The position numbers and the translations under genes were made by a program. Shown here piece after piece: positions 1 through 64,000 of a stretch of 64,000 bases of DNA (positions are counted from its first letter, which is position 1; each line of letters opens with the position of its first letter). The DNA is from Candidatus Binatia bacterium (GTDB lineage: Bacteria; Desulfobacterota; Binatia; UBA12015). A model generated the notes under the pieces. The model was given only the letters and a program-made list of their open reading frames with translations. It searched no databases and was not told where the DNA came from. The stretch is taken from assembly GCA_029248525.1 (NCBI GenBank), contig JAQWJE010000057.1:1-64000 (forward strand), written 5' to 3'.

Positions 1-1
1 G

Positions 2-115
2 TTGTTTGGGATTGCCGCGGTGCAGAAATTGCGCGTGGATCGAGTGCGGGCTTTTGCCCGAGACGGTCTGTGCGGCCGCAGAAAGCCCCTGCGCGAGAAC
101 GATGCCTCCAAATAG
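2..115 (+). CDS. Possible C-terminal end of a gene entering from the left edge
   Basis: Frame 2 is open from the window edge to a TAG at 113-115 and encodes about 37 residues rich in Arg and Lys, ending in LRENDASK. Its codon choice resembles neighbouring genes, so it may be the tail of a gene that starts outside the window. It is too short to assign to a family. It could equally be a chance open frame. Confidence 0.3.
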   Translation: MFGIAAVQKLRVDRVRAFARDGLCGRRKPLRENDASK

Positions 116-327
116 ATGGTCGCCTGAGTCGAGTTGGCCGCTGGCCTGGTAGACATCCTTCGATATCTCCTGAAGTCCAAGTCGCTCAAGGAGCATGGCT
201 GTCGAGGGGTGCATATTACGTCCTTACCAGAAATAGCTCAACGGACACTGCCAACCGCGGCGGGGGGGCGAATTACGATCCTCGAAGCCCACCCCTGTCT
301 TGCTTTCAGCATCGGTTTCTCAGGTTT
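116..327. other. Intergenic stretch with no assigned gene
   Basis: This stretch lies between the possible left-edge gene and the 3' end of the SGNH hydrolase. A short open frame from a TTG at 134 runs on into the antisense of the hydrolase gene. Its first 40 codons look fairly protein-like, but it has no clear ribosome binding site and no recognisable family. I see no terminator hairpin or repeat. Confidence 0.3.
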
Positions 328-2064
328 CTATTCGGCCGATCCAAAATCATCGGATTCCGCCACGCACTGTCCGAACCAGTTCAGACAGCGTTTTTCGTTT
401 TTGCACGCTTCTGATTCGATGCAGTGAATGTGGCGTGAGGGGCGACAATTAAAGGACAATTCTCCGTCAAGTACGGGGAAAGCGTGACAGTTGCCGATCT
501 GACGACATTCTTCGGATGCCATGCATTCCTTCTGGGCGGGGAAGTCCTTTTCATGCATCCCCTCTTGCAGAGGGATATTCCATGCGTCGGCCGCAGAATC
601 TGCCGCGATCTGGGCACGGTTCTTCAATTCAGCGGGCAAAAGGCAGGCGGCTTCGGGAAGGAATCCGCGCAGGACAGAGTAGCTCTGACCACTCGCCGCT
701 TTGATGCGTTCGCTATTACCTTTGTGGAAGCAAATGCGTGGGGGTGCGCACGCCGTTCCGTCGCGACAAGTTGTGGTTCCGTAAAGATGGGATAGCGCGG
801 CTATCGCACGCAGATCATGGCCTTCTTTTGAAAGGTGTACGCCATCTGCAGCCAGAGCGTTCTCGGGAAAATTTGAGGCAAACTCGATCACAGAGTCCTT
901 ATCGAAAGTTTCTCGCAGCAATTGGTTCAGCTCTTCAGCGAGTTCCCGGGTGCCCGGTCGAGATCCCGTATAAGGGGCGAGGGTGGTTACGCGAAACCCC
1001 TTGCCCGCCAGTTTGGCGCGCTCGGCCATCCACAGATACTTCTCGAGTATTTCTTGAGGGGTCTTTGTTCCATGGCGCAGGTCGTTGATGCCAAAGGATG
1101 CAATGATGAGATCCACACCAGGCTCGCGAAGCGCGAGGGCAAGCTGGAGAGTTCCATCTTTGGGATGGCTTCCCAGGATCTGGCCGCCCATCACCGCGTA
1201 ATTGAACACGCGTAATCGTGGGTCGGGAATGCGCGCAACGAGTTGATCGCACCAGTTCCGCAGGTGATTACTGAACGTATTGGAGTCGCCGAGGCAGGCG
1301 ACGCCAAATGCGCCATCAGCTCCGGAATCCGAAAATTGGAATCCTTGATCGCTTTGCAGGAAATCCTCGAAAACCTCTATTTTTCTTGGTCGCCTTGAAT
1401 CCCAGACGGCGGCGGAGGCAGGTTGGGTGGCCAGCAGGCCGACGATGAGGGAGTCCTCGATGAAAAATCGGGCACCGAGTGCGACTGCGGAGAGGTGGCC
1501 ATCGTCTTCCTGGCTCATGCGAAAGAAGCTCTTCGGCCCATAGGCGCCGAGTCTAAAGCCGCCCTCCAGAAGCCGAATTGGATCAGGAAGAGTAAGCTCG
1601 TTCTCGATAACCCCCGAGCCGATCGAGATCTGAAGCAGGCGAGATTCTGCTTCTCGCGTGGCGACCCAGAGAGAGCCGTTGGCAAATATAGCCGTCGATA
1701 CACCGCCGCGGATCTTCTGTTTCCAAATCAGTCGGAGATTGGGTTTGGGGTTGGACTGGAAGACAAAGAGGTCGGGGCCTTCCCTTGTCTCCAGTGCGAC
1801 CAGCAGCCAGCGGTCGGAGGTGTCGATCGTGCGAACAAGCGCCCCCTGTGGCAGCTCGACCGAACCCGCAGGTTTTCCCGAGAGCACCAAGGGCGCCAAG
1901 CTGGGTACGAGGGAAACTGATCCTTCCGGCAGTGCTTCGGCAGCGACTGTGACATTTGCGAGTAGTGCCAGAGCAAGCAACGAGCCGGCGATTCCTCGTA
2001 CAAAGAGTCGGGTCGAACTTGGCCATGCTCGGTCGAGTCGACTCCCGTGCAGAGCTGATTTCAT
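328..2064 (-). CDS. Secreted SGNH/GDSL-type hydrolase with Cys-rich tail
   Basis: This is a predicted exported esterase or deacetylase of the SGNH fold. With the ATG at 2064, which overlaps the hisS stop (ATGA), the protein is 578 aa. Residues 1-44 form a signal peptide with a likely AEA|L cleavage site. Residues about 45-250 form an N-terminal region rich in predicted beta strands that I do not recognise. The SGNH domain follows: GDSN block near 259-262, GIND block near 325-328 and DGVH with the catalytic Asp/His near 407-410. The last 130 residues contain many paired cysteines, suggesting a disulfide-bonded extracellular module. An upstream in-frame start exists, but it would overlap hisS further. 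The substrate cannot be told from the sequence; carbohydrate esters are typical for exported members. Confidence 0.8.
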   Translation of the reverse strand: MKSALHGSRLDRAWPSSTRLFVRGIAGSLLALALLANVTVAAEALPEGSVSLVPSLAPLVLSGKPAGSVELPQGALVRTIDTSDRWLLVALETREGPDLFVFQSNPKPNLRLIWKQKIRGGVSTAIFANGSLWVATREAESRLLQISIGSGVIENELTLPDPIRLLEGGFRLGAYGPKSFFRMSQEDDGHLSAVALGARFFIEDSLIVGLLATQPASAAVWDSRRPRKIEVFEDFLQSDQGFQFSDSGADGAFGVACLGDSNTFSNHLRNWCDQLVARIPDPRLRVFNYAVMGGQILGSHPKDGTLQLALALREPGVDLIIASFGINDLRHGTKTPQEILEKYLWMAERAKLAGKGFRVTTLAPYTGSRPGTRELAEELNQLLRETFDKDSVIEFASNFPENALAADGVHLSKEGHDLRAIAALSHLYGTTTCRDGTACAPPRICFHKGNSERIKAASGQSYSVLRGFLPEAACLLPAELKNRAQIAADSAADAWNIPLQEGMHEKDFPAQKECMASEECRQIGNCHAFPVLDGELSFNCRPSRHIHCIESEACKNEKRCLNWFGQCVAESDDFGSAE

Positions 2065-3350
2065 TTTGGGTAAAGGGGCCAATCTGTTTGCTCGCCTGTG
2101 GAGAGTTCCTTCACGGCAGCTTTGCCTGCGGCGAGATCATCCGGGCCGATCAGAAAGACGCGGGAGGCGCCTTTGGCAGCCGCATCGGCAAAGACACGCT
2201 TGGGTTTCATCTTGCCAAGGATCAGTTCGACTTGTCGACCCTCGGCGCGGAGCTGTGTTGCCAGCTGTGCTGCGGCGATCTGTTCCGCTTCGGAGAAGGC
2301 AAAGACGATATCGTCCAGCTCCTGAGTTGGTTCGGGGAGAAGATTCTGGTCTTTTAGAAGCTCCGTGATGACGACATCTCCAAATCCGAATCCGACCGCA
2401 GGAATGGATTTCCCGCCAAGCGTTTCGAGCAGGCGGTCGTACCTTCCGCCGCCGCAAATGGCGCGCAATTCACCCTGTGCGTCGAAGGCTTCGAAAACAA
2501 TCCCGGTGTAATAGGCAAGCCCGCGGACAACCGACGCATCAAAGATCACATCGTCAGCCACACCATAGGCTTCCAGAAGTTCAAAAAGCCGTTTCAAGTC
2601 CCGCAAGGCGGCCGACCCCTCACCGCCTGCCTCGGCCGCTTCGTCCAAATTCCGCGCACGCAGCATTTGGAGGACGCTTTCGGCCTCGGCAGGTTGCAAG
2701 CCAATGCTGCCCTCGGCGGCACACAGCATGTCGCGGACGGCCTCTTCTCCGATTTTATCCAGCTTGTCGATGATCACGCAAAGCGGGGCAAAGGCCTCTG
2801 GCCGCTCGGCGAGAACCCCCTGTCGCAGAGACTCTTCAAGGAGGGCACGACTATTGATCCGGACTTTGACAGTCCCGGCGGGCAAACCGAGCTCGCGGAC
2901 AAGGGTCAGGAGCGCGGCAATCAGTTCGGCCTCGGCGGTCACGCCAGCCTCGCCCCAGATATCCATGTTCCACTGATAGTGTTCGCGCAGCCGCCCGCGT
3001 GTCATTCGCTCGTAGCGCCAATTCTGGGTGACGGTGAACCACCGCAGCGGAAGCTTGAGGCCTCCCGCACGCGCCATCACCATCCGAGCGACCGATGGGG
3101 TCATCTCCGGGCGCAGAGCCAGGTGTCTGTCGTGCAACTCGAAATGATAAAGCTGGTCGACAATTTCCTCGCCGGCCTTGCGCGTGAAAAGCTCAGCGTG
3201 CTCGAGGATCGGGGCGTCGACTTCCTCGAATCCGAATTTGCCCGCGACGCGGCGAAAATTCTCGAACAGCCAGGTCCGCTGACGCATTTCTTCCGGATAG
3301 AAGTCGCGGGTTCCGCGCGGGGCCTGTATCGAATTCTTCGCCACGAGCAT
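2061..3350 (-). CDS. hisS: Histidyl-tRNA synthetase
   Basis: This enzyme charges tRNA-His with histidine in the cytoplasm. The 429-aa length is normal for the family. Class II motif 2 is visible (RPEMT at 80-84), along with the HisRS-specific blocks GLAYYTG (277-283) and GGGRYD (300-305). The C-terminal region, from about residue 340, looks like the usual anticodon-binding domain. The gene overlaps the start of the SGNH hydrolase by four bases, so the two are probably cotranscribed. About 155 bp separate its start from the channel gene upstream, which leaves room for a promoter. No strong ribosome binding site is seen before the ATG. The family assignment is secure. Confidence 0.97.
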   Translation of the reverse strand: MLVAKNSIQAPRGTRDFYPEEMRQRTWLFENFRRVAGKFGFEEVDAPILEHAELFTRKAGEEIVDQLYHFELHDRHLALRPEMTPSVARMVMARAGGLKLPLRWFTVTQNWRYERMTRGRLREHYQWNMDIWGEAGVTAEAELIAALLTLVRELGLPAGTVKVRINSRALLEESLRQGVLAERPEAFAPLCVIIDKLDKIGEEAVRDMLCAAEGSIGLQPAEAESVLQMLRARNLDEAAEAGGEGSAALRDLKRLFELLEAYGVADDVIFDASVVRGLAYYTGIVFEAFDAQGELRAICGGGRYDRLLETLGGKSIPAVGFGFGDVVITELLKDQNLLPEPTQELDDIVFAFSEAEQIAAAQLATQLRAEGRQVELILGKMKPKRVFADAAAKGASRVFLIGPDDLAAGKAAVKELSTGEQTDWPLYPK

Positions 3351-3506
3351 ATCGATACATCACGGTGGCCGGCTCTGCGAGGGCCGCGATGGAGAAGCCA
3401 GACTGGATCGGATTCGGCGCGAAGTTGCCCCGAGCCGCCTCTCCCGGTTGGAATTCCGTCCTTACGAGCCTTCCCCCAACCTGCACGCGGCCGCCAAATC
3501 AGCAGT

Positions 3507-4334
3507 CTAGAGAGTGGCGCCGCAATATTTACAATTGGTCGCGTCGCTATCGTGTCCCTCGCGCGAACATTCGCGACAATATTGAGAGGTGGGGACATGG
3601 TTTTTGGCGCGAGCCAATTCTGCGGACAGAATTCCGGTGGGAACAATGATCAAGCTGTAGCCGAGGATCATCATGGCGACCGACATCAACTGACCGGCGG
3701 GGGTCTGGGGTGTCACGTCACCGTAGCCCACTGTCGTCAGGGTCACGACCGCCCAGTACATTCCGACGGGAATCGAGGTGAATCCGTTCTCGGGGCCTTC
3801 GATGAGATACATCAATGCACCCATCAGGACGATGGAAATCAATGCAGTGACCAGGAATACGGTCATTCGGGCGCGCGCTGCATAAAGACTTTCTCGCAAG
3901 GCTCGTTCTTCCGACATGAAGCGAGCCAGCTTGAAAATACGAAAGATGCGCAGGAGCCGGAGCGCTCGGAGCAGGAGCAAGGACTCGGCTCCCGGCAGAA
4001 GAAGGCTCGCATAGGTCGGCAGGACCGCGAAGAGATCGATGATACCAAAGAAGCTGGTCGCGTAGCGAAGTCGATTCTGGACGCAGATCAGGCGCAGCAA
4101 ATATTCGATCGAGAAGAGGATCGTGAAGAACCATTCAGCGGCGGTAAGCAGCGAGTGGTGTCTGTTCGCGATGCTCTCGACAGTGTCGAGACTCACCACG
4201 GCGATACTTGCGATGATGGCGAGGATCAATGAGGTATCAAAGACGCGGCCTGCGCGAGTATCAGCCTCGAAGATGATCTCGTGGAGATGTTCGCGCCATC
4301 CCTCAGGGCGCGCGGCCGCAATCTGGTCTCGCAT
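3507..4334 (-). CDS. Voltage-gated-type potassium channel with C-terminal zinc ribbon
   Basis: This is a six-transmembrane cation channel of the plasma membrane. The 275-aa protein starts at the ATG at 4334; a longer in-frame extension reads antisense to the amidohydrolase 3' end and is not convincing. Helices S1-S3 span about residues 30-115. An S4-like segment with regularly spaced Arg/Lys covers 119-140, and the selectivity filter TVGYGD is at 201-206, followed by S6. The cytoplasmic tail ends in a short ribbon with Cys253, Cys256, Cys268 and Cys271, a probable metal site. This tail replaces the RCK/TrkA-N or cyclic-nucleotide domain found in many bacterial channels and could act as a sensor. 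The K+ channel call is firm; the role of the tail is inference. Confidence 0.9.
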   Translation of the reverse strand: MRDQIAAARPEGWREHLHEIIFEADTRAGRVFDTSLILAIIASIAVVSLDTVESIANRHHSLLTAAEWFFTILFSIEYLLRLICVQNRLRYATSFFGIIDLFAVLPTYASLLLPGAESLLLLRALRLLRIFRIFKLARFMSEERALRESLYAARARMTVFLVTALISIVLMGALMYLIEGPENGFTSIPVGMYWAVVTLTTVGYGDVTPQTPAGQLMSVAMMILGYSLIIVPTGILSAELARAKNHVPTSQYCRECSREGHDSDATNCKYCGATL

Positions 4335-4414
4335 GGAGATGACGTTCGCGACGTTTGCTGTTGATGTCAATGAGCGGCGATCGGAGTGGCTCCCGGAAGG
4401 CGGAGGGCGGTGTA

Positions 4415-5536
4415 TCAGTCGAGAGCGATTCCATAGAGCTCGGCTGTATTCTCGCAGGTCATCCGCCGTGCCTCTGCCTGGGGCACATCGGCGAAATGCT
4501 TCTCGATATATTCCCGTGAGGTCGGCCACGAACTATTCACATGGGGGTAGTCGCTCGACCACAGGATGTTGTTGACCCCGATGATGTCGCGATTGCGGAT
4601 CCCGACAACATCATCGATGAAGGTCGCAAAGACCTGGCGATGAAAATAGAAGCTCGGCTTTTCGATCAACTCCGACTTGGTATGATGCCGATGTTTTTCC
4701 CAGACCAGATCCATCCAGGGAATTAAAAAAGCCATCCAACCGATGCCGCTTTCCACCGAGACCAGTTTCAGATTCGGATGGCGTTGAAGGGCCCCCGAGA
4801 GGATGAAACTTGCCAGCGGTTCTGACATCGCGGACTTGTTGACGCTGATATTGACCATCACGTCGTGATCCAGACCGCGTGTGATCGGGCGGGTACCGAG
4901 GTGGAAATGAATCGGCATGGAACGCTCGGCAAGAGCCTCCCATAATGGTTCGTAAACATCCGAGGTATAGGGCTGATCTTCTGCAGGGGATTCGCGGTAG
5001 GCGGGGACTGCCGGAAGCAGGACGCCGCGTAAACCCATTTGCGCGCAGCGATCCGTTTCAGCCACGGCAAGCTCGATATCCCAGGCGGGAATTTCGCCAA
5101 TACCGATCAGTCGGCTCGGGTAGCGCAGGCAAAACTCGGCGATCCAGTCGTTGTAGGTCCGCATCATCGCAAACCGCAGGGCGCGATCCTCGCATTGAAT
5201 CGCGACGCCGCCGCCCGAGCCGCTGCCAAAGAGGACTTGCGCATGGACGCCATCGAAATCCATATCCTCGATCCGAGCATCGGGGTCCCAACCCCCTTTG
5301 CGCCCCTCCTGTTTGGTGCGTGCCAGCAAGCGGATATCCTTTGCGTCGACACCGGCCGCGGCATCCAATGCGATGAAGGGTCGGGACGTTCCTTCAAAGA
5401 CGAGCCTTTCGCGGCCTTTATGTTCCTCCACGCGCGGGGCGCGTGCGCGCCACTTGGGCGGCAGGCGCTCGCCGTACATCAAAGGCGGGGGGTTTACGTG
5501 GTCGTCGGCGGAAATAATGGGATAGCTTTTCTCCAT
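4415..5536 (-). CDS. Amidohydrolase family protein (amidohydrolase-2, ACMSD-like)
   Basis: This is a predicted TIM-barrel metal-dependent hydrolase or decarboxylase of 373 aa. Visible metal-site blocks are SADDHV near residues 9-14, the paired histidines of HFH near 210-212 and the Asp of WSSDYPH near 329. The ATG at 5536 is preceded by GGAGG at normal spacing; the earlier in-frame GTG lies on that ribosome binding site, so it was rejected. Members of this subgroup often sit in degradation clusters for aromatic or lipid-like compounds, but no pathway partner adjoins it here. It is divergent from the lipoprotein hydrolase across about 150 bp. Substrate unknown. Confidence 0.85.
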   Translation of the reverse strand: MEKSYPIISADDHVNPPPLMYGERLPPKWRARAPRVEEHKGRERLVFEGTSRPFIALDAAAGVDAKDIRLLARTKQEGRKGGWDPDARIEDMDFDGVHAQVLFGSGSGGGVAIQCEDRALRFAMMRTYNDWIAEFCLRYPSRLIGIGEIPAWDIELAVAETDRCAQMGLRGVLLPAVPAYRESPAEDQPYTSDVYEPLWEALAERSMPIHFHLGTRPITRGLDHDVMVNISVNKSAMSEPLASFILSGALQRHPNLKLVSVESGIGWMAFLIPWMDLVWEKHRHHTKSELIEKPSFYFHRQVFATFIDDVVGIRNRDIIGVNNILWSSDYPHVNSSWPTSREYIEKHFADVPQAEARRMTCENTAELYGIALD

Positions 5537-5684
5537 GGGATTTCCTCCCACTTATACGGAGAAAGCAGTCTGCATGCGAGGTGGCATAGCCTGGGCTTTT
5601 TTGATGACTTTTCTCGCTTGATCTGGGGAACAGACCGCGTGCATTCGGCTTGTCGTTGGCAGAATTTTGCGCAAGAACGAGAGG

Positions 5685-6923
5685 ATGAATACCCCCATCT
5701 ATTCATTGATCGCCGCATCGATTTTTTTGGCCGCTTGCAGCGGCAGCAGTTCCGAAAACCTGCCGGCAACCAAGGGCCCGGGGCAGGGCGCCTGGGAGTT
5801 GGTCGCACCCTCGGCTGTCGCCGAGGATTGTCAGTTGGATCCGGACCTTCTCGCGCAAGCCGATGCCCTTCTGGATAGCCCCTGGGCGGTGATCCGCTAC
5901 GGCAAACTCTGCCACGAATATTATCCCGATGGCGGGGACGCACCGAGCGAAGTCTATTCCACCACCAAGACCCTCAGCGCGGTCGTGATGGGCATGGTGG
6001 AATACCAATCGAGGGATTTCGTACGCAATGGCCGCAAGACCGGGCCGTTGAAGGACTCCGACCGAGTGGATCATTGGTTGGACGATTTCAGCTTTAATCC
6101 GGAGGCAAAGATCGGCCATGTTCTGTCGATGGTTGCTTATAATGAGGATCTGCGTCCCGGCAGCCGACCTCACGATTACGATGCAAATGGTAACCGCGAG
6201 ATTAATCGGCTCAGTGATGTGATGAATACCGTGATCGCCCAAGATCCGGAACGATTGGGAAATAACCTCGAGGAATTTGCTCAGAGGTTTTTGTTCGAAC
6301 CTCTGGGGATGAACAACTCGGTCTGGTCGGATGGCAGCCCGGATAAAATTCTCGCCTATTCCTGGGACTCGACCGTACGCGATATGGGCCGGCTGGGTCT
6401 TTTGATCGTGAACGACGGAGTTTGGGCGGGCGAGCGTTTGTTGAGTCCGGAGTGGATCGACAAGATCACGCACCCGGGCCTCGAGGATTCCAACACCGCC
6501 TACGGCTACCTGACGTGGCTGAGTTCGAATTCCAACTACAACTTTGGCGGCATTCTTGGCGGCGCGTATTTTAACAATCCTCTGGATGCGTGCTCGCCGG
6601 CTGCGATCTGGCCTGCTGAGGAATACCCGCACGGAATCTCCGAGTCGACCGATTGCGGCTACACCTCCGAGTGGAGTTGCGAGCAGGAGTATGATGTCGG
6701 CAGCTGGTCGGCTCTCGGTTATGGGGGTCAACTGATTGTTGGCCACCCTGGCCTGGATCTGGTGCTGGTGGTCAAGGATCTAGGCGATACGGCCTTTGCC
6801 GGTAGCGTCTGGGGCCCGGTGCGGCCAGCGCTCATCGAACTCGATCCGGTCTATCAGGGCGACCAGGACGCCTTTTGTGAGGCCTACGCCGCCGGATCCT
6901 ACGCACCGGATCTGCAAAAATAG
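5685..6923 (+). CDS. Lipoprotein serine hydrolase of the beta-lactamase/PBP fold
   Basis: The 412-aa product begins with a lipoprotein signal (lipobox LAAC, Cys at residue 18). It carries a class C beta-lactamase/esterase-like domain with STTK at residues 92-95, where Ser is the nucleophile and Lys the general base. A YGGQ block near the C-terminus sits where the family has its third motif (KTG or HxG). The middle Tyr-x-Asn motif is not clear. It is probably anchored in the envelope and acts as an esterase or peptidase rather than a true beta-lactamase. The start is uncertain: an in-frame TTG lies 18 bases upstream and neither has a good ribosome binding site, but the ATG gives a standard lipoprotein leader. 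Confidence 0.75.
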   Translation: MNTPIYSLIAASIFLAACSGSSSENLPATKGPGQGAWELVAPSAVAEDCQLDPDLLAQADALLDSPWAVIRYGKLCHEYYPDGGDAPSEVYSTTKTLSAVVMGMVEYQSRDFVRNGRKTGPLKDSDRVDHWLDDFSFNPEAKIGHVLSMVAYNEDLRPGSRPHDYDANGNREINRLSDVMNTVIAQDPERLGNNLEEFAQRFLFEPLGMNNSVWSDGSPDKILAYSWDSTVRDMGRLGLLIVNDGVWAGERLLSPEWIDKITHPGLEDSNTAYGYLTWLSSNSNYNFGGILGGAYFNNPLDACSPAAIWPAEEYPHGISESTDCGYTSEWSCEQEYDVGSWSALGYGGQLIVGHPGLDLVLVVKDLGDTAFAGSVWGPVRPALIELDPVYQGDQDAFCEAYAAGSYAPDLQK

Positions 6924-7062
6924 CGGCACTCCCAAGTGTTCGGGTTCTCGGTTCGAGGGGGAAGTTCGGGGCCCTCGCTCCTGAAGCATCCCTCGACATA
7001 TCCGGACTTGGTGGTCGGTGAGGAAACTGTGTCGGGTATGCGCTAGACTATCGCTCGTGCCG

Positions 7063-8952
7063 ATGCGTGCAGGGATTGATTCGGGGGGAACCTTCACTGA
7101 TGCGGTGGGGATCACCGATCAGGGCGAGGTGCGCTGCGCCAAGGTGCCCTCGACACCCGAGAATCCGGCTGCCGGAACGCGGGCGGCATGGGAGGCACTG
7201 AACGATGTCGGCAGTTTCGGTCTGGGCGAACTCCGCCACGGGACCACGGTGCCGACCAACGCCTTGCTCGAGCGCCGCGGGGCGCGCACCGCCTTGATCA
7301 CCAACCGTGGTTTTCGCGACGTGATCGAAATCGGCAGGCAACGCCGCCCGGACCTCTATGACCTCAGCGTCGACCGGGCAGAGCCTCTGGTGCCCGAGTC
7401 GCTGCGGCTGGAGGTCGGTGGTCGTATCGCCGCCAACGGCGACGAGATCGAGCCGCTGGACCTGAGCGGTCTTGCCGAGTCGTTGCGGGAACAGAAGCCC
7501 GAGGCGGTCGCGATCGCTCTGTTGCACGCCTATGCCTCACCGGTGCATGAGAAAGCCATCGCCGTAGCACTGGCCGAGGACTATCTGGTGGTGCCCTCGC
7601 ATCGGGTGGCCAATGAGTTTCGCGAATATGAGCGGACCTCCACGGCCGTCATGCATGCCTACCTGAGTCCCGGCACCACAAACTATCTGGAAGAACTGAC
7701 CCGGGATACACGCTTGCCCGAAAACCTTCTGATCATGCGATCGTCGGGCGGTCTGGCGGCGATTCGTGACCTGGCAGGCCGTCCGGCCGATGCCTTGCTC
7801 TCGGGCCCGGCCGCTGGCGCATTGGCGGCCGCCGACGTGGCTCGCAGCGCGGGATTCGAGACCGCCGTCGGCTTTGATATGGGCGGGACGTCTACCGATG
7901 TGGTTCTGATTCGCGAGGGTCTGCCCGAGCTACGATCGTTGACCGAAGTCGGTGGCCTGCCGTGCCTGGCACCTGCGCTCGCCATCCATACCGTCGGCGC
8001 CGGAGGCGGCAGCATTGCGCGTCTGGATGCCGGTGGTGCCCTGCATGTCGGGCCTGCGTCTGCCGGGGCGCGACCCGGCCCGGCGGCCTACGGCCACGGC
8101 GGTGAGCACCCCACGGTGACTGACGCCAATCTGGCGCTCGGGCGTCTGGAGTCTCTGGTGGGTGGCGGCATGGCAATGGATTCGGATGCGGCCCAGCGCG
8201 CGCTTGCGCCGTTGGGCCACGATGGTGCGCGGTCGGTAACCCGAATCGTCGAGGCCAATATGGAACGCGCCTTGCGCGAAGTGACCGTCCAGCAGGGGGT
8301 GGACCCCTCGGAGGCAGCGATCATCGCCTTTGGTGGCGCAGGCGGGCTGCATGCCGCCCAGTTGTGCGAGAACCTCGGGGCCGCCTGCGTGATCGTGCCG
8401 CCCCTCTCGGGCCTGCTTTCTGCTGCAGGACTGCTGGCGGCACCTGTCCGCGCCGATCGCAGCCGCACCGCACCCGGGCTCGCCGCCGACTTCTCGTTTG
8501 CCGACGTGGAGCCCGAATGTGCGGCCGTCGCAGCGGATCTGTCGGCAACGACTGCGGGCAAACCGACTGTCTCGGCCTATGTCGATTGTCGCTACGTGGG
8601 CCAGAGCCACGAGCTGCGAGTGCCGGTTGCTGCCGGCGACGACGCATCCGTGCTGATTGATCGTTTCCATGCCCAGCACGAACAGCGAAACGGCTACCGT
8701 CGCTCCGAGGCACCGGTGGAGGTCGTCACGCTGCGCGCGGTGGCCGAGGTAGCTTCGGACCTGCGCGTTGCCGAAATTCTGGAACAAGTACATCCGAGCG
8801 GCCGCGCCGGATTGCGCGTCGGCGAGGTGCGGGAGGGGCCGCTGCTGCTGACCGAAGACCAGGCCACGACATGGGTTCCGGAAGGGTTTCACGTCCGCTT
8901 GGATGAACGCGGCAATCTGATCCTCGAGTCGCGTGGGCGGGGTGCCTCATGA
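7063..8952 (+). CDS. hyuA: Hydantoinase/oxoprolinase subunit A
   Basis: This is the ATP-binding subunit of the hydantoinase/5-oxoprolinase/acetone carboxylase family, which couples ATP hydrolysis to opening or carboxylation of small amides or ketones. The 629-aa protein shows the actin-fold phosphate motifs IDSGGTFTD near the N-terminus and FDMGGTSTDV near residue 270, and AFGGAGGLHA near 425. The ATG at 7063 is chosen because it places the first phosphate motif at the usual distance; an upstream in-frame GTG at 7018 is less likely. It overlaps hyuB by four bases (ATGA), so the subunits are translationally coupled. No transporter or regulator adjoins the pair, so the substrate is open. Confidence 0.92.
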   Translation: MRAGIDSGGTFTDAVGITDQGEVRCAKVPSTPENPAAGTRAAWEALNDVGSFGLGELRHGTTVPTNALLERRGARTALITNRGFRDVIEIGRQRRPDLYDLSVDRAEPLVPESLRLEVGGRIAANGDEIEPLDLSGLAESLREQKPEAVAIALLHAYASPVHEKAIAVALAEDYLVVPSHRVANEFREYERTSTAVMHAYLSPGTTNYLEELTRDTRLPENLLIMRSSGGLAAIRDLAGRPADALLSGPAAGALAAADVARSAGFETAVGFDMGGTSTDVVLIREGLPELRSLTEVGGLPCLAPALAIHTVGAGGGSIARLDAGGALHVGPASAGARPGPAAYGHGGEHPTVTDANLALGRLESLVGGGMAMDSDAAQRALAPLGHDGARSVTRIVEANMERALREVTVQQGVDPSEAAIIAFGGAGGLHAAQLCENLGAACVIVPPLSGLLSAAGLLAAPVRADRSRTAPGLAADFSFADVEPECAAVAADLSATTAGKPTVSAYVDCRYVGQSHELRVPVAAGDDASVLIDRFHAQHEQRNGYRRSEAPVEVVTLRAVAEVASDLRVAEILEQVHPSGRAGLRVGEVREGPLLLTEDQATTWVPEGFHVRLDERGNLILESRGRGAS

Positions 8953-10523
8953 GCGAGTTTTCTTCGGCTGACATCGGCGTCTGGCAGAGTCGCTTCTCGG
9001 GGATCTGCGATGAGATCGGCGCGGCTCTCAAGCGTGCTGCCTACTCGCCGAACGTGAAGGAACGCGAGGATTTCTCGTGCGCGCTCTTTACCCCCGCCGG
9101 CGAATTGGTCGGGCAGGCCGAACATATCCCGGTCCATCTCGGATCGATGGCGGCATCGGTGGCGGCCGCCATCGCTGCCTTCGAGGATCTGCAACCGGGC
9201 GATCAGGTCGTGGTCAACGACCCGTTCCACGGGGGAACGCATCTGAACGACATCACGTTTGTCGCACCCGTGCATGATGGGGAGGGCAGGCTGCTGGGCT
9301 ACGTGGCCAACCGCGCGCACCATGCCGATGTTGGTGGCTCGGTACCCGGCAGTCTGAGCGCCGAGGCGGTCGATTCTGTGGCCGAAGGTTTGGCCTTGCC
9401 GCCGGTGCGCGCGGTGCGCGGCGGTTTTTGGGAGCCCGATATCCGTCGCATCCTTCTGGCGAATACGCGCACGCCCGACGAGCGTGCCGGTGACCTGGAC
9501 GCGCAATGGGGTGCGAACCGCATGGGCGCCGCCCGGATTGTCGCGCTGGTGAATCGCCATGGTCTGGATGCGGTGGCCGAGGCCATGCAGAACGTTTGCG
9601 ACCATGCCGAGCGTTGTATGCAAAGCGAGCTTGCCGCAGCCTTTGGGGGGATCTCCGATCCTCTGGTGGCGGAGGATTTCCTTGAGGCCGCCACCGGCGA
9701 TCCGGTGCGCGTGCAAGTGGAAATCCGCTGGGAGCCGCGCGGTCTGGTGGCAGATTTTCGCGGGAGCGGCGCCGCGCGGCCCGGAGTCCCGAGCGCGGTG
9801 CGTGCGGTGACGCGCGCATGTCTGGAGTTTGCCGCGCGCACGATTACCTCGTCGGATGTGCCACGCAATGGAGGTGCCTCCCGCCTACTGCATCTGGAAA
9901 CCGAACCGGGTGCTGTCGTCGATGCGCTGGCACCGATGCCCGTGGGTGTCGGGAATGTCGAGGCCTCGCAACGGATTGCCGATGTCCTTCTGGCTGCATT
10001 GGGTCCGGGGTTTCCAGACCGTGTCGGTGCGGGCTCGCAGGGGACCATGAATAATCTGCTGATCGGCTCGGTACCCGGCGCACCTCGGAACTTTGTCTAC
10101 TACGAAACGATCGGCGGGGGGCAAGGCGGGCGGCCGGAACAGGCCGGGCAGAATGGCATCCATACCGGGATGACCAATACCGCCAACACGCCGGTGGAGG
10201 CTCTCGAGCATGCCTTTCCACTTATGGTCGAGTCCTACCGGTTGCGTTCGGGCAGCGGCGGCGCAGGGGCTTTTTCGGGGGGCGAGGGCATCGAACGCAC
10301 GTTGCGTCTGGAGGCCGATAGTCAGGTTACGTTGTTGGCCGGGCGTCGAGCCACCGGGGCATCGGGCATGGCAGGCGGGGCGCCGGGAGCACCTGGCCTG
10401 GATGAATACCGTCTCCCCGGTGGTACGCCCCAGATCTTCCCGCCGCTATCCACCCGTCGACTCCCTGCAGGCACGCGGGTGATTGTGCGGACTCCCGGTG
10501 GTGGTGGCCGCGGCCGGCCTTGA
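8949..10523 (+). CDS. hyuB: Hydantoinase/oxoprolinase subunit B
   Basis: This 524-aa partner of HyuA carries the typical HyuB blocks: NDPFHGGTH near residue 80, NRAHHADVGG near 120 and GGGQGG near 390. In characterised family members both subunits are needed for ATP-dependent hydrolysis of N-methylhydantoin, 5-oxoproline or related cyclic amides. Its stop is immediately followed by the convergent stop of the S41 peptidase gene, with no intervening bases and no terminator hairpin between them. No third (gamma) subunit of the acetone carboxylase type is present, which makes the hydantoinase/oxoprolinase reading more likely. Confidence 0.92.
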   Translation: MSEFSSADIGVWQSRFSGICDEIGAALKRAAYSPNVKEREDFSCALFTPAGELVGQAEHIPVHLGSMAASVAAAIAAFEDLQPGDQVVVNDPFHGGTHLNDITFVAPVHDGEGRLLGYVANRAHHADVGGSVPGSLSAEAVDSVAEGLALPPVRAVRGGFWEPDIRRILLANTRTPDERAGDLDAQWGANRMGAARIVALVNRHGLDAVAEAMQNVCDHAERCMQSELAAAFGGISDPLVAEDFLEAATGDPVRVQVEIRWEPRGLVADFRGSGAARPGVPSAVRAVTRACLEFAARTITSSDVPRNGGASRLLHLETEPGAVVDALAPMPVGVGNVEASQRIADVLLAALGPGFPDRVGAGSQGTMNNLLIGSVPGAPRNFVYYETIGGGQGGRPEQAGQNGIHTGMTNTANTPVEALEHAFPLMVESYRLRSGSGGAGAFSGGEGIERTLRLEADSQVTLLAGRRATGASGMAGGAPGAPGLDEYRLPGGTPQIFPPLSTRRLPAGTRVIVRTPGGGGRGRP

Positions 10524-11927
10524 TCAGAGAATCCCGTCCAGACGTTTATGTTCGCCGAGGTAGTTTTGCGGCAGCGGGCCCGCGCTTGCGGGGGCAGCGA
10601 GTGTTTCGGTCGGACACGATCGGGTCGTGAGCAACGCCAGGGCTGTAGCCAGGCTGGCCTCATCGGGATTGCCCAGAGGTGTTTCCCAGCCGTCGCGGGC
10701 CCGACAATTCACGGGAATGCCGGAGAAATAGCCCCCGTCTCTGTCGGCATTTTCCAGAGAGAGCGCCACGGTGCGCAGCCGGCGTTCTCCGTCGCAGTAG
10801 TCCTGAGCAATCTGTCCGACCGGTTTTCCGTAGGTAGGCGTGCCGACCACAGCCACGCGGATGTCTTCGGGGTAGGGCTTCAGGCTATGGAGCAGAAGCT
10901 CGCTTGCGGAAGCCGTCTGCTGCGTGGTCAAAAATACGATGTCGGTAAAGGAGCCCTCCACCAGAGACTCGTCGCGGTAGCGGGCGCGGAACTCTCCGAT
11001 TCCATTTCTTTCTTGATTCTGCTCGTTAAAGCGAATGTAGTACATAATCTTGCCGCGCAAGCGGCTGCCGGCGACCATGCCGGCCAGCGCTTCGGCAACG
11101 GCGAGCGAACCACCACCATTGTAGCGGAGATCGATGACGATTTTGCGTACCGCGGATCGGTTGAAGCGCTCGATGGCTGCGGCAAATGCATTGACTGCCG
11201 GGGGGACAAAAGAGCGCAGCCGCATGTAGCCGATGGATTCGCCTCGGATGGAAAGGATTTCGGAGTCCGGTAGGGGATTGACCGCGAAGTTGGCAACCGC
11301 GACCGAGAAAGGTCCCTGCGCATTTCCCTGCGGATCTCTGAAGCTCAGCGCACGCGTCGTGCCCTCCCGAATATTGGGGTAGCCCAGCGCGGCAGTTAGC
11401 GAGCCCGGGTCTGAAAACGAGCTGACGCGAACATCATCGATCGCCACCAGTTCCCAACCACGACGGACTCCTGCTTGATGCATCGGTCCTCCCTCGATCG
11501 TTTCCTTAACGATCAAGCGTCGCGAATCTGCGGTCAAAAGGAACGAGAACCCATAGCTCAATGCCTGCCCTGCGTTTTGACGATCCTCTGCCTCAGGTGA
11601 AGTAATATAGGAAAACCCTCGATCGTATTGTCCGGGTTGCCAGCGCAGGGCGGCGACGACGGCCTCATCGTTCGGGTACTCTCTCGTCTGGAGCTCTGCG
11701 TATTTTTCCTGCTGCAGCGACTCGTCGTTCCAGAGATAATCTTGCTCGAAAATCTCGAGCACGCGATCTTTTCCGCGTCCCTGGGCACAGCTGGGCTCGG
11801 AGCTGGGAGGCTTGGAGGTATTGTTCTGCGCCCCCGATCCCCCTCCGCAGCCGGTCAGCGCCATGGAAATCAGACCCACCGCAATCAGGTGGCTGGGGGC
11901 AAGCGACGATTGGTGGGGTCGATGCAT
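10524..11927 (-). CDS. S41 family peptidase lipoprotein (C-terminal processing protease type)
   Basis: This 467-aa envelope protease has a lipobox LTGC with Cys at residue 27. A PDZ-like region spans about residues 125-205, and the S41 catalytic domain follows. The catalytic pair is visible: Ser in TASASE (about residue 340) and Lys in PTYGKP (about 368). Their spacing matches that of the E. coli Prc protease as I recall it. The block DLRYNGGGS near 266-274 is typical of the fold. It is divergently arranged with the phosphotransferase gene across about 100 bp. Its likely job is processing or turnover of periplasmic or outer-membrane proteins. Lipid anchoring is predicted from the signal alone. 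Confidence 0.88.
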   Translation of the reverse strand: MHRPHQSSLAPSHLIAVGLISMALTGCGGGSGAQNNTSKPPSSEPSCAQGRGKDRVLEIFEQDYLWNDESLQQEKYAELQTREYPNDEAVVAALRWQPGQYDRGFSYITSPEAEDRQNAGQALSYGFSFLLTADSRRLIVKETIEGGPMHQAGVRRGWELVAIDDVRVSSFSDPGSLTAALGYPNIREGTTRALSFRDPQGNAQGPFSVAVANFAVNPLPDSEILSIRGESIGYMRLRSFVPPAVNAFAAAIERFNRSAVRKIVIDLRYNGGGSLAVAEALAGMVAGSRLRGKIMYYIRFNEQNQERNGIGEFRARYRDESLVEGSFTDIVFLTTQQTASASELLLHSLKPYPEDIRVAVVGTPTYGKPVGQIAQDYCDGERRLRTVALSLENADRDGGYFSGIPVNCRARDGWETPLGNPDEASLATALALLTTRSCPTETLAAPASAGPLPQNYLGEHKRLDGIL

Positions 11928-12027
11928 GACTCCAAACTATCTGCCTCGAATTTAGGTGTCGATGAAAAGCTTTTCGGAATTGCGCAAATGCTTTGCCGTT
12001 ACGCCAAGGACTCGATATCCGAAGACC

Positions 12028-13392
12028 ATGGCACAAGAATCAAAACCCGAATTCAATGCAGAAGATCTGGCTCCGGAATGGAGGCGCGCGATCGCTTACG
12101 TCGAAGAACATGTGGGTGGGCGCGTGGTTCGTGCCGAGAGGCAGGCGCGCTGGCGGCCGGCCTGGTTTTTCGACGTCGAGACCTCGGGCGGGATTGTCCC
12201 CATCTATTTTCGAGGCGCGCGAGGCGAAGCCGGTCTGGGGGTCTATACGCTGGACCACGAAGGTGCGGTTCTGGAGGTTCTTGCCGAAAATGGAGTGCCT
12301 GTCCCGAAAGTCTGGGGCGTGTGTAGTGACCCACCCGGTCTGGTCCTCGAGCGTTCTCCGGGTCGCGCGAATCTGGCGACTGCCGAAAGTGAAGAAGAGC
12401 GGACCACAGTCTTTCGGGAGTACATGGAATGGCTGGCGAAGATGCATGAAATCGATCTGGCCGATTTCGAAGCCCGCGGGCTGACGCGGCCGCCGGATGA
12501 GGCTACGCGTGCGCTTGGCGACCTTGCCTCCTGGGAGAAAGCTTATCGCGGGAACAAGGTCCGACCCGAACCGATGATTGAGTTTGTGCTTGCTTGGCTG
12601 AAGCGGCATATGCCGCAAGACCGTGACGAGACCACCTTCCTCTGCGGCGACGCCGGCCAGTTCATCTTCGAAGACGGGCATATGACCGCCGTGCTCGATC
12701 TGGAGTTGGCGTATCTCGGGGATCCCGCCGCCGATCTGGGTGCCCTTTTCGGCCGCACCTTGAGCGAGCCACTGGGAGATTTGCTCGCCGGGATTCGCCA
12801 CTACGAATCTTGTCGGGGCATTGAGGTAGACCCGCGCGTGGTGCAATACCACGCTGTCCGCTTCGGGATTTGCACACCCCTGGCGGTTTCACACCTCTGT
12901 GCCGAGCCGCCCCCGGGGCTGGTGTACGCCCAATACCTTGGTTGGTACGTAGTCTATGGCCGGGCTTCGCTGGAATGGATCGCCGGCTTGATGGGGATTG
13001 ATCTGGAGGCTCCCGCCGATCCGGTGGCTGAGGCTTCCATGTACGCGCCGGCGTTTTCCTCGATGCGTGCGGCGCTGCAGCCCAAGCCGGAGGACTCGAC
13101 GTTCGCTGCTTTCGAGAAAGATTGTATCGATCGCAGCGCGATCTACCTGCAACGCGCCGATCAATATGGTGCTGCAATCGAGCAGGCGAATCAGGCGGAG
13201 GCCCTGGTGCTTCTGAATTCTGCCGAACCGGTTTCCGACGAGCAGCTTGAGGCTCTGGTCGCACGGGAGGATCCGGCAAACGATGAGGCCTTGATTCGCT
13301 TCTTTCATCGGCGCTTGTTGCGCCAGGAGTTTCTGCTGTCCCCGGCGATGCGGGAGCTCGAAAATATCGAGATTCCCCGGTTGATCGGATGA
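12028..13392 (+). CDS. APH-family phosphotransferase-like protein with altered catalytic loop
   Basis: This 454-aa protein has the aminoglycoside-phosphotransferase/choline-kinase-like fold, and its relatives are often annotated near acyl-CoA dehydrogenases. The usual Brenner-type loop HGDxxxxN is replaced by CGDAGQF at residues 206-212: the Asp is kept, His is Cys, and the Asn position is Gln or absent. The second metal block is VLDLELAYLGDP (about 222-233). The C-terminal ~150 residues extend beyond the common fold. The ATG at 12028 is preferred over an upstream in-frame ATG at 11956 because the upstream segment is not family-like. It overlaps mtfA by four bases (ATGA). Activity on any small molecule is unproven. 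Confidence 0.75.
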   Translation: MAQESKPEFNAEDLAPEWRRAIAYVEEHVGGRVVRAERQARWRPAWFFDVETSGGIVPIYFRGARGEAGLGVYTLDHEGAVLEVLAENGVPVPKVWGVCSDPPGLVLERSPGRANLATAESEEERTTVFREYMEWLAKMHEIDLADFEARGLTRPPDEATRALGDLASWEKAYRGNKVRPEPMIEFVLAWLKRHMPQDRDETTFLCGDAGQFIFEDGHMTAVLDLELAYLGDPAADLGALFGRTLSEPLGDLLAGIRHYESCRGIEVDPRVVQYHAVRFGICTPLAVSHLCAEPPPGLVYAQYLGWYVVYGRASLEWIAGLMGIDLEAPADPVAEASMYAPAFSSMRAALQPKPEDSTFAAFEKDCIDRSAIYLQRADQYGAAIEQANQAEALVLLNSAEPVSDEQLEALVAREDPANDEALIRFFHRRLLRQEFLLSPAMRELENIEIPRLIG

Positions 13393-14162
13393 TGAAATGG
13401 TGGCGCAAGCGCCGCCGAGCGCGTGTGCAGGCCCGGCCGTTTCCCGCGCAATGGCGCGAGATTGTTGAGAGGAACTTTGGGCTTTTTGCTTCTCTTACCT
13501 CGGTGGAGCAGGACGATCTGATTAATCGGATGAAGGTCTTTCTGGCCGAGAAGAAATTCGAAGGCTGCGGTGGCCTCGAGATGACCGACGAAATTCGGGT
13601 GACGGTCGCGGCGCAGGCCTGCCTGCTTTTGCTGCATCAGGAGGACCCGCACTACTACCCCCATTTGATGACGATCCTGATCTATCCTCATGCCTATGTG
13701 GCCAGCCAGAAGCGGGTCCTCGCGGGAGGCATCGTGGTCGAGGAGCCATCGGCCCGCCTTGGTGAGTCCTGGGTGCGCGGCGTGGTGGTGCTTTCGTGGG
13801 ACGATGTGCGCTCGGGGGCTTCGTGCGCAAACGACGGGCATAACGTCGTGTTGCATGAGTTCGCACATCAACTCGATCAGGAAGACGGTGTTTCTGACGG
13901 CGCGCCGATTCTGGAGCAGCGCAGTCACTATGTCGCCTGGGCGCGCGTTCTGGGCGCCGAGTTCGAGGATCTTCGCTCGCGTCTGGATCGTGGGCGGAGC
14001 ACCGATATTGATCCCTATGCCGCCACAGACCCCGCCGAGTTCTTCGCTGTTGTGACCGAGGCGTTTTTCGAGAAGCCAAAATCGCTGCGCCGCAAGCACC
14101 CGGAGCTATACGAGGAGTTGTCGGCTTACTACGCTCAGGATCCGGCCGGTTGGGGGCGGTAG
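13389..14162 (+). CDS. mtfA: MtfA-type zinc metallopeptidase
   Basis: This 257-aa protein carries the zincin motif HEFAH at residues 156-160 in the context VLHEFAHQLD, which is typical of the M90/MtfA family. In E. coli, MtfA binds the glucose repressor Mlc and has aminopeptidase activity; no Mlc homologue is visible here, so the partner is unknown. A highly basic N-terminus (KRRRAR) precedes the domain. Translation is coupled to the phosphotransferase through an ATGA overlap, which is an unusual pairing. The gene ends one base before the convergent SDR gene. Confidence 0.88.
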   Translation: MMKWWRKRRRARVQARPFPAQWREIVERNFGLFASLTSVEQDDLINRMKVFLAEKKFEGCGGLEMTDEIRVTVAAQACLLLLHQEDPHYYPHLMTILIYPHAYVASQKRVLAGGIVVEEPSARLGESWVRGVVVLSWDDVRSGASCANDGHNVVLHEFAHQLDQEDGVSDGAPILEQRSHYVAWARVLGAEFEDLRSRLDRGRSTDIDPYAATDPAEFFAVVTEAFFEKPKSLRRKHPELYEELSAYYAQDPAGWGR

Positions 14163-14163
14163 G

Positions 14164-14955
14164 CTATTTCATCGTGGTCCGTCGAACCTGACGTCGCATG
14201 AAGCCCGGGGCCAGCGCGCGCACCACGTAGCCTGCTTGAATAAAAGCAGGGTGCGTCAGCTCACGATCTCCGCGCTTCAGGGCGCGAATGATTTTTTCGA
14301 TGAGGCTTTCGACCGAGACCATGCTGTTTTTAGCGACAGGTGGCATCCGTTGCAGTGCCTCTTCGTCGAAGAAAGGCGTACGAATGGCACCGGGGCAGAC
14401 CGTCAGCGTATGAATGCCGTGTTCCTCAAGCTCAAGAGAGATGGACTCGGCCAATCCGACCATGGCGAACTTGCTCGCCGCGTAGGCGGATTCGTCCGGT
14501 GGGGCAATTTTGCCGGCAACCGAGGCGATGAACACAAGCCAACCTTCGCGACGTTGGACCATCTGCGGGACCAGAGCCTTGGTGACATACAGAGATCCGA
14601 GATAATTGACTCGCATCATGCGCTCCATATCGTCCACGTCCCAGTCGAGGAAGCGACGATGGTGGCCGTAGCCGGCATTGTTGACCAGGAGATCAATACC
14701 ACCGAACGCCTCACTCAGTTTGTGGCAGGCCCTCTCGGCTTCCAGTCTTTCCGCGATATCGGCAACCGCAAACGCTGCCTCGCCGCCCAAGGAGCGAATC
14801 TCCTGGGCGAGAACTTCCAATTCGGATTCGCGCCGCGCGACGAGCGCGAGGCGTGCATTCTGTTTCGCCAATTCCAGCGCCAGAGCTCGACCAATACCGC
14901 TGGATGCACCGGTGATCAGAACGCGTCGGTCGCGAAAAGAGGTTAATTGACTCAT
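14164..14955 (-). CDS. Short-chain dehydrogenase/reductase (classical SDR)
   Basis: This 263-aa oxidoreductase has the cofactor motif TGASSGIG (residues 15-22), NNAG near 90, a catalytic Ser near 144 and the YAASK active-site block near 157. Arg residues after the second strand (ARRESE) suggest a preference for NADP(H). The C-terminal basic segment (RRQVRR) resembles the membrane-associated ketoreductases of lipid metabolism. It lies directly downstream of the Nudix-histidine kinase pair on the same strand with a 26-bp gap, so it may be the last gene of that operon. Substrate unknown. Confidence 0.85.
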   Translation of the reverse strand: MSQLTSFRDRRVLITGASSGIGRALALELAKQNARLALVARRESELEVLAQEIRSLGGEAAFAVADIAERLEAERACHKLSEAFGGIDLLVNNAGYGHHRRFLDWDVDDMERMMRVNYLGSLYVTKALVPQMVQRREGWLVFIASVAGKIAPPDESAYAASKFAMVGLAESISLELEEHGIHTLTVCPGAIRTPFFDEEALQRMPPVAKNSMVSVESLIEKIIRALKRGDRELTHPAFIQAGYVVRALAPGFMRRQVRRTTMK

Positions 14956-14981
14956 GGGAAATACAGCTCCGACGTTCTCAT

Positions 14982-16607
14982 CTAAGGCTTGGTTCCTGCC
15001 AATGTCCGCAGTCGAAGCGGCAGACGCACGGTAAAGAGGGAACCCTGACCGGGCTCGCTGGTAGCGTCAATTGTTCCACCCAGAAGTTCGACGTACCGTT
15101 CTACGAGGTGCAAGCCCAGCCCGGCACCACCGACTTTTCGGGTCAGCGGGTCGGCACCCTGCCGGAAGGGTTCAAAAACGAAATTTAAAGTATCCGCGGT
15201 CATTCCTTCGCCAGTATCGCGAATCGAAAAGCAGATTCCATCTTGGGTCTCTTCGGCTCTGAGCAGGACAAATCCGTCGGTGGTAAACTTGAAGGCATTG
15301 GAAAGCAGGTTCCGAACGATGACCTCTATCTTTCCCCGGTCGGAAAAAATCAGGGGGAGATCGTCTGAAATCTGCGTTTGGTAGTCGACCCCGGCGGCCG
15401 CGTGCGGGACTGCACCTTCTGCGGCAATCCGCTCGAATAATTGCCGGAGGTCGATCTCTTCGAGGGCCATCGGCATCTCGCCCGAGTCGAGTTGGCTGAG
15501 GTTCAGTGTCTCGTTGATCAACTCAAGCAGGGCGGCACCGCTTCGCTCGATGCGCCGCAGGCTGTCTCGCTGTTCATCGTTCACGCTGCCGAAAGCCTCA
15601 TCGAGCATGAGGTCCGCATAGCCGAGAACTACGTGCAGCGGCGTCCGGAGTTCATGGGACATGGTCGCGACAAACTCGCTCTTGAGCCTGCTGGCAGCGC
15701 CAAGAGCTTTGACGAGATTCGCATTTTCGAGTCCGTAAGCGAGACGTCGCGCGACGGCTCGCGAAAGTCTCAGCTGATGCCGTTCCAGAAGGGATTCATT
15801 GCTGTCTCGAGCGAGGAGAAGGACTCCGAGAACCTGGTTGTCCGTATGAAGCGGAGCGGCGATAAACTGGCCAATTCGCAGGGGCTGCCAGAGAGAGATC
15901 GGCAGAAAGTCCTGATCATTCATGTCGTGGCACATGACGCCACGCTCTTTGCGCATGAGTTCGGCAAAGCTTTGATCCCGTCCCAGGCGGATGCCGCTCA
16001 GAAGCTGACGATCTTCTTTGGTGCCGCCAATGAAGGGCTGGGGTTTGAAGGCGCGTTCGCTTTCCTCCCATAGGAAAAGTGCCGAGATCGTAGCGCGGGC
16101 GGCCTCGTGAAGCATGCCGAGGGCACGTTCGGCCATAGACTCTGTATTGTCGCGCAGGGCAAGGGCTTCGTCGACGGAGAGAAGGGTCCTCGCACGGAGG
16201 CTCCGAATGTGCTCGGCGGTTACGTCCTCCCGGATGAGCAAAATATGGTTGCCGACGGCCCCCGTCGGAAAAAGATGCAGACGAAAATATTTTTGGCCCG
16301 GCAGGCCCGGCACACTGTACTCGAGTTGGAAATCGGAAGGAGGCTGACCCTGCAGCGAAATTTCTTTCAGCGCTGCGGCGAGGGCCAGAGCTTGCTCCTG
16401 ATGATCGAGATGGGAGCGCCAGCGATCAAGGTAGTTTTCGCCACAAACGGCGTCGCCCGGGCGCTTTCCTCCGGAGGCGGCTTCGAGATTTCGCCAGGCG
16501 CGATTGACCTGAACGACAGTCCCTTTGGTGTCGAGGATGGCGATCGCCTGCGGGAGCGCTTCCAGCGCGGCCGCCGAAAGATCGATACTTTTCGATTCGG
16601 TCGTCAC
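14982..16607 (-). CDS. PAS-GAF sensor histidine kinase, no membrane segment
   Basis: This 541-aa cytoplasmic sensor kinase starts at a GTG at 16607 that overlaps the Nudix stop (GTGA). A longer in-frame reading upstream is antisense-like and not protein-like. A PAS domain spans about residues 10-130 and a GAF domain 145-295. The HisKA box SHELRTPLH carries the phosphoacceptor His318. The ATPase domain has NLLSNAFKF (433-441), DTGEGM (464-469) and GGAGLGL (493-499). No transmembrane segment is evident, so it should sense an intracellular or diffusible signal. No response regulator lies nearby, so it is an orphan kinase. Coupling to a Nudix hydrolase hints at a link to nucleotide-sugar or redox metabolism, but this is inference. 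Confidence 0.92.
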   Translation of the reverse strand: MTTESKSIDLSAAALEALPQAIAILDTKGTVVQVNRAWRNLEAASGGKRPGDAVCGENYLDRWRSHLDHQEQALALAAALKEISLQGQPPSDFQLEYSVPGLPGQKYFRLHLFPTGAVGNHILLIREDVTAEHIRSLRARTLLSVDEALALRDNTESMAERALGMLHEAARATISALFLWEESERAFKPQPFIGGTKEDRQLLSGIRLGRDQSFAELMRKERGVMCHDMNDQDFLPISLWQPLRIGQFIAAPLHTDNQVLGVLLLARDSNESLLERHQLRLSRAVARRLAYGLENANLVKALGAASRLKSEFVATMSHELRTPLHVVLGYADLMLDEAFGSVNDEQRDSLRRIERSGAALLELINETLNLSQLDSGEMPMALEEIDLRQLFERIAAEGAVPHAAAGVDYQTQISDDLPLIFSDRGKIEVIVRNLLSNAFKFTTDGFVLLRAEETQDGICFSIRDTGEGMTADTLNFVFEPFRQGADPLTRKVGGAGLGLHLVERYVELLGGTIDATSEPGQGSLFTVRLPLRLRTLAGTKP

Positions 16608-17185
16608 GGGTTGGATACGCCTCGTTGCAGGCTCAAGTAGTGAAATGCACAAAGAACCAATGCGTGGGAAATTTTCCCGCTTTGAATCAGGTCCGGTATG
16701 CTGCTGAGCGGGGCGAGCAGCACCTCGGTTTCTTCGGTTGTATCGAAATTGGTCGCACCCCGGAGCGTGCAGTCGTGGGCCACGAACATATGGCAGCGAT
16801 TGCCCTGAATGGCAGGATTGGGGTGTGCGATGCCGAGGGGTTCGACCCGAGCCGAATCGTATCCAGTTTCCTCGCGCATTTCCCGGAGTGCGCCATCCCC
16901 GGGTGACGGATCTTCCGGATCGAGCATCCCACCGGGTATTTCCAGTGTGAAGTCCTCGACGCCATGACGAAATTGGCGAATCAGGACGACTTCGCCAGCG
17001 GATGTGAGAGGAACGATATTGACCCAATCTCCGGTCTCGAGAACGAAAAAGTCGTGCCGCTGGCCGGTTCTTGGGGAGCGACTGGTGTTTTTGCGGACGC
17101 CGAAGATGCGATTTTGCGTCAGCTTTTCGGAATCGAGGCGTTGCCAGCGACCGAGTCGCCCGGGTCCTTGATAAATACCGCTCAT
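16604..17185 (-). CDS. Nudix hydrolase, ADP-ribose pyrophosphatase-like
   Basis: This 193-aa protein resembles ADP-sugar pyrophosphatases. It has the EIPGGM entry to the Nudix box at 82-87 and REMREETGY at 101-109. The box spacing is slightly longer than the common consensus because of a Pro/Gly-rich insert. The expected reaction is hydrolysis of ADP-ribose or another NDP-linked compound. The ATG at 17185 is chosen; longer readings run antisense into the glycosyltransferase gene. Its stop overlaps the histidine kinase GTG. The 102 bp upstream are shared with the divergent glycosyltransferase gene and should hold both promoters. Confidence 0.85.
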   Translation of the reverse strand: MSGIYQGPGRLGRWQRLDSEKLTQNRIFGVRKNTSRSPRTGQRHDFFVLETGDWVNIVPLTSAGEVVLIRQFRHGVEDFTLEIPGGMLDPEDPSPGDGALREMREETGYDSARVEPLGIAHPNPAIQGNRCHMFVAHDCTLRGATNFDTTEETEVLLAPLSSIPDLIQSGKISHALVLCAFHYLSLQRGVSNP

Positions 17186-17287
17186 GGGAAGTTCCTTATT
17201 TAGGACAAAATAGGGCATCCTGCCATGGACGCGGGGCGGATCTCTTGAGAGTGCCGGATTGACGCCGTAAAGCTGTGTTCTTCTCAG

Positions 17288-20068
17288 ATGCGTATCGCCA
17301 TGGCAGCACCACTCTACCTCCCCGATTTTCGGGGAGGTGCGATCCAGGTTTGCCGGAGTTTGTCCGCTCAGTTTCGTGAGGCAGGCCATTCCGTCTCGCT
17401 CCTGGTTGGTCGCGCCACACCTGAAGTGCCCGTTGGGGAGGTGCAGCGAGAGATCTGGGAAGGCTCGCCGCTTTGGCGGATCAATCTCGGAAGCGGGCTC
17501 GAGGCATTCTCGGCCCAGGGATATCGAAATCTCGAGGCCGAGCCTGCTTTTGCCGATTTCCTTGCCGAGGTTCGGCCCGATATTTTGCATGTGCATGGCC
17601 TTCAGGGATTGGGCATCGGACTTTTACAGGCAGCCTCGGTGGCAGGAGTCCCGATCGTGGTTACGTTGCATGATTGGTGGTGGTTTTGTCCATGCCTGTT
17701 CGGATTGTCTCCATCGGATCGAGTCTGTTCGATGCCGCTACGGCCCGAGGGCTGCTCCGGTTGCGATTCGTATGACTTCAAGGCTCGCCGTGAGGCTCTT
17801 GCAGCCGCCCTTCCTCTCGTGGATCGCTTTCTTGTGCCGTCAAATTTTCTCTACGACAGTTTTCTGGCGCAGGGTTTCCCGGAGGAGCGCCTCGAAATTT
17901 CGCCCAATGGCACGGCTCGACCGAGCAGCGACGCACCTGAAAAGGAGTCGCTCCCGGGAATTCTTCGGATCGGTTTTTTTGGCGGGGCGGGGAATCGAGA
18001 AAAGGGTCTGGCCGATTTGGGCGCTGCGATCCGCGAGCTTCCGATCGGGCGTTTTCAGTTTCTTCTCTACGGCGTTCCTCGCACGGACTTGGAGTTGCAC
18101 CGTAGTGATGTCGTGCATCCACCTGCATTCGAACCAGTGGATCTTGATACCGTTTGCGCTGGTGTCGATGTTCTCGTCGTACCCTCGCGGATGCGCGAAT
18201 CTTTTTCGCTGGTCACGCGAGAGGCCATGGTGCGAGGCGTGCCGGTCGTTGCGAGTGAGTGTGGAGGACCGGAAGAAGCAATCGTCGACGGAAGCAATGG
18301 ATTTCGATTCCCCATCGGGGACTCGAGGGCGCTGGCCGCAATTCTGCAACGGCTGGCAGATGATCGACCCCTTGAGGCCTCTCTGGCAGAGGGGGCAAGC
18401 CGCTCTGCAGTTGAATTTCCCTCGATTGAAGATCAGGTGCGTCAAACCACCAGCCTCTACGATGAGGTGTTGCGCGAGAACTCTTGTGGCCGGTTTTCGC
18501 CGAAGAAACCGGCGCTGGAGGGCCTCCGCATCCTTTTCCTGAGCGCTTCTGATGGCGCACCGTTGCGCTACCGAGTGCATCATGCGGCCGAATCGCTGGG
18601 ATTGATCGGGGTTTCTTCTCGGGTTCTGCACTATGCCGCACCTGAGGTCGACGAAGAGATGCGACACACGGATCTCATGATTCTGTTTCGGACGCCCTAT
18701 GATGCGGCCGTGGAGCGGTTGCTGCGAAAAGCGCGTAAATATTATTTGCCGGTCGTCTTTTCTGCGGATGATCTGATTTTTCATCCTGAGTGGGTTCTGG
18801 ATGCCCCGGCACTCGAACATGAAGACGGAGCGCTCGCGCAGGGCTTTCGAGAGTCGGCAATGGCGTGCGCTCGAACGGCCAGTTTTTGCGACGCCATTAT
18901 CGGTTCTTCGCCCGGTTTGATCGCAGCCGCAGAGGATCTCGGGTTACCGGGATTTCTGTTGCGGAACTCCACGGGCTCTCTGCTGGAAGACATTTCTCAA
19001 CGCTGCTCGACCGGCGCCGGGGACGCCCCGCGGATGGGATACTTTTCGGGCACAGATACCCATGACGGCGATTTGGCCGCCATCGCGCCGGCTTTGGCGG
19101 GGGCTATGAAGGAAATTCCGGCGCTGGGCCTGACGCTGGGTGGCCCCCTGCGGATACCTCCGATCTTGAGGCCGTTGGAGCACCGGATCGATCAGGTACC
19201 GCTGCTGGGTTGGAGTGAACTTCCGGCGGAACTCGCCCGGATGCAGGTGAATCTCGCACCTTTGGAAACTTCCGGACGGTTCAATGCCTCCAAGAGTGAT
19301 GTGAAGTTTCTCGAGGCGGCTTTGGTGGGTGTGCCCACGGTGGCGAGTCCGAGTCCTGAATTCCTCCGGGGGACTCTGGACGGGCGGCTTGCTCGACTGG
19401 CAGATACGCTCCCCGCATGGGAGGAAACTGTTGTGGAGCTTGTGCGTTCGCCGCTACGTCGGCGCTGTTTGGGAGACTCGGCCAGGGCCGCGGTTTTGCG
19501 CGCGCGGGGTCCGTCGAGTGTTGCAACTGATTGGGGGGATTCCCTGCGCGAGATTCTGACAGGAGTTCCGCGTTCGGCTCTCGTTCCATCTGGAGCCCCG
19601 ACGGGTCCGGACTATTCTCGGGTGGCGCTGGAGCCCGCTGGCCTCGTCACCGATATCGCAAATTTGTCTGCGATTTCCGGCGAGCCTCTTGGCGACCAAT
19701 ACCCATTGGTTCAGGAAATCAGCTGCCGTCTAAAGCGACCGCGCCGGATTGACGTCCGTTTTGGCACATACGGTCGAAAGAATTCTCATCAAATTCACAT
19801 CGCGGTCTTCGACCCCACGGGGCAAGTCGTTGGCCAGCGTTCGGTTGCGGCCGAGTTGCTGGTCGATCGCGCCTTCGTGGACGTGCCGTTGGCCGAGGCA
19901 GATTTCGGCGGGGAGTTGCGGGTCGAGATTCGCAGCCAGGGTGCCGGGCCGGGTAATGAAGTACTGGTTTGGCGCTCCCCCCAACCTGCCGCAAGCCTGC
20001 GCGTTGGTGATCGACAGGTTTCGGGTGATTCCATCTCCTTTCGTGTGTTCTCCGAGGTGGACTCGTGA
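17288..20068 (+). CDS. Tandem two-domain glycosyltransferase with C-terminal beta-rich domain
   Basis: This 926-aa protein contains two GT-B glycosyltransferase units in one chain. Residues 1-395 form a family 4-type transferase: a glycine-rich N-terminal loop (DFRGGA), HVHG near 100, and the nucleotide-sugar block REAMVRGVPVVAS near 315. Residues about 410-770 form a second GT-B domain with RYRVHHAA near its start and KFLEAALVGVPTVAS near 675. Residues about 775-926 form a beta-rich module also seen in the next gene. It has no signal or membrane span and is likely cytoplasmic, acting on lipid-linked sugars or surface polysaccharide. Its stop overlaps the GTG start of the next glycosyltransferase. 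The donor and acceptor are unknown. Confidence 0.88.
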   Translation: MRIAMAAPLYLPDFRGGAIQVCRSLSAQFREAGHSVSLLVGRATPEVPVGEVQREIWEGSPLWRINLGSGLEAFSAQGYRNLEAEPAFADFLAEVRPDILHVHGLQGLGIGLLQAASVAGVPIVVTLHDWWWFCPCLFGLSPSDRVCSMPLRPEGCSGCDSYDFKARREALAAALPLVDRFLVPSNFLYDSFLAQGFPEERLEISPNGTARPSSDAPEKESLPGILRIGFFGGAGNREKGLADLGAAIRELPIGRFQFLLYGVPRTDLELHRSDVVHPPAFEPVDLDTVCAGVDVLVVPSRMRESFSLVTREAMVRGVPVVASECGGPEEAIVDGSNGFRFPIGDSRALAAILQRLADDRPLEASLAEGASRSAVEFPSIEDQVRQTTSLYDEVLRENSCGRFSPKKPALEGLRILFLSASDGAPLRYRVHHAAESLGLIGVSSRVLHYAAPEVDEEMRHTDLMILFRTPYDAAVERLLRKARKYYLPVVFSADDLIFHPEWVLDAPALEHEDGALAQGFRESAMACARTASFCDAIIGSSPGLIAAAEDLGLPGFLLRNSTGSLLEDISQRCSTGAGDAPRMGYFSGTDTHDGDLAAIAPALAGAMKEIPALGLTLGGPLRIPPILRPLEHRIDQVPLLGWSELPAELARMQVNLAPLETSGRFNASKSDVKFLEAALVGVPTVASPSPEFLRGTLDGRLARLADTLPAWEETVVELVRSPLRRRCLGDSARAAVLRARGPSSVATDWGDSLREILTGVPRSALVPSGAPTGPDYSRVALEPAGLVTDIANLSAISGEPLGDQYPLVQEISCRLKRPRRIDVRFGTYGRKNSHQIHIAVFDPTGQVVGQRSVAAELLVDRAFVDVPLAEADFGGELRVEIRSQGAGPGNEVLVWRSPQPAASLRVGDRQVSGDSISFRVFSEVDS

Positions 20069-23000
20069 GAACACTTTTCCTGAGTTGGGACCGACTTGGT
20101 GGCTCGATGGCGGGATCGGCTATCCGCTCGCTGGAGCTGGCGCAGGCTGTTGCGCGTCGTGGGGTCGAGGTTGGTATTGCTGCTCCCTCCGGGAGTGAAT
20201 TGCCGGCCGGATCTGATTTGCAGTTGATCCAATTCGAACAAGGCTCAGCTCCAGCTCCAGCTGTCGCTGAGGCCGACTCGGTTTTTGTACCGGGGCGCGT
20301 TGAGTTGATGCATGCGATCCGGAAGCCGATGGCGGTCGATCTATACGATCCGTTTGTTCTTTCGAATCTGGATTTCTTTGGCGAAGATTTCAATCGGGGC
20401 GGAGGGCGCGCTCTGCTGGCGTTACGCTGGTTGCAGCATCATTTGGTCAACGGAGACTTCTTTCTCTGCGCGAGCGAGACACAGCGTCATTTCTGGCTCG
20501 GGATGCTGGCCGCAGCCGGTCGATTGAATCGCGCAAACTACGAGGGCGATCCTCTTTTGCAGCGCCTGATGGGTATTGTCCCCTTCGGTCTTGCGTCCGA
20601 GAAGCCATCGGCCGAGGGGTCTGTCCTGCGTGGGGTGATTCCCGGGATCGGGGCATCGGATCGTATTGTGCTGTGGGCAGGTGGCATGTGGAACTGGGTC
20701 GATCCCGTCACTTTGGTCCGCGCCGGAGCGAAATTGCGTGAGACCCGCCCTGACGTGAAAATCGTACTTCTCGGAGCGACTCATCCGAACCCGGATATCG
20801 GGGAGATGCAGGTGGCACGCGAGGCAAGAGACCTGGCGCGCGATCTGGATCCACGCGGTGAGGGATTCTTTTTTCTCGATTGGGTGCCCTATGATCGCCG
20901 CCACCTATATCTGCTCGAAAGTGATGTGGGGGTGAGCCTGCATCGGCCGGGGATAGAGTCGGAATTCGCCTTTCGGACTCGCCTGCTGGATTACCTCTGG
21001 TGCGACTTGCCGATGGTGTTGACCGAAGGCGACGAGCTGGCCACAAAGCTCGAAGGAGCCGGGCTGGGACTTGCTGTGGGTGCCGGTGATGTCGCGGGAG
21101 TCGCGGCTGCCGTCGATCAGATCCTGGAAATGCCGCGGACGGCCGAGCGTCAGCAAGCCTTTCAAGAGCAACGATCAGCGCTGGCTTGGGATCGGGTGGC
21201 CGAGCCCTTGGTGGAATTTTGTCAGGCGCCGCGCCGCGCTCCGGATCGAGAAGGGAATGCATGGGTCGCCGGTATTTCTCGCGCGGATGTACCGCGCAAG
21301 GAAGCCGCGATGATCGCCGACGAATTCAACGGCACCGCGCGCTCAATCTCTTCGCCGCTCGGAGCCGACCATAGCTGCCGGCAGAAGTTCGCCGCTGCGT
21401 TTGACGGCTTGGCGCAGGTCGACGTTCTGCTCGGTCGGTCGGGTGCGCCGGAAGACGGCAACCTTGTCTTCGAACTCCGCCATCAAGGGGGTTTGGTGGC
21501 ACGTGTTCTCATGTCGGTGCGGGATCTGACGGAGGAGGGTTGGCAACGCTTTGAATTCCGACCGATCCCGCATTCGCGGGGGCGCGAGTTTGAATTCTCG
21601 ATTCGTGTGGCCGCGCATGACGGAGAAATTCTATGTGAGAGGGTCTGGGTCCAACATACAGATTATGGTGATGTGACCGCCGGCTCAGGCTGCCAGCCGG
21701 CTTTTATCGCGCGCTATCTGATTGATGGTGTCGCTCCCGAGACCGGGGTTCCGGAAGACGAATTCCTTTTTCTCCACAATACCAGCCTGCCGCTTTTGCC
21801 CGGAGACGAACTTTCCGAGAGTAAAAATTATTTCGCTTCCGGCGACGCGACCGACTTCGAGGGGATTCAGGCAGCGGTTGCTGAAGTGGCCTTGCGCGCG
21901 ACTCGCGCCGAGGAGCGGGTGATCGGATTGGAATCACGCCTTGCCTCGGTCGCGCAGCACCGGGCCCATGTCGAAGTGCGCTACCGGGGATTGCTGTTTC
22001 CGATTTATTATGAGCTCCTGCGCTTCTGTCGCCTCGGCGCACATGGTCTTCGTGGCGCGATGCAGGGGATCCTGCTGACGCTTCTGGTTCTGATGGGCGT
22101 GCCTCTTGCGATTCTGGTCGGGATCGGAATCTTGCTGACCGACCTGATTTCCCGTGGCCGTTCGATTTCTTCGGACCCCTCAGATGCCGCGCGCGTGCGG
22201 TCCGGAGATCCGGTTTCGGTGGTGATCCCGACCTGGAACGGACAGGAGTTGCTGGCGATGAGCCTGCCGCCGCTGGCCGCCGCCATCGAAGAGCACGGCC
22301 ACCCGGATGACGAAGTCCTCGTTGTCGATAACGCGAGTGAAGACGAGACGCTGGATTACCTGGCCTCCCTGCAGGAGAAAATGCCGTTCCTGCGTGTCGT
22401 ACGCATGGAGCGCAACGAGGGTTTTGCAGGTGCCACCAATGAAGGGGCCCGTCAGGCACGCAACCCGGCTCTGGTCCTTCTGAACAATGATATGGTCGTG
22501 GAGCCCGATTTCCTGCAGCCTCTTCTGGACGCTTTTGATCAGGAGCCCGGCGTTTTCGGTGTTTCCAGCCAGATTGATTTTATCGACCCGGGCAAACCGC
22601 GATGGGAGACGGGCAAGGTTCACGCCGAGTTTGCGTGGGGGTGTGTGAAGCTCTTTCATCTGGACCGCTTCGAAGAAGATCTTCATTACCCTATTTTCTT
22701 CGCAGGGGGTGGAGCATCGGCCTACGATCGCAGCCGCTTTCTTCAGTTGGGTGGTTTTGATGAGGCGGTGTTTTCGCCGGTCTATATCGAGGACGTGGAT
22801 CTTGGCTACCGTGCCTGGCGGCGAGGGTGGCCGTCGGTGCTGGCACCTGCCTCGCGCGTCCATCATAAACATCGGGGTACCACCCGACGTCGCTGGAGCG
22901 AGGCGACGATCCACTCGTTCTTTGTCAAAAACCTCGCGGCATTGGTGTGGAAGAACATTTCCTCCTGGAGGCTTTTGCTACCCCATCTGGCAGGCTTGAC

Positions 23001-24393
23001 GATTCTGCCAACGCGAATCCTTGCCGAAATCGGCCCGGCAGCGGCCTTCGCTGCGGTGCGTGGGCTTTACCGGCAGGTGCCTGCCGTTCTGAAGGCGCGG
23101 TTTCGGGAAAATGCGGTATGCCGCCCGCTCTCGGATCGCGAGGTTTTCAAATTGTCGCGCTCGCGTGCTGCCTACCGTGGGCGGTTTCACCCCGAAGGGG
23201 AAGGGGGGCGTCCCCAGATATTGGTGATTTCGCCATACAGTCCCGTACCGGCGGTGCATGGCGGTGCGGTGCGGATCTCCAACCTGCTGCGCGAAATGGG
23301 CAAGCGGGCGGATGTGACGGTCCTTTCGCTGGCCGATACCGAAGCTGAGACCGACCCACGCAGTCTGGCAGAATTGGCGAAACTCTGTCGGGAGGCGCTG
23401 ATCGTTCCTCGCGACACGGGCAGCAGTCGAGGCGGCTGGTTGGCTCCGACCAAATTGCGCGGCTTTCACTCGGCACGGCTCGCGGAGGAAATCCGGGAGT
23501 GCATGGAGCGCCGCTCGTTTAGCGTCGTTCAGGTGGAATACACACATATGGCTCATTTCCTTCCGCCACCGACCGAAGGCGTTCTGCGGGTATTGGTCGA
23601 ACACGATGTCAGTTTCGTTGCTCTGGAGCGCGCGCGCCGGCTGCCCGGCTCGCTGTTGCGGAAGGTCGGCCTGTGGATCGATGGGTTGCGAACTTTTCGT
23701 CAGGAAATTCTTGCGGTTGAAAGTGCCGATCGCGCGATCACGATGAGCGAAAACGATCGCGATGTTCTCGCGAAATTCCTTCCTTCGGAGAATCTGCGCG
23801 TCGTTCCCAACGGGGTAGACTGTGCGGCTTTCCCGTTTCGCCCTCTGAGCGAAACCAATCCGGTAATTCTCTTTGTCGGATTCTTCCGTCATGAACCAAA
23901 TGTCGAGGCGGCCCTCTACTTCGCGCGGGAAGTCCTGCCCCTGATCCATCAAACGCTACCGAACGCACGGTTTCGAATCGTCGGTGCCTATCCGCCGCCC
24001 GAAGTGCTGGATCTTCCATCTGTCGATGAACGAGTTGAGGTCGCCGGTTGGGTGGATTCAACCGCTTGCGAGTACCAAGCCGCCTCGGTGTTTGTGGCGC
24101 CGGTTTTGCGCGGCTCGGGGACCCGCTTGAAGATTCTCGAAGCGATGGCCAGCGGCGCAGCCGTGGTCTCGACCACGATCGGCGCTGAGGGTATTCTGGC
24201 CGGAAGTGGTGAAATCCGAGTGGCCGACGATCCGGATACTTTCGCAGAGGCGGTTTTGGAAACACTCGGAAACTCGACAATGCGCGAGGCGCAGGTGAGA
24301 GCAGCCCGGCAGTTGGTCGAATCCCGATACGATTGGGGCGCGATTGGTCGCGAGCTTTTTGCGGCTTATGGATTGGAGGAAGACGTTGAGTAG
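20065..24393 (+). CDS. Giant three-domain glycosyltransferase with membrane helices
   Basis: This 1442-aa protein appears to hold three transferase units. Residues 1-385 resemble a GT4-like GT-B domain; 417-545 form a beta-rich module like that of the preceding gene; 600-650 is a probable coiled coil; 660-697 has a hydrophobic hairpin or long membrane helix. Residues about 715-960 are a GT2 domain with SVVIPTWNG, LNND as the metal-binding block and EDVDLGYRAWRRG. Residues 1045-1442 are a second GT4 domain with a glycine-rich loop (HGGAVR) and GSGTRLKILEAMASG. The GTG start overlaps the preceding stop. Such fusions build branched surface glycans, and this one would tether three activities at the membrane. 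The product is unknown. Confidence 0.9.
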   Translation: MRTLFLSWDRLGGSMAGSAIRSLELAQAVARRGVEVGIAAPSGSELPAGSDLQLIQFEQGSAPAPAVAEADSVFVPGRVELMHAIRKPMAVDLYDPFVLSNLDFFGEDFNRGGGRALLALRWLQHHLVNGDFFLCASETQRHFWLGMLAAAGRLNRANYEGDPLLQRLMGIVPFGLASEKPSAEGSVLRGVIPGIGASDRIVLWAGGMWNWVDPVTLVRAGAKLRETRPDVKIVLLGATHPNPDIGEMQVAREARDLARDLDPRGEGFFFLDWVPYDRRHLYLLESDVGVSLHRPGIESEFAFRTRLLDYLWCDLPMVLTEGDELATKLEGAGLGLAVGAGDVAGVAAAVDQILEMPRTAERQQAFQEQRSALAWDRVAEPLVEFCQAPRRAPDREGNAWVAGISRADVPRKEAAMIADEFNGTARSISSPLGADHSCRQKFAAAFDGLAQVDVLLGRSGAPEDGNLVFELRHQGGLVARVLMSVRDLTEEGWQRFEFRPIPHSRGREFEFSIRVAAHDGEILCERVWVQHTDYGDVTAGSGCQPAFIARYLIDGVAPETGVPEDEFLFLHNTSLPLLPGDELSESKNYFASGDATDFEGIQAAVAEVALRATRAEERVIGLESRLASVAQHRAHVEVRYRGLLFPIYYELLRFCRLGAHGLRGAMQGILLTLLVLMGVPLAILVGIGILLTDLISRGRSISSDPSDAARVRSGDPVSVVIPTWNGQELLAMSLPPLAAAIEEHGHPDDEVLVVDNASEDETLDYLASLQEKMPFLRVVRMERNEGFAGATNEGARQARNPALVLLNNDMVVEPDFLQPLLDAFDQEPGVFGVSSQIDFIDPGKPRWETGKVHAEFAWGCVKLFHLDRFEEDLHYPIFFAGGGASAYDRSRFLQLGGFDEAVFSPVYIEDVDLGYRAWRRGWPSVLAPASRVHHKHRGTTRRRWSEATIHSFFVKNLAALVWKNISSWRLLLPHLAGLTILPTRILAEIGPAAAFAAVRGLYRQVPAVLKARFRENAVCRPLSDREVFKLSRSRAAYRGRFHPEGEGGRPQILVISPYSPVPAVHGGAVRISNLLREMGKRADVTVLSLADTEAETDPRSLAELAKLCREALIVPRDTGSSRGGWLAPTKLRGFHSARLAEEIRECMERRSFSVVQVEYTHMAHFLPPPTEGVLRVLVEHDVSFVALERARRLPGSLLRKVGLWIDGLRTFRQEILAVESADRAITMSENDRDVLAKFLPSENLRVVPNGVDCAAFPFRPLSETNPVILFVGFFRHEPNVEAALYFAREVLPLIHQTLPNARFRIVGAYPPPEVLDLPSVDERVEVAGWVDSTACEYQAASVFVAPVLRGSGTRLKILEAMASGAAVVSTTIGAEGILAGSGEIRVADDPDTFAEAVLETLGNSTMREAQVRAARQLVESRYDWGAIGRELFAAYGLEEDVE

Positions 24394-24973
24394 CTTGATG
24401 ACATTCCTTCGTCCGATTCCGTTGTCCGGAGTCCAGCGGGTTTTGATCGTACAGACGGGATTGGGGAAGCGTCTGCCGAGACTGGTTGACCGTTGCCGCG
24501 GTTTGTTCAGTGATGCTCGTTTGGAAGTTCTTCTGCGTGAGGGGGATGCCTCCCTGCGCGACGAGATCGATGTGGCCGAGACGCGTGTCGCTCGATGGGA
24601 AGAGCGATATTCCTTGCTGCCCGATCTGCGCCGTACTTCCTATGATGTTGTGGTTTTGCAGGTGGGGGGCGCGACAAGCGAGCTTCGTCTTCTGCCATTT
24701 TTGCTGCGGACCCGTTCGATTGTGGCTTTCGACGAGGTGCTCGAGGCCCGGGCCGTGACCGTCTTCCGGTTGCCCGGTCTGATCGCAAATTTAGGCCTTT
24801 TGGGCGAAGACCGGACTCGTTTCGAGATGTTGCGCCGGGCCATCGCAAAGCTGACTGTGGTGCCGATCGTGAGCCTGCTGTCGATTTTCTTTCTTCTCGG
24901 CTCGAATGCCTGGCTGCGCTTGCGGCCTTTATGGCGTCGCCCCACGCGGCGGGTCGAGGGAGCGCGGGAGTGA
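24386..24973 (+). CDS. Half-size Rossmann-like protein with C-terminal membrane helix
   Basis: This 195-aa product starts at a TTG at 24386, five bases after a GGAGGA ribosome binding site, and overlaps the preceding gene by eight bases. The first 130 residues (VLIVQTGLG near the start, later YDVVVLQVGG) resemble the N-terminal half of a GT-B or heptosyltransferase-like fold. The C-terminal nucleotide-sugar half is missing and a hydrophobic helix follows near residues 165-185. It may be a truncated transferase that became a partner of the large glycosyltransferases, or an unrelated membrane protein. I do not recognise a family with confidence. Confidence 0.6.
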   Translation: MSSLMTFLRPIPLSGVQRVLIVQTGLGKRLPRLVDRCRGLFSDARLEVLLREGDASLRDEIDVAETRVARWEERYSLLPDLRRTSYDVVVLQVGGATSELRLLPFLLRTRSIVAFDEVLEARAVTVFRLPGLIANLGLLGEDRTRFEMLRRAIAKLTVVPIVSLLSIFFLLGSNAWLRLRPLWRRPTRRVEGARE

Positions 24974-25023
24974 ATCACTCCAGCGTTGGCAGATGATCTC
25001 TTTCTGGGTACTGTTTTATTTTA

Positions 25024-25245
25024 GTGGCCCGAGTTCTTCTCTACACGCGCAGCGATTGCGTCCATTCTCGTGATTTGCTCGCAGATCTGGGAGCCGGCGA
25101 GGACATTGTCGAGGAAGTGAACCTCACAGATGAACCTCAGGCCATGACTGAGTTTCTCAAACTGACGAACGGTCGCAGAATCGTTCCGGTCGTCGTGCGG
25201 GGTGCGGTGATCACGATCGCGCCGGATGGTGGAACGGAGTTCTGA
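25024..25245 (+). CDS. Small glutaredoxin-like protein with CxxS active site
   Basis: This 73-aa protein has the glutaredoxin pattern: VLLYTRSDCVHS at residues 4-15, a central Val-Pro block (IVPVVV) and a C-terminal beta strand. The active site is Cys-Val-His-Ser, so it is a monothiol or CxxS type. That fits glutathione-dependent deglutathionylation or iron-sulfur or thiol transfer rather than dithiol disulfide reduction. It starts at a GTG without a ribosome binding site. A weak promoter-like pair (TTGGCA at 24985, TACTGT at 25008) places the likely transcript start very near the GTG, so translation may be leaderless. Its stop overlaps the Yip1-family ATG (TGATG). Confidence 0.65.
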   Translation: MARVLLYTRSDCVHSRDLLADLGAGEDIVEEVNLTDEPQAMTEFLKLTNGRRIVPVVVRGAVITIAPDGGTEF

Positions 25246-26087
25246 TGGCAGATTATCACCTTGGGCGAGACGAGCAGGAGTTGGGTGTTTTCCCCGAGCA
25301 CGAGATTCGGGAAGGTCTTCTGACGGGTCGTTTTCTACCCACGGACCTTGCCTGGATGGCGGGGATGACAGACTGGCAACCCCTCGAATCACTGCCGGCG
25401 TTTTCGCCGCCGCAACAGGAAACGATGCCTCCGGAAATGAACCAAGCGGCCCCGGAGGCCCAATACGGACCGCCTTTCGAGGACCGCGATACAGTAGGGT
25501 TTTTCACCGCGTTATTTACCACGATCAGTCTGGTGCTGACGCAACCTCGGGACACCTTTAGTTCCATGCGACGTGATGGGGGGTTTGGCACTCCCCTCTT
25601 TTTCCTGCTCGCCGTCGGTTGGCCGATGGTGATCCTGTCGACCACTCTCTTCTCGGATGGTTCGCTTCGTATGCTGGGAGAGTACGACTTCAGCGGACAG
25701 AGCTTCGATCGTGTTCTCGGGGGCCCCGGCTTTTTCGAGATCGCCTATCTCATGGGCTACCCGTTCATGGTGATTTTCGGCCAATTCCTCGGTGCGGCTA
25801 TCACGCACGTCTGCCTGCTCGCAGTGGGTGGCGCCAATCATTCCTACGAGACGACCTTTCGGGTCAGTTGCTATACCACCGGTGCTGCTTCCGTTTTCCA
25901 ACTCCTTCCGATTCTCGGACCACTGCTGATCTTGGTGTGGGGAGGCATCATTCAGGTGGTGGGTCTCGCGGCGGCTCACGGGACCGGACTCGGTCGAGTG
26001 GTGCTCGCATTGGTGATTCCGATACTGGTGCTTGTGACCATCGTTCTTGGTGGAGTCTTCGGCTTGAGCGGGAGCCTCTTCCAATAA
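25245..26087 (+). CDS. GYF_2-domain / Yip1-family membrane protein
   Basis: In this 280-aa protein, residues 1-55 resemble the GYF_2 domain (YHLGRDEQELGVF, then MAGMTDWQPLES), a small module common at the N-terminus of bacterial membrane proteins. A Pro/Gln-rich linker follows. A Yip1-like domain of about five transmembrane helices runs from about residue 85 to 278. The TQPRDTFSSMRRDGG segment before the first helix is the amphipathic stretch typical of the Yip1 family. The function in bacteria is not defined. It is coupled to the glutaredoxin-like gene and followed within 10 bp by a strong terminator, so this is the end of the transcript. Confidence 0.8.
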   Translation: MADYHLGRDEQELGVFPEHEIREGLLTGRFLPTDLAWMAGMTDWQPLESLPAFSPPQQETMPPEMNQAAPEAQYGPPFEDRDTVGFFTALFTTISLVLTQPRDTFSSMRRDGGFGTPLFFLLAVGWPMVILSTTLFSDGSLRMLGEYDFSGQSFDRVLGGPGFFEIAYLMGYPFMVIFGQFLGAAITHVCLLAVGGANHSYETTFRVSCYTTGAASVFQLLPILGPLLILVWGGIIQVVGLAAAHGTGLGRVVLALVIPILVLVTIVLGGVFGLSGSLFQ

Positions 26088-26124
26088 AAAAAGGGCCGCA
26101 CCCTTTCGGATGCGGCCCTTTTTG
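26085..26124. terminator. Strong bidirectional intrinsic terminator
   Basis: GGGCCGCA at 26093-26100 pairs with TGCGGCCC at 26111-26118 around a 10-base loop. An A tract precedes the hairpin and a T tract follows it, so both strands give a stem plus U run. It lies between the convergent Yip1-family and alcohol dehydrogenase genes and should stop transcription from both sides. Confidence 0.9.
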
Positions 26125-26150
26125 TTTCACGAGTGAACTCGGAGTGAAGA

Positions 26151-27239
26151 TCAGTTGTAGGTGATCACTCCGCGAGCATTTTTGTTCGATTCCATGTCCT
26201 CGAAGGCCTTGGCCGCCTCGTCAATGGTGTAGGTGGCGCTGATCATATCATCGAGATTCAGCTTGCCCTGCTGGTAGAGGTTGATGAGCATCGGGAAATC
26301 GACGTGCGGGTTGGCATCGCCATACATGCTCCCCTTGAGGGTTTTGCCTGACATCGAAACCATCAGGGCATTGATCGGGAAACTGTCGGTCAGGCTGCCG
26401 ACGCCCACGATCGTGGCGGTGCCGCCACGTCGGCAGGCATCGTATGTGGCTGACATCAGCGCGGGGGCGCCCACAGCCTCAAAAGCAAAGTCGACGCCGC
26501 CACCTGTCATTTCGTGGATGGTCATCACAGCGAGGCCGTCGCCACCATTGATGGTGTCGGTGGCTCCGAAGCTTCGTGCCATTTCGAGTTTGTTGTCGGC
26601 TAGATCGACGGCAATGATTTGCTTGGCTCCGGAAAGCTTGGCACCCTGAATGACCGAAAGGCCGATGCCGCCGCAACCGAAAACTGCGACCGTCGAGCCC
26701 GGAGTGACCTTGGCTGTATTAAAGGCTGCTCCCACGCCAGTGGTGACGCCGCAGCCGATCAGGGCCGCCCGATCGAAGGGAAGCGAGGTATCTGCCTTGA
26801 CGCAGGCTGTGGCCGGCACGACGGCTTCTTCGGCCATGCAGCCGAGGAATTGCATGACGTTGAGGTCTTCGCCATCAGCGCCATGAACGCGGGCGGTGCC
26901 GTCGATCATTTTTCCGTGGGGTGCTCCCGCTTCGCAGAAAACAAAGCGACCGTTGCGGCATTCGTTGCAGGTGCCGCACTGAGGGATGAACGATAGAACG
27001 ACGTGGTCTCCAACTTCCAGACCGGTGACGCCGTCGCCCAGCTCGGATACGGTGCCGGCGCCTTCGTGTCCCAGAATGATGGGGCTGGGCAAAGGTAGTA
27101 CTCCGTTGATGACCGAAAGGTCTGAATGGCAAACGCCGGTGGCGCCCATTTTAATTTTCACTTCGCCCGCTTGGGGCGGATCGAGTTTGACTTCTTCGAC
27201 CCCGTATTTTCCTTCACCTCGAAAGACGACTGCCTTCAT
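26151..27239 (-). CDS. Zinc-dependent alcohol dehydrogenase (MDR, class III-like)
   Basis: This 362-aa NAD(P)-dependent alcohol or aldehyde oxidoreductase has the catalytic zinc block GVCHSD near residue 35 and GHEGAGTV near 60. A structural-zinc cysteine cluster (CGTCNECRNGRFVFC) lies near 90-104, and the nucleotide fold has VFGCGGIG near 187. The second ATG at 27239 is preferred because GGAGGA lies eight bases ahead; the first ATG at 27245 is too close. Related proteins oxidise formaldehyde-thiol adducts, butanol or other alcohols. The upstream region carries two palindromes that look like operator sites, so it is probably induced by a ligand-responsive repressor encoded elsewhere. Confidence 0.93.
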   Translation of the reverse strand: MKAVVFRGEGKYGVEEVKLDPPQAGEVKIKMGATGVCHSDLSVINGVLPLPSPIILGHEGAGTVSELGDGVTGLEVGDHVVLSFIPQCGTCNECRNGRFVFCEAGAPHGKMIDGTARVHGADGEDLNVMQFLGCMAEEAVVPATACVKADTSLPFDRAALIGCGVTTGVGAAFNTAKVTPGSTVAVFGCGGIGLSVIQGAKLSGAKQIIAVDLADNKLEMARSFGATDTINGGDGLAVMTIHEMTGGGVDFAFEAVGAPALMSATYDACRRGGTATIVGVGSLTDSFPINALMVSMSGKTLKGSMYGDANPHVDFPMLINLYQQGKLNLDDMISATYTIDEAAKAFEDMESNKNARGVITYN

Positions 27240-27270
27240 TTTCATTTCCTCCGTCCGGGCAGGTGGCCCT

Positions 27271-27302
27271 GGTTAGATTTGTTCTAACCAAACGATCGTT
27301 GG
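27271..27302. promoter_or_regulatory. Two adjacent palindromes, probable operators
   Basis: GGTTAGA (27271-27277) and TCTAACC (27283-27289) form a perfect seven-base inverted repeat around TTTGT. One base later AACGATCGTT (27291-27300) is a perfect ten-base palindrome, extended to CCAA/TTGG-like flanks at 27288-27302. They sit 32-63 bp before the alcohol dehydrogenase ATG. Their size and symmetry suit TetR- or MarR-type repressors. No regulator gene adjoins, so the protein is unknown. Confidence 0.6.
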
Positions 27303-27449
27303 CTTCGCACCCATGCCGGAATCCCCTGTTTTTGGGGTGTTGGGGCATCCGGATTTGACATCGAGCGCTGAGATGACAACCAAAGGGGTTGCGTCTAACC
27401 GTCGGTTGTCCCGAACAGGGGAAAGCGCAGCGCGTCAGGGAGCCATAGT

Positions 27450-27986
27450 TTGCAGAAAGAACAGGAAAGACCGGGGGATGGCCCGGGGAAATATCTGTTG
27501 GTGGGGTGCATCGCCGGTGTGATCGTTCTCCTCGATCAGTGGACCAAGCTCTGGGTGGATGCGGACATGCGCCTCTATCAGTCCATTCCGGTGATCGATG
27601 GGTTTTTCTCTCTCACCTATGTGCGGAACAGTGGGGCCGCCTTCAGCATGTTTGCCGATTTTCCGGCATCCTTCCGGAAGCCCTTTTTCATGGTCGTCAC
27701 GATTGTTGCGGTGGTCGGGATAGGCTGGTTCACCCGAACGACGCCACGCGAGGACAAGCTTACGCTGGTCGCCTGCGGTTGTATTTTAGGAGGCGCTCTG
27801 GGGAATGCGATCGATCGTCTCGCCTATGGCTCGGTGATCGATTTTCTGGACGTGTTTGTCGGTGATTGGCATTGGCCGGCGTTCAATGTCGCCGATGCGT
27901 TTATCACAACCGGAGTCATTCTTTTGCTGTTGGCAGGGTTCTTCGTGCGTGGACCGGAGGATCCTGCAGAGGGTTCGTCCCATTAG
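27450..27986 (+). CDS. lspA: Lipoprotein signal peptidase (signal peptidase II)
   Basis: This 178-aa inner-membrane aspartyl protease removes signal peptides from diacylglyceryl-modified prolipoproteins. Four membrane helices are evident. The catalytic Asp residues lie in GNAIDR and FNVADAF, the two hallmark LspA blocks. The start is a TTG at 27450 with AGGGAG seven bases upstream; no in-frame ATG fits. Its substrates here probably include the serine hydrolase, S41 protease and DUF4185-like lipoproteins of this window. It converges on the Tat-type protein gene with a nine-base gap and no terminator between them. Confidence 0.95.
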   Translation: MQKEQERPGDGPGKYLLVGCIAGVIVLLDQWTKLWVDADMRLYQSIPVIDGFFSLTYVRNSGAAFSMFADFPASFRKPFFMVVTIVAVVGIGWFTRTTPREDKLTLVACGCILGGALGNAIDRLAYGSVIDFLDVFVGDWHWPAFNVADAFITTGVILLLLAGFFVRGPEDPAEGSSH

Positions 27987-27995
27987 GCGATTCGG

Positions 27996-28469
27996 TCAGG
28001 AAAGTTTCACCTGATAGGCCAATGTCTTGCCGTTCTCGATTCTTTCGCGACGGGGACGAAACAGGCCCAGCCAGGAAATCCAGTACTTTGCACTCCAGGC
28101 TTCGCCGAGCGTATCGACCAGGTCGAGGTCTTTGATGCGGGTGGCTTCCCCGATGATTTCCGGACCGTCGGCTTGGCCGACACGTATCCGGACCGGGCCG
28201 CTTTCCTTCAGGCGCTTGCCTTTGAAGCTGTCAGGCGAACAGGTGAAATAGATCGTGTTCTCATTATACCAGAACCAGATGGGAGCCTGACTGCTCCAGG
28301 AGCCATCTTTCCGGCGGGTTGATAGATAGATGAGATCATCTTCCTGCAGGCCTTCGGTTTGTGCTGCTGTGCCGCTTCGAGCGTCTGCGTCGCCAATTCC
28401 GAACCATGGAGCCAGAGTGGCCATGAGGCCGACAGAGGAGGCAGTGTAGAGAAAATCCCGTCTTTCCAT
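27996..28469 (-). CDS. Exported pyridoxamine-oxidase-like (split-barrel) protein
   Basis: This 157-aa protein begins with ERRDFLYTAS followed by a hydrophobic stretch, a Tat-type signal peptide (twin Arg, Phe-Leu). The mature part resembles the FMN-binding split barrel of pyridoxamine 5'-phosphate oxidase-like proteins: LIYLSTRRKDGSW, then APIWFWYNENTIYF and a VRIRVG strand. Tat export suggests it folds with a cofactor such as FMN or F420 before secretion, but I see no diagnostic cofactor motif. Most relatives are cytoplasmic, so the leader is unusual. Function unknown. Confidence 0.65.
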   Translation of the reverse strand: MERRDFLYTASSVGLMATLAPWFGIGDADARSGTAAQTEGLQEDDLIYLSTRRKDGSWSSQAPIWFWYNENTIYFTCSPDSFKGKRLKESGPVRIRVGQADGPEIIGEATRIKDLDLVDTLGEAWSAKYWISWLGLFRPRRERIENGKTLAYQVKLS

Positions 28470-28574
28470 AACGACAAGCGTAGCATTTCGAGACGGGCGG
28501 TTGCGAGATCTTTGGCAAGAGATTCTTGCACCGTTTCACTCCCGAGTGGAGTGTCCTACTGCTCTCAGCGAAGT

Positions 28575-30602
28575 TCAGGGCGCTGGTGCCACCCTGATGG
28601 ATTGAATCGCAAGGGTGAGTGATGGGTCGGATTGCAGGGCAAGCCGGGCGGTGTAGCGTCCGGGGGCCTCGGGAAGAGCGAGTCTGAGAGCAGTATGTCC
28701 ATTTCCTCCTCGGGCGACAGCGACTGGTAAAAAGCCGACCAGTAGATGCTCGGCGACCAATCGACCCCGAAAGTCGAAGAATTCCACCCTCAAGGGAGTT
28801 TCGGTCTCGGGGGCAGGGTGGCGAAAGTTGGACTGCCCCCGAACCTGAAGCTCGAAAACCAGCAGGTCCTCCGGGCCGGTCAGGTTGAGGGTTGTCGTCG
28901 AGGGTTGATTCGACTCGAGAACGTCAAAGTTCTCGGCAACGGGAAAATTGCCCTGCAGTCCAAGGAGAAGGTGGCCGGAACTTTCCGCTCGCGTGGTCAG
29001 TCGCCCGCCGGCACCTCTGCTGCGGGCAAGATTTCGGAGAAATTGCTCATAGGCCTCTGCGGAGAGATCGTGTTTGTGGATCAGGATGTTGCCGAAGCCG
29101 AGAGTGGCCAACGCTTCGGCCCCCGCGGGTTGCGCGAGTTCGGCGGCGAAAGAGGCGAGGGGTTTGGCTGGATCCCGACCGTCGATGCTGCCTGTGGTCG
29201 TTGCGCGACGATGCCATGCTGCGGTGAGGTGGCGGTGCGCGGCGCGATCGGGGATTCCGGTCGGGAGATCGAGGATCGCCCCCGGTTGCACCTGTTGCAG
29301 AAGCTGGGCTTCTTCGAGCGGGGGGCTCAGGAAGCTGACCCGGCGCGCCTGAGCCGGAGCGATAGAGATGGGATTGAGCGGGTAGAGAAGGTTGCCGAGG
29401 ATCAGGCCGGTGAAAAAAATCGCTCCCCAGATCCTTTGGGTGATCGGGGAATGCACTCGCTCGAGGATGGCCAGGGAACCGAAGGCGGCGAGCAGGCACC
29501 AGCCAAAGGGGAGCAGGAGCCGCAGGCTCCAGCGCAAGGAATTTGCTTCCGGAGCGCGTCCCTCCAGCCAGCTGCCCGGCAGTTCTTGCCGCAGGCCGTC
29601 GCCAATTGAAATTTCATCGGCAAGAGCGAGGGGCAGCACGAGGAGCGCTACGAATATCAGCAGGCGGGGGTCGCCGAGTCGGCCCTTGTAGGCGCCGCGG
29701 GTCCTGTCCATGATGCCGACGGCGGCCAGGCAGGCAATGATCAGGCCGGGACCGGCCAGGCCCCCAGGCATGAACGCCCAAAGTTCATCGGCCTGGAGGG
29801 ACGGGTAAACCAGGGTTCCGGGGAGTACGAGTGCGGGGCCGAAGGCTGCTCGGAGAGCGATCAGAAGTGTCAAGCAAGCGGATAGTCTCCCCAAGGTGCT
29901 TCGTTCGTGGGGCCGCTGATGCAGGACGAGGAGTGCGCTCACGACGATCGCAGAGACCGCAATCGGCAGAGGAGCGAGGGCAAGGGGAAGGGTTAGTCCG
30001 GCCAGCACGAAGAAAGCGGGCCCTGCTTTCTCCCTGACGACCCATCCGGTGGCCAGAACGGTCGCGGGCAGAAGGGGACTGAGGAGGAGGAAGGTGGAGG
30101 TCGGATCGAGCAGCACCGCCGGTGGCAGGGCGTATCCAAGCCCGGCAATACCAGCAGCGATCGGATTGCCCGTGCAGATCCGGCAGAGCAGAAACATGGA
30201 GATGAATGTGAGCCAGGGAATGAGGACGGCCGCCATATTCCAGGCCAGAACGGGCTCTCCGAGAGCGACTGCGGGCGCGGCGATCAAGGAAGCAATGGGG
30301 CCCGGGGTATCCGCCGGAGCGCGGTTGACTCGCGGATACCCGGGCCAGGCGGCCGGTTGATTGCCTGGGGACAGGATTCGTTCGGCGCCTGATGCGAGCA
30401 GGCTGAACTGCCGGATTTCGCTGCCGGGTTCTCCGTTTCCGGTGAGGATGACACTCGTGGGGGCACGCATTGACGGGCTTGCGAGCGCCAGAAACAGGGC
30501 GAGCGCCGCGAGGAGAGAGCCCCTCCCCGGTAGAAAGGATCGAAGCCCGCCCGGGTGGCCGAGGATTCCGGCGGGCGGTGAGTTTTTCTTGCGAGGACTC
30601 AT
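28575..30602 (-). CDS. Large polytopic membrane protein with C-terminal beta-rich domain
   Basis: I do not recognise a specific family. The 675-aa protein has a short basic N-terminus and about ten to twelve transmembrane helices up to residue 430. An extracytoplasmic domain of about 240 residues follows, with alternating strand patterns (ENFDVLE, then LVFELQVRG, then RVEFFDFRGRLV). The layout resembles membrane glycosyltransferases of the GT-C or YfhO type, but the first periplasmic loop lacks a clear acidic catalytic pair. The C-terminal module is reminiscent of the beta-rich modules in the 926- and 1442-aa glycosyltransferases. It is divergent from the sulfotransferase gene across 60 bp, so the two may be controlled together. 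Confidence 0.65.
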   Translation of the reverse strand: MSPRKKNSPPAGILGHPGGLRSFLPGRGSLLAALALFLALASPSMRAPTSVILTGNGEPGSEIRQFSLLASGAERILSPGNQPAAWPGYPRVNRAPADTPGPIASLIAAPAVALGEPVLAWNMAAVLIPWLTFISMFLLCRICTGNPIAAGIAGLGYALPPAVLLDPTSTFLLLSPLLPATVLATGWVVREKAGPAFFVLAGLTLPLALAPLPIAVSAIVVSALLVLHQRPHERSTLGRLSACLTLLIALRAAFGPALVLPGTLVYPSLQADELWAFMPGGLAGPGLIIACLAAVGIMDRTRGAYKGRLGDPRLLIFVALLVLPLALADEISIGDGLRQELPGSWLEGRAPEANSLRWSLRLLLPFGWCLLAAFGSLAILERVHSPITQRIWGAIFFTGLILGNLLYPLNPISIAPAQARRVSFLSPPLEEAQLLQQVQPGAILDLPTGIPDRAAHRHLTAAWHRRATTTGSIDGRDPAKPLASFAAELAQPAGAEALATLGFGNILIHKHDLSAEAYEQFLRNLARSRGAGGRLTTRAESSGHLLLGLQGNFPVAENFDVLESNQPSTTTLNLTGPEDLLVFELQVRGQSNFRHPAPETETPLRVEFFDFRGRLVAEHLLVGFLPVAVARGGNGHTALRLALPEAPGRYTARLALQSDPSLTLAIQSIRVAPAP

Positions 30603-30662
30603 GATAATTTGTCGAGAACTTCAGAGGTAGCCCGCCGCGCTCGCTTTGGCTAAACGTAAGCA

Positions 30663-31673
30663 GTGCAAAATCGCTTGATTTTTCTGGTGGGTGCCCCTCG
30701 ATCAGGGACGACTCTCCTGGCCCGCATCCTCAGCGCGCATTCCGAGGTCGCCAGCCGAGCAGAACCCCATCTGATCACGCCTCTGGCACATCTGGGTTAT
30801 TTTGGGAGTGTCCAAAAGGCCCCCTACGATCCCTTCAACGTCCAGCAGGCGATTCAGGAATTGGTATCGGACCTCCCGGGCGGAGAAGAAGACTACCTCA
30901 CGGCGCTCCGAGCGTATACCGATTCCCTGTACGGCGCGATCCTCGAGCAAACTCCCGACAAGAAGTATTTTCTCGACAAGACTCCAGCCAACTCTCTGGT
31001 TCTTCCGTTTTTGACCAAGCTCTATCCGCAAGCCGGGTATATTGTCCTGACCCGACATCCCCTCGCGATCCTGTCCTCGTATGTGAACTCGTTTTTTGAT
31101 GGGGACTACCAAGTCGCGATGGAGCATAACCCGATCTTGCAGCGGTACGTGCCGGCGCTGGCTCGGATGTTGCGCGAAAAGCCTGTGCCCTTTATCCCGA
31201 TTCGCTACGAGGATTTCGTAGCCGATCCGGAAGCCGGTTTTCGCAAGATCTGTGAGCACCTCGATATTGCGTTTGAGTCGGCGGCTATCAACTATCAGGA
31301 GCAATCCGAGGAATTTCAGGGTCTCGGTGATCCGATCGGCGTCGGCCAACACGACCGCCCCGTCACCTCCTCGATCAAGCGTTGGGCCGTCGAGATCGCC
31401 ACCAATCCGCAATCGCTGGCGCAGGTCCTGTCGATCGTTGATCAACTCGAAGACGAGGATCTCGAGATTCTGGGTTATCCCCGGGCACAGATTCTGGACG
31501 ACCTGAACGAGGCGGCAAGCAGTGGCACCAAGCCGGCCAAGCGGAGTCGTCCGCTGCGCTACACCCTCGAGCGGAAACTCCTGATCGGTCTGCGGCGCAA
31601 TATTCACAAAAACGTTCTGGGTCGGGTTCTCAAGAAGCTCCAATTTGCCCTCGATGTCATCCTGCGGGACTAG
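30663..31673 (+). CDS. PAPS-dependent sulfotransferase family protein
   Basis: This 336-aa protein has the PAPS 5'-phosphosulfate loop GAPRSGTTLL at residues 10-19 and the 3'-phosphate block LTRHPLAILSSY near 128-139. It should transfer sulfate from PAPS to a hydroxyl or amine on a carbohydrate, lipid or small molecule. The C-terminal ~40 residues are basic and may touch a membrane or anionic substrate. The start is a GTG at 30663, and the sulfate loop follows almost at once. It is next to a large membrane protein and about 6 kb from the glycosyltransferase block, so sulfation of a surface glycan is a reasonable guess. Confidence 0.85.
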   Translation: MQNRLIFLVGAPRSGTTLLARILSAHSEVASRAEPHLITPLAHLGYFGSVQKAPYDPFNVQQAIQELVSDLPGGEEDYLTALRAYTDSLYGAILEQTPDKKYFLDKTPANSLVLPFLTKLYPQAGYIVLTRHPLAILSSYVNSFFDGDYQVAMEHNPILQRYVPALARMLREKPVPFIPIRYEDFVADPEAGFRKICEHLDIAFESAAINYQEQSEEFQGLGDPIGVGQHDRPVTSSIKRWAVEIATNPQSLAQVLSIVDQLEDEDLEILGYPRAQILDDLNEAASSGTKPAKRSRPLRYTLERKLLIGLRRNIHKNVLGRVLKKLQFALDVILRD

Positions 31674-31742
31674 GCTGTTGACTGTAGGCTCGTCGAATCC
31701 GCAATCGTGCAGGACCCATGTTCCTTCTGTTAGTCTGGCAGT

Positions 31743-34364
31743 ATGACCGGTACCGAGGTCCGACAATCCTTCCTTGATTTCTTCGCCACGCGAGGGCACC
31801 TCATTGTGCCGAGCGACCGGATCGTCCCTGCGAGTGACCCATCTCTGATGTTCACGAATGCCGGAATGGTGCCGTTCAAGAATGTCTTCCTCGGGACTGA
31901 GGATCCCCGGGCGCCCCGGGTGGCTGATTCCCAGAAGTGTTTGCGCATTTCCGGCAAGCATAACGACCTCGATGACGTCGGGCGGGATGTTTACCACCAG
32001 ACTTTCTTCGAAATGCTCGGTAATTGGTCGTTTGGGGACTATTACAAGACCGAAGCGATCGAGTGGGCGTGGGAGTTGCTGACCGATGTCTGGGGGCTTC
32101 CCAAGGACAAACTCTACGCGACCGTTTTCGAAACGGACGACGAGGCAGCGGCGCTTTGGCCGAAGATCACCGACATCGACCCGGCCCATGTTCTTCGTTG
32201 CGGGGCCAAGGACAACTTCTGGGAGATGGGAGAGACGGGCCCCTGCGGACCCTGTTCGGAGGTTCATTTCGATCGAGGGCCCGAGGCTTGCGACCTGCCT
32301 CCGGGACACGAATGTGGCGTGAATTCCGAATGTGCCCGCTATATGGAAATCTGGAATCTTGTTTTTATCCAGAACGACCGGCAGGCCGACGGCAGCCTCG
32401 GTGACCTGCCCGCGCGTCATGTGGATACAGGGATGGGACTCGAGCGCGTCGTATCGATCTTGCAGGGGGGGAACGGGAACTACGACAGTGATCTTCTCCG
32501 AGGCTTGATCGGCGTTGCCGAGGAAATGAGCGGTCGTCCCTACCTGGGTGCCTACGGCGTCGAGGACGTGGCGTTTCGTGTCATCGCCGACCACGCGCGT
32601 GCGGTCGCTGTCATGATCGGGGATGGCATTCTTCCTTCGAATGAAGGCCGTGGATACGTCCTGCGCCGTCTGTTGCGGCGCGCGGCGCGCCAGGCGCATG
32701 TTCTCGGTATCGAGGGAGCTTTTCTCGGACGCGTGACCGATCAGGCCGTCGAAGTTCTGGGTTCAGCTTATCCGGAGTTGATCGAGCATCGGGCCCGGAT
32801 TGGCCAGACAGTGGCCTCGGAAGAGGAACGCTTCGGAGAGACGCTCGACAAGGGTTTGGGTCTTCTCACCGATGAGCGTCGCAAGATGAAAAGTCGTGGT
32901 GAGGATCGGTTGTCCGGTGAGGTCGCCTTTCGTCTCTACGATACCTATGGGTTTCCCTTCGATTTGACCGAGGATATCCTGCGCGGGGAAGGCCTGTCTG
33001 TCGACCGCGAGGGGTTTGATCAATCGATGGACGCCCAACGCGCGCGAGGTCGCGAGGGTGCTCGTTTCTCGACGGCCACCGGCGGTGGTTTTGGCGACGA
33101 GAAATCGGCCTTTGTCGGCTACGATCAGGAGGCGGCAGAGTCGAATATTCTTGCGCTGGCTTTTGATGGAGCTCCGATGGAGCGAGCAGAGGTCGGCGCA
33201 ACGGTCGAGATCGTTGCAGCGGAAACGCCCTTCTACGGAGAGTCCGGTGGCCAGGCGGGCGATGGCGGGTTTATCGAGTTGGCCGATGGCGGGCTTGTGG
33301 AGGTGCAGGACACGCTCAAGCCACGGCAGGATTTGATCGTCCATCGTGGGAAGGTTTTGCGGGGCTCGGTTACGCCAAATGCAGCCGCAACGTTCCGGGT
33401 GGATCATGAGCGTCGCGAGGCCACGCGGCTGAACCATTCGGCTACGCATATTCTGCACGCAGCCCTGCGAGAATTTCTGGGCGAAGAGGTCCATCAGGCG
33501 GGCTCGTTGGTGACAGCCGAGCGGCTCCGTTTCGATTTCACCTATGGCAGTCGTGTCGATACCGAGAAGCTTGTCGCGATCGAAGATTGGGTAAACGCAC
33601 GGATTCGCGAAAATGTGCCTGTCAGTGCGACCGAGATGGCGTTCGACGATGCGCTCGCGGCCGGAGCTCTGGCTTTCTTCGGAGACAAATACGGAGACCA
33701 GGTTCGTGTCCTGCAGATGGGGGATTTTTCGGTCGAACTCTGCGGAGGCACCCATGTTTCCCGAACCGGGGATATCGGCTTGTTCAAGATTGGCGCGGAA
33801 TCTGCCGTGGGAGCTGGTGTCCGTCGGATCGAGGCGGCTACCGGAAGTGTGGCTCTCGCTCAGGTGCGGGCTCGGGAAGAAGAGATCCGTGGACTGTCGA
33901 GCTTGTTGAAGACCGACGAGCGCGAATTGGCTCCGCGAATCGAGAAGTTGCTGGCCCAGCAAAAAGAACTCGAGAGGAAAATCGAGTCTACCGAAGCGAA
34001 GCTCGCCTCGGGTGCTTCGCGTGACCTGATGGAAGGCGTGCAGGAGATCGCCGGGATTCGGGTTTTGGTCCAGCGGGTCGACGGGGGCGCGAAGGTTTTG
34101 CGAGGGCTTGCTGATCAGTTGCGCGACAAGCTCGGCTCCGGCGTGGTTGTGCTCGGCGGGGTCGATGGCGCCAAGGTCGTTCTTTTGGCTGCCGTGACAG
34201 CCGATCTGACGGAGAAGATTCAGGCGGGACAGATTATTCGAGAAATTGCGCCCATCGTTGGCGGTGGAGGCGGGGGGCGTCCCGATTTCGCCCAGGCCGG
34301 AGGCAAGGACCCCGCAAAGCTGGATGCGGCTCTGGCCCGCGTCCATGAGTTTCTTGCCGAATGA
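31743..34364 (+). CDS. alaS: Alanyl-tRNA synthetase
   Basis: This 873-aa protein matches the full AlaRS length. The class II catalytic core fills the first ~240 residues (FTNAGMVPFK near 38-47). The editing domain carries the metal-binding HSATH block near 567-571 and CGGTHVSRTGDIG near 667-679. A coiled coil and the C-Ala domain with a Gly-rich stretch (VGGGGGGRPDFAQAGG) follow. It charges tRNA-Ala and clears mischarged Ser and Gly. Its stop overlaps the phoH start (ATGA), forming alaS-phoH-ybeY. No strong ribosome binding site precedes the ATG. Confidence 0.97.
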   Translation: MTGTEVRQSFLDFFATRGHLIVPSDRIVPASDPSLMFTNAGMVPFKNVFLGTEDPRAPRVADSQKCLRISGKHNDLDDVGRDVYHQTFFEMLGNWSFGDYYKTEAIEWAWELLTDVWGLPKDKLYATVFETDDEAAALWPKITDIDPAHVLRCGAKDNFWEMGETGPCGPCSEVHFDRGPEACDLPPGHECGVNSECARYMEIWNLVFIQNDRQADGSLGDLPARHVDTGMGLERVVSILQGGNGNYDSDLLRGLIGVAEEMSGRPYLGAYGVEDVAFRVIADHARAVAVMIGDGILPSNEGRGYVLRRLLRRAARQAHVLGIEGAFLGRVTDQAVEVLGSAYPELIEHRARIGQTVASEEERFGETLDKGLGLLTDERRKMKSRGEDRLSGEVAFRLYDTYGFPFDLTEDILRGEGLSVDREGFDQSMDAQRARGREGARFSTATGGGFGDEKSAFVGYDQEAAESNILALAFDGAPMERAEVGATVEIVAAETPFYGESGGQAGDGGFIELADGGLVEVQDTLKPRQDLIVHRGKVLRGSVTPNAAATFRVDHERREATRLNHSATHILHAALREFLGEEVHQAGSLVTAERLRFDFTYGSRVDTEKLVAIEDWVNARIRENVPVSATEMAFDDALAAGALAFFGDKYGDQVRVLQMGDFSVELCGGTHVSRTGDIGLFKIGAESAVGAGVRRIEAATGSVALAQVRAREEEIRGLSSLLKTDERELAPRIEKLLAQQKELERKIESTEAKLASGASRDLMEGVQEIAGIRVLVQRVDGGAKVLRGLADQLRDKLGSGVVVLGGVDGAKVVLLAAVTADLTEKIQAGQIIREIAPIVGGGGGGRPDFAQAGGKDPAKLDAALARVHEFLAE

Positions 34365-35329
34365 GCGATCCTGGAACACAGCCTCTCTGCAGCGTTCGGG
34401 TCGAGGTCCCGGATGCAAGTTTGCTCAACGCGTTGTTGGGGCAGCATGACGAGCATTTGAAGATTGTGGAAGAGGGCACCGGAGTTCAGGCGGTTGTTCA
34501 TGAATCGATGATCGAATGCCGCGGGGACGAGGAGCAGACGGAACTCGGTGCAAGAGTGCTGCGCGAGTTATTGGAATTGCTGGCTCGCGGCTACCCACTC
34601 TATCGCTCCGATGTCGGATACGCGGTGAGGATTCTCTCTGCCGATAGCCAGGCTCGCTTGCACGAGATCTTTCTGGATACGATTTATATTTCGGCTCATC
34701 AGCGTACGATTGCCCCGAAATCGGTGGCGCAGAAGTATTATATCGATCTGATTCGCAAAAGAGATATTGTTTTCGGGATCGGACCGGCCGGCACAGGAAA
34801 GACCTATCTTGCCATGGCAATGGCTGTCGCAGCGCTGCTGCGAAACGATGTGACGCGTATTGTTCTGGCGCGACCGGCTGTGGAAGCTGGTGAACGGCTC
34901 GGATTTCTGCCGGGTGATCTGGCCGAAAAGGTGAACCCCTATCTGCGGCCCCTTTACGACGCCTTGAACGATATGGTCGACCCCGCACGCGCCAAGAAAT
35001 ATATGGAACACGGAACCATCGAGGTCGCTCCCCTAGCGTTCATGAGAGGTCGCACCTTGAATGATTCCTTTGTGATTCTCGATGAAGCGCAAAATACGAC
35101 ACGCGAGCAGATGAAGATGTTTCTCACCCGCCTCGGCTTTGGCTCGAAAGCCGTCATTACCGGAGACGTCACCCAGACCGACCTTCCTGAAGGGAAAAAG
35201 TCGGGTCTGGTCGAAGCGCGGGAGCTTCTGAGCAAGATTGACGATATCGGGTTCGCGACTTTCACCGAACGTGATGTGGTCCGGCATCCATTGGTCCAGA
35301 GCATCATTACCGCCTACGATCGACGTTGA
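34361..35329 (+). CDS. PhoH-family ATPase (YbeZ-like)
   Basis: This 322-aa P-loop protein has Walker A GPAGTGKTY near 147-155 and Walker B FVILDEAQNT near 233-242. The N-terminal ~110 residues form the KH-like region usual in YbeZ. In E. coli, YbeZ is linked to YbeY in rRNA maturation and quality control, and here the two genes overlap as well (TGATG). The ATG overlaps the alaS stop. The assignment as a PhoH-like RNA-associated ATPase is secure; its exact activity is not defined in the family. Confidence 0.93.
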   Translation: MSDPGTQPLCSVRVEVPDASLLNALLGQHDEHLKIVEEGTGVQAVVHESMIECRGDEEQTELGARVLRELLELLARGYPLYRSDVGYAVRILSADSQARLHEIFLDTIYISAHQRTIAPKSVAQKYYIDLIRKRDIVFGIGPAGTGKTYLAMAMAVAALLRNDVTRIVLARPAVEAGERLGFLPGDLAEKVNPYLRPLYDALNDMVDPARAKKYMEHGTIEVAPLAFMRGRTLNDSFVILDEAQNTTREQMKMFLTRLGFGSKAVITGDVTQTDLPEGKKSGLVEARELLSKIDDIGFATFTERDVVRHPLVQSIITAYDRR

Positions 35330-35766
35330 TGGCTGATGTCAGCGTCACGGCTCGCGGCGAGTGGGCGCGCTATATCGAGCCTGTCGAAGAGGCAGCTCTG
35401 TTCTGGCTTGCCCTTCTCGACAAGCACGAAAGCGAACTGTCGATCCTTTTGACTGACGATGAGGAAATCCATCGCTTGAATCAGGCTTATCGCCAACGTG
35501 ATCGTCCGACCGATGTGCTGTCTTTCTCGCAGCGAGAAGGCGACTTTCCCGGGCCCGCCGCCGTTCTCGGCGACGTGGTGATCTCAATGGATACAGCCCA
35601 CCGGCAGGCGCACGAACGGGGCCATTCTTTTGATGTCGAGCTTCTGGAATTACTTGCCCATGGTCTTCTGCACCTATTGGGTTACGACCATGAGATTTCC
35701 GCAGCCGAGCACGAGCGCCACCTCGGCAAGCAGGCCGAGATTCTCGCTGCGTTTGCAGCTCGCTGA
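35329..35766 (+). CDS. ybeY: Endoribonuclease YbeY / rRNA maturation factor
   Basis: This 145-aa metalloprotein carries the YbeY zinc motif HGLLHLLGYDH near residues 108-118, followed by a nearby acidic stretch. It is needed for 16S rRNA 3' processing and 70S ribosome quality control in bacteria studied. PTDVLSFSQ near 57-65 is a second family block. The ATG at 35329 shares a base with the phoH stop; a TTG three bases earlier is less likely. ybeX and lnt, which often follow in other genomes, are absent; a 398-bp non-coding gap comes next. Confidence 0.95.
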   Translation: MADVSVTARGEWARYIEPVEEAALFWLALLDKHESELSILLTDDEEIHRLNQAYRQRDRPTDVLSFSQREGDFPGPAAVLGDVVISMDTAHRQAHERGHSFDVELLELLAHGLLHLLGYDHEISAAEHERHLGKQAEILAAFAAR

Positions 35767-36164
35767 CCAACCGCGGGCAGGCTGCTGATTGCCGATCGCA
35801 GTCCTCCCCCGAAACGACATGGCAAGTCGCAGATTGTCCTGTCCTGTGAGAACCACACCTGTCACCCCTCGAGGACGGTCGCGGATCGAGACCGGCGCTT
35901 GCGTCCGCCGGGCCTACCGTAAAATCAGGGAATGACTCTGGCATGAGGGTTGCATTCGTTTCGGTCCAGTCAAAAGTGCAATCGCCATGATGCCTGCAGG
36001 CAGCTGCCTCCGTATCCGGGATTTTCATTTCCCCCGGATGCGACGATCGGCGCCGCTGCGGATTTTTCTGCAGCCCTGAATCCCCGTCTCCTTTGCCGGG
36101 CAGGGTTTCGGATTGCATCACCTGGCCATCCGGAAATTCAGGGCGAGGTCGGCACGGAAAGAGT
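35767..36164. other. Non-coding region before the chitinase gene
   Basis: No gene is supported in this 398-bp stretch. It holds a strong sigma-54-type promoter match at 35939-35954, which leaves a leader of about 200 bases before the chitinase start. The leader has several short GC-rich inverted repeats, but I recognise no riboswitch class. No terminator after ybeY is evident. Confidence 0.6.
35939..35954 (+). promoter_or_regulatory. Sigma-54 (-24/-12) promoter match
   Basis: TGGCATGAGGGTTGCA fits the consensus TGGCAY-N5-TTGCW, with invariant GG and GC dinucleotides at the correct spacing. It faces the chitinase gene. If used, transcription would begin about 12 bases downstream and need an enhancer-binding activator. 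Confidence 0.65.
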
Positions 36165-38033
36165 ATGGAAACTATGAAACGATATAAGCCTGAGAATAAA
36201 TTCAGCCGCTATCTGCGGATCATTACTTTGGGAATTGCAGTTCTTGCAGGGGGGGCGATTCCGGCAGAAGCCGCAAGCGAATACCAGCCTGGCGCGATCT
36301 ATGTCGGAGGCGAGGAGGTTTGTCTGGAAGGTGACCTGTTCACGACGAAATGGTGGGCGGGAGCATCGGACAAGCCTTCGGACGTTGATGTGGTCGATCA
36401 GGCCTGGGAGACGCCGTGGCAGCGCCTTGCCGTGAATTCGGACGTTTGCAACGGCGATGGTTCGGCGAATCAGGGCCCCGCGAATGAACCGGTGGCCGAA
36501 GAGGGTCCGGCGGGTGGAGTCGATGAATTCGCGGGTCCGGAAGCTGACCCTGAAGATATCATCGTCCCCGAGGATCCGACGCCGGCACTCCCTGTCGGAG
36601 GCGACGAACCCACAACCGATCCCTCGGGCTGTCCTTCCTGGAACGGTGATACGGTCTATCTCGGGGGAGTGACGGTATCTTATGCTGGAGAAAACTGGGA
36701 GGCGCAGTGGTGGACGCGAGGAGATACGCCGGGAACAACCGGACCTTGGGGCGTTTGGCGCCGATCGGAAAACCCGACGGAGTCGTCGTGTGCTTCCGAA
36801 GCCGGACCTATGCCAGTTGTGAACCCTGTTGCGGAGGACCCCCCGGAGGAAAATTCCGCACCGGATCTGAATTCGGATCCCGTCGTGGATTCGGATCCTC
36901 TCGTGCCGGCATCAACGACGGTCGCTTTGAGCGAGCTTCTGGAAACCGAAGTGGCTCTGACCAGTGGTTCCTTGATGGCGGAGGTGAAGTTCTCCATTCA
37001 GACACGAGACAATGACATCGTGGAATCTGTCACGCCGCAGGATCCGGGAAATCCGGAGAACGTAAAGCGTGTTGAATCGATCGTGGATGCGAGTCGTTGG
37101 GCCTATTTCTTCCCCCGACGAGCGCCCGAGTACACGTATACGAACTTTCTCCGCGCAATCGCCAAATTCCCGGCGTTCTGTGGCACCTATGCCGATGGCC
37201 GCGATTCGGACGCCATCTGCCGGAAAGCTCTTGCCACAATGTTTGCTCACTTCACACAGGAAACGGGCGGACACACCATCGCCTGGCCCGAGGCCCAGTG
37301 GCGTCAGGGATTGGTCTACGTGCGGGAGTTGGGTTGGAGTGAGGATGCCCCGAACGGATATGGAATCTGTGACCCCGCCAGTTGGCAGGGCGATACATGG
37401 CCATGTGCGGTATTCCCGCAAGGCCATCCGGCCAGCGATCAATACAAAAGCTATTTCGGCCGTGGCGCCAAGCAGCTGAGCTACAATTACAACTACGGTC
37501 CGTTCTCCGAGGCGATGTTCGGCGATGTGACGGTCCTGTTGGAGCAACCGAATCTGGTTGCGGACACCTGGTTGAATCTGGCGAGTGCGATCTTCTTCTA
37601 CGTCTACCCGCAGCCGCCCAAGCCCTCGATGCTGCATGCCCTCGACGGTACCTGGGTTCCCAATGCGCATGACCTTGCCGGCGGCCTCGAGCCGGGGTTC
37701 GGTGTCACGACTCAGATTATCAACGGTGGCGTAGAATGCGGGGGACCGACAGAGCATGGTCAGTCGGTCAATCGAATCGAATATTATCGAAACTTTGCCC
37801 GCGAGCTTCAGGTTCCATTGGCGGCGAGTGAAGTTCTCGGTTGTGCGAATATGCAACGATTCGACACGCAGGGCTCCGGAGCACTGGCGATCAATTGGGA
37901 GCAGGACTGGACGAGCCCCAATGCCTGTCAGCTAGTTAGCTACCAGACGCCATTCTCCGCGTTCCTCGATGGAGATTATGTACGCTGCGTCGAGAGCTTC
38001 TTCGATGTCACCATCCTGGACGACCTCGATTAG
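36165..38033 (+). CDS. Secreted GH19 chitinase with two chitin-binding modules
   Basis: This 622-aa exported enzyme has a signal peptide ending near AEAAS (about residue 37). Two small aromatic-rich modules follow that resemble CBM5/12 chitin-binding domains (YQPGAIYVGGEE, then TKWWA; and WNGDTVYLGGV, then AQWWTRG), joined by acidic Pro-rich linkers. The C-terminal ~300 residues form a GH19 domain: FAHFTQETGGH with catalytic Glu366, YFGRGAKQLSYNYNYG, and QIINGGVECG. It hydrolyses chitin or related beta-1,4 N-acetylglucosamine polymers by inversion. The ATG at 36165 has GGAAAGAG ahead; an ATG at 36174 is an alternative. A terminator follows at once, so it is a single-gene unit under the sigma-54-like promoter. 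Confidence 0.88.
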   Translation: METMKRYKPENKFSRYLRIITLGIAVLAGGAIPAEAASEYQPGAIYVGGEEVCLEGDLFTTKWWAGASDKPSDVDVVDQAWETPWQRLAVNSDVCNGDGSANQGPANEPVAEEGPAGGVDEFAGPEADPEDIIVPEDPTPALPVGGDEPTTDPSGCPSWNGDTVYLGGVTVSYAGENWEAQWWTRGDTPGTTGPWGVWRRSENPTESSCASEAGPMPVVNPVAEDPPEENSAPDLNSDPVVDSDPLVPASTTVALSELLETEVALTSGSLMAEVKFSIQTRDNDIVESVTPQDPGNPENVKRVESIVDASRWAYFFPRRAPEYTYTNFLRAIAKFPAFCGTYADGRDSDAICRKALATMFAHFTQETGGHTIAWPEAQWRQGLVYVRELGWSEDAPNGYGICDPASWQGDTWPCAVFPQGHPASDQYKSYFGRGAKQLSYNYNYGPFSEAMFGDVTVLLEQPNLVADTWLNLASAIFFYVYPQPPKPSMLHALDGTWVPNAHDLAGGLEPGFGVTTQIINGGVECGGPTEHGQSVNRIEYYRNFARELQVPLAASEVLGCANMQRFDTQGSGALAINWEQDWTSPNACQLVSYQTPFSAFLDGDYVRCVESFFDVTILDDLD

Positions 38034-38044
38034 GGAAAACAGGG

Positions 38045-38080
38045 AACCGCCCGGGCAACCAGCCCGGGCGGTTCGGTTTT
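38045..38080 (+). terminator. Intrinsic terminator after the chitinase gene
   Basis: AACCGCCCGGGC (38045-38056) pairs fully with GCCCGGGCGGTT (38062-38073) around a five-base loop and is followed by a T-rich run. It is only 12 bases after the chitinase stop and lies between convergent genes. Confidence 0.88.
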
Positions 38081-38093
38081 CGAGCCTTGTGTC

Positions 38094-39305
38094 TCAGGTA
38101 TCGAAACGGACTTGAAGTTTGTCCGGGGAGCGAAAGGCGACTCCGACCATATGGGACTCTTCTTGTTCGTCGAGGCGCAGTCCGGGTAATCTCTCGAGCA
38201 AGCGCGCCACGGCACGCTGCGCTTCCATCCGCGCGAGATGGGTGCCGAGGCAGAAATGTGCACCGAAACCGAAGGCCAGATGTTCGCTGGTGTTTGCGCG
38301 TTGCAGGTCCAGCCGATCACCATCGGGGAATTTCTGCTCATCTCGATTGGCCGACCCGATGGCCGCCATGATCAAAAGCCCTGGCGGGATTGGCACACCT
38401 GCGATTTCGACTTCGCGGGTCGTCTCGCGGCTGACGTATTGTACCGGGGATTCCCAGCGCAAAACTTCCTCGAGGATGGGAGCCATGCTCTCGGGGCGCG
38501 ACCGCGCGGCAGCCATCGCCTCGGGGTGGGTCAGCAGGGCGTGGAGAATGGTCCCGGTGAATCGGTAGGTGGTTTCCGCGCCTGCAGGAAGCAGCAGTCG
38601 GAGAAAACTCAAAATTTCTTCTTCGAGGAGGGCTTCATCATCGATCCGCGCATGTGCGAGTGTCGACAGTAGATCGTTCTTCGGCTCTTTGCGCCGTTCT
38701 TCGACGATAGGTTTGAGGTGGTCCACGATATGTTGTGCTGCTGCGAAGCCGGCTTCGGGGTCGTCGTAAACACTGATGAGTTGGAGTGCCCACGTATGAA
38801 ACTGATGGTAGTCCTCGATGGGAACTCCGATCAGGTCGGCGATGACGCGAATGGGGAAGGTATAGGTAAATTGCTTGACCAGGTCGGCTTGACCATCGTT
38901 TACGAATTCGTCGATTAAATGGTCGATGGAGGAATCAATCACCGACGATGCTGTCTCGCGGATAGCACGCGGTGAGAAGCTCGGCGTGATCAGGCGGCGC
39001 TGGCGCAAATGCTGCTTTCCGTCCATTTCGATGATCGTGCTGCCCATGACCAGGCCGATCCCCTTCGCGTTGGCGATCGACGAGAAGGTTTCTGCATCGC
39101 GCAGGACACGGTTCACATCCTCATAGCGAGTGACCAGCCACGTATCTCCGAGCTCACTCTGAATCTTTCTTACGGGCTCGTGCACACGCATATGGGCATA
39201 GACGCGGTGTACATCGCGAACCGGGCTCATCATGCCACCCTTGAAGAGCTCACTTGGGCGCGGGGGCTTTGCCTGGCCCCCTTCTGGTTCGTTGGTTGTC
39301 GCCAT
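38094..39305 (-). CDS. Cytochrome P450
   Basis: This 403-aa soluble bacterial P450 has the heme-binding loop FGFGAHFCLGTH with the axial Cys at about residue 352, the ExxR pair in EEVLRW near 280-283 and the I-helix oxygen-activation block AGAETT near 241-246. The ATG at 39305 is preferred over a GTG 12 bases upstream because a GAGGTGA ribosome binding site then has normal spacing. Ferredoxin and reductase partners are not adjacent. Similar P450s hydroxylate fatty acids, terpenes or sterol-like compounds; the substrate here is unknown. Confidence 0.94.
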   Translation of the reverse strand: MATTNEPEGGQAKPPRPSELFKGGMMSPVRDVHRVYAHMRVHEPVRKIQSELGDTWLVTRYEDVNRVLRDAETFSSIANAKGIGLVMGSTIIEMDGKQHLRQRRLITPSFSPRAIRETASSVIDSSIDHLIDEFVNDGQADLVKQFTYTFPIRVIADLIGVPIEDYHQFHTWALQLISVYDDPEAGFAAAQHIVDHLKPIVEERRKEPKNDLLSTLAHARIDDEALLEEEILSFLRLLLPAGAETTYRFTGTILHALLTHPEAMAAARSRPESMAPILEEVLRWESPVQYVSRETTREVEIAGVPIPPGLLIMAAIGSANRDEQKFPDGDRLDLQRANTSEHLAFGFGAHFCLGTHLARMEAQRAVARLLERLPGLRLDEQEESHMVGVAFRSPDKLQVRFDT

Positions 39306-39456
39306 CAGAATCTTCACCTCGCAGGTCGATCGATTGATTTACCAATCGTCCCCCACTGACGTTGACGAAGCTGGCCTCCCGGGTCAAGCGGCAAGGCCTG
39401 ACCAATCGGTCGGGCCAAGAGTTCCCAGAGATAGCGATGATGGGTAGAGTCGCTTT

Positions 39457-39819
39457 GTGAAAGTCGAGAACTGGATGATGGAAGTACGCGATACAGACTT
39501 CGAGCGAGAAGTTCTGGAGCGATCCCACAGTATCCCTGTTTTGGTCGATTTCTGGGCACCATGGTGTCGCCCCTGTGAGGTTGTCGGTCCGGTTCTGGAA
39601 AATCTTGCCGATGAATTCGAAGGCCGATTTCTGCTCGCCACAGTCGATATCGACCAGAACCCCCGGGCCTCGGCCAACTATGCCGTGCGCTCCATTCCGC
39701 TGGTGCTGGCGCTTCGCGACGGCGAGGTTCTGGCTCAGCTGGTCGGCGTGCAAAGCGAGGGCGTCTACCGGCAGTTGGTGGAAAATTTGCTGCGGAGCGA
39801 CGACGGGGCATCTGTATGA
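39457..39819 (+). CDS. Thioredoxin-like protein with WCRPC active site
   Basis: This 120-aa thioredoxin-fold protein has the active-site block FWAPWCRPCEVV near residues 32-43 and the cis-Pro block SIPLVLAL near 79-86. The usual WCGPC is WCRPC; the basic residue between the cysteines should shift the redox potential or partner choice. The start is set at a GTG at 39457; ATG codons at 39475 and 39478 are possible and would give a more standard thioredoxin length. It overlaps the GH20-like gene by four bases (ATGA), an unusual functional pairing. Confidence 0.88.
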   Translation: MKVENWMMEVRDTDFEREVLERSHSIPVLVDFWAPWCRPCEVVGPVLENLADEFEGRFLLATVDIDQNPRASANYAVRSIPLVLALRDGEVLAQLVGVQSEGVYRQLVENLLRSDDGASV

Positions 39820-41618
39820 CATGGATGAGCCAGATCTTTCCTGCGCCACGAGAGTGCAAGCAGCGCTCGGAGGAAATGCTTTCCTGGCCACTCCAGATCG
39901 AAGTGCTGGTCGACCCGGCTCTTCCCGAGCAAGGGTATCGCCTCGAACTCGCGATGGGTACCGCGTCGATCACCTGTCGGGATGCGGCCGGAGAAAGGTA
40001 TGCGAGAGATACGCTCCGCCAGTTGGAGATAGCCTGCCCCGGTGCGGTTCCCGAATTGGAAGTTCTGGACTGGCCTGAATTTCCGGTTCGCGGCTATATG
40101 CTCGATATCAGTCGTGACCGGGTCCCGACCCGGGAGACTCTGGCTGAAATTGTTCGATTTCTTGGTCGTATCCGTATCAACCACCTCCAATTATATACCG
40201 AGCATACTTTCGCCTACGAAAATCATGCCTCGGTCTGGCGGGAGTCCTCGCCGATGACCAGTGAGGATATTCGGTGGCTGGATGGCGTCTGTGGCGAAGC
40301 AGGGATCGAATTGGCAGCGAATCAAAACTGCTTCGGCCATATGGGTCGATGGCTCAAGCATGAGGAGTACCGTGACCTCGCGGAGGCCCCCGACGGTTGG
40401 AAGATGAGTCTGGGAATCGAGATGCCGGCATCTGTTTTGCGGCCGGTGCCCGAGAGCCTGGCTCTGGTTACGGAACTTCTGGACGAATTGACGCCTCATT
40501 TCACCAGTCGTCGCGTCAATATCAATTGCGATGAGACCTTCGAGCTGGGCAAGGGCTTCAGCGCAGCCGAGGTGGAAGCGAGGGGGGTGGCAAGAGTCTA
40601 TCTTTCCTTTGTGAGGCAGGTCGTCGATCACCTTCAAGCCGAGGGGAAAGAGGTTCTTTTCTGGGGCGATGTTCTGCGGAACCACCCGGAGTTGCTCGAG
40701 GAATTACCCGACCGCGATCTTGTGGCTCTGGTCTGGCACTACGAAGCTCCGTCGGCTCAGGAGAAGGTTCCGGCGTGGGTGATGCCGATTCTCTCGGAAT
40801 TCGGCATGACGGAGGAGTCCTTGCAGGGGTTTGCCTATCACGTTCGTAACTTTGCGAGCGCCAACATTCCTTTCTGGGTTTGTCCGGGAACGTCGAGCTG
40901 GAATTCGTTGGTGGGGCGTCTGTCGAACGCACGAGCCAATCTCGAGGATGCCGCCCGTGTGGGCGCTGCTGCTGGCGCAACGGGCTACCTGATCACGGAT
41001 TGGGGCGATAATGGGCATATGCAGCCTTTTGTGGTGAGTATGCTGCCCCTGATCGAGGGGGCCGGGCTGAGTTGGTGTCGCGAAACGCACGAGCGGGAGG
41101 ATCTGGCCAGCGTTTTTGACCGGATCGGTTTTGCCGAACCGGTCGAGGGCCTGGGTCGCGCCTTGGAGCGCCTCGGATCTCTATGTGAGAAAACTGGCCT
41201 CACCGGGATCAACGGAAGCCCGCTCCATGAAAAATTGGTGGGTGGCGGCATGCCCAGTGACGGGACAATCGACCCCGATGGTGTTCGCTTTATCCTGCAG
41301 GAGCTCGAGGATCTGATGGACGAGTTGCCGGAAATCGGGATGCCCTCCGATCAGGCCGATACGCTTCGTCTGGAGTTGGCGGCCGCAATGCGACTTGCTC
41401 GTCAGGGTGCATGGATTCTGGCGCAGGAGGCGGGCCTGGAAGCACCCGCACCCGAACCGCTGGCAGTCGACTTGCTCGAGGCCATCGAGTGGCAAAAAAC
41501 TGCGTGGCTTCGCCGCAGTCGGCCGGGTGGGCTCGACGATAGTCTGCGCCGTTTGCGCGCTGCCGTGGACCGGCACCGGAGCGCCAACGCGACGGCTGGT
41601 TTCCTCCTGCCGGATTAG
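39816..41618 (+). CDS. GH20-like glycoside hydrolase (beta-N-acetylhexosaminidase type)
   Basis: This 600-aa protein has an N-terminal alpha/beta region and a TIM-barrel domain with the GH20 blocks VRGYMLDISRDRVP near 91-104, NHLQLYTEHTFAYE near 127-140 and the catalytic Asp-Glu pair in NINCDETFELGKG (Asp239-Glu240). GH20 enzymes remove terminal GlcNAc or GalNAc by substrate-assisted catalysis. No signal peptide is seen, so it should act in the cytoplasm, perhaps on imported chitooligosaccharides or recycled wall sugars; the chitinase is 2 kb away. The C-terminal ~170 residues are helical. Its stop overlaps the convergent esterase gene. Confidence 0.8.
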   Translation: MTWMSQIFPAPRECKQRSEEMLSWPLQIEVLVDPALPEQGYRLELAMGTASITCRDAAGERYARDTLRQLEIACPGAVPELEVLDWPEFPVRGYMLDISRDRVPTRETLAEIVRFLGRIRINHLQLYTEHTFAYENHASVWRESSPMTSEDIRWLDGVCGEAGIELAANQNCFGHMGRWLKHEEYRDLAEAPDGWKMSLGIEMPASVLRPVPESLALVTELLDELTPHFTSRRVNINCDETFELGKGFSAAEVEARGVARVYLSFVRQVVDHLQAEGKEVLFWGDVLRNHPELLEELPDRDLVALVWHYEAPSAQEKVPAWVMPILSEFGMTEESLQGFAYHVRNFASANIPFWVCPGTSSWNSLVGRLSNARANLEDAARVGAAAGATGYLITDWGDNGHMQPFVVSMLPLIEGAGLSWCRETHEREDLASVFDRIGFAEPVEGLGRALERLGSLCEKTGLTGINGSPLHEKLVGGGMPSDGTIDPDGVRFILQELEDLMDELPEIGMPSDQADTLRLELAAAMRLARQGAWILAQEAGLEAPAPEPLAVDLLEAIEWQKTAWLRRSRPGGLDDSLRRLRAAVDRHRSANATAGFLLPD

Positions 41619-43087
41619 TTGCCGAGCCTCCGGGGTGCATCGATAAACGCCGGGCTCGCAAAGCCAACCGGGCGTTCCGGGCAGGCGAAGGCTCCTATAT
41701 TCTGGGGTTCCGCGCGGTATTGGCGAACGGAGTCCTCCCGACCAGCGATCGTCGAGGCACAATATTGTGTTGCGGCCCCCAAAAGGAATCGCAGACTCAC
41801 CGCGCCTAGAGGTGCGTTTTCCAGAGACGGCATCCCGGCACCCTTGCCGACGATTTTCAGGAATCCGTTTTTGAGGCGCACGCGGACATCGGCTTCGGTG
41901 CCACCCTGGGGAGCCTTGTAGCGATAACCGCGAGCGGCATCCGGGCCGATCGCTGTCCATCCGGCGGCAGGCAATTCGATGACAAAGTGGTCATCGAGAG
42001 TCCCGTCGGGACGATAGATCTCCAGCCTTGCGCCATTCACCGTCGGATCACTTTCGCTCAGGGCCAAAGGCGCCACCGGCGGTACGAGGTTTTGAGGTGA
42101 GGTTTTGACAAGGAAAGTGAGTTTCCGCCGGCGAAGGTTGGGCGGCGTGCGAGCGTCATCCTTGAGTTGGAGCTTTGTCGCCGGAACCATCCGGGGTTCT
42201 GGTTCGACGTCCCAGACCTGTGTATTCATGAAGCGCACCAGCAGATCGACAAAACCGAGACTGTCGATCGTCTGGTTGAAAAAACCGCAATGCCCACCGT
42301 TGGCCAGTCGGTAATACTCGTACGGGATGTCGTTGGCGATCAATTGCTCTTCGACCAGATCCGGCAAGACCACCGGAACCGTGCCGTCGCCGACCGTATG
42401 CGCCATAAACACGGGTGGGTCGTCGGGGTCGAACCCCGTGAGCATTGCGCCGCCGCAGAAGTTGAGGATGCCATGAACCTTCGCAGTCTCATTCGGATTG
42501 TTGATGGCAAGTGGTGTTTGTCCCGGCAGGTCCGTGAAATAATCTTCGTCATCGGTGATGCCGGCATGCAGGGAAATGAAGCCACCTGCGGATGTCCCGC
42601 CGATGAAGATCCTGTCGGTATTGATCCCGAGAGTATCGGCGTTGGCCCGCAGCCAGCGGATGGCTCTTTTGGCATCCACAGCCGATGCATGGACAGCCTT
42701 CGCGATGTCCGGGTAGTAGAAAACGTAGTTTGGGTCGGCGGGTGGATTCTGCCACTTCAGGCGGTAGGTGATGGAGACGGCTAGATAGCCGCGGCTTGCG
42801 AAGGCCGAGGATAGCCACGACATGCCCTCTCGATTCCCGCCGGTGAAACCGCCCCCATGCACAAAAACCATGACGGGTTTGTTCTGGTCGGGATTGCCCT
42901 CGGGCTCATAGATATCGAGCTGGAGGTCGAAGACGTTGCTCCCGCCGCCGGTCGCACCCTGGCCGTATGTCACGCCGTTGGTTCGGGTGACCTCCCAGAG
43001 GGCCTCGTCGTAGGCTCCATGGGCAAGATTCTGCGTGCCGATAATCAACAGTGCGGGCAGCGCCCATTTCAACAAATTTCGTAACAT
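41615..43087 (-). CDS. Secreted alpha/beta-hydrolase (esterase/lipase of the HSL/BD-FAE type)
   Basis: This 490-aa exported protein has a signal peptide (residues 1-25, LAHGA cleavage region). The alpha/beta-hydrolase domain shows the oxyanion block HGGGF at 77-81 and the nucleophile elbow GGTSAGGF with Ser166. Likely charge-relay residues are Asp in HTVGDGTVP and His in NGGHCGF. Residues after about 310 form a separate beta-rich domain, which is not usual for the family. The expected reaction is hydrolysis of a carboxyl ester. It is convergent with and overlaps the GH20-like gene by four bases. A 226-bp gap lies upstream. Confidence 0.85.
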   Translation of the reverse strand: MLRNLLKWALPALLIIGTQNLAHGAYDEALWEVTRTNGVTYGQGATGGGSNVFDLQLDIYEPEGNPDQNKPVMVFVHGGGFTGGNREGMSWLSSAFASRGYLAVSITYRLKWQNPPADPNYVFYYPDIAKAVHASAVDAKRAIRWLRANADTLGINTDRIFIGGTSAGGFISLHAGITDDEDYFTDLPGQTPLAINNPNETAKVHGILNFCGGAMLTGFDPDDPPVFMAHTVGDGTVPVVLPDLVEEQLIANDIPYEYYRLANGGHCGFFNQTIDSLGFVDLLVRFMNTQVWDVEPEPRMVPATKLQLKDDARTPPNLRRRKLTFLVKTSPQNLVPPVAPLALSESDPTVNGARLEIYRPDGTLDDHFVIELPAAGWTAIGPDAARGYRYKAPQGGTEADVRVRLKNGFLKIVGKGAGMPSLENAPLGAVSLRFLLGAATQYCASTIAGREDSVRQYRAEPQNIGAFACPERPVGFASPAFIDAPRRLGN

Positions 43088-43313
43088 TCTACTCCCTCGA
43101 TCGGAGTCTATACCAAGGATCTTGAGCGCGTAAATATTAGTTCGCGAAAGGAGGATTGGTCTGGGTCAAGCAGTCGAAAACCTTGATGAATCGGTTGTTT
43201 TCGAGGTCCCTGCCGCCTTTGGCTTCCTGTGAGATAAAGGTGGCTTGCGGCCGTATGGCAGGTGATTGAGCGGCTGATGCGGCAGAACGCTCGTGGTCCG
43301 GCGCATCGATCGG
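43088..43313. other. Intergenic region, no gene supported
   Basis: Both flanking genes are on the minus strand, so this gap should contain the esterase promoter. A GGAGGATTG on the plus strand could suggest a small gene, but the spacing is too short and the frame closes after about 36 codons. No hairpin terminator or repeat was found. Confidence 0.4.
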
Positions 43314-44363
43314 TCAACAACACCCGGGGGCACCGCCGTGGGAATCCTTGAAGGTCCCCCGGTTCAGGTAGAGTCCCTCAAGGGCTGCCTGGCGAAGCGC
43401 GCGGTCCACATTCAGAACCTGCGGACCATCACGGACAATCTGCAGACGGACGGGTTCGCCTGCGGGCAAGGTAATCTCTCGGTCACCATCGAAGGCGAGG
43501 ACACCCGGGCCTCGGATTTCAAAAACTTCACCCAGCGCGATCTTGCGGATCTCCTGAACGTGGACTGTTCGATAGAGCCCCGGCGAGATCGGTGCGAGCA
43601 GGGCACGGCCCCCGCCGGAATGATCTGTGCAAATCACATGGACCCCGAAATCATCCTCGGCCCGGCACGGCATCAAAAGTCCGCCGATTGGTGACATGCC
43701 GATTGCCGCGGGCTCGGCTCGCGTCAAGATGACGTCACGCAACATCTCCGGAGCGAAGGGCATGCGGTTGCCGGCGTGGTCACCCTCGAGCCTTACCGCA
43801 TCGATCAGGCCGAGCGTTTTCCGTCCTTGTGCTTCGACCCGAATGATCTTGGCCTGATCGGCGACGTCTCGAAGCGCCAGCCGTTCAGAGGCAACCAGCC
43901 CCGCGGCCGCGCCTGCCATCGTCGCTTCCACGAGGCTGGGGAATACATTGTTGGTTCCGGTCGAGATGGGGACGAGTGGTGCGTCCGGCCATACGTCGGC
44001 AATGACGCGATTGGTCCCATCCCCACCGAGCACCACGATGGCTCCGCATCCACGGGCTCGCATCTGGCGAGCCGCCTCCTGCGTGTCGGCAGGGCGCAGG
44101 CACGCTTCCACATCGAGAACTTCGACCTCGAGATCGACGCCGATCGGTTCCAGAGCTGCGGTGGCCGCGCGCATGGGATCTCGCATGACCATGACTTTGC
44201 GCGCACCGGCCGCCGCGACACCTACCGCGATCCGAGCGACCTGATTACGTTTGGCCTCGAGTGTTTGCTGTTGTGCACGAGCAGCGAGTCGCCGAACGTC
44301 TCGTCCGGATGAAGGATTTACGAGGATGCCGACAGCGCCGCGGGGTGGATTGATCTCGGTCAT
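43314..44363 (-). CDS. AcoX-like ATP-NAD kinase family protein
   Basis: This 349-aa protein belongs to the NAD-kinase superfamily. GILVNPSSGRD lies near residues 12-22, VVLGGDGTNR at about 110-119 carries the GGDGT nucleotide-binding block, and STGTNNVFP near 134-142 corresponds to the second family motif. It is longer than ordinary NAD kinases and resembles AcoX-type proteins, whose genes often accompany acetoin or 2-oxoacid dehydrogenase genes. No such genes are adjacent here. It may phosphorylate NAD or another small molecule; the substrate is unproven. It is divergent from prfB across about 105 bp. Confidence 0.82.
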   Translation of the reverse strand: MTEINPPRGAVGILVNPSSGRDVRRLAARAQQQTLEAKRNQVARIAVGVAAAGARKVMVMRDPMRAATAALEPIGVDLEVEVLDVEACLRPADTQEAARQMRARGCGAIVVLGGDGTNRVIADVWPDAPLVPISTGTNNVFPSLVEATMAGAAAGLVASERLALRDVADQAKIIRVEAQGRKTLGLIDAVRLEGDHAGNRMPFAPEMLRDVILTRAEPAAIGMSPIGGLLMPCRAEDDFGVHVICTDHSGGGRALLAPISPGLYRTVHVQEIRKIALGEVFEIRGPGVLAFDGDREITLPAGEPVRLQIVRDGPQVLNVDRALRQAALEGLYLNRGTFKDSHGGAPGCC

Positions 44364-44468
44364 GGGAATTGATTATCCGCTCAGCACTCGAATTGCACCG
44401 GCTCGGCTTTGCTTGCCTGGCGGTGGCGATGGCGGTGGGCGGATGGCTGCGCTATCACCAAAACAGCG

Positions 44469-45585
44469 ATGAGTGCGAGTATGCAAGTGGCAGAAGGGCG
44501 AGAACGGCGGGAGAAGCTCGGAGAGCGCGTGGATGCGCTCGGGAGGCATCTTTGACCTCGCTCAACTCAAGGACCGTGTAGCCGAACTGGACGAACTCTC
44601 GTCCAGTGATGATCTCTGGCAGGATCAGGATCGGGCGCAGGAAGTTTTGCGTGAGCGCGCCGGGATCAATGGCCGTATCGAGATCCTGGAACGCCTGACC
44701 GCTGGCCTCGAAGACGTGGATGTCTTTCTGGAGATGGCGGCAGAGGGCGAAGAAGAAGGTCTTGTCGAAGCGGAAACGCGCCTTGCGGATCTCGAGTCCT
44801 CGACCAGCAAGATGGAGTTCGAGCGCATGCTTTCGGGCGAACACGATCGCAGCAATGCGATCGTCAATCTGAATCCGGGCGCGGGGGGACTCGAAGCTCA
44901 GGACTGGGCCGAGATGTTGATGCGGATGGTCCTCCGATGGGCTGAAAGGCGCGAATTCGAGGTCGAGTTTGTCGAGGAGTTACCCGGCGAGGGCGCGGGT
45001 ATCAAAAGCGCTACCTTCCTGGTCAAGGGCGAGTTTGCATACGGCTACCTCCGCGCGGAGGCGGGAATCCATCGTCTGGTACGAATCAGTCCTTTTGACG
45101 CAAACGCGCGACGTCAGACTTCCTTTGCGGCGATTTTTGTCACACCGGAAATTGATGATGATATCGAGATCGAGGTGCGCGACGAGGATTTGCGGATCGA
45201 TACCTATCGCTCATCCGGCGCCGGCGGCCAGCATGTGAACAAGACGGATTCTGCGGTTCGATTGACGCATACGCCGACTGGAATTGTCGTCGCTTGTCAG
45301 AACGAACGGTCGCAACACAAAAACAAGGCGACCGCGATGAAGGTTCTGAAATCAAGGCTCTACGAACTGGAGCTGGAAAAGCAGCGAGAAGAAAAAGAGC
45401 AGATCGCGGGTTCCAAGCAGAAGATCGATTTTGGCAGCCAGATCCGCTCTTACGTTCTCCATCCCTATCGGATGGTCAAGGACCATAGGACCAACCACGA
45501 AGTCGGGAATACGGATGCGGTCCTCGATGGCGACCTTGATTCTTTTATCGAAGCGGAGCTCCTGCGTCAGGCCGAAGAAGCCTGA
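44469..45585 (+). CDS. prfB: Peptide chain release factor 2, expressed by programmed +1 frameshift
   Basis: This factor recognises UGA and UAA stops and releases the peptide. The reading frame is joined: ATG 44469 to CTT at 44550-44552 (28 codons), one base skipped at 44553, then GAC at 44554 to the TGA at 45583-45585, giving 371 aa. The RF2-specific tripeptide SPF lies in RISPFDANAR and the catalytic GGQ in SGAGGQHVN. The pre-shift segment reads like the normal RF2 N-terminus (RVDALGRHL joined to DLAQLKDRV). An unshifted reading from 44473 gives a poor N-terminus and is rejected. A second ATG at 44481 is a possible start. The 3' end overlaps the LuxC-aminotransferase gene by 19 bp, tail to tail. 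Confidence 0.95.
44541..44556 (+). promoter_or_regulatory. prfB: RF2 autoregulatory +1 frameshift site
   Basis: GGGAGG (44541-44546) acts as an internal Shine-Dalgarno sequence, followed by CAT, the slippery CTT (44550-44552), the in-frame TGA (44553-44555) and C. The order and three-base spacing are the same as in E. coli prfB. When RF2 is scarce, the ribosome pauses at UGA and slips forward, so RF2 limits its own synthesis. Confidence 0.93.
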
Positions 45586-47999
45586 CCGGCCGTTCCCTGT
45601 AAAGCTGCAGACAATCGTCGCACGGCCTCATTGGATTCTTCTTCCGATAGAATTAGTGGCGGTGCGAGGCGCACGACGCGGTCTTCGTGCAGGGTCCACC
45701 CCAGCAATACCTCGCGCATGCGACAGCCCTCGACGAAGCACGCGCAATCTCCCGGTGATTCGAATTCGAGGCCGATCAACATTCCGAGGCCCCGAACTTC
45801 GACCAAGCCGCCTCGGCCGACCAATTGCTGGAGCCGTTCGAGAAGCGAGCGGCCCATGAGAGCGCTGCGTTCGGGAAGGGATTGTTCCTCGAGAATATCG
45901 AGGCTGGCGAGGGCCGCGGCACAGCAAACCGGGTTCCCGCCAAAGGTCGTGACATGTCCCAGAGGGGGATCGTTGGCCAGGCAGGCCAGAATTTCCGGTG
46001 AGGATACGAAGGCCCCCAGAGGCAAGCCACCCCCCAGGGATTTGGCAAGGACAAGGACATCGGGGACGGCTTCAGGCCAGTGCTCGAACCCAAAGAATTT
46101 CCCGGTGCGTCCGAACGCGGTCACAACTTCGTCGAAAACCAGAAGTGCGCCGACTTCGCGGCAGCGCTCGCGGAGTTGCGCGAGAAAGTTTCGGCTCGGG
46201 ACGCGCACGCCAGCTTCGGCCTGGACCGGCTCGACAAAGACGCCGGCGGTCGTCTCGTCGATCAGGTTCAATGCGGCGGTATCGTCCCAGGGGATCTGCT
46301 CGACATTTTCCAGCAAGGGTCGAAAGGGTTCTCGGTAGACAGGATTCCCGCCGAGAGCGACCGCGCCGGTAGTATCGCCGTGGAAAGCTCCTTCAAAGGA
46401 AAGCACCCGGGAGCGGCCCGTAGCCTTGCGAACAAGCTTCAGAGCGCCTTCGATCGCCTCGGCGCCGCTGTTGGTGAAGTATGTGGATTGTAAATTCTCC
46501 GGAAGCCGGGCCGCCAGCCTTTCGGCTAATTTGACCTGAGAGTCGAGTGCATCCTCGCCATAGACCATCACATGGGTGTAGAGCCTTGCCTGCCGAGCGA
46601 CGGCGCCGGCAACGCGCGGATGGGCGTGTCCGATTGCTGCCACGCCAATGCCCGCGAGCAGGTCCAGATGCTTCCTTCCATCCGCGGTATGGACCCAGCA
46701 TCCTCGGGCCGAGGTGACTTCCAGAGCACGCGGTGCATCGGATGTTTGTGCCACATGCTTGCGAAAACGCGACCGCAATTGGGGGCTGGTACTGAATCGT
46801 TCATCGCGAATGGTCATCAGCCAAGATGCCACCGGATGCCAGTCGGCAGGTGGGTTTTGCATCTCGGCGATCGTGCAGATGCGTCGCGCCCCCGAGGATT
46901 GCAGGATTGAAATCTCCGGAGCGTCCCGTGTAACGCCGATACACTCAAGGTTGTCTCGGAGGGGTACCAGTTGGGATTTGAGTTCGGTCGGGTCCCTGTA
47001 GGGGTGGAAGCGGATCATCCGGTCCAGAGGGCAGGGTTCTATTTGTGCCTGGGTCGTGACTTCGACCCCGAAGCCCTCCGCATGACCGCCCAGAAGGGCC
47101 AGACTCCGTCCACCAACGACCGCGATCTCTGCGGCATCCACCGCTTGTCGGAAAGAGGTTGCTTCGCCATCGGGGAGGGGCCGACGGGGCCAGATATTCT
47201 GTTTTACTCGCAGCGCCTCCGCGAGTTGCTTGGCGAGGGGCAGAGCATCCACCGCGGACGGTAAAAGAATTGCCTGCGGGGAGAGGCAGCCGTGCTGATC
47301 GAGTATCGCGATCTGTTCCGCCAGAGCCTCGATCTCGAGATCATCGGTCGAGCTTCCCAGAATGGCGACACTGATCCGAGGGCCTTGCGCGATCACGCGA
47401 TCCTGTCCGAGGCTCCGCCAGTGATCGATCGCGTCGGCGCCGCCATAAACAAGGATTCGATCGGCGAGAGCCGCGATACGCTCCTCGATGCTCCGATCCC
47501 CACCTTTCCAATAGACAGCCCGGCAGCTCGCCGCGATCACCGGGGAAACCTGTCGGAGGGATTCGAGGAAATGACGGGCCAGATGCGGCTCACCCTCCGC
47601 AGATTTAAGCAGGAGGGGCGTTCCGAGGCCGAGCGCGAGAGCTATGGGAGGGATGGCCAAACCGGGAGTGTTTTGCGCGAGAATTGCGGCGACCAGATTC
47701 GGGGCCTGATGATTACCGGATGCACTTTCGGCCTCGGCAAGGACTCTTTCCAGATGAGGAGCTCGCCATGCCTCGAGAGTGCGTCTCAGGGAGACCGTTA
47801 CGGCAGCATGTGCGTATCCGGTAGCGTGCGAAATATCCTCGCAGGCATTCCGGAAAGCAATATTACCGTCCAGCCAGAGCCCCAGAACCTTGTCGAAATC
47901 CGCGATTCGTTGGTGCCGCGGAATTTCTCGCAACGCCGCCTTCGAACGTTCGAGTTCCTCGAGGGCTTGCTTCACTCCGGATTTCTTCGATGCAATCAA
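45567..47999 (-). CDS. LuxC acyl reductase fused to class III aminotransferase
   Basis: In this 810-aa fusion, residues 1-395 match the LuxC acyl-CoA/acyl-protein reductase family: NAD(P)-fold segments, and DQHGCLSPQ with the candidate acyl-accepting Cys238. Residues about 400-810 match class III PLP aminotransferases: TNSGAEAIEGALKL, VFDEVVTAFGRTGK with Asp623 for the pyridine nitrogen, and LAKSLGGGLP with Schiff-base Lys653. The expected chain is acyl thioester to aldehyde by the first half, then aldehyde to primary amine by the second. The start is probably the TTG at 47999, just after the luxE stop; a GTG at 47975 is possible. The order of reactions is inference from the two families. Confidence 0.9.
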   Translation of the reverse strand: MIASKKSGVKQALEELERSKAALREIPRHQRIADFDKVLGLWLDGNIAFRNACEDISHATGYAHAAVTVSLRRTLEAWRAPHLERVLAEAESASGNHQAPNLVAAILAQNTPGLAIPPIALALGLGTPLLLKSAEGEPHLARHFLESLRQVSPVIAASCRAVYWKGGDRSIEERIAALADRILVYGGADAIDHWRSLGQDRVIAQGPRISVAILGSSTDDLEIEALAEQIAILDQHGCLSPQAILLPSAVDALPLAKQLAEALRVKQNIWPRRPLPDGEATSFRQAVDAAEIAVVGGRSLALLGGHAEGFGVEVTTQAQIEPCPLDRMIRFHPYRDPTELKSQLVPLRDNLECIGVTRDAPEISILQSSGARRICTIAEMQNPPADWHPVASWLMTIRDERFSTSPQLRSRFRKHVAQTSDAPRALEVTSARGCWVHTADGRKHLDLLAGIGVAAIGHAHPRVAGAVARQARLYTHVMVYGEDALDSQVKLAERLAARLPENLQSTYFTNSGAEAIEGALKLVRKATGRSRVLSFEGAFHGDTTGAVALGGNPVYREPFRPLLENVEQIPWDDTAALNLIDETTAGVFVEPVQAEAGVRVPSRNFLAQLRERCREVGALLVFDEVVTAFGRTGKFFGFEHWPEAVPDVLVLAKSLGGGLPLGAFVSSPEILACLANDPPLGHVTTFGGNPVCCAAALASLDILEEQSLPERSALMGRSLLERLQQLVGRGGLVEVRGLGMLIGLEFESPGDCACFVEGCRMREVLLGWTLHEDRVVRLAPPLILSEEESNEAVRRLSAALQGTAGQASSA

Positions 48000-48000
48000 A

Positions 48001-49113
48001 TCAATTTCTCGAGGTTTCCGACGCGACCTTGGTCGAGTCAAGCAGGTGTTCAAGAGCGAGGGCGCAACCACGTGGCTCCGCGCCGGCAAGGCGGCCCCGC
48101 AATTGAAGGAATTCACCATCAACGACACCCAGATCTTCGGTCTGAATGGCCATGAGCGAGAGTGCATTTGCCAAGTCGAGATGGCGGAGGAGTCCGGCTT
48201 CTCCGTCGGGCAGGACCTCGAGTGTTTCAGGATCCACCGCTACTGAGCGCAGCCACGGGGGCGCAGCCTTGCGGCGCTTTGCATTCGAGCCAGCGAAGCG
48301 TCGTTCCAGCACATTATCATAGTACTGCGAGGAGAGTTCCGTCATCCCATATTCATTGATGCAATAGTACCCGGGGATTCCAAGATGCTCCCAGCTGGCA
48401 CGAAGGAAGCCCGCGTCGGATAGCGTTCGTCCACCCTTGGGTCCCCCCGTATCGACAATCCGGCTATTGGCAGCAAATTCGATCTGAGTCTTCTTTATGC
48501 GCAAATGATCCAGAAGCGCGGTGAAGACGGCTCGCACTCCAATCAGGCAGACCGGACGAGAGTCCAGAGCGAGCGAACGCAATTGTGCGGTGGCTGATGC
48601 CGGGTCGAACGGACCATCGCCGACCAGGTAGCTGGCCGGGGCTCCGTCGAGATCTTCCCGAATCCATTCGACCATTTGCACCAGAGAGGAATCAGGGAGA
48701 GTTTCTGGCCCGGCCATCAAGCCGATGATCCGCGGCACCGCACCATCCGGCAAGACCATCGCCCGAAATTGCCGCAAGGCAGACGCCCGATAGAGTGAGA
48801 GGTCCGGCATAAGGTGCCGGCCGCGACGTTCCTTTCCCGCCGTAGTCCCGCTGGTCAAGAAAATTCTTTCCGGGCTGCTGCAGGTTAGATCGAGGGCCTT
48901 GAATGCGCTCGTGGGCACTGCGGGAATATCCTGCCAATGCTCGATTGCATCCGGGGTTTGTCCGCGCCTCTCGGCAAATTTTCGGTAAGGTTCGCAGTGT
49001 GCGAACTGAAACTCGAAAATCTCCAACGCAAGTTCTTCGAAGGGGAAATCCACTTCGCTCGCCTCGGAGATTGCGTTTCTGACGCGCAAGGCGAGGTTTT
49101 TAGAATCTGTCAC
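48001..49113 (-). CDS. LuxE-type acyl-protein synthetase
   Basis: This 370-aa ATP-dependent fatty-acid-activating protein has the adenylate-forming loop LTSGTTAGKER near 86-96 and NEYGMTELSSQYYD near 253-266. A C-terminal Cys350 (RGCALALEHLL) stands where LuxE carries the acyl thioester. In luminous bacteria, LuxE passes the acyl group to LuxC for reduction to aldehyde, and the next gene here supplies LuxC. The GTG at 49113 gives the usual family length; a longer reading would overlap the upstream 91-aa gene. It probably belongs to the eight-gene run starting at 53738. luxA, luxB and luxD are absent. Confidence 0.9.
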   Translation of the reverse strand: MTDSKNLALRVRNAISEASEVDFPFEELALEIFEFQFAHCEPYRKFAERRGQTPDAIEHWQDIPAVPTSAFKALDLTCSSPERIFLTSGTTAGKERRGRHLMPDLSLYRASALRQFRAMVLPDGAVPRIIGLMAGPETLPDSSLVQMVEWIREDLDGAPASYLVGDGPFDPASATAQLRSLALDSRPVCLIGVRAVFTALLDHLRIKKTQIEFAANSRIVDTGGPKGGRTLSDAGFLRASWEHLGIPGYYCINEYGMTELSSQYYDNVLERRFAGSNAKRRKAAPPWLRSVAVDPETLEVLPDGEAGLLRHLDLANALSLMAIQTEDLGVVDGEFLQLRGRLAGAEPRGCALALEHLLDSTKVASETSRN

Positions 49114-49136
49114 GAGTCTCGCGAAACCGAAGCGGC

Positions 49137-49412
49137 TCAGAGGTTGGGAGCGAAATTGCGGAGCGCGAGCAGGAGCGATTCGCAATTCGGGTACTCATCC
49201 AGAGAATCCATCAAATGATCATGCTGTGCCTGAAGGACACCGACGTCCTGTTCGTCGGGGGCTAGCAGGAGATGCCGCGCAAATTCCTTGATCATGGCCT
49301 GCGTATCAAGCTTGGTTTCGATGGGTATTTCATCGTCGGTTGCAATGACGAGTTTCAGCCGACCAAGGAGTCGACCGACATAGTACTCATCGGGTTTCTC
49401 GTCTTCCGCCAT
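49137..49412 (-). CDS. Small acidic protein of unknown function
   Basis: This 91-aa helical, acidic protein is not assigned to a family. It starts at an ATG sharing one base with the TPR gene stop (TGATG), so the two are coupled. Visible features are an acidic start (AEDEKPDEYY), a central helix (DTQAMIKEFARHLL) and a C-terminal Leu-rich helix (CESLLLALRNF). It lies 23 bp before luxE in the same direction. The size and coupling suggest an accessory or adaptor for a neighbouring protein. Confidence 0.7.
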   Translation of the reverse strand: MAEDEKPDEYYVGRLLGRLKLVIATDDEIPIETKLDTQAMIKEFARHLLLAPDEQDVGVLQAQHDHLMDSLDEYPNCESLLLALRNFAPNL

Positions 49413-49759
49413 CAGCTGTTTTCCTCCTTCAGCTGACGCTTCCAATCGAGCATTCGGGCCTTCGCCGATTCTTCTTCGGCCTCCGGCACCATTCCCTTGC
49501 GCATATAGAAGGTAGACAGGCTTGTGTGCGCAAGAATATCGTCGGGGTTGATCACGCACAGTTGCTTCGCAGCCGCGATCGCTTCATCGAGTTCCTCGAG
49601 CTCCGCATGCGCCATGGCGATGCCATGCATCGCATCAGCAAACTCGGGATCAATCTCCAGGGCGGCACGGTATTTCAGAATCGCTGCCGGATAGTCGCCA
49701 TCAAAGGCCAAATCCAGCCCCTCGTCGTAGAGATCTTCCTTGTTCGAGTCGTCTGCCAT
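49412..49759 (-). CDS. Small TPR-repeat protein
   Basis: This 115-aa protein carries about two and a half tetratricopeptide repeats. YDEGLDLAFDGDYPAAILKY, then ALEIDPEFADAMHGIAMAHA and VINPDDILAHTSLSTFYMRK show the usual W/L-G-Y-A-F-A-P spacing. Such proteins serve as binding scaffolds. It has a highly charged C-terminus and no signal peptide. It is coupled to the 91-aa gene and sits in the run leading to luxE, so a scaffold role for the acyl enzymes is plausible but unproven. Confidence 0.85.
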   Translation of the reverse strand: MADDSNKEDLYDEGLDLAFDGDYPAAILKYRAALEIDPEFADAMHGIAMAHAELEELDEAIAAAKQLCVINPDDILAHTSLSTFYMRKGMVPEAEEESAKARMLDWKRQLKEENS

Positions 49760-49817
49760 GTCTGAAGTATTACTTCAGAACAGCCTGCCGCGCATCTATT
49801 TTCCCGAAAGAGTCTTT

Positions 49818-50363
49818 TCAGAGTTCCCGATTTTTCAAATATTGCGATATCAGGCGGGTTCCCTCTCGGAGAGCCCGGTGTCGGTCCCGGAAAACCCGCT
49901 CTCTTACCCACTCGCCCTCATCCCAGGCGTCAAAGGAAGATTCCTTGCCGAGTCGCAGTTCCACGATCTTCTCGCCGGGAGGATCTCCTGTCGCAATGGC
50001 CCTTATGGAGACGCCGGAGTCGACGAGAACTCCGAGGGCCCACGGTGGAAGGCGGAGAAACTTTCGCGTCTTTTCGAGTTGTTCCTTTTTTGCCCGGGAT
50101 TCCACGGGGCAAAGGTAGCCCCACTCCCCGGGAGCCGGATTGGCGTCGCGAATCAAACTCATATTGGAATCCGAGAGTTCCGACCGTGCGCGATCCTCGT
50201 CAAATCCCTGACCGACTGCGAAGATGGACTCACCGAGGATACGCTCGGGGGGAATGACTTTCGGCCCCGACGATCGCTGCTTGCCTCCACTTTTCCCGGT
50301 ATCTATCCACCAACGTGATTCGACGTCGACGTCCTTGGGTGGATTTTCTTTGGGATCCTTCAT
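49818..50363 (-). CDS. Hypothetical protein, 181 aa
   Basis: I do not recognise this protein. It has a low-complexity, basic and Pro/Gly-rich first 40 residues, one short Cys-containing segment (GEWGYLCPVESRAKK), a helical part and a charged C-terminal region (WDEGEWVRERVFRDRHRA). No signal peptide or membrane helix is evident. It starts three bases after the stop of the membrane glycosyltransferase and precedes the TPR gene by 58 bp. This makes it a member of the same co-directional run. Confidence 0.65.
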   Translation of the reverse strand: MKDPKENPPKDVDVESRWWIDTGKSGGKQRSSGPKVIPPERILGESIFAVGQGFDEDRARSELSDSNMSLIRDANPAPGEWGYLCPVESRAKKEQLEKTRKFLRLPPWALGVLVDSGVSIRAIATGDPPGEKIVELRLGKESSFDAWDEGEWVRERVFRDRHRALREGTRLISQYLKNREL

Positions 50364-50366
50364 GTT

Positions 50367-51857
50367 CTACCGCGATTGCCAGAATGTGGCGCGCCGATCA
50401 AGGCCTCCGGGCGGAGCTGGTTCACCCTCTTCGTCAGCCGCTGCTCCCGTGGACTGCTTCCCGATCACATAGGGGCCGATCTCGGCCACGATTCGCGTAG
50501 GTGTGCCCTCGAGAATCAGCTCTCTTGGAAGAGGTACATCGCGTGCCATTTGGCTCAGTGAGGTTCGCTCGAGAAGAATATAGGGGGTCTGCGTCGGGTC
50601 GGCGATGACTGGAGGCAGCGTTTGCCGACGTCCGTAGTAGGCGATGCGGTGGCGGACATTCTCGGTGGTTCGGATGGGCATATCAATCGGTACAAGTCTT
50701 CGTGTGAAGCGCCCGGTTTCACGAGCGGCCCAGCTTTCATGCGATCGTCGGGCGATTTCTCCGGGTGATAGCGCCAGTACGACGAGTAGAATCGAAACAG
50801 ATACGCCGAGCGCGAAAAAGGCATTCTTTCGCGAGACGTTTTCGATTGCCCAGATGCACGGGACGGCGATTGAAACGCAAAGTCCGACAAAAAGGCTGGA
50901 CCACTGTCCGGTAAAAATAACTTCGAGCAGCGAGCAGAAGAGCCAGATCCCGATGAATCGGGGGGATCCCTGCCATTGCCAGTCTGCCGGGCGAAAGGCT
51001 ATCCCCAGGGCCACGACGGGCAGTAACGGGAGAAACACCAGCAAGCCGAGGAGAAAACTGACCGGGTCCTGGGCCGCGGGAAAGCCCCCAATGCCCATCG
51101 CGAGGGCATCCTGCAGTTGGCTTCCGTGGGCCACCAGAATCCCCACGCTGAGCAACGAGAGGATCGCGGCCGATATCAGGGTTACGGCCATCAGCATCAT
51201 GGTGTTCCGGAAGGTCAGACCTCGAAGGCGCTGCAGCCAGATCGCGGTGAACAGCAGCAGCCAAAGAGCTGGATAACCGACCAATGCGAAACTCGCGCCG
51301 ATCGCCATGCCGGCATAAACGCCGGCGAGTCGGGAGACCGCCAGCACGCGAATCGCGCGGAGCGCCAAAAAGCTGGTCAGCAGATAAAATGGGGCTACCG
51401 AGAGTTGGGCGCCCAAAAGTGCGCGGCCGCTGGACGTGGCAAAAAGCAGGATGACGGCCAGAATTCCGACGCGTGTCGAGTAGAGTCGTTCCCCCAATCG
51501 AAGCAGGACGGACATGGCCGCAACCCCTGCCAGCAGGCCGAGGATCCGCAATTGGAATTCGTTGCTGCCCACGATGCTCCTGCCCATAGCGGCCAGTGCG
51601 ATGCCGGCCGTGGTGAGTGGTCCTTGAGCGATCATGCTGCTTGCGGGATGATCCGAGAGATGACGGACGGCGAGAGCCAGAGAGGCCTCGCTTTCTACGA
51701 GGGGACTCCGCACGGGTGCGATGTTCAGGATGACGAAGAGGCCAATCAAGGGCACCAGAAACGTAGCGAGGGTTAGCGGCAGCCTCGGGCCACGGCGGGG
51801 TTTCGCAGGAATAAGAAGTTTTGCCACGTTGGATTTCCGTTGAATCTTCTCCGGCAT
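50367..51857 (-). CDS. PMT/ArnT-like polytopic glycosyltransferase
   Basis: In this 496-aa protein, a short basic N-terminus is followed by about eleven transmembrane helices up to residue 385 and a C-terminal soluble segment of about 110 residues. The first external loop (VESEASLALAVRHLSDHP) and the following RILGLLAGVAAMSVLLRLGE stretch match the pattern of GT-C lipid-linked sugar transferases such as PMT_2 and ArnT, although the usual first-loop Asp-Glu pair is only partly kept. It would move a sugar from a polyprenyl carrier to lipid or protein outside the inner membrane. The start at ATG 51857 avoids overlap with the HEAT gene. Confidence 0.75.
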   Translation of the reverse strand: MPEKIQRKSNVAKLLIPAKPRRGPRLPLTLATFLVPLIGLFVILNIAPVRSPLVESEASLALAVRHLSDHPASSMIAQGPLTTAGIALAAMGRSIVGSNEFQLRILGLLAGVAAMSVLLRLGERLYSTRVGILAVILLFATSSGRALLGAQLSVAPFYLLTSFLALRAIRVLAVSRLAGVYAGMAIGASFALVGYPALWLLLFTAIWLQRLRGLTFRNTMMLMAVTLISAAILSLLSVGILVAHGSQLQDALAMGIGGFPAAQDPVSFLLGLLVFLPLLPVVALGIAFRPADWQWQGSPRFIGIWLFCSLLEVIFTGQWSSLFVGLCVSIAVPCIWAIENVSRKNAFFALGVSVSILLVVLALSPGEIARRSHESWAARETGRFTRRLVPIDMPIRTTENVRHRIAYYGRRQTLPPVIADPTQTPYILLERTSLSQMARDVPLPRELILEGTPTRIVAEIGPYVIGKQSTGAAADEEGEPAPPGGLDRRATFWQSR

Positions 51858-51894
51858 ACCACGAGTCGGGTGCCCGGAGGTAGTCTGATTAAAT

Positions 51895-52716
51895 TTACTT
51901 GCCAGACCAGCGATGGATCGCCTGCCGAGCGGCTCGGGCCAGGCTGGGGTCTTTGGATTCGGCGGCCTTTTCGAGGGCATCGCGCCCTTGATAGAGGTGG
52001 AGTTTTCCGATGGTGGCCGCGGAAGCCCTGCGCACGCCGGGCACGGGATCGGTGTTCAAAATCGACACCAGCTTGCGCGCGAGCGCGTCCTTGTCTCCTA
52101 CTGGAATCTCGGTTGTGGTCAGAGTGGTGAGGGCCGAAAGGCGGCCATGCCCATCGGGATCATCAAGCCGTTCGCGTGCCAATTCGTGAAGGCCCTCGGC
52201 GCGGAGGTCGCGCAGGCAGTATAGAGCCATTCGGCGCAGGGTCGCGCCGGGCCCTCGAGTCGCTTGCCGAAGTTCCTCCTGAACGGAAGCAGATTCACGC
52301 GCGATCGCGCAGGTGATTTCAGCGGCCGCCCATCGACTATCCCCGTCTTCTGCGGCCAGCATTTCCTGAATGGGCGGCCAGATTTTGGAGTTTTCGGGTG
52401 AAAATTTCCCAAGAGTATAAGCCGCGCCCCACCGAAGTTCCGGGTCAGCGCTGCGGAGAGCTTTCTCGAGGGCCTCGACGATCGCGGGCGAATTTGCTGC
52501 CAGAGCTTGCAAGGATTCGGAGAGGCGTCGCTGCTCGGATCGGCTGATTCCCGCCAGGCAGGCGACCAGTTCGACGGCACACTCGGGGGGAATTTGCTGA
52601 TCGCTGATCTCTGCAAGAAAGTCCGTAATCGCAAACGGCAACCGTGATCGCTCGCGGGCGTCCCTTGCGGCGAGTTTACGCAAGGGATCCAGCACCTCGG
52701 CGCTGGCAAACTTCAA
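51895..52716 (-). CDS. HEAT-repeat protein
   Basis: This 273-aa all-helical repeat protein has several HEAT units of about 31 residues, for example DPELRWGAAYTLGKF, DGDSRWAAAEITCAI, GATLRRMALYCLRDL and VPGVRRASAATIGKL. It likely works as a binding surface; some bacterial HEAT proteins modify phycobilins or assist enzyme assembly. The start is a TTG at 52716 overlapping the lipoate-ligase-like stop (TTGA), with GAGGG seven bases ahead. The tight coupling suggests a complex with that protein. No signal peptide was seen. Confidence 0.82.
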   Translation of the reverse strand: MKFASAEVLDPLRKLAARDARERSRLPFAITDFLAEISDQQIPPECAVELVACLAGISRSEQRRLSESLQALAANSPAIVEALEKALRSADPELRWGAAYTLGKFSPENSKIWPPIQEMLAAEDGDSRWAAAEITCAIARESASVQEELRQATRGPGATLRRMALYCLRDLRAEGLHELARERLDDPDGHGRLSALTTLTTTEIPVGDKDALARKLVSILNTDPVPGVRRASAATIGKLHLYQGRDALEKAAESKDPSLARAARQAIHRWSGK

Positions 52717-53738
52717 ACGGCTGCCCTCAGGGCGCGAACAAGGAGATCTTCGAGACTCGTGGCATCCATGCCGAGAGCGTAGCAATCGGGAGCGGTGAAG
52801 AGCTTGTGCAGAATACGATGCAGGGAATCGGGAGTGGCCGACTGTCCTCGCAGGGCTCGGACAAGTTTCTCGGGGAAGTTCGGAGGTGCCAGAAAATCGC
52901 CACCGACAAAGATGTCGGCAACAAGTCCTTCGTGAACCTGGATGGCAGCCACGACGGGCCCCAGACGCCCCTCAACTTGTACGCAAGGTGCATCCACTGA
53001 TTTGGAATGCGGCCGATCGTCAATTTGTTCCTCGCCCCAGCGCTCGAGGCTGGAGGCGTCGCAGACTCCGACCCCGAGTCCCAGAATTTCGGCGTAGGCG
53101 CTTCCGAGCGGTCCCAGAGCGGCATTCGGGGGAAGGTGGGCCTCGCTGGAGTGACCGAGACGTTCGAGCGTCGTGGATTCCTCAGGCGTCCAGACCAGGG
53201 ATGGGACGATTCCCTTCGGATCGATCTGGTCGAGTCTGAGCATGGTTTCGGAGAGGCTGGTGGTTTGTGCCAGCAAGATCTGGATGAGCAATGCCCCGCC
53301 GGGATCTTCGCGGAAACCGAGATGAGCAAGACGTTGTTGCTGCACCGTGATGAAATCAAGGCCCGGATAGACAGGGTCGATTCGCATCGTGCGGAGCCAG
53401 GCGAGAACCCCCCGTACGCCGCGGTTGAGGATCTGTTCGGGACGTAGCGAGTCTCCGAGGACTGCTCGTTGGGGGAGACTCAAGGTGATGGCAAGAAATC
53501 CCTCGCCAGCAGCAACCGCGCGTCCGCCGGTATGGCGTCGCCAGACCCGGTGCCTCGCATCGGGTAGTTCGGGGTGAAATGGGCCGAGAGATAATAATTG
53601 GCCGTGGAGGGCCGAGACGTGAAGGTGAATTTCACCCAGGCGTGCCCTTGCCAAAAGCGCCTGTTCTCGGAGCCGCTGGGCTCGGGGACCGACCTGGCGA
53701 GCCGAGCTGAGTAGAAGTGTGTCCTGAAGGGCTGGCAT
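52713..53738 (-). CDS. Lipoate-protein-ligase-like protein lacking the catalytic lysine block
   Basis: This 341-aa protein has the BPL/LplA fold: RRHTGGRAV at 67-75 matches the RRxSGGG-V substrate loop. The central block where active ligases have K-x-x-G (acyl-adenylate lysine) reads QQQRLAHLG at 133-141, without lysine. About 150 C-terminal residues resemble the LplA accessory domain. It may be an inactive binding protein, or a transferase using another mechanism such as octanoyl transfer. It heads the eight-gene run toward luxE/luxC and is divergent from hemQ across 119 bp. ATG 53738 is chosen; a longer reading enters the intergenic region. Confidence 0.75.
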   Translation of the reverse strand: MPALQDTLLLSSARQVGPRAQRLREQALLARARLGEIHLHVSALHGQLLSLGPFHPELPDARHRVWRRHTGGRAVAAGEGFLAITLSLPQRAVLGDSLRPEQILNRGVRGVLAWLRTMRIDPVYPGLDFITVQQQRLAHLGFREDPGGALLIQILLAQTTSLSETMLRLDQIDPKGIVPSLVWTPEESTTLERLGHSSEAHLPPNAALGPLGSAYAEILGLGVGVCDASSLERWGEEQIDDRPHSKSVDAPCVQVEGRLGPVVAAIQVHEGLVADIFVGGDFLAPPNFPEKLVRALRGQSATPDSLHRILHKLFTAPDCYALGMDATSLEDLLVRALRAAV

Positions 53739-53857
53739 CTTTAACCTAGGGATATCGGATCGATCGCTCGCAGGGTAGGGCGTTCCCTTGCGGGTCGCGC
53801 TGGCCGGGTCTACCAGAGAGGGAGAGAAGTTCGGGAAGCAACCCAAGGAGATGACCG

Positions 53858-54697
53858 ATGGCCGAAAACGACAGCCCCGCCAATACCCCGCTCGACGTGC
53901 ATGCCGAGGGGTGGTCTGTGCTCCATATATATTACCGGATCGATCGGGCGCTCTGGACGAGCCTTGATGAAAAGGAGCAGGAAGAGGGCCTTGAAGAATT
54001 CATGGCCTTGCTTGTGGCAGCGGAGCAGGAAACGGACCTGCAGGTGGTTGCCCAAGGTGTGATCGGCAAGGCCGACTTTGGTCTGGTGGTAATTCATCCG
54101 AAGATCGAACGGGTTCAGAGGCTCACCCAGGAGGTGTCCGCCACGATATTGGGGGCCTGCTTCGAGACAGTCTATTCCTATCTCTCCATTTCCGAGGTCA
54201 GCGAGTATCAGACCAGCACGGGAGAGTTCGCCCGCAAATTGATCGATGAGGAAGGGCTGGCTCCCGCGACCGAAGAGTTTCAGCAAAAACTCGGCGCTTT
54301 CTCCGAGCGGATGGGGCATTATGCCAAGGCCCGCCTCTATCCCGAGCTGCCGGGCAAGGACAAACCCGTGATTTGTTTTTACCCGATGAGCAAGCAGCGC
54401 GGTGAGCGTTTCAATTGGTATGCGCTCTCTCTGGCCGAGCGCAAGCGGTTGATGGGCGAGCATGCCACGTCGGGTCGCCGATACGCGGGGCGTATCCAGC
54501 AGCTGGTCACGAGTTCCACGGGGATCGACGACTGGGAGTGGGGCGTCACGCTCTTCTCCAAGGACCTCAAAGCGATCCGCGATATTGTCTATGAGCTTCG
54601 CTACGACGAGGGCAGCACTTTTTACGGGTTGTTTGGTGAGTTCTATATCGGTGTGCGCATCGAGCCTCTGGATCTTGCCAAGGCTCTGCAACTCTAG
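53858..54697 (+). CDS. hemQ: Coproheme decarboxylase HemQ (chlorite dismutase family)
   Basis: This enzyme performs the final step of the coproporphyrin-dependent heme route, two peroxide-driven decarboxylations of coproheme to heme b. The 279-aa protein matches Hem[10 protein letters not shown] with Tyr175, [24 protein letters not shown] with the proximal ligand candidate His202, and [12 protein letters not shown]. The 27-residue spacing between Tyr175 and His202 equals that of the catalytic Tyr and heme His in characterised HemQ proteins. A ribosome binding site AAGGAGAT lies ahead of the ATG. rnhA follows 13 bp later. No other heme genes are in the window. Confidence 0.92.
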
Positions 54698-54710
54698 GGA
54701 CTGCGCCGAA

Positions 54711-55145
54711 GTGAAACAGATCCAGATGTACACGGATGGCTCCTGCCACGGGAACCCCGGACCGGGAGGTTGGGGTGCGATTCTGAAATGGGAGGGTCGC
54801 GAGCGCGAGTTGTCCGGAGGTGCCGACGCTACCACGAACAATCAGATGGAGCTGATGGCCGTGATCGAGGGACTGAAGGCGCTGCGCGAATCCTGTGATG
54901 TCGAGGTCTTTACGGATTCAAAATACGTCATGGACGGTATGAAGTCCTGGATTCATGGATGGAAAAAGCGCGGTTGGAAGACGGCAAACAAGCAGCCAGT
55001 AAAGAATATCGAATATTGGCAGTCTCTGGATCGGGAAGTTGCGCGGCATACGGTCACCTGGACTTGGGTCAAGGGCCATTCGGGTCATCCGGAAAATGAG
55101 CGAGCGGATTTACTGGCCAACGAGCAGGCATCGCGCCACGGCTGA
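54711..55145 (+). CDS. rnhA: Ribonuclease HI
   Basis: This 144-aa enzyme cleaves the RNA strand of RNA-DNA hybrids. The catalytic acids are visible: Asp in [14 protein letters not shown], Glu in [10 protein letters not shown], Asp in TDSKYVMDG and Asp in [10 protein letters not shown]. His in [10 protein letters not shown] is the mobile catalytic His. The GTG at 54711 aligns the N-terminus with the family; an ATG at 54726 would start too close to the first Asp block. It is probably cotranscribed with hemQ. Confidence 0.97.
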
Positions 55146-55157
55146 TTCCCTGCAGCC

Positions 55158-55571
55158 CTAGAAGCGCAGAAGCGGCATCCCGAAGAAAACCTGCAACGCC
55201 GCGAGGAGCAGGGCGATCATGCCGATCAACGGGTGGAGCGTGCGCGCACGGGGGTCTTCGGGTACTCGCCGCGAGAGCAAGGCGCCGGTGCTGAGCAAGA
55301 CAATGACAGCGACCCCGATGCGGAAATGCCAGCCGCTGGCGATATCCAGATCGGGGCGCCAAAGCCATGTCGAGACGATTCCCATGAAGAAGGCCAGGAG
55401 CGTGACACCGTAGGCCAATGGTGCGGCCTGGGCATGCCTGGGACGCAGATGCTCTCCGCGCCTTTCACGCGAGCGCAGGCCGAAGCTCGCGGCACGAAGG
55501 AGAAGGGCCAGGGCGATGAGCCCAATGATGGGGTGGATATAGGCCATGAGACGATCGACATTGGAGATCAT
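55158..55571 (-). CDS. Small four-helix membrane protein (DUF4079-like)
   Basis: This 137-aa membrane protein has four predicted helices arranged as two similar pairs. Each pair opens with a His-Pro motif: YIHPIIGLIAL near residues 11-21 and LHPLIGMIALL near 112-122. The arrangement recalls DUF4079 or cytochrome b561-like proteins, where paired His residues can bind heme, but only tentatively. ATG 55571 is chosen because the upstream extension is not hydrophobic and overlaps the monooxygenase gene. It converges on rnhA with a 12-base gap. Confidence 0.65.
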   Translation of the reverse strand: MISNVDRLMAYIHPIIGLIALALLLRAASFGLRSRERRGEHLRPRHAQAAPLAYGVTLLAFFMGIVSTWLWRPDLDIASGWHFRIGVAVIVLLSTGALLSRRVPEDPRARTLHPLIGMIALLLAALQVFFGMPLLRF

Positions 55572-55666
55572 CCCGGACCTTCCCGTCTGAACGGTTCCGG
55601 TGTTATTCCGAAGGGTCGCCGGCGCACGTGTCGCTCTGCTAGAAGAATCGGAGAAAGGATATTGAT

Positions 55667-55954
55667 ATGATTCATGTGATAGCGACAATCCCTGTCCAGG
55701 CGGGCAAGGGAGAGGAATTCGAAGGGATTTTCAACGAATTGGGCGCTCAGGTGCGCGCCAACGAGCCGGGCTGCCAACGGTATGAGTTCTGCAAGTCTCT
55801 GGACCGGCCGGACCATTATGTCGTGGTGGAACTTTACGCGGATCAGGAATCTTTCGACGCCCACGGCAAGACCGAATACTTTCGGGCCGCGGGCAAGAAA
55901 TTTGGCGGCCTGATGGCTGGTGCCCCGGATATTCAGATCGTAGTGCAGGACTAG
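55667..55954 (+). CDS. Antibiotic biosynthesis monooxygenase (ABM) fold protein
   Basis: This 95-aa dimeric ferredoxin-like protein has the ABM family pattern: MIHVIATIPVQAGKGEEF at the start, EPGCQRYEFCKSLDRPDHYV in the middle and ELYADQESFDAH with the conserved His. Members include YgiN-like quinol monooxygenases and heme-degrading IsdG relatives. GGAGAAAGG lies ahead of the ATG. The gene stands alone, divergent from the small membrane protein. The substrate is unknown; quinone or aldehyde chemistry is typical. Confidence 0.88.
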   Translation: MIHVIATIPVQAGKGEEFEGIFNELGAQVRANEPGCQRYEFCKSLDRPDHYVVVELYADQESFDAHGKTEYFRAAGKKFGGLMAGAPDIQIVVQD

Positions 55955-56055
55955 ATTCTCGCGCAACACGACTTCGTTCGCCAGATCGGCCCTGCTGTTT
56001 TTCCAGTTGGAGAACGATTTGGCGGACGGAGGTTGTGTTCTTTCCGAAGCCTCGT

Positions 56056-57912
56056 TCATGAATTGGTCTTGAGTTGCCCTCGGACCCACGAGCCGCCATC
56101 CGGGTCATGCAAGACTTCGCCGACGCCCCCCGGGTACTCGATTTCGATGGCAACAGGTGCCGATTGATCGACCATTTCATCCGACGGGCGTTCCATGCGA
56201 CTCAAAGTTGCGATTGCTTCGGCAGCATCGAATTCAAACTCATGAGTTGCTAATTGTCTGGCTCCGGAGCGGGGGCAAAGGGCTCGGTCGAGACCCAGAA
56301 TCCGCACCAACCGTTGTGTCAGATGCTGACAATCGTGTTCGCCCAGCCACTCGGAGAGGACTCGTGCGATCACCGCATAGGTCCTTTCAGGTTTTGCGAG
56401 TAGCGCCAGATAGATCTCGGAGCGTCGCTCGTAGGCGACCAGGCGGTCCTGAGCGATTTCTTCGCCGAGTTCCTCGGCGAATTCTTCAAGAAGAGCCGAG
56501 AGTATTTTTCGCAGTAGCGGTGCCACCGGGACTGATTCGTCCAGCGCGAGGAATTGGGCCGTCAGGGGCAGGATTTGTCCTCGGGCGAGAACGATATAGG
56601 CGGTGATCAGAAAGTAGCCTTCGGCGCCCTCCTGGGCCGAGAAGGTGTGGCAGCCGACGACGTACTCGCCTTTGGCCTTCCCGTAGCCGGCGACGGGAAC
56701 GGTCTCGAGTTTATATTCCTCGCGGCGGTCGTAGAACTCGGTTCCGGGCAGAAGTGTGTAGCCAAAGATATTGATGTTCGGGAATACACGGAGAAGGCGG
56801 TCGAGATTCGTTTCGAATTCGCTCAGGGTATCGCCCGGCAGGCCCCAGATCAGCTCCGCGGCAATCGGGATTCCTTCGTTCGCACATGCCTTGACGACGC
56901 GCTCGAAATCGTTGTCGCGCATGTTTTTTCGATTGCTTAGTTCAAGTGCCAGAGGGGTCAGAGTCTGCAAGGCGAGGTGATAATGGGAGAGTAGATTCTC
57001 CTCGTGCAGGCGGCGAACAATTCCTTGAACGCGCTTGTTGTGATTTTTGGACCACGAGGTAGCGAATGTTTGCGGCAGGCCTGTGCGCTGACGGAGTTCG
57101 ATTACCATCTCCGTTTTTTCCGCGTCCTCGCGGAGGGCTCCGAAGTTGGAGTCCGCGAGCCAGAAATCCTTGATGCCGCCAGCCGCCGCCCGTTCGAAAT
57201 CGCTGCGGATACGATCGAGCGAGAATTGATACATCTTGGTCCCGATGGCTCCTGTGCCCCATTCACAGAAAGCACAGCGGTAAGGGCAGCCACGAGCCGT
57301 CTCGTAGGACATTTGCCCGTAAATCGGTTCGCCTGCCTCGTCACGAAGTTCGATAACGTCGAGCGCAGAAGGAAATTCATCCAGAGATTCACGGCGCGGG
57401 CGGGTGGGTGTTTTGCGAACCACGCCCTCATCGAGCCAAGCGAGTCCTTCGATTCCGGGCCATTGTTCCGGGGCACTGTCGAGAAGTTCGGCGAAGGTGA
57501 TCTCGCCCTCGCCGAGGATGATCAGATCGATGGATTCATCGAGCAGAAAATCTTCGGCTCGCTGGACGTGAGGCCCGCCGGCGACGACCAGAAGTTCCGG
57601 GACATCTTTTTTCGCGGCCGCGGCGATTTCGAGAAACTCGCCGACATTCCACGTGTAGCAACTCAGCCCCAAAATGGGCCGCTCGCCGCGAGCGACAGCG
57701 GCAGTTGCTTGCGCCCTGATTGTTTCCGGCCAGGTCTTGTGGAGCCAGGTCTCGGCCTCCTCTCTCTCAAGAAAATGAACGAGGCTGATCTCAGTCTTTG
57801 CGGCGGATGCGCCTTTCTCGAGAAAGAATGCTTTGAGGGCACCTGTGGTCATGGGGGGAGCTTGGAATTGCTCGGTGTCCATACTCAGGAGCCAAACGGG
57901 CCTAGAAACCAT
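56056..57912 (-). CDS. B12-binding-domain radical SAM protein
   Basis: In this 618-aa protein, residues 1-150 resemble the cobalamin-binding domain (GLSCYTWNVGEF, then VVAGGPHVQRAEDFL and DLIILGEGE). The radical SAM core follows with ARGCPYRCAFCEWG, where Cys209, Cys213 and Cys216 should bind the [4Fe-4S] cluster. The C-terminal ~200 residues form an extra helical domain. Cobalamin-dependent radical SAM enzymes often methylate unactivated carbons or remodel lipids and hopanoids. The usual DxHxxG cobalamin motif is not visible, as in many of this subclass. It is divergent from the antiporter across about 107 bp. The substrate is unknown. Confidence 0.87.
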   Translation of the reverse strand: MVSRPVWLLSMDTEQFQAPPMTTGALKAFFLEKGASAAKTEISLVHFLEREEAETWLHKTWPETIRAQATAAVARGERPILGLSCYTWNVGEFLEIAAAAKKDVPELLVVAGGPHVQRAEDFLLDESIDLIILGEGEITFAELLDSAPEQWPGIEGLAWLDEGVVRKTPTRPRRESLDEFPSALDVIELRDEAGEPIYGQMSYETARGCPYRCAFCEWGTGAIGTKMYQFSLDRIRSDFERAAAGGIKDFWLADSNFGALREDAEKTEMVIELRQRTGLPQTFATSWSKNHNKRVQGIVRRLHEENLLSHYHLALQTLTPLALELSNRKNMRDNDFERVVKACANEGIPIAAELIWGLPGDTLSEFETNLDRLLRVFPNINIFGYTLLPGTEFYDRREEYKLETVPVAGYGKAKGEYVVGCHTFSAQEGAEGYFLITAYIVLARGQILPLTAQFLALDESVPVAPLLRKILSALLEEFAEELGEEIAQDRLVAYERRSEIYLALLAKPERTYAVIARVLSEWLGEHDCQHLTQRLVRILGLDRALCPRSGARQLATHEFEFDAAEAIATLSRMERPSDEMVDQSAPVAIEIEYPGGVGEVLHDPDGGSWVRGQLKTNS

Positions 57913-58019
57913 GCTTCTGAACTGCCAAACGGGAGGCGGAGTCGCAAATCTCGACACAGGGGCAACCTTGGCGTACCCACAGAGATCAGGACGTCCTATG
58001 TCCTGAAGGAGAGGCCTAA

Positions 58020-58991
58020 TTGAACATCTGGGACTGGCTACAATTGATTTTGGGCCTCGGATTGCTGGGGATTGGTGGTGAATTCCTGGTCCGAGGAGCA
58101 TCGCGCCTGGCCCGGGTTCTCGGGATCAGCCCTCTGGTTGTGGGCGTGACGGTGGTCGCGGTGGGTACAAGTGCCCCTGAATTGGCGGTTTCCCTTCACG
58201 CGGCCTTTCTCGGGCAGCCTGATGTGTCGATCGGGAACGTGATCGGCTCCAATCTGCTGAATTTGCTTGTGGTCCTCGGCGCTGCCGCTGTTGTGGTTCC
58301 ACTCGTCGTGGCGCAGCGACTGATTTGGTGGGACATCCCCATCATGATCTTTGCGACGGGCCTGGTCTGGTTCTGCGCGAGGGATGGTCATTTGTCCCGA
58401 GTGGACGGGATCGGTTTGTTGGTGGTGTTGGTGAGTTATCTGGTGGCGGCTGTCCGGATCAGCACCGGAGAGTCCGATGCCGTTCGTCAGGAATACGAGA
58501 AAGAGTTTTCTGAAGCCGCTGGTCCCGGGTGGGGCGGGATGGGTCGGGAGATCTTCCTGATGGTAGCCGGGCTCTTGTTGCTTGTGGTGGGAGCCGAGAT
58601 TTTTGTCGAAGGGGCGATCGGAATCGCTCGATCGCTCGGGTTGAGCGAATTGATTATCTCGCTGACCATCGTGGCGGTTGGCACCTCGCTACCGGAACTG
58701 GTGACGGCGCTGGTCGCGGCTACCCGCGGGGAGAATGATATCGCGGTCGGGAATGTGGTCGGCTCGAACATCATGAACCTGCTCGCGATTCTGGGTCTTA
58801 CAGCCTTGATCGCGCCAGGCGGCTTGGCTGTGCCGGCAGCGGTTCTGTCATTCGATCTGCCTGTCTTGTTGCTGGCATCGGTGGCCTGCCTGCCCTTTCT
58901 GGGTTCAGGGCATCGGCTTACCCGCCCCGAGGGCATGATTTTTCTTCTGGCGTACGTCGGCTATATCTCCTGGCTCTTCTACTCGCTCTGA
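58020..58991 (+). CDS. Calcium/sodium antiporter (CaCA, YrbG-like)
   Basis: This 323-aa inner-membrane exchanger is built of two inverted repeats of five helices. The alpha repeats are visible as VVAVGTSAPELAVS near 42-55 and VVAVGTSLPELVTA near 218-231, each followed by GN(V/I)(I/V)GSN. An acidic loop near residues 150-170 separates the halves. It exports Ca2+ or another cation in exchange for Na+ or H+. The start is a TTG at 58020 with GGAGAGG five bases ahead. Its 3' end overlaps the convergent lipoprotein gene by 13 bp. Confidence 0.93.
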   Translation: MNIWDWLQLILGLGLLGIGGEFLVRGASRLARVLGISPLVVGVTVVAVGTSAPELAVSLHAAFLGQPDVSIGNVIGSNLLNLLVVLGAAAVVVPLVVAQRLIWWDIPIMIFATGLVWFCARDGHLSRVDGIGLLVVLVSYLVAAVRISTGESDAVRQEYEKEFSEAAGPGWGGMGREIFLMVAGLLLLVVGAEIFVEGAIGIARSLGLSELIISLTIVAVGTSLPELVTALVAATRGENDIAVGNVVGSNIMNLLAILGLTALIAPGGLAVPAAVLSFDLPVLLLASVACLPFLGSGHRLTRPEGMIFLLAYVGYISWLFYSL

Positions 58992-60364
58992 GCCGGGCTT
59001 TTCTGGCGTCTCGGAGTTGGCTGCCGCACCGCACGCGGGACGTAGAATCCGGGGAATTTACCCACCGCATGGGAGAGCCCTTTCAGAGTGCCAAAGAAAA
59101 GATTGACGTTATAGGTCAGCGTCTGCTCTCCGTTCGGGCTCAGCCCCGGATGAGATTTGGGGGCATAGACCACGAAGTTCCCGATGCGGCACATCAGGTT
59201 CCGGGCGCGTTGACGCCGAGCGGCCATATCCTGTCGGGTCCGAGCGCTGCGGAGCAGCGGTTTGCCGCAATGCCGTCGTGCGGGCAGGCTCCACGGCGGC
59301 GGGACGTGGTAAACGGCGCCGCTATCTTGCCATGGCCCCTCCAATACCTCCGCAGTGAAGCGATGAATATCGTAAGTAAGGCCCTGGATCTGGTAAGTTT
59401 CCCAAAGCTGGTCCTGCCGGCGGTCGATCGTGGATTCCGAAGACGCCGGAAGCCCCTGAACCGTGGCCAGTTTCTGGAATTCAAGCGGTGCGGACCACTC
59501 CGGCTCATTCTTGTCCGTATGCATCCACCACTCCCACGCCCATGAACCATCAAAATCCTGCAAGGCCGAGACGGGCAGACGCGCGAGGATGGTGGCTGTT
59601 TTGCCGGCCGAATCTCTTCGAGAGCCGACGACGATCAGGAATTTTCCTCGTCGCACGACAGCGCTGGTGATGCTGAGGCTCCGCTGGTCCTCAGGCGTAC
59701 TTTTCCGAAAAGGGAGCGCCCGTTGTCGGACCTCCCATTCTGTCGGTGCGTCGAGTGGGTTGAGGACGTGGAGGAGAACTGCGGCTACGGGAGAAAGTCC
59801 ACTGGTCGCGGAGTTCTCATTGGCGAGAATGACCAATCCTCCCTCGAGAGAGACTCCGGAGAGGGGCCAGAGGTAGTGGTCGGGGTCGTCTGCGGCGAAA
59901 AAGGAAGTGGGGGCGCCGTCGGGTTTTTCCCCCCAGAACCGCTCGATTGGTTGGTAGGACCCGGGCAATCCGCGCAGGACGCCAACCGAATTATGAACGG
60001 GACCAGTAGCCTTTCCTTTGAAAATTTCGCGGTCGCAAAACGGCGCGCCTTTGGGACAGTCGGTTTGGAAAGACCCCACCAGCGTATCGCCGAAAAGCCA
60101 GATGCGCATATCGTCGGTGATCGGGATGGAGGCTGCCACGTCGCCCCCGAGCCAGGCGCCATTGGGCATGGTGGTCGACGGGTTCAGAATTTTCTGAACG
60201 CGGGAGGCGTAGGTGAATGGCGCGGCATCGGACGGCGCAGCCGTCGGTCGTACCGCCGTGCAGGCGGATGCGAAAAAGATCAGGAGCGCGACAAGCGGGG
60301 CCGCGGCCGGATGCGAGCGTGACGGGGCATAGTAGATTTTCTCCGCCCGGCGTCCGACTCTCAT
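58979..60364 (-). CDS. DUF4185-like lipoprotein (predicted beta-propeller)
   Basis: This 461-aa predicted lipoprotein has a lipobox near SAC with Cys at about residue 35. The body shows repeated strand motifs typical of DUF4185 and related five-blade propellers: MRIWLFGDTLVG near 85-96, LWPLSGVSLEGG near 166-177 and QTLTYNVNLFFGT near the C-terminus. These domains often bind or act on sugars. A basic, strand-poor stretch near residues 355-395 is odd for the fold. The ATG at 60364 shares a base with the WS/DGAT stop (TGATG), so this exported protein is coupled to a lipid gene. Confidence 0.68.
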   Translation of the reverse strand: MRVGRRAEKIYYAPSRSHPAAAPLVALLIFFASACTAVRPTAAPSDAAPFTYASRVQKILNPSTTMPNGAWLGGDVAASIPITDDMRIWLFGDTLVGSFQTDCPKGAPFCDREIFKGKATGPVHNSVGVLRGLPGSYQPIERFWGEKPDGAPTSFFAADDPDHYLWPLSGVSLEGGLVILANENSATSGLSPVAAVLLHVLNPLDAPTEWEVRQRALPFRKSTPEDQRSLSITSAVVRRGKFLIVVGSRRDSAGKTATILARLPVSALQDFDGSWAWEWWMHTDKNEPEWSAPLEFQKLATVQGLPASSESTIDRRQDQLWETYQIQGLTYDIHRFTAEVLEGPWQDSGAVYHVPPPWSLPARRHCGKPLLRSARTRQDMAARRQRARNLMCRIGNFVVYAPKSHPGLSPNGEQTLTYNVNLFFGTLKGLSHAVGKFPGFYVPRAVRQPTPRRQKSPAQSE

Positions 60365-61824
60365 CAACCGCCGGCCGCCGCGTGCATGGTCTTGGCGGCG
60401 AGAGGCTTCGCGGTACCAGCTGCTGTTTCGAGAGCTTCGAAACTTTTCTCGATAGTCTGTGACAAATGATCGAGGTCGGGGACTTGATCTCGATCGCCCG
60501 TCAGGCCGATTTGCAGGCGGTCGACGTAGCGGAAGATGGCGATACCGATTCCCTGTCCTTCAAATAGTGGGAGGTGGGGGTGCGCTGCGGCGAGAGGAGC
60601 TCCCGCCATATAGAGAGGCGTTGCCGGTCCCGGAACGTTGGTAATCACCAGATTGAAAGGATGGAGGTTGCTGAGCACGCGCACCAGACGGTGCATGATT
60701 CCTGCGTTGGCCCATTCGGCTGCCTGAGTCAGGACTTCGCCGCCCAGAGCGGATTGGCTGCTCTTGTGGATCAGCGTCTGCGCGTGCACGCGGCGGAGCG
60801 TCTCTTTAGGATTCGTACAGTCCAGCGGAAGGTCGACCATCCAGCACGATGCCTGATTCCCGAGCACGGTCGAGGCGTCGGGTGCCCGGCGGTTTACCGG
60901 GACCACCGTGCGAACGATTTTTCCGCTGTCGAGTTGCCCGCGGCCCAGAAGGAATTCACGGAATCCCCCGGCCAGTGCAGCTAAAGTCACGTCATTGACG
61001 GTCCCACCGAGGGAGGCTCCGACGGCCTTGATGCGTGCGAGTTCGAGCGAGAGCCATTCGACTTTGCGGTTTGGCCCGATCGGTTGGTTGAAGCTCATCG
61101 AACTGGCCAAAGGCAGTCCTCGTCGGGTGAAGGCGAGGAGTCCCGTTGCTCGCTCCTGCAGGGCTTTGCGCGAACTCGCCGGGTCAGTGAGCGCGTTGAC
61201 CAGAGTTTCGCCCGCCGACTGGATCATGCCCTGTCGGCGTTGCACTGCCAGCTGAAGGAGCTGCGTTTCGCTTGGCTCCGGTCGCGGGACCCATCCTTCG
61301 TCGACACCCGAGGGCTCCACGGGGCTGGTTGAAAGCAGGGCGTGGAGCAGGGACAAGCCCCCGACGCCGTCAACCATGCAATGATGTACTTTACAGATGG
61401 CCGCAAATTGCTCGTCGGCCAATCCTTCAACGATCCAGATCTCCCAAAGGGGGCGATTCCGATTGAGAGGGCGCTCGAGAAGGTCGCCGCAGAGCCTCCT
61501 CAGGCTTTCCTGATTGCCGGGCTTCGGGATCGACGTGTGACGCACGTGATTGTCGAGATTGAAATTGCCGTCGTCGACCCAGAGATGGTCGCCGGTCAAT
61601 GGAATCTTGCGAATTTTCTGCCGGTAGCGGGGCATGCGAGACAGGCGCGCCTGAATGTGTCGCCGGATCTTGGTCATGTCGACGCCACCGCCGGGGCCAC
61701 GCAGCGGACCTTCCTGAAAGACGAGGGTCAGACCGACATGCATGGGGGCATTGACTGTCTCAAATGAAAGAAATGCTGCGTCGAGTCTCGATAGACCCTC
61801 GTAGCCCGAACCAACCGCCATCAT
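60364..61824 (-). CDS. Wax ester synthase / diacylglycerol acyltransferase (WS/DGAT)
   Basis: This 486-aa acyltransferase makes storage lipids by moving acyl groups from acyl-CoA to fatty alcohols or diacylglycerol. The active-site motif HHCMVDG is at 147-153 with the catalytic second His. The downstream blocks NDVTLAALAG, and ITNVPGP near the C-terminus, are hallmarks of the family. ATG 61824 is chosen, with another ATG directly after; the longer reading has no family character. It is cotranscribed with the PlsC-like gene upstream and the lipoprotein gene downstream. Storage of triacylglycerol or wax esters is likely. Confidence 0.93.
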   Translation of the reverse strand: MMAVGSGYEGLSRLDAAFLSFETVNAPMHVGLTLVFQEGPLRGPGGGVDMTKIRRHIQARLSRMPRYRQKIRKIPLTGDHLWVDDGNFNLDNHVRHTSIPKPGNQESLRRLCGDLLERPLNRNRPLWEIWIVEGLADEQFAAICKVHHCMVDGVGGLSLLHALLSTSPVEPSGVDEGWVPRPEPSETQLLQLAVQRRQGMIQSAGETLVNALTDPASSRKALQERATGLLAFTRRGLPLASSMSFNQPIGPNRKVEWLSLELARIKAVGASLGGTVNDVTLAALAGGFREFLLGRGQLDSGKIVRTVVPVNRRAPDASTVLGNQASCWMVDLPLDCTNPKETLRRVHAQTLIHKSSQSALGGEVLTQAAEWANAGIMHRLVRVLSNLHPFNLVITNVPGPATPLYMAGAPLAAAHPHLPLFEGQGIGIAIFRYVDRLQIGLTGDRDQVPDLDHLSQTIEKSFEALETAAGTAKPLAAKTMHAAAGG

Positions 61825-61956
61825 CCGCCTCGTCCCCGTTCTTCGGTCACGTTTTCGAATCGCTGCCCCAGGCGCCATGTCGCCGCGACCGTTCAGCTCG
61901 GAGAGACTATCGATCTGCCAGGAAGCTTGCAAACCAGAGGACGCGTGGCGGGCTCT

Positions 61957-62949
61957 TCAGCTGAAGATGCCGACGCGCCGCTCGAGTCCGTCGCGCAGCA
62001 TGGTGCGGAGCCGTGCCTTGACGATGTTTACCTTCTCCTCGATGACGTGGTCCTCATCGTTGGCGTTGCCTTCGAAGATCAGCGGCTCGCCGAATTCCAC
62101 ATGATACCGAACGGGCAGGGGCACCGGAGTGAGGACCATGGGGAAGGCGGGCATGCCGAGAATTCCTGCCAAACTCTCGAGGTTCCCCAGAGACGGGGCT
62201 TGCTCCTCGGATCCTACTGTTGCGACAGGCACGATGGGGGTCCCCGTCTGCAGTGCGAGGCGTAAAAACCCCAAACCGAAGTCCTGGAGTTGGTAGCGCT
62301 CGGAAAACCCCTTGTTCATGCCGCGCACCCCCTCCGGAAAGGCGAGCACGGCTTCGCCGTGCTCAAGCAGATCGACGCAGTTTTTTGGGGTGCCGACAAC
62401 GCTCCCGAAGCGAACCATCAAAATATTCAGCCAGGGGAGTCGAGAGAGCCAATATTCCCCCATGCCGCGAACGATGCGGGGCGGGTTTCCTTCCATCAGG
62501 CAGGCTGTCGCGATCATGGCCGCATCGATTGCGATTTGCCCGGCATGGTTGCCGATGAGGAGAACGCGCCCTGCGGGCAGATTCTCGATCCCGCGGGTCT
62601 GGACCCGAAAATAGTAGCGGTAGAGAAGTGCGCTTGTGAAAAAGCAGCGGCGGGCGGTTTCCTTCTCGAACCCCCAGGGGTCAAAACCGAAGTCGTTGGT
62701 TGCCAGCGGGGCGGCATCGATTTTCGTGGCGATCTCGGTATCGAGGTCGCGGAGGAGTTCGGGGGCCAGATGCTGTGTCGCCGCGCTCGCGACCACCTGC
62801 CCGAACTCCTGCAACCTTTGCCAGAGACTTTGCCCCGAGGGTGTGGCCCGAACGGCATCGGCGTCGACGGATCTCTGCCGTGGTCCGGGTCCGCTGGCCC
62901 CGGGCCGTTTCCGACGGGGTGCAGAAGTGATGTTACGAATTTCCGCCAT
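61957..62949 (-). CDS. PlsC-type lysophospholipid/glycerol acyltransferase
   Basis: This 330-aa membrane-associated acyltransferase has a variant of the first PlsC block (IGNHAGQIAIDAAM, around residues 129-142), a PlsC-like FPEGVRG near 199-205 in place of FPEGTRS, and TGTPIVPVATVGSE near 234-247. It may acylate lysophosphatidate or another glycerolipid to feed WS/DGAT. In the first block the His and Asp are further apart than the common HxxxxD, a feature of some DAGAT-like relatives. It sits 14 bp after the SDR gene and 132 bp before the WS/DGAT gene. Confidence 0.85.
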   Translation of the reverse strand: MAEIRNITSAPRRKRPGASGPGPRQRSVDADAVRATPSGQSLWQRLQEFGQVVASAATQHLAPELLRDLDTEIATKIDAAPLATNDFGFDPWGFEKETARRCFFTSALLYRYYFRVQTRGIENLPAGRVLLIGNHAGQIAIDAAMIATACLMEGNPPRIVRGMGEYWLSRLPWLNILMVRFGSVVGTPKNCVDLLEHGEAVLAFPEGVRGMNKGFSERYQLQDFGLGFLRLALQTGTPIVPVATVGSEEQAPSLGNLESLAGILGMPAFPMVLTPVPLPVRYHVEFGEPLIFEGNANDEDHVIEEKVNIVKARLRTMLRDGLERRVGIFS

Positions 62950-62963
62950 GGGATCTGGTGGTT

Positions 62964-63878
62964 TCAGGGTCGCACGGAGCGCAGAGTTTCGCCAAGCGAG
63001 CGTTGCGCCAAAAAGCCTGTCGCCTCTCGAAACCGCCTTCCGTCGATCGTGCAGGGGTATTTGATGAAGTCCACGGCATCGGCAGGGAAGGGAAAGAGGC
63101 CCCAGCGGAAAAGATTGCGCAGCAAGACTCGCGTTGGAGTTTCCGGCACAGGCAGGGCCGTGCCCCCGCTCTCGCGAATGGCGGTCGAGATCGGGACGGC
63201 TCCGGGGCCCACGATGTTGAATACCCCCCGGACTCCGGTATCGATGGCTTTTTGGATCGCCTCGGCGACATCAAGTTCGTGAATGAATTGAACCAGCGGG
63301 TCGAAACCGATCAGCTTTGGCGATGGATTCAGCCGAAGATAGGTGGCAATCGAGCTATGAGTGCGGGGGCCGAGGGTGCTGGCGGGCCGCAACACCGCCG
63401 TGCGAATTTCGGGGTAGCGCCACAGGAAATTGGTCGCGATCGCATCCATCTCGGCGATGTCCCGGATTTCGGGATAGTGACGGCTGACATTCAGTGTCGT
63501 CTCTTCGTCCATATAGAATGGATTGCGGGGGAGTGCGCCGTAGACATAGGAACTGGTGAGGATGATGATGTTCGACGTGCCGTAGGCGGCTGCGGCTTCA
63601 ATGACTCTCTTGGTTCCGCCGACGTTCACATCATGCCGCAGGGCGGGATCAAAATTATGGCGCTCCAGCCCCAGATGGACAACGATATCGGGTCTCTCGC
63701 GCCGGAAGACGTCTTCCACCTTCTTCTTGCGCAGGTCGGCGGTGATCATCGTGAATTGGGGGGGGTGCCCCACCCAGGGTGTGTGGTCGACTCCCACGAC
63801 CGACATGTTCTTGCCGAGACGCTCTGCAACGAGTCGGCCCAGACCGCCCGCGATGCCGGTGATGAGCACTTTCTGCAC
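62964..63878 (-). CDS. NAD-dependent epimerase/dehydratase-like SDR with variant active site
   Basis: This 304-aa extended SDR has the cofactor loop TGIAGGLGR near residues 7-15 and family strands (DIVVHLG, ILTSSYVYG, AVLRPASTLG). The expected catalytic Y-x-x-x-K is not found: the region after SSYVYG reads RHYPEIRDIAEMDA, with Arg, Asp or Glu in place of Lys. It may bind NAD(P) without the standard chemistry, or use another base. It heads the lipid cluster (SDR, PlsC-like, WS/DGAT, lipoprotein). Relatives with this context are common in lipid-storing bacteria, but the substrate is unknown. Confidence 0.8.
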   Translation of the reverse strand: MQKVLITGIAGGLGRLVAERLGKNMSVVGVDHTPWVGHPPQFTMITADLRKKKVEDVFRRERPDIVVHLGLERHNFDPALRHDVNVGGTKRVIEAAAAYGTSNIIILTSSYVYGALPRNPFYMDEETTLNVSRHYPEIRDIAEMDAIATNFLWRYPEIRTAVLRPASTLGPRTHSSIATYLRLNPSPKLIGFDPLVQFIHELDVAEAIQKAIDTGVRGVFNIVGPGAVPISTAIRESGGTALPVPETPTRVLLRNLFRWGLFPFPADAVDFIKYPCTIDGRRFREATGFLAQRSLGETLRSVRP

Positions 63879-63925
63879 CCCCCCTGTCTATCTCACCCAA
63901 AGTCCCCGTGGTAGGGTTCTTCAGC

Positions 63926-64000
63926 GTGGCCGATAAATTGGAAAATAGTCGTTTCCCGATTCGAACGATTTTGCTGGCGCTTGCCGCCATCGCCGTCGCG
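63926..64000 (+). CDS. Start of a gene running off the right edge
   Basis: A GTG at 63926 opens a frame to the window end. The 25 visible residues are a short charged N-terminus (ADKLENSRFPIR) followed by a hydrophobic helix (TILLALAAIAVA), as in a membrane-anchored or exported protein. TAGGG lies about ten bases upstream. It is divergent from the SDR gene. The family cannot be told. Confidence 0.5.
   Translation, partial: MADKLENSRFPIRTILLALAAIAVA

Follow-up and report, generated by a model that had tools for sequence, protein, structure and literature searches.

Coupled multi-domain glycosyltransferase genes with a shared beta-rich domain in a Candidatus Binatia genome

Gene organization and glycosyltransferase domains

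The window analysed here is the whole stretch of 64,000 nucleotides from contig JAQWJE010000057.1 of a Candidatus Binatia bacterium. Two long consecutive genes, encoding proteins of 926 and 1442 amino acids (AA), were found together with a small gene downstream (Table 1). The junction of the two long genes reads gactcGTGAgaac, in which start and stop codons overlap by 4 nt. Two start candidates were present for the small gene: a TTG at 24386, which lies behind a GGAGG and overlaps the stop of the 1442-aa gene by 8 nt, and an ATG at 24398. Based on the sequence context, the TTG is most likely the best start, and the start at 24344 listed by the ORF tool was rejected as it lies upstream of the GGAGG site. 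Chance or a frame artefact as the origin of the long ORFs could be ruled out because full-length orthologues of the 1442-aa protein, with 51–57% identity, occur in other genomes. The UXX-star gene further downstream is probably a conserved neighbour and not part of the synthase.

Table 1. Positions of the genes, domains and junctions of the locus within the window
Feature	Position	Strand	Evidence
NUDIX gene, divergent, syntenic neighbour	16604..17185	-	orthologue 59–62% identical in six f1 loci; NUDIX name by eye from sequence
926-aa protein, GT4(A)-GT4(B)-beta domain	17288..20068	+	ORF; orthologues 35–43% identical; AlphaFold model mean pLDDT 82
GTA, canonical GT4/GT-B, aa 1–400	17288..18487	+	Pfam; tll1590 Z 36.6, MshA Z 36.2; invariant EX7E E304/E312
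GTB, second GT4-like domain, aa 408–765	18509..19582	+	PF13524 E 1.6e-4; hhalign to GTA 99.4%; KSxxKxxE signature
bS1, beta-rich domain, unannotated, aa 780–922 of 926-aa protein	19625..20053	+	DSSP strands in model; hhalign to bS2 99.1%
GTGA start/stop overlap, 926-aa/1442-aa genes	20065..20068	+	sequence; all eight f1 loci overlap by 4 nt
1442-aa protein, GT4(C)-beta domain-helical linker/hydrophobic segment-GT2-GT4(D)	20065..24393	+	ORF; full-length orthologues 51–57% identical
GTC, GT-B domain, aa 1–390 of 1442-aa protein	20065..21234	+	BshA Z 31.5; signature E298...R304-T-R306..D309
bS2, beta-rich domain, aa 408–560 of 1442-aa protein	21286..21744	+	hhalign to bS1 99.1%; genome match 170.6 bits; lower-confidence model
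Long-helix linker with hydrophobic segment, aa 598–697	21856..22155	+	model; hydropathy; hydrophobic core aa 669–689
GT2 domain, aa 713–1040	22201..23184	+	Pfam 1.9e-24; PDB alignment to chondroitin synthase; NND809, ED909-910
GTD, GT4 domain, TIGR03087-like, aa 1045–1440	23197..24384	+	Pfam 1.8e-35; aligned to PimA; GSGTRxKxxE signature
Small membrane protein, GT9-like N-terminal Rossmann half and C-terminal hydrophobic segment	24386..24973	+	genome co-occurrence; hhalign
UXX-star glutaredoxin-like protein, 73 aa	25024..25245	+	orthologue close to the operon in seven f1 loci; NCBIfam UXX-star 89.9 bits against a cut-off of 97

GT4 glycosyltransferases are retaining enzymes with the GT-B fold, and GT2 enzymes are inverting with the GT-A fold. 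Pfam searches of each segment revealed three strong and two weak glycosyltransferase (GT) domains. In the 926-aa protein, the GT4 N-domain (16–208 AA) and C-domain (227–359 AA) were followed by a weak second GT-B match (Glyco_trans_1_2; 608–739 AA; E 1.6e-4), and in the 1442-aa protein GT2 (718–858 AA; 1.9e-24) and GT4 (1066–1402 AA; 1.8e-35) were accompanied by a weak first GT4. Both weak domains could be confirmed by other means, as GTB aligned along its length with GTA in a profile-profile comparison (hhalign probability 99.4%) and the GTC model matched BshA (Z 31.5, rmsd 2.9 over 339 residues). The GTA model matched tll1590 (Z 36.6, rmsd 2.8 over 366 residues). The structure models rest on 11–14 sequences, and that of the 1442-aa protein, built from 14, had a mean pLDDT of 70.7, higher in GTC. 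GTB and GTC are real GT-B domains despite their weak Pfam scores, and the GT-B double Rossmann fold was assigned to GTA and GTC by structure match, to GTB by profile and to GTD by Pfam together with the PimA alignment. The original prediction of two GT-B domains in the first protein, GT4-like, GT2 and GT4 domains around a membrane segment in the second, a GTGA junction between the genes and a small Rossmann-like membrane protein after them was borne out in each part.

Among the four GT-B domains, the canonical EX7E motif was present only in GTA. The first Glu of the motif was absent from GTB, GTC and GTD, and the second acidic residue was kept inside another invariant signature. These signatures (KSxxKxxE in GTB, E-x5-RTR-xx-D in GTC and GSGTRxKxxE in GTD) and the NND and ED of GT2 were invariant or nearly so across orthologues. 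The DXD-like NND809 and the catalytic ED909-910 of GT2 were invariant in 14 orthologues, and the GTC signature was also kept in distant homologues. Nearly all stand-alone GTB copies, described below, carried KGxxKxxE. The missing first Glu may suggest that several of the GT-B domains serve as scaffolds or bind the acceptor instead of catalysing transfer; the sugars added would then be fewer than the domains, a reading compatible with the others considered below. Tandem pseudo-GT domains do exist in other systems. However, in each of these domains another signature, with basic residues and the second acidic one, is invariant and in GTC and GTB also common to independent homologues, whereas relaxed positions would be expected to drift, which makes this reading unlikely. 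The conservation of the signatures argues for a function in every domain, and each may be capable of sugar transfer. At the level of sequence, several domains devoid of donor-binding residues, a pattern that would speak against a multi-step synthase, were not found.

Linker, small membrane protein and shared beta-rich domain

Helices were predicted with moderate confidence at 598–639 and 645–697 AA of the 1442-aa protein, between bS2 and GT2. Positive charges flank the hydrophobic stretch of 669–689 AA on both sides, and the single long helix drawn by the model (645–697 AA) is compatible with either topology. This stretch may form a re-entrant or in-plane helix: the GT domains on either side of it need nucleotide sugars from the cytoplasm, and if the chain crossed the membrane once, those on one side would end up in the periplasm.

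The small protein consists of 195 AA and matches only the N-terminal part of GT9. Its profile aligned with four GT9-type matches over 76 N-terminal columns (hhalign 95.3%; reversed control 0.1%), an optimistic value since these comparison proteins were chosen because the profile had matched them. These four came from five weak profile matches in other genomes and were the ones examined, three being GT9 by Pfam and the fourth matched in the same N-terminal region. No Pfam GT9 match was obtained for the small protein itself, and its assignment to any known Pfam family, or as an entire GT, was rejected because nothing of the kind was found. Strong matches were present in 17 of 148 genomes of the class, in the same two families as the 1442-aa protein, and the two proteins occurred in the same genomes, fragmented genomes apart. 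In the g5 genomes, the small gene lies on the other side of the 926-aa gene and is still adjacent to it.

The beta-rich domains bS1 and bS2, each approximately 150 AA long, are homologous (hhalign 99.1%). They were absent from the domain list of the original prediction. Pfam gave no convincing match to the domain, only weak ones below the cut-offs (DUF6212 0.0036), and no convincing sequence match was obtained in the PDB. The structure searches were run with larger constructs, for which the match lists were filled by the GT-B part, and the beta-rich fold is a model prediction. Identification as a Wzt_C-type carbohydrate-binding domain was rejected, as the domain did not align to the Wzt C-termini of the same genome.

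A combined bS1 and bS2 profile matched exactly three copies in the source genome, namely those of the 926-aa and 1442-aa proteins and one in a stand-alone GT4 protein of 541–560 AA encoded on another contig (C49:387721-389280; L137:9713-11338). Three matches were also present in five other genomes of family f1 and in both genomes of family f6 that were searched; the remaining f1 genomes, several of them fragmented, gave one, two, four or five. The profile search produced no match in nine genomes of other families. Phylogenetic analysis placed the stand-alone GTB' copies in one clade (support 100/98) across families f1 and f6; the copy of the source genome is on a long branch and its exact place in the tree is less sure. 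Judged from the tree, the stand-alone copies are an old separate clade. The stand-alone gene is directly upstream of the 926-aa gene in three f1 genomes and of the 1442-aa gene in three f6 genomes, and in these six it usually overlaps the operon gene that follows. Given the old, separate clade of stand-alone copies and their place beside the operon in several genomes, the working set probably comprises six GT modules on three proteins, of which the sixth (GT4 plus beta domain) is displaced in the source genome. Thus, the five GT domains of the original prediction were all confirmed, but they are probably not the full set. The beta domain served as a handle for finding partner proteins, and it was by this route that the displaced module was reached.

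Distribution, conservation and neighbouring pathways

The same domain order was sought in other genomes. The architecture of the 1442-aa protein was present in 18 of 58 sampled relatives, some of these orthologues being fragmented or cut by contig ends, and all belonged to f1 and f6, two families of one uncultured deltaproteobacterial class. The relatives with names were mostly Deltaproteobacteria metagenome-assembled genomes. Among 297 genomes of the phylum, with two candidates scored per genome, no full-length 1442-aa protein was found beyond the source genome, and only separate GT4 or GT2 homologues were present. Gene calls in the related loci were taken from a codon-usage script.

Mean identities across five f1 genomes were 66% for the 1442-aa protein, 58% for the 926-aa protein and 45% for the fast-evolving small protein, compared with 72% for ileS and 64% for lspA. 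The 1442-aa protein was therefore about as conserved as the neighbouring ileS and lspA products. Synteny was retained in most f1 loci, with the NUDIX gene on the upstream side and both lspA and the UXX-star gene on the downstream side, and each of the eight f1 loci examined kept the 4-nt overlap of the 926-aa and 1442-aa genes. The genetic coupling is not universal, since the 926-type and 1442-aa genes of f6 lie on different contigs. A distant member of the phylum encodes bS1 and GTC in a single chain (L126). On these comparisons, the set is slowly evolving and vertically inherited. Typical O-antigen and exopolysaccharide (EPS) loci vary between close relatives, and it is mainly because this locus is conserved and syntenic, unlike them, that a fixed envelope glycan is preferred.

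The absence of adjacent flippase, polymerase and export genes, noted in the original prediction, held for the main ORFs of the window. No Wzm/Wzt exporter was found in the window ORFs or the scanned orthologous flank genes, and no initiating transferase, Wzx or Wzy was found beside the operon in the window or in the orthologous loci checked. Wzm/Wzt-type and Wzx-like loci are encoded elsewhere in the source genome, which also has a KdtA gene; Kdo-LPS is therefore probably made. The 926-type gene of five f6 genomes has a head-to-head neighbour in a pair of ABC exporter genes, which resemble MsbA with scores below the cut-offs. MsbA-like exporters are common. A lead towards a sulfated glycan, based on sulfatase-family neighbours in three related loci and a sulfotransferase in the window, was set aside since these neighbours are not universal.

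The exporter loci bear on the possibility that the locus encodes a polymerase-terminator machine of the WbdA/WbdD, WbbB or ORF6-O7 type, in which GT2 and GTD would polymerise a repeat near the membrane, the helical linker would act as a ruler, GTC and a CBM-like beta domain, beyond the other end of the linker, would cap the chain and Wzm/Wzt would export it. Wzt_C proteins were present in every f1 genome tested except one, and a locus with two Wzm/Wzt pairs is conserved in four genomes. Of the parts of the 1442-aa protein, only the linker varies strongly in length (146–239 AA across orthologues), a relative within the class carries a methyltransferase-bS1-GTC fusion (L130), and the published prototypes run from an N-terminal catalytic module through a CBM-like domain (in ORF6-O7), a coiled coil and a membrane attachment to C-terminal GT modules (PMC11231755). 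However, the linker is short, its putative coiled coil is a long-helix prediction of modest confidence, and no alignment was obtained between the bS domains and the Wzt C-terminal domains of the genome. Moreover, Wzm/Wzt is not adjacent, the Wzt_C matches in one f1 genome (G001) are only weak, and conservation of a housekeeping kind is unusual for O-polysaccharide polymerases. Such a machine is, all considered, unlikely.

It was also considered that the proteins may assemble an EPS repeat unit in the cytoplasm to feed a Wzx/Wzy or XrtA-linked pathway whose genes lie elsewhere, since GTD is closest to TIGR03087 of XrtA/PEP-CTERM EPS loci. An XrtA polysaccharide deacetylase, scoring over the cut-off, adjoins the small gene in one f6 genome, GTC and GTD have homologues encoded by separate genes of a Wzx/Wzz locus (L132), and a GT-rich locus of the source genome (L139) contains a putative Wzx recognised by eye. 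The TIGR03087 score is, however, half of its cut-off, the deacetylase neighbour is not universal, and the lack of an initiating transferase, Wzx or Wzy beside the operon also counts against this pathway, which appears quite improbable.

Proposed assembly and comparison with known systems

The explanation that fits best, and to which we give about an even chance, is a membrane-anchored GT complex at the cytoplasmic face that adds several different sugars sequentially onto one lipid-linked acceptor, yielding a conserved core-type envelope glycan and not a variable serotype antigen. GTA and GTB would work from the 926-aa protein, and GTC, GT2 and GTD from the 1442-aa protein, which would be held at the membrane by its hydrophobic helix. 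The sixth GT4 and beta protein, unlinked in the source genome, would complete the set. The beta domains that these proteins share would likely serve for docking or hold the glycan, so that the proteins stay together on a single growing chain. The small membrane protein with its GT9-like half may be an accessory anchor or an acceptor-presenting subunit. The finished lipid-linked glycan would then cross the inner membrane via a transporter encoded elsewhere.

An ordered assembly line for a surface glycan had been proposed from the window. Its core of coupled, membrane-linked synthesis by multiple GT domains agrees with the gene overlap in eight f1 loci, the bS1-GTC fusion of the distant phylum member and the conserved signatures; the conserved sequence and gene order of the locus favour a fixed core-type envelope glycan over a variable surface polysaccharide. 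Conservation alone does not discriminate between an LPS-core oligosaccharide and a conserved polysaccharide. The fuller proposal, in which six GT modules on three beta-domain proteins form one previously undescribed, membrane-bound synthase complex of the core genome, can be put forward only tentatively; the complex would make a structural envelope glycan specific to the lineage, its beta domain would be of a new, glycan-handling kind and its membrane subunit would be a truncated GT9. Among multi-module GT synthases, those studied best produce the variable antigens of pathogens. A set of up to six modules that evolves slowly and is inherited vertically could, if true, provide a compact model of GT order enforced by protein architecture, and would point to a novel structural envelope glycan in an uncultured deltaproteobacterial lineage.

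A literature search revealed no reports on Binatota glycosyltransferases or on proteins with three GT domains. That GT modules can be packed into few chains is well established from multi-module synthases such as WbdA, WbbB and ORF6-O7 (PMC11231755) and likewise WsaE (PMC2943079). Among the systems with the closest likeness are the ABC-dependent O-polysaccharide synthases WbdA/WbdD, WbbB (K. pneumoniae O12) and ORF6 of O7, in which one or two interacting polypeptides carry several GT modules together with a helical spacer and an attachment to the membrane (PMC11231755); ORF6-O7 also has a CBM-like domain. In contrast, the present locus has five to six different GT modules, belongs to the core genome, has no adjacent Wzm/Wzt and offers only a candidate terminator, and its beta domains have no detectable relation to the local Wzt_C. 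WsaE of Geobacillus S-layer glycan synthesis combines two GT domains and another enzyme domain in one chain and is encoded among overlapping genes (PMC2943079), but it is described as soluble with a methyltransferase cap, whereas the proteins of the window have no methyltransferase and more GT domains.

For single modules, GTD matched TIGR03087 (stp1), a GT of XrtA/PEP-CTERM EPS loci, over nearly its full length with 162.1 bits, below the 316.65-bit cut-off, and is fused here to GT4 and GT2. The chondroitin synthase K4CP and other multi-GT capsule enzymes also carry more than one GT domain per chain, and the GT2 domain aligned to both K4CP domains; K4CP uses two GT2 domains to polymerise a disaccharide, whereas here one GT2 stands among GT4 domains, a membrane segment and beta domains. 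The GT9 heptosyltransferases (PF01075) resemble the small protein in their N-terminal half but possess a C-terminal half, in place of which the small protein has a hydrophobic segment. The packing strategy is thus known, and what sets this locus apart is how many modules it has and of which kinds, the beta domain that its proteins share, its small GT9-like subunit and the way it behaves as part of the core genome.

Candidate exporters

In five genomes of f6, one of two families of relatives carrying the genes of the glycosyltransferase (GT) operon, the orthologue of the gene for the 926-aa protein (the 926-type gene) lies head-to-head with two paired genes for MsbA-like ABC exporters. In G000, the genome holding the window, the locus of Wzm/Wzt-type transporters (L146) could also be recognised in G002, G005, and G009, in the same order and with 51–63% identity.

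Features of the window and of related loci
Feature	Location	Family
LuxC acyl-CoA reductase–class-III aminotransferase fusion, adjoining LuxE-like acyl-protein synthetase	window 45567-49185	
GH19 chitinase with CBM5/12 and GH20 hexosaminidase, cytochrome P450 between	window 36093-41618	
Hydrophobic 675-aa protein (no matches in Pfam and NCBIfam searches)	window 28575-30602	
Sulfotransferase_3 protein	window 30663-31673	
Stand-alone GT4+beta protein	L137:9713-11338 = G000:C49:387721-389280	
926-type gene and MsbA-like ABC exporter pair	L087:4226-10806; likewise L088, L089, L090, L091	f6
Two Wzm/Wzt-type ABC transporters, GT2 gene in between	L146:7816-12269 (G000:C48)	

A probable sixth module

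The stand-alone protein, which carries the beta-rich domain of ~150 aa common to both large proteins, is a probable sixth module of the GT system. Its gene is displaced from the GT operon, no other glycan genes were recognised around it at L137, and the G000 copy lies on a long branch.

Sulfation-related genes and host assignment

The GT operon, elsewhere found in deltaproteobacterial MAGs, was also borne by a contig (L070) under the GenBank title Klebsiella pneumoniae; this label of the MAG is probably wrong.

PF00884 sulfatase-family genes adjoin the GT operon at L075 and L079 and lie close to it at L080, which, together with the Sulfotransferase_3 gene of the window, hints at sulfated glycans.
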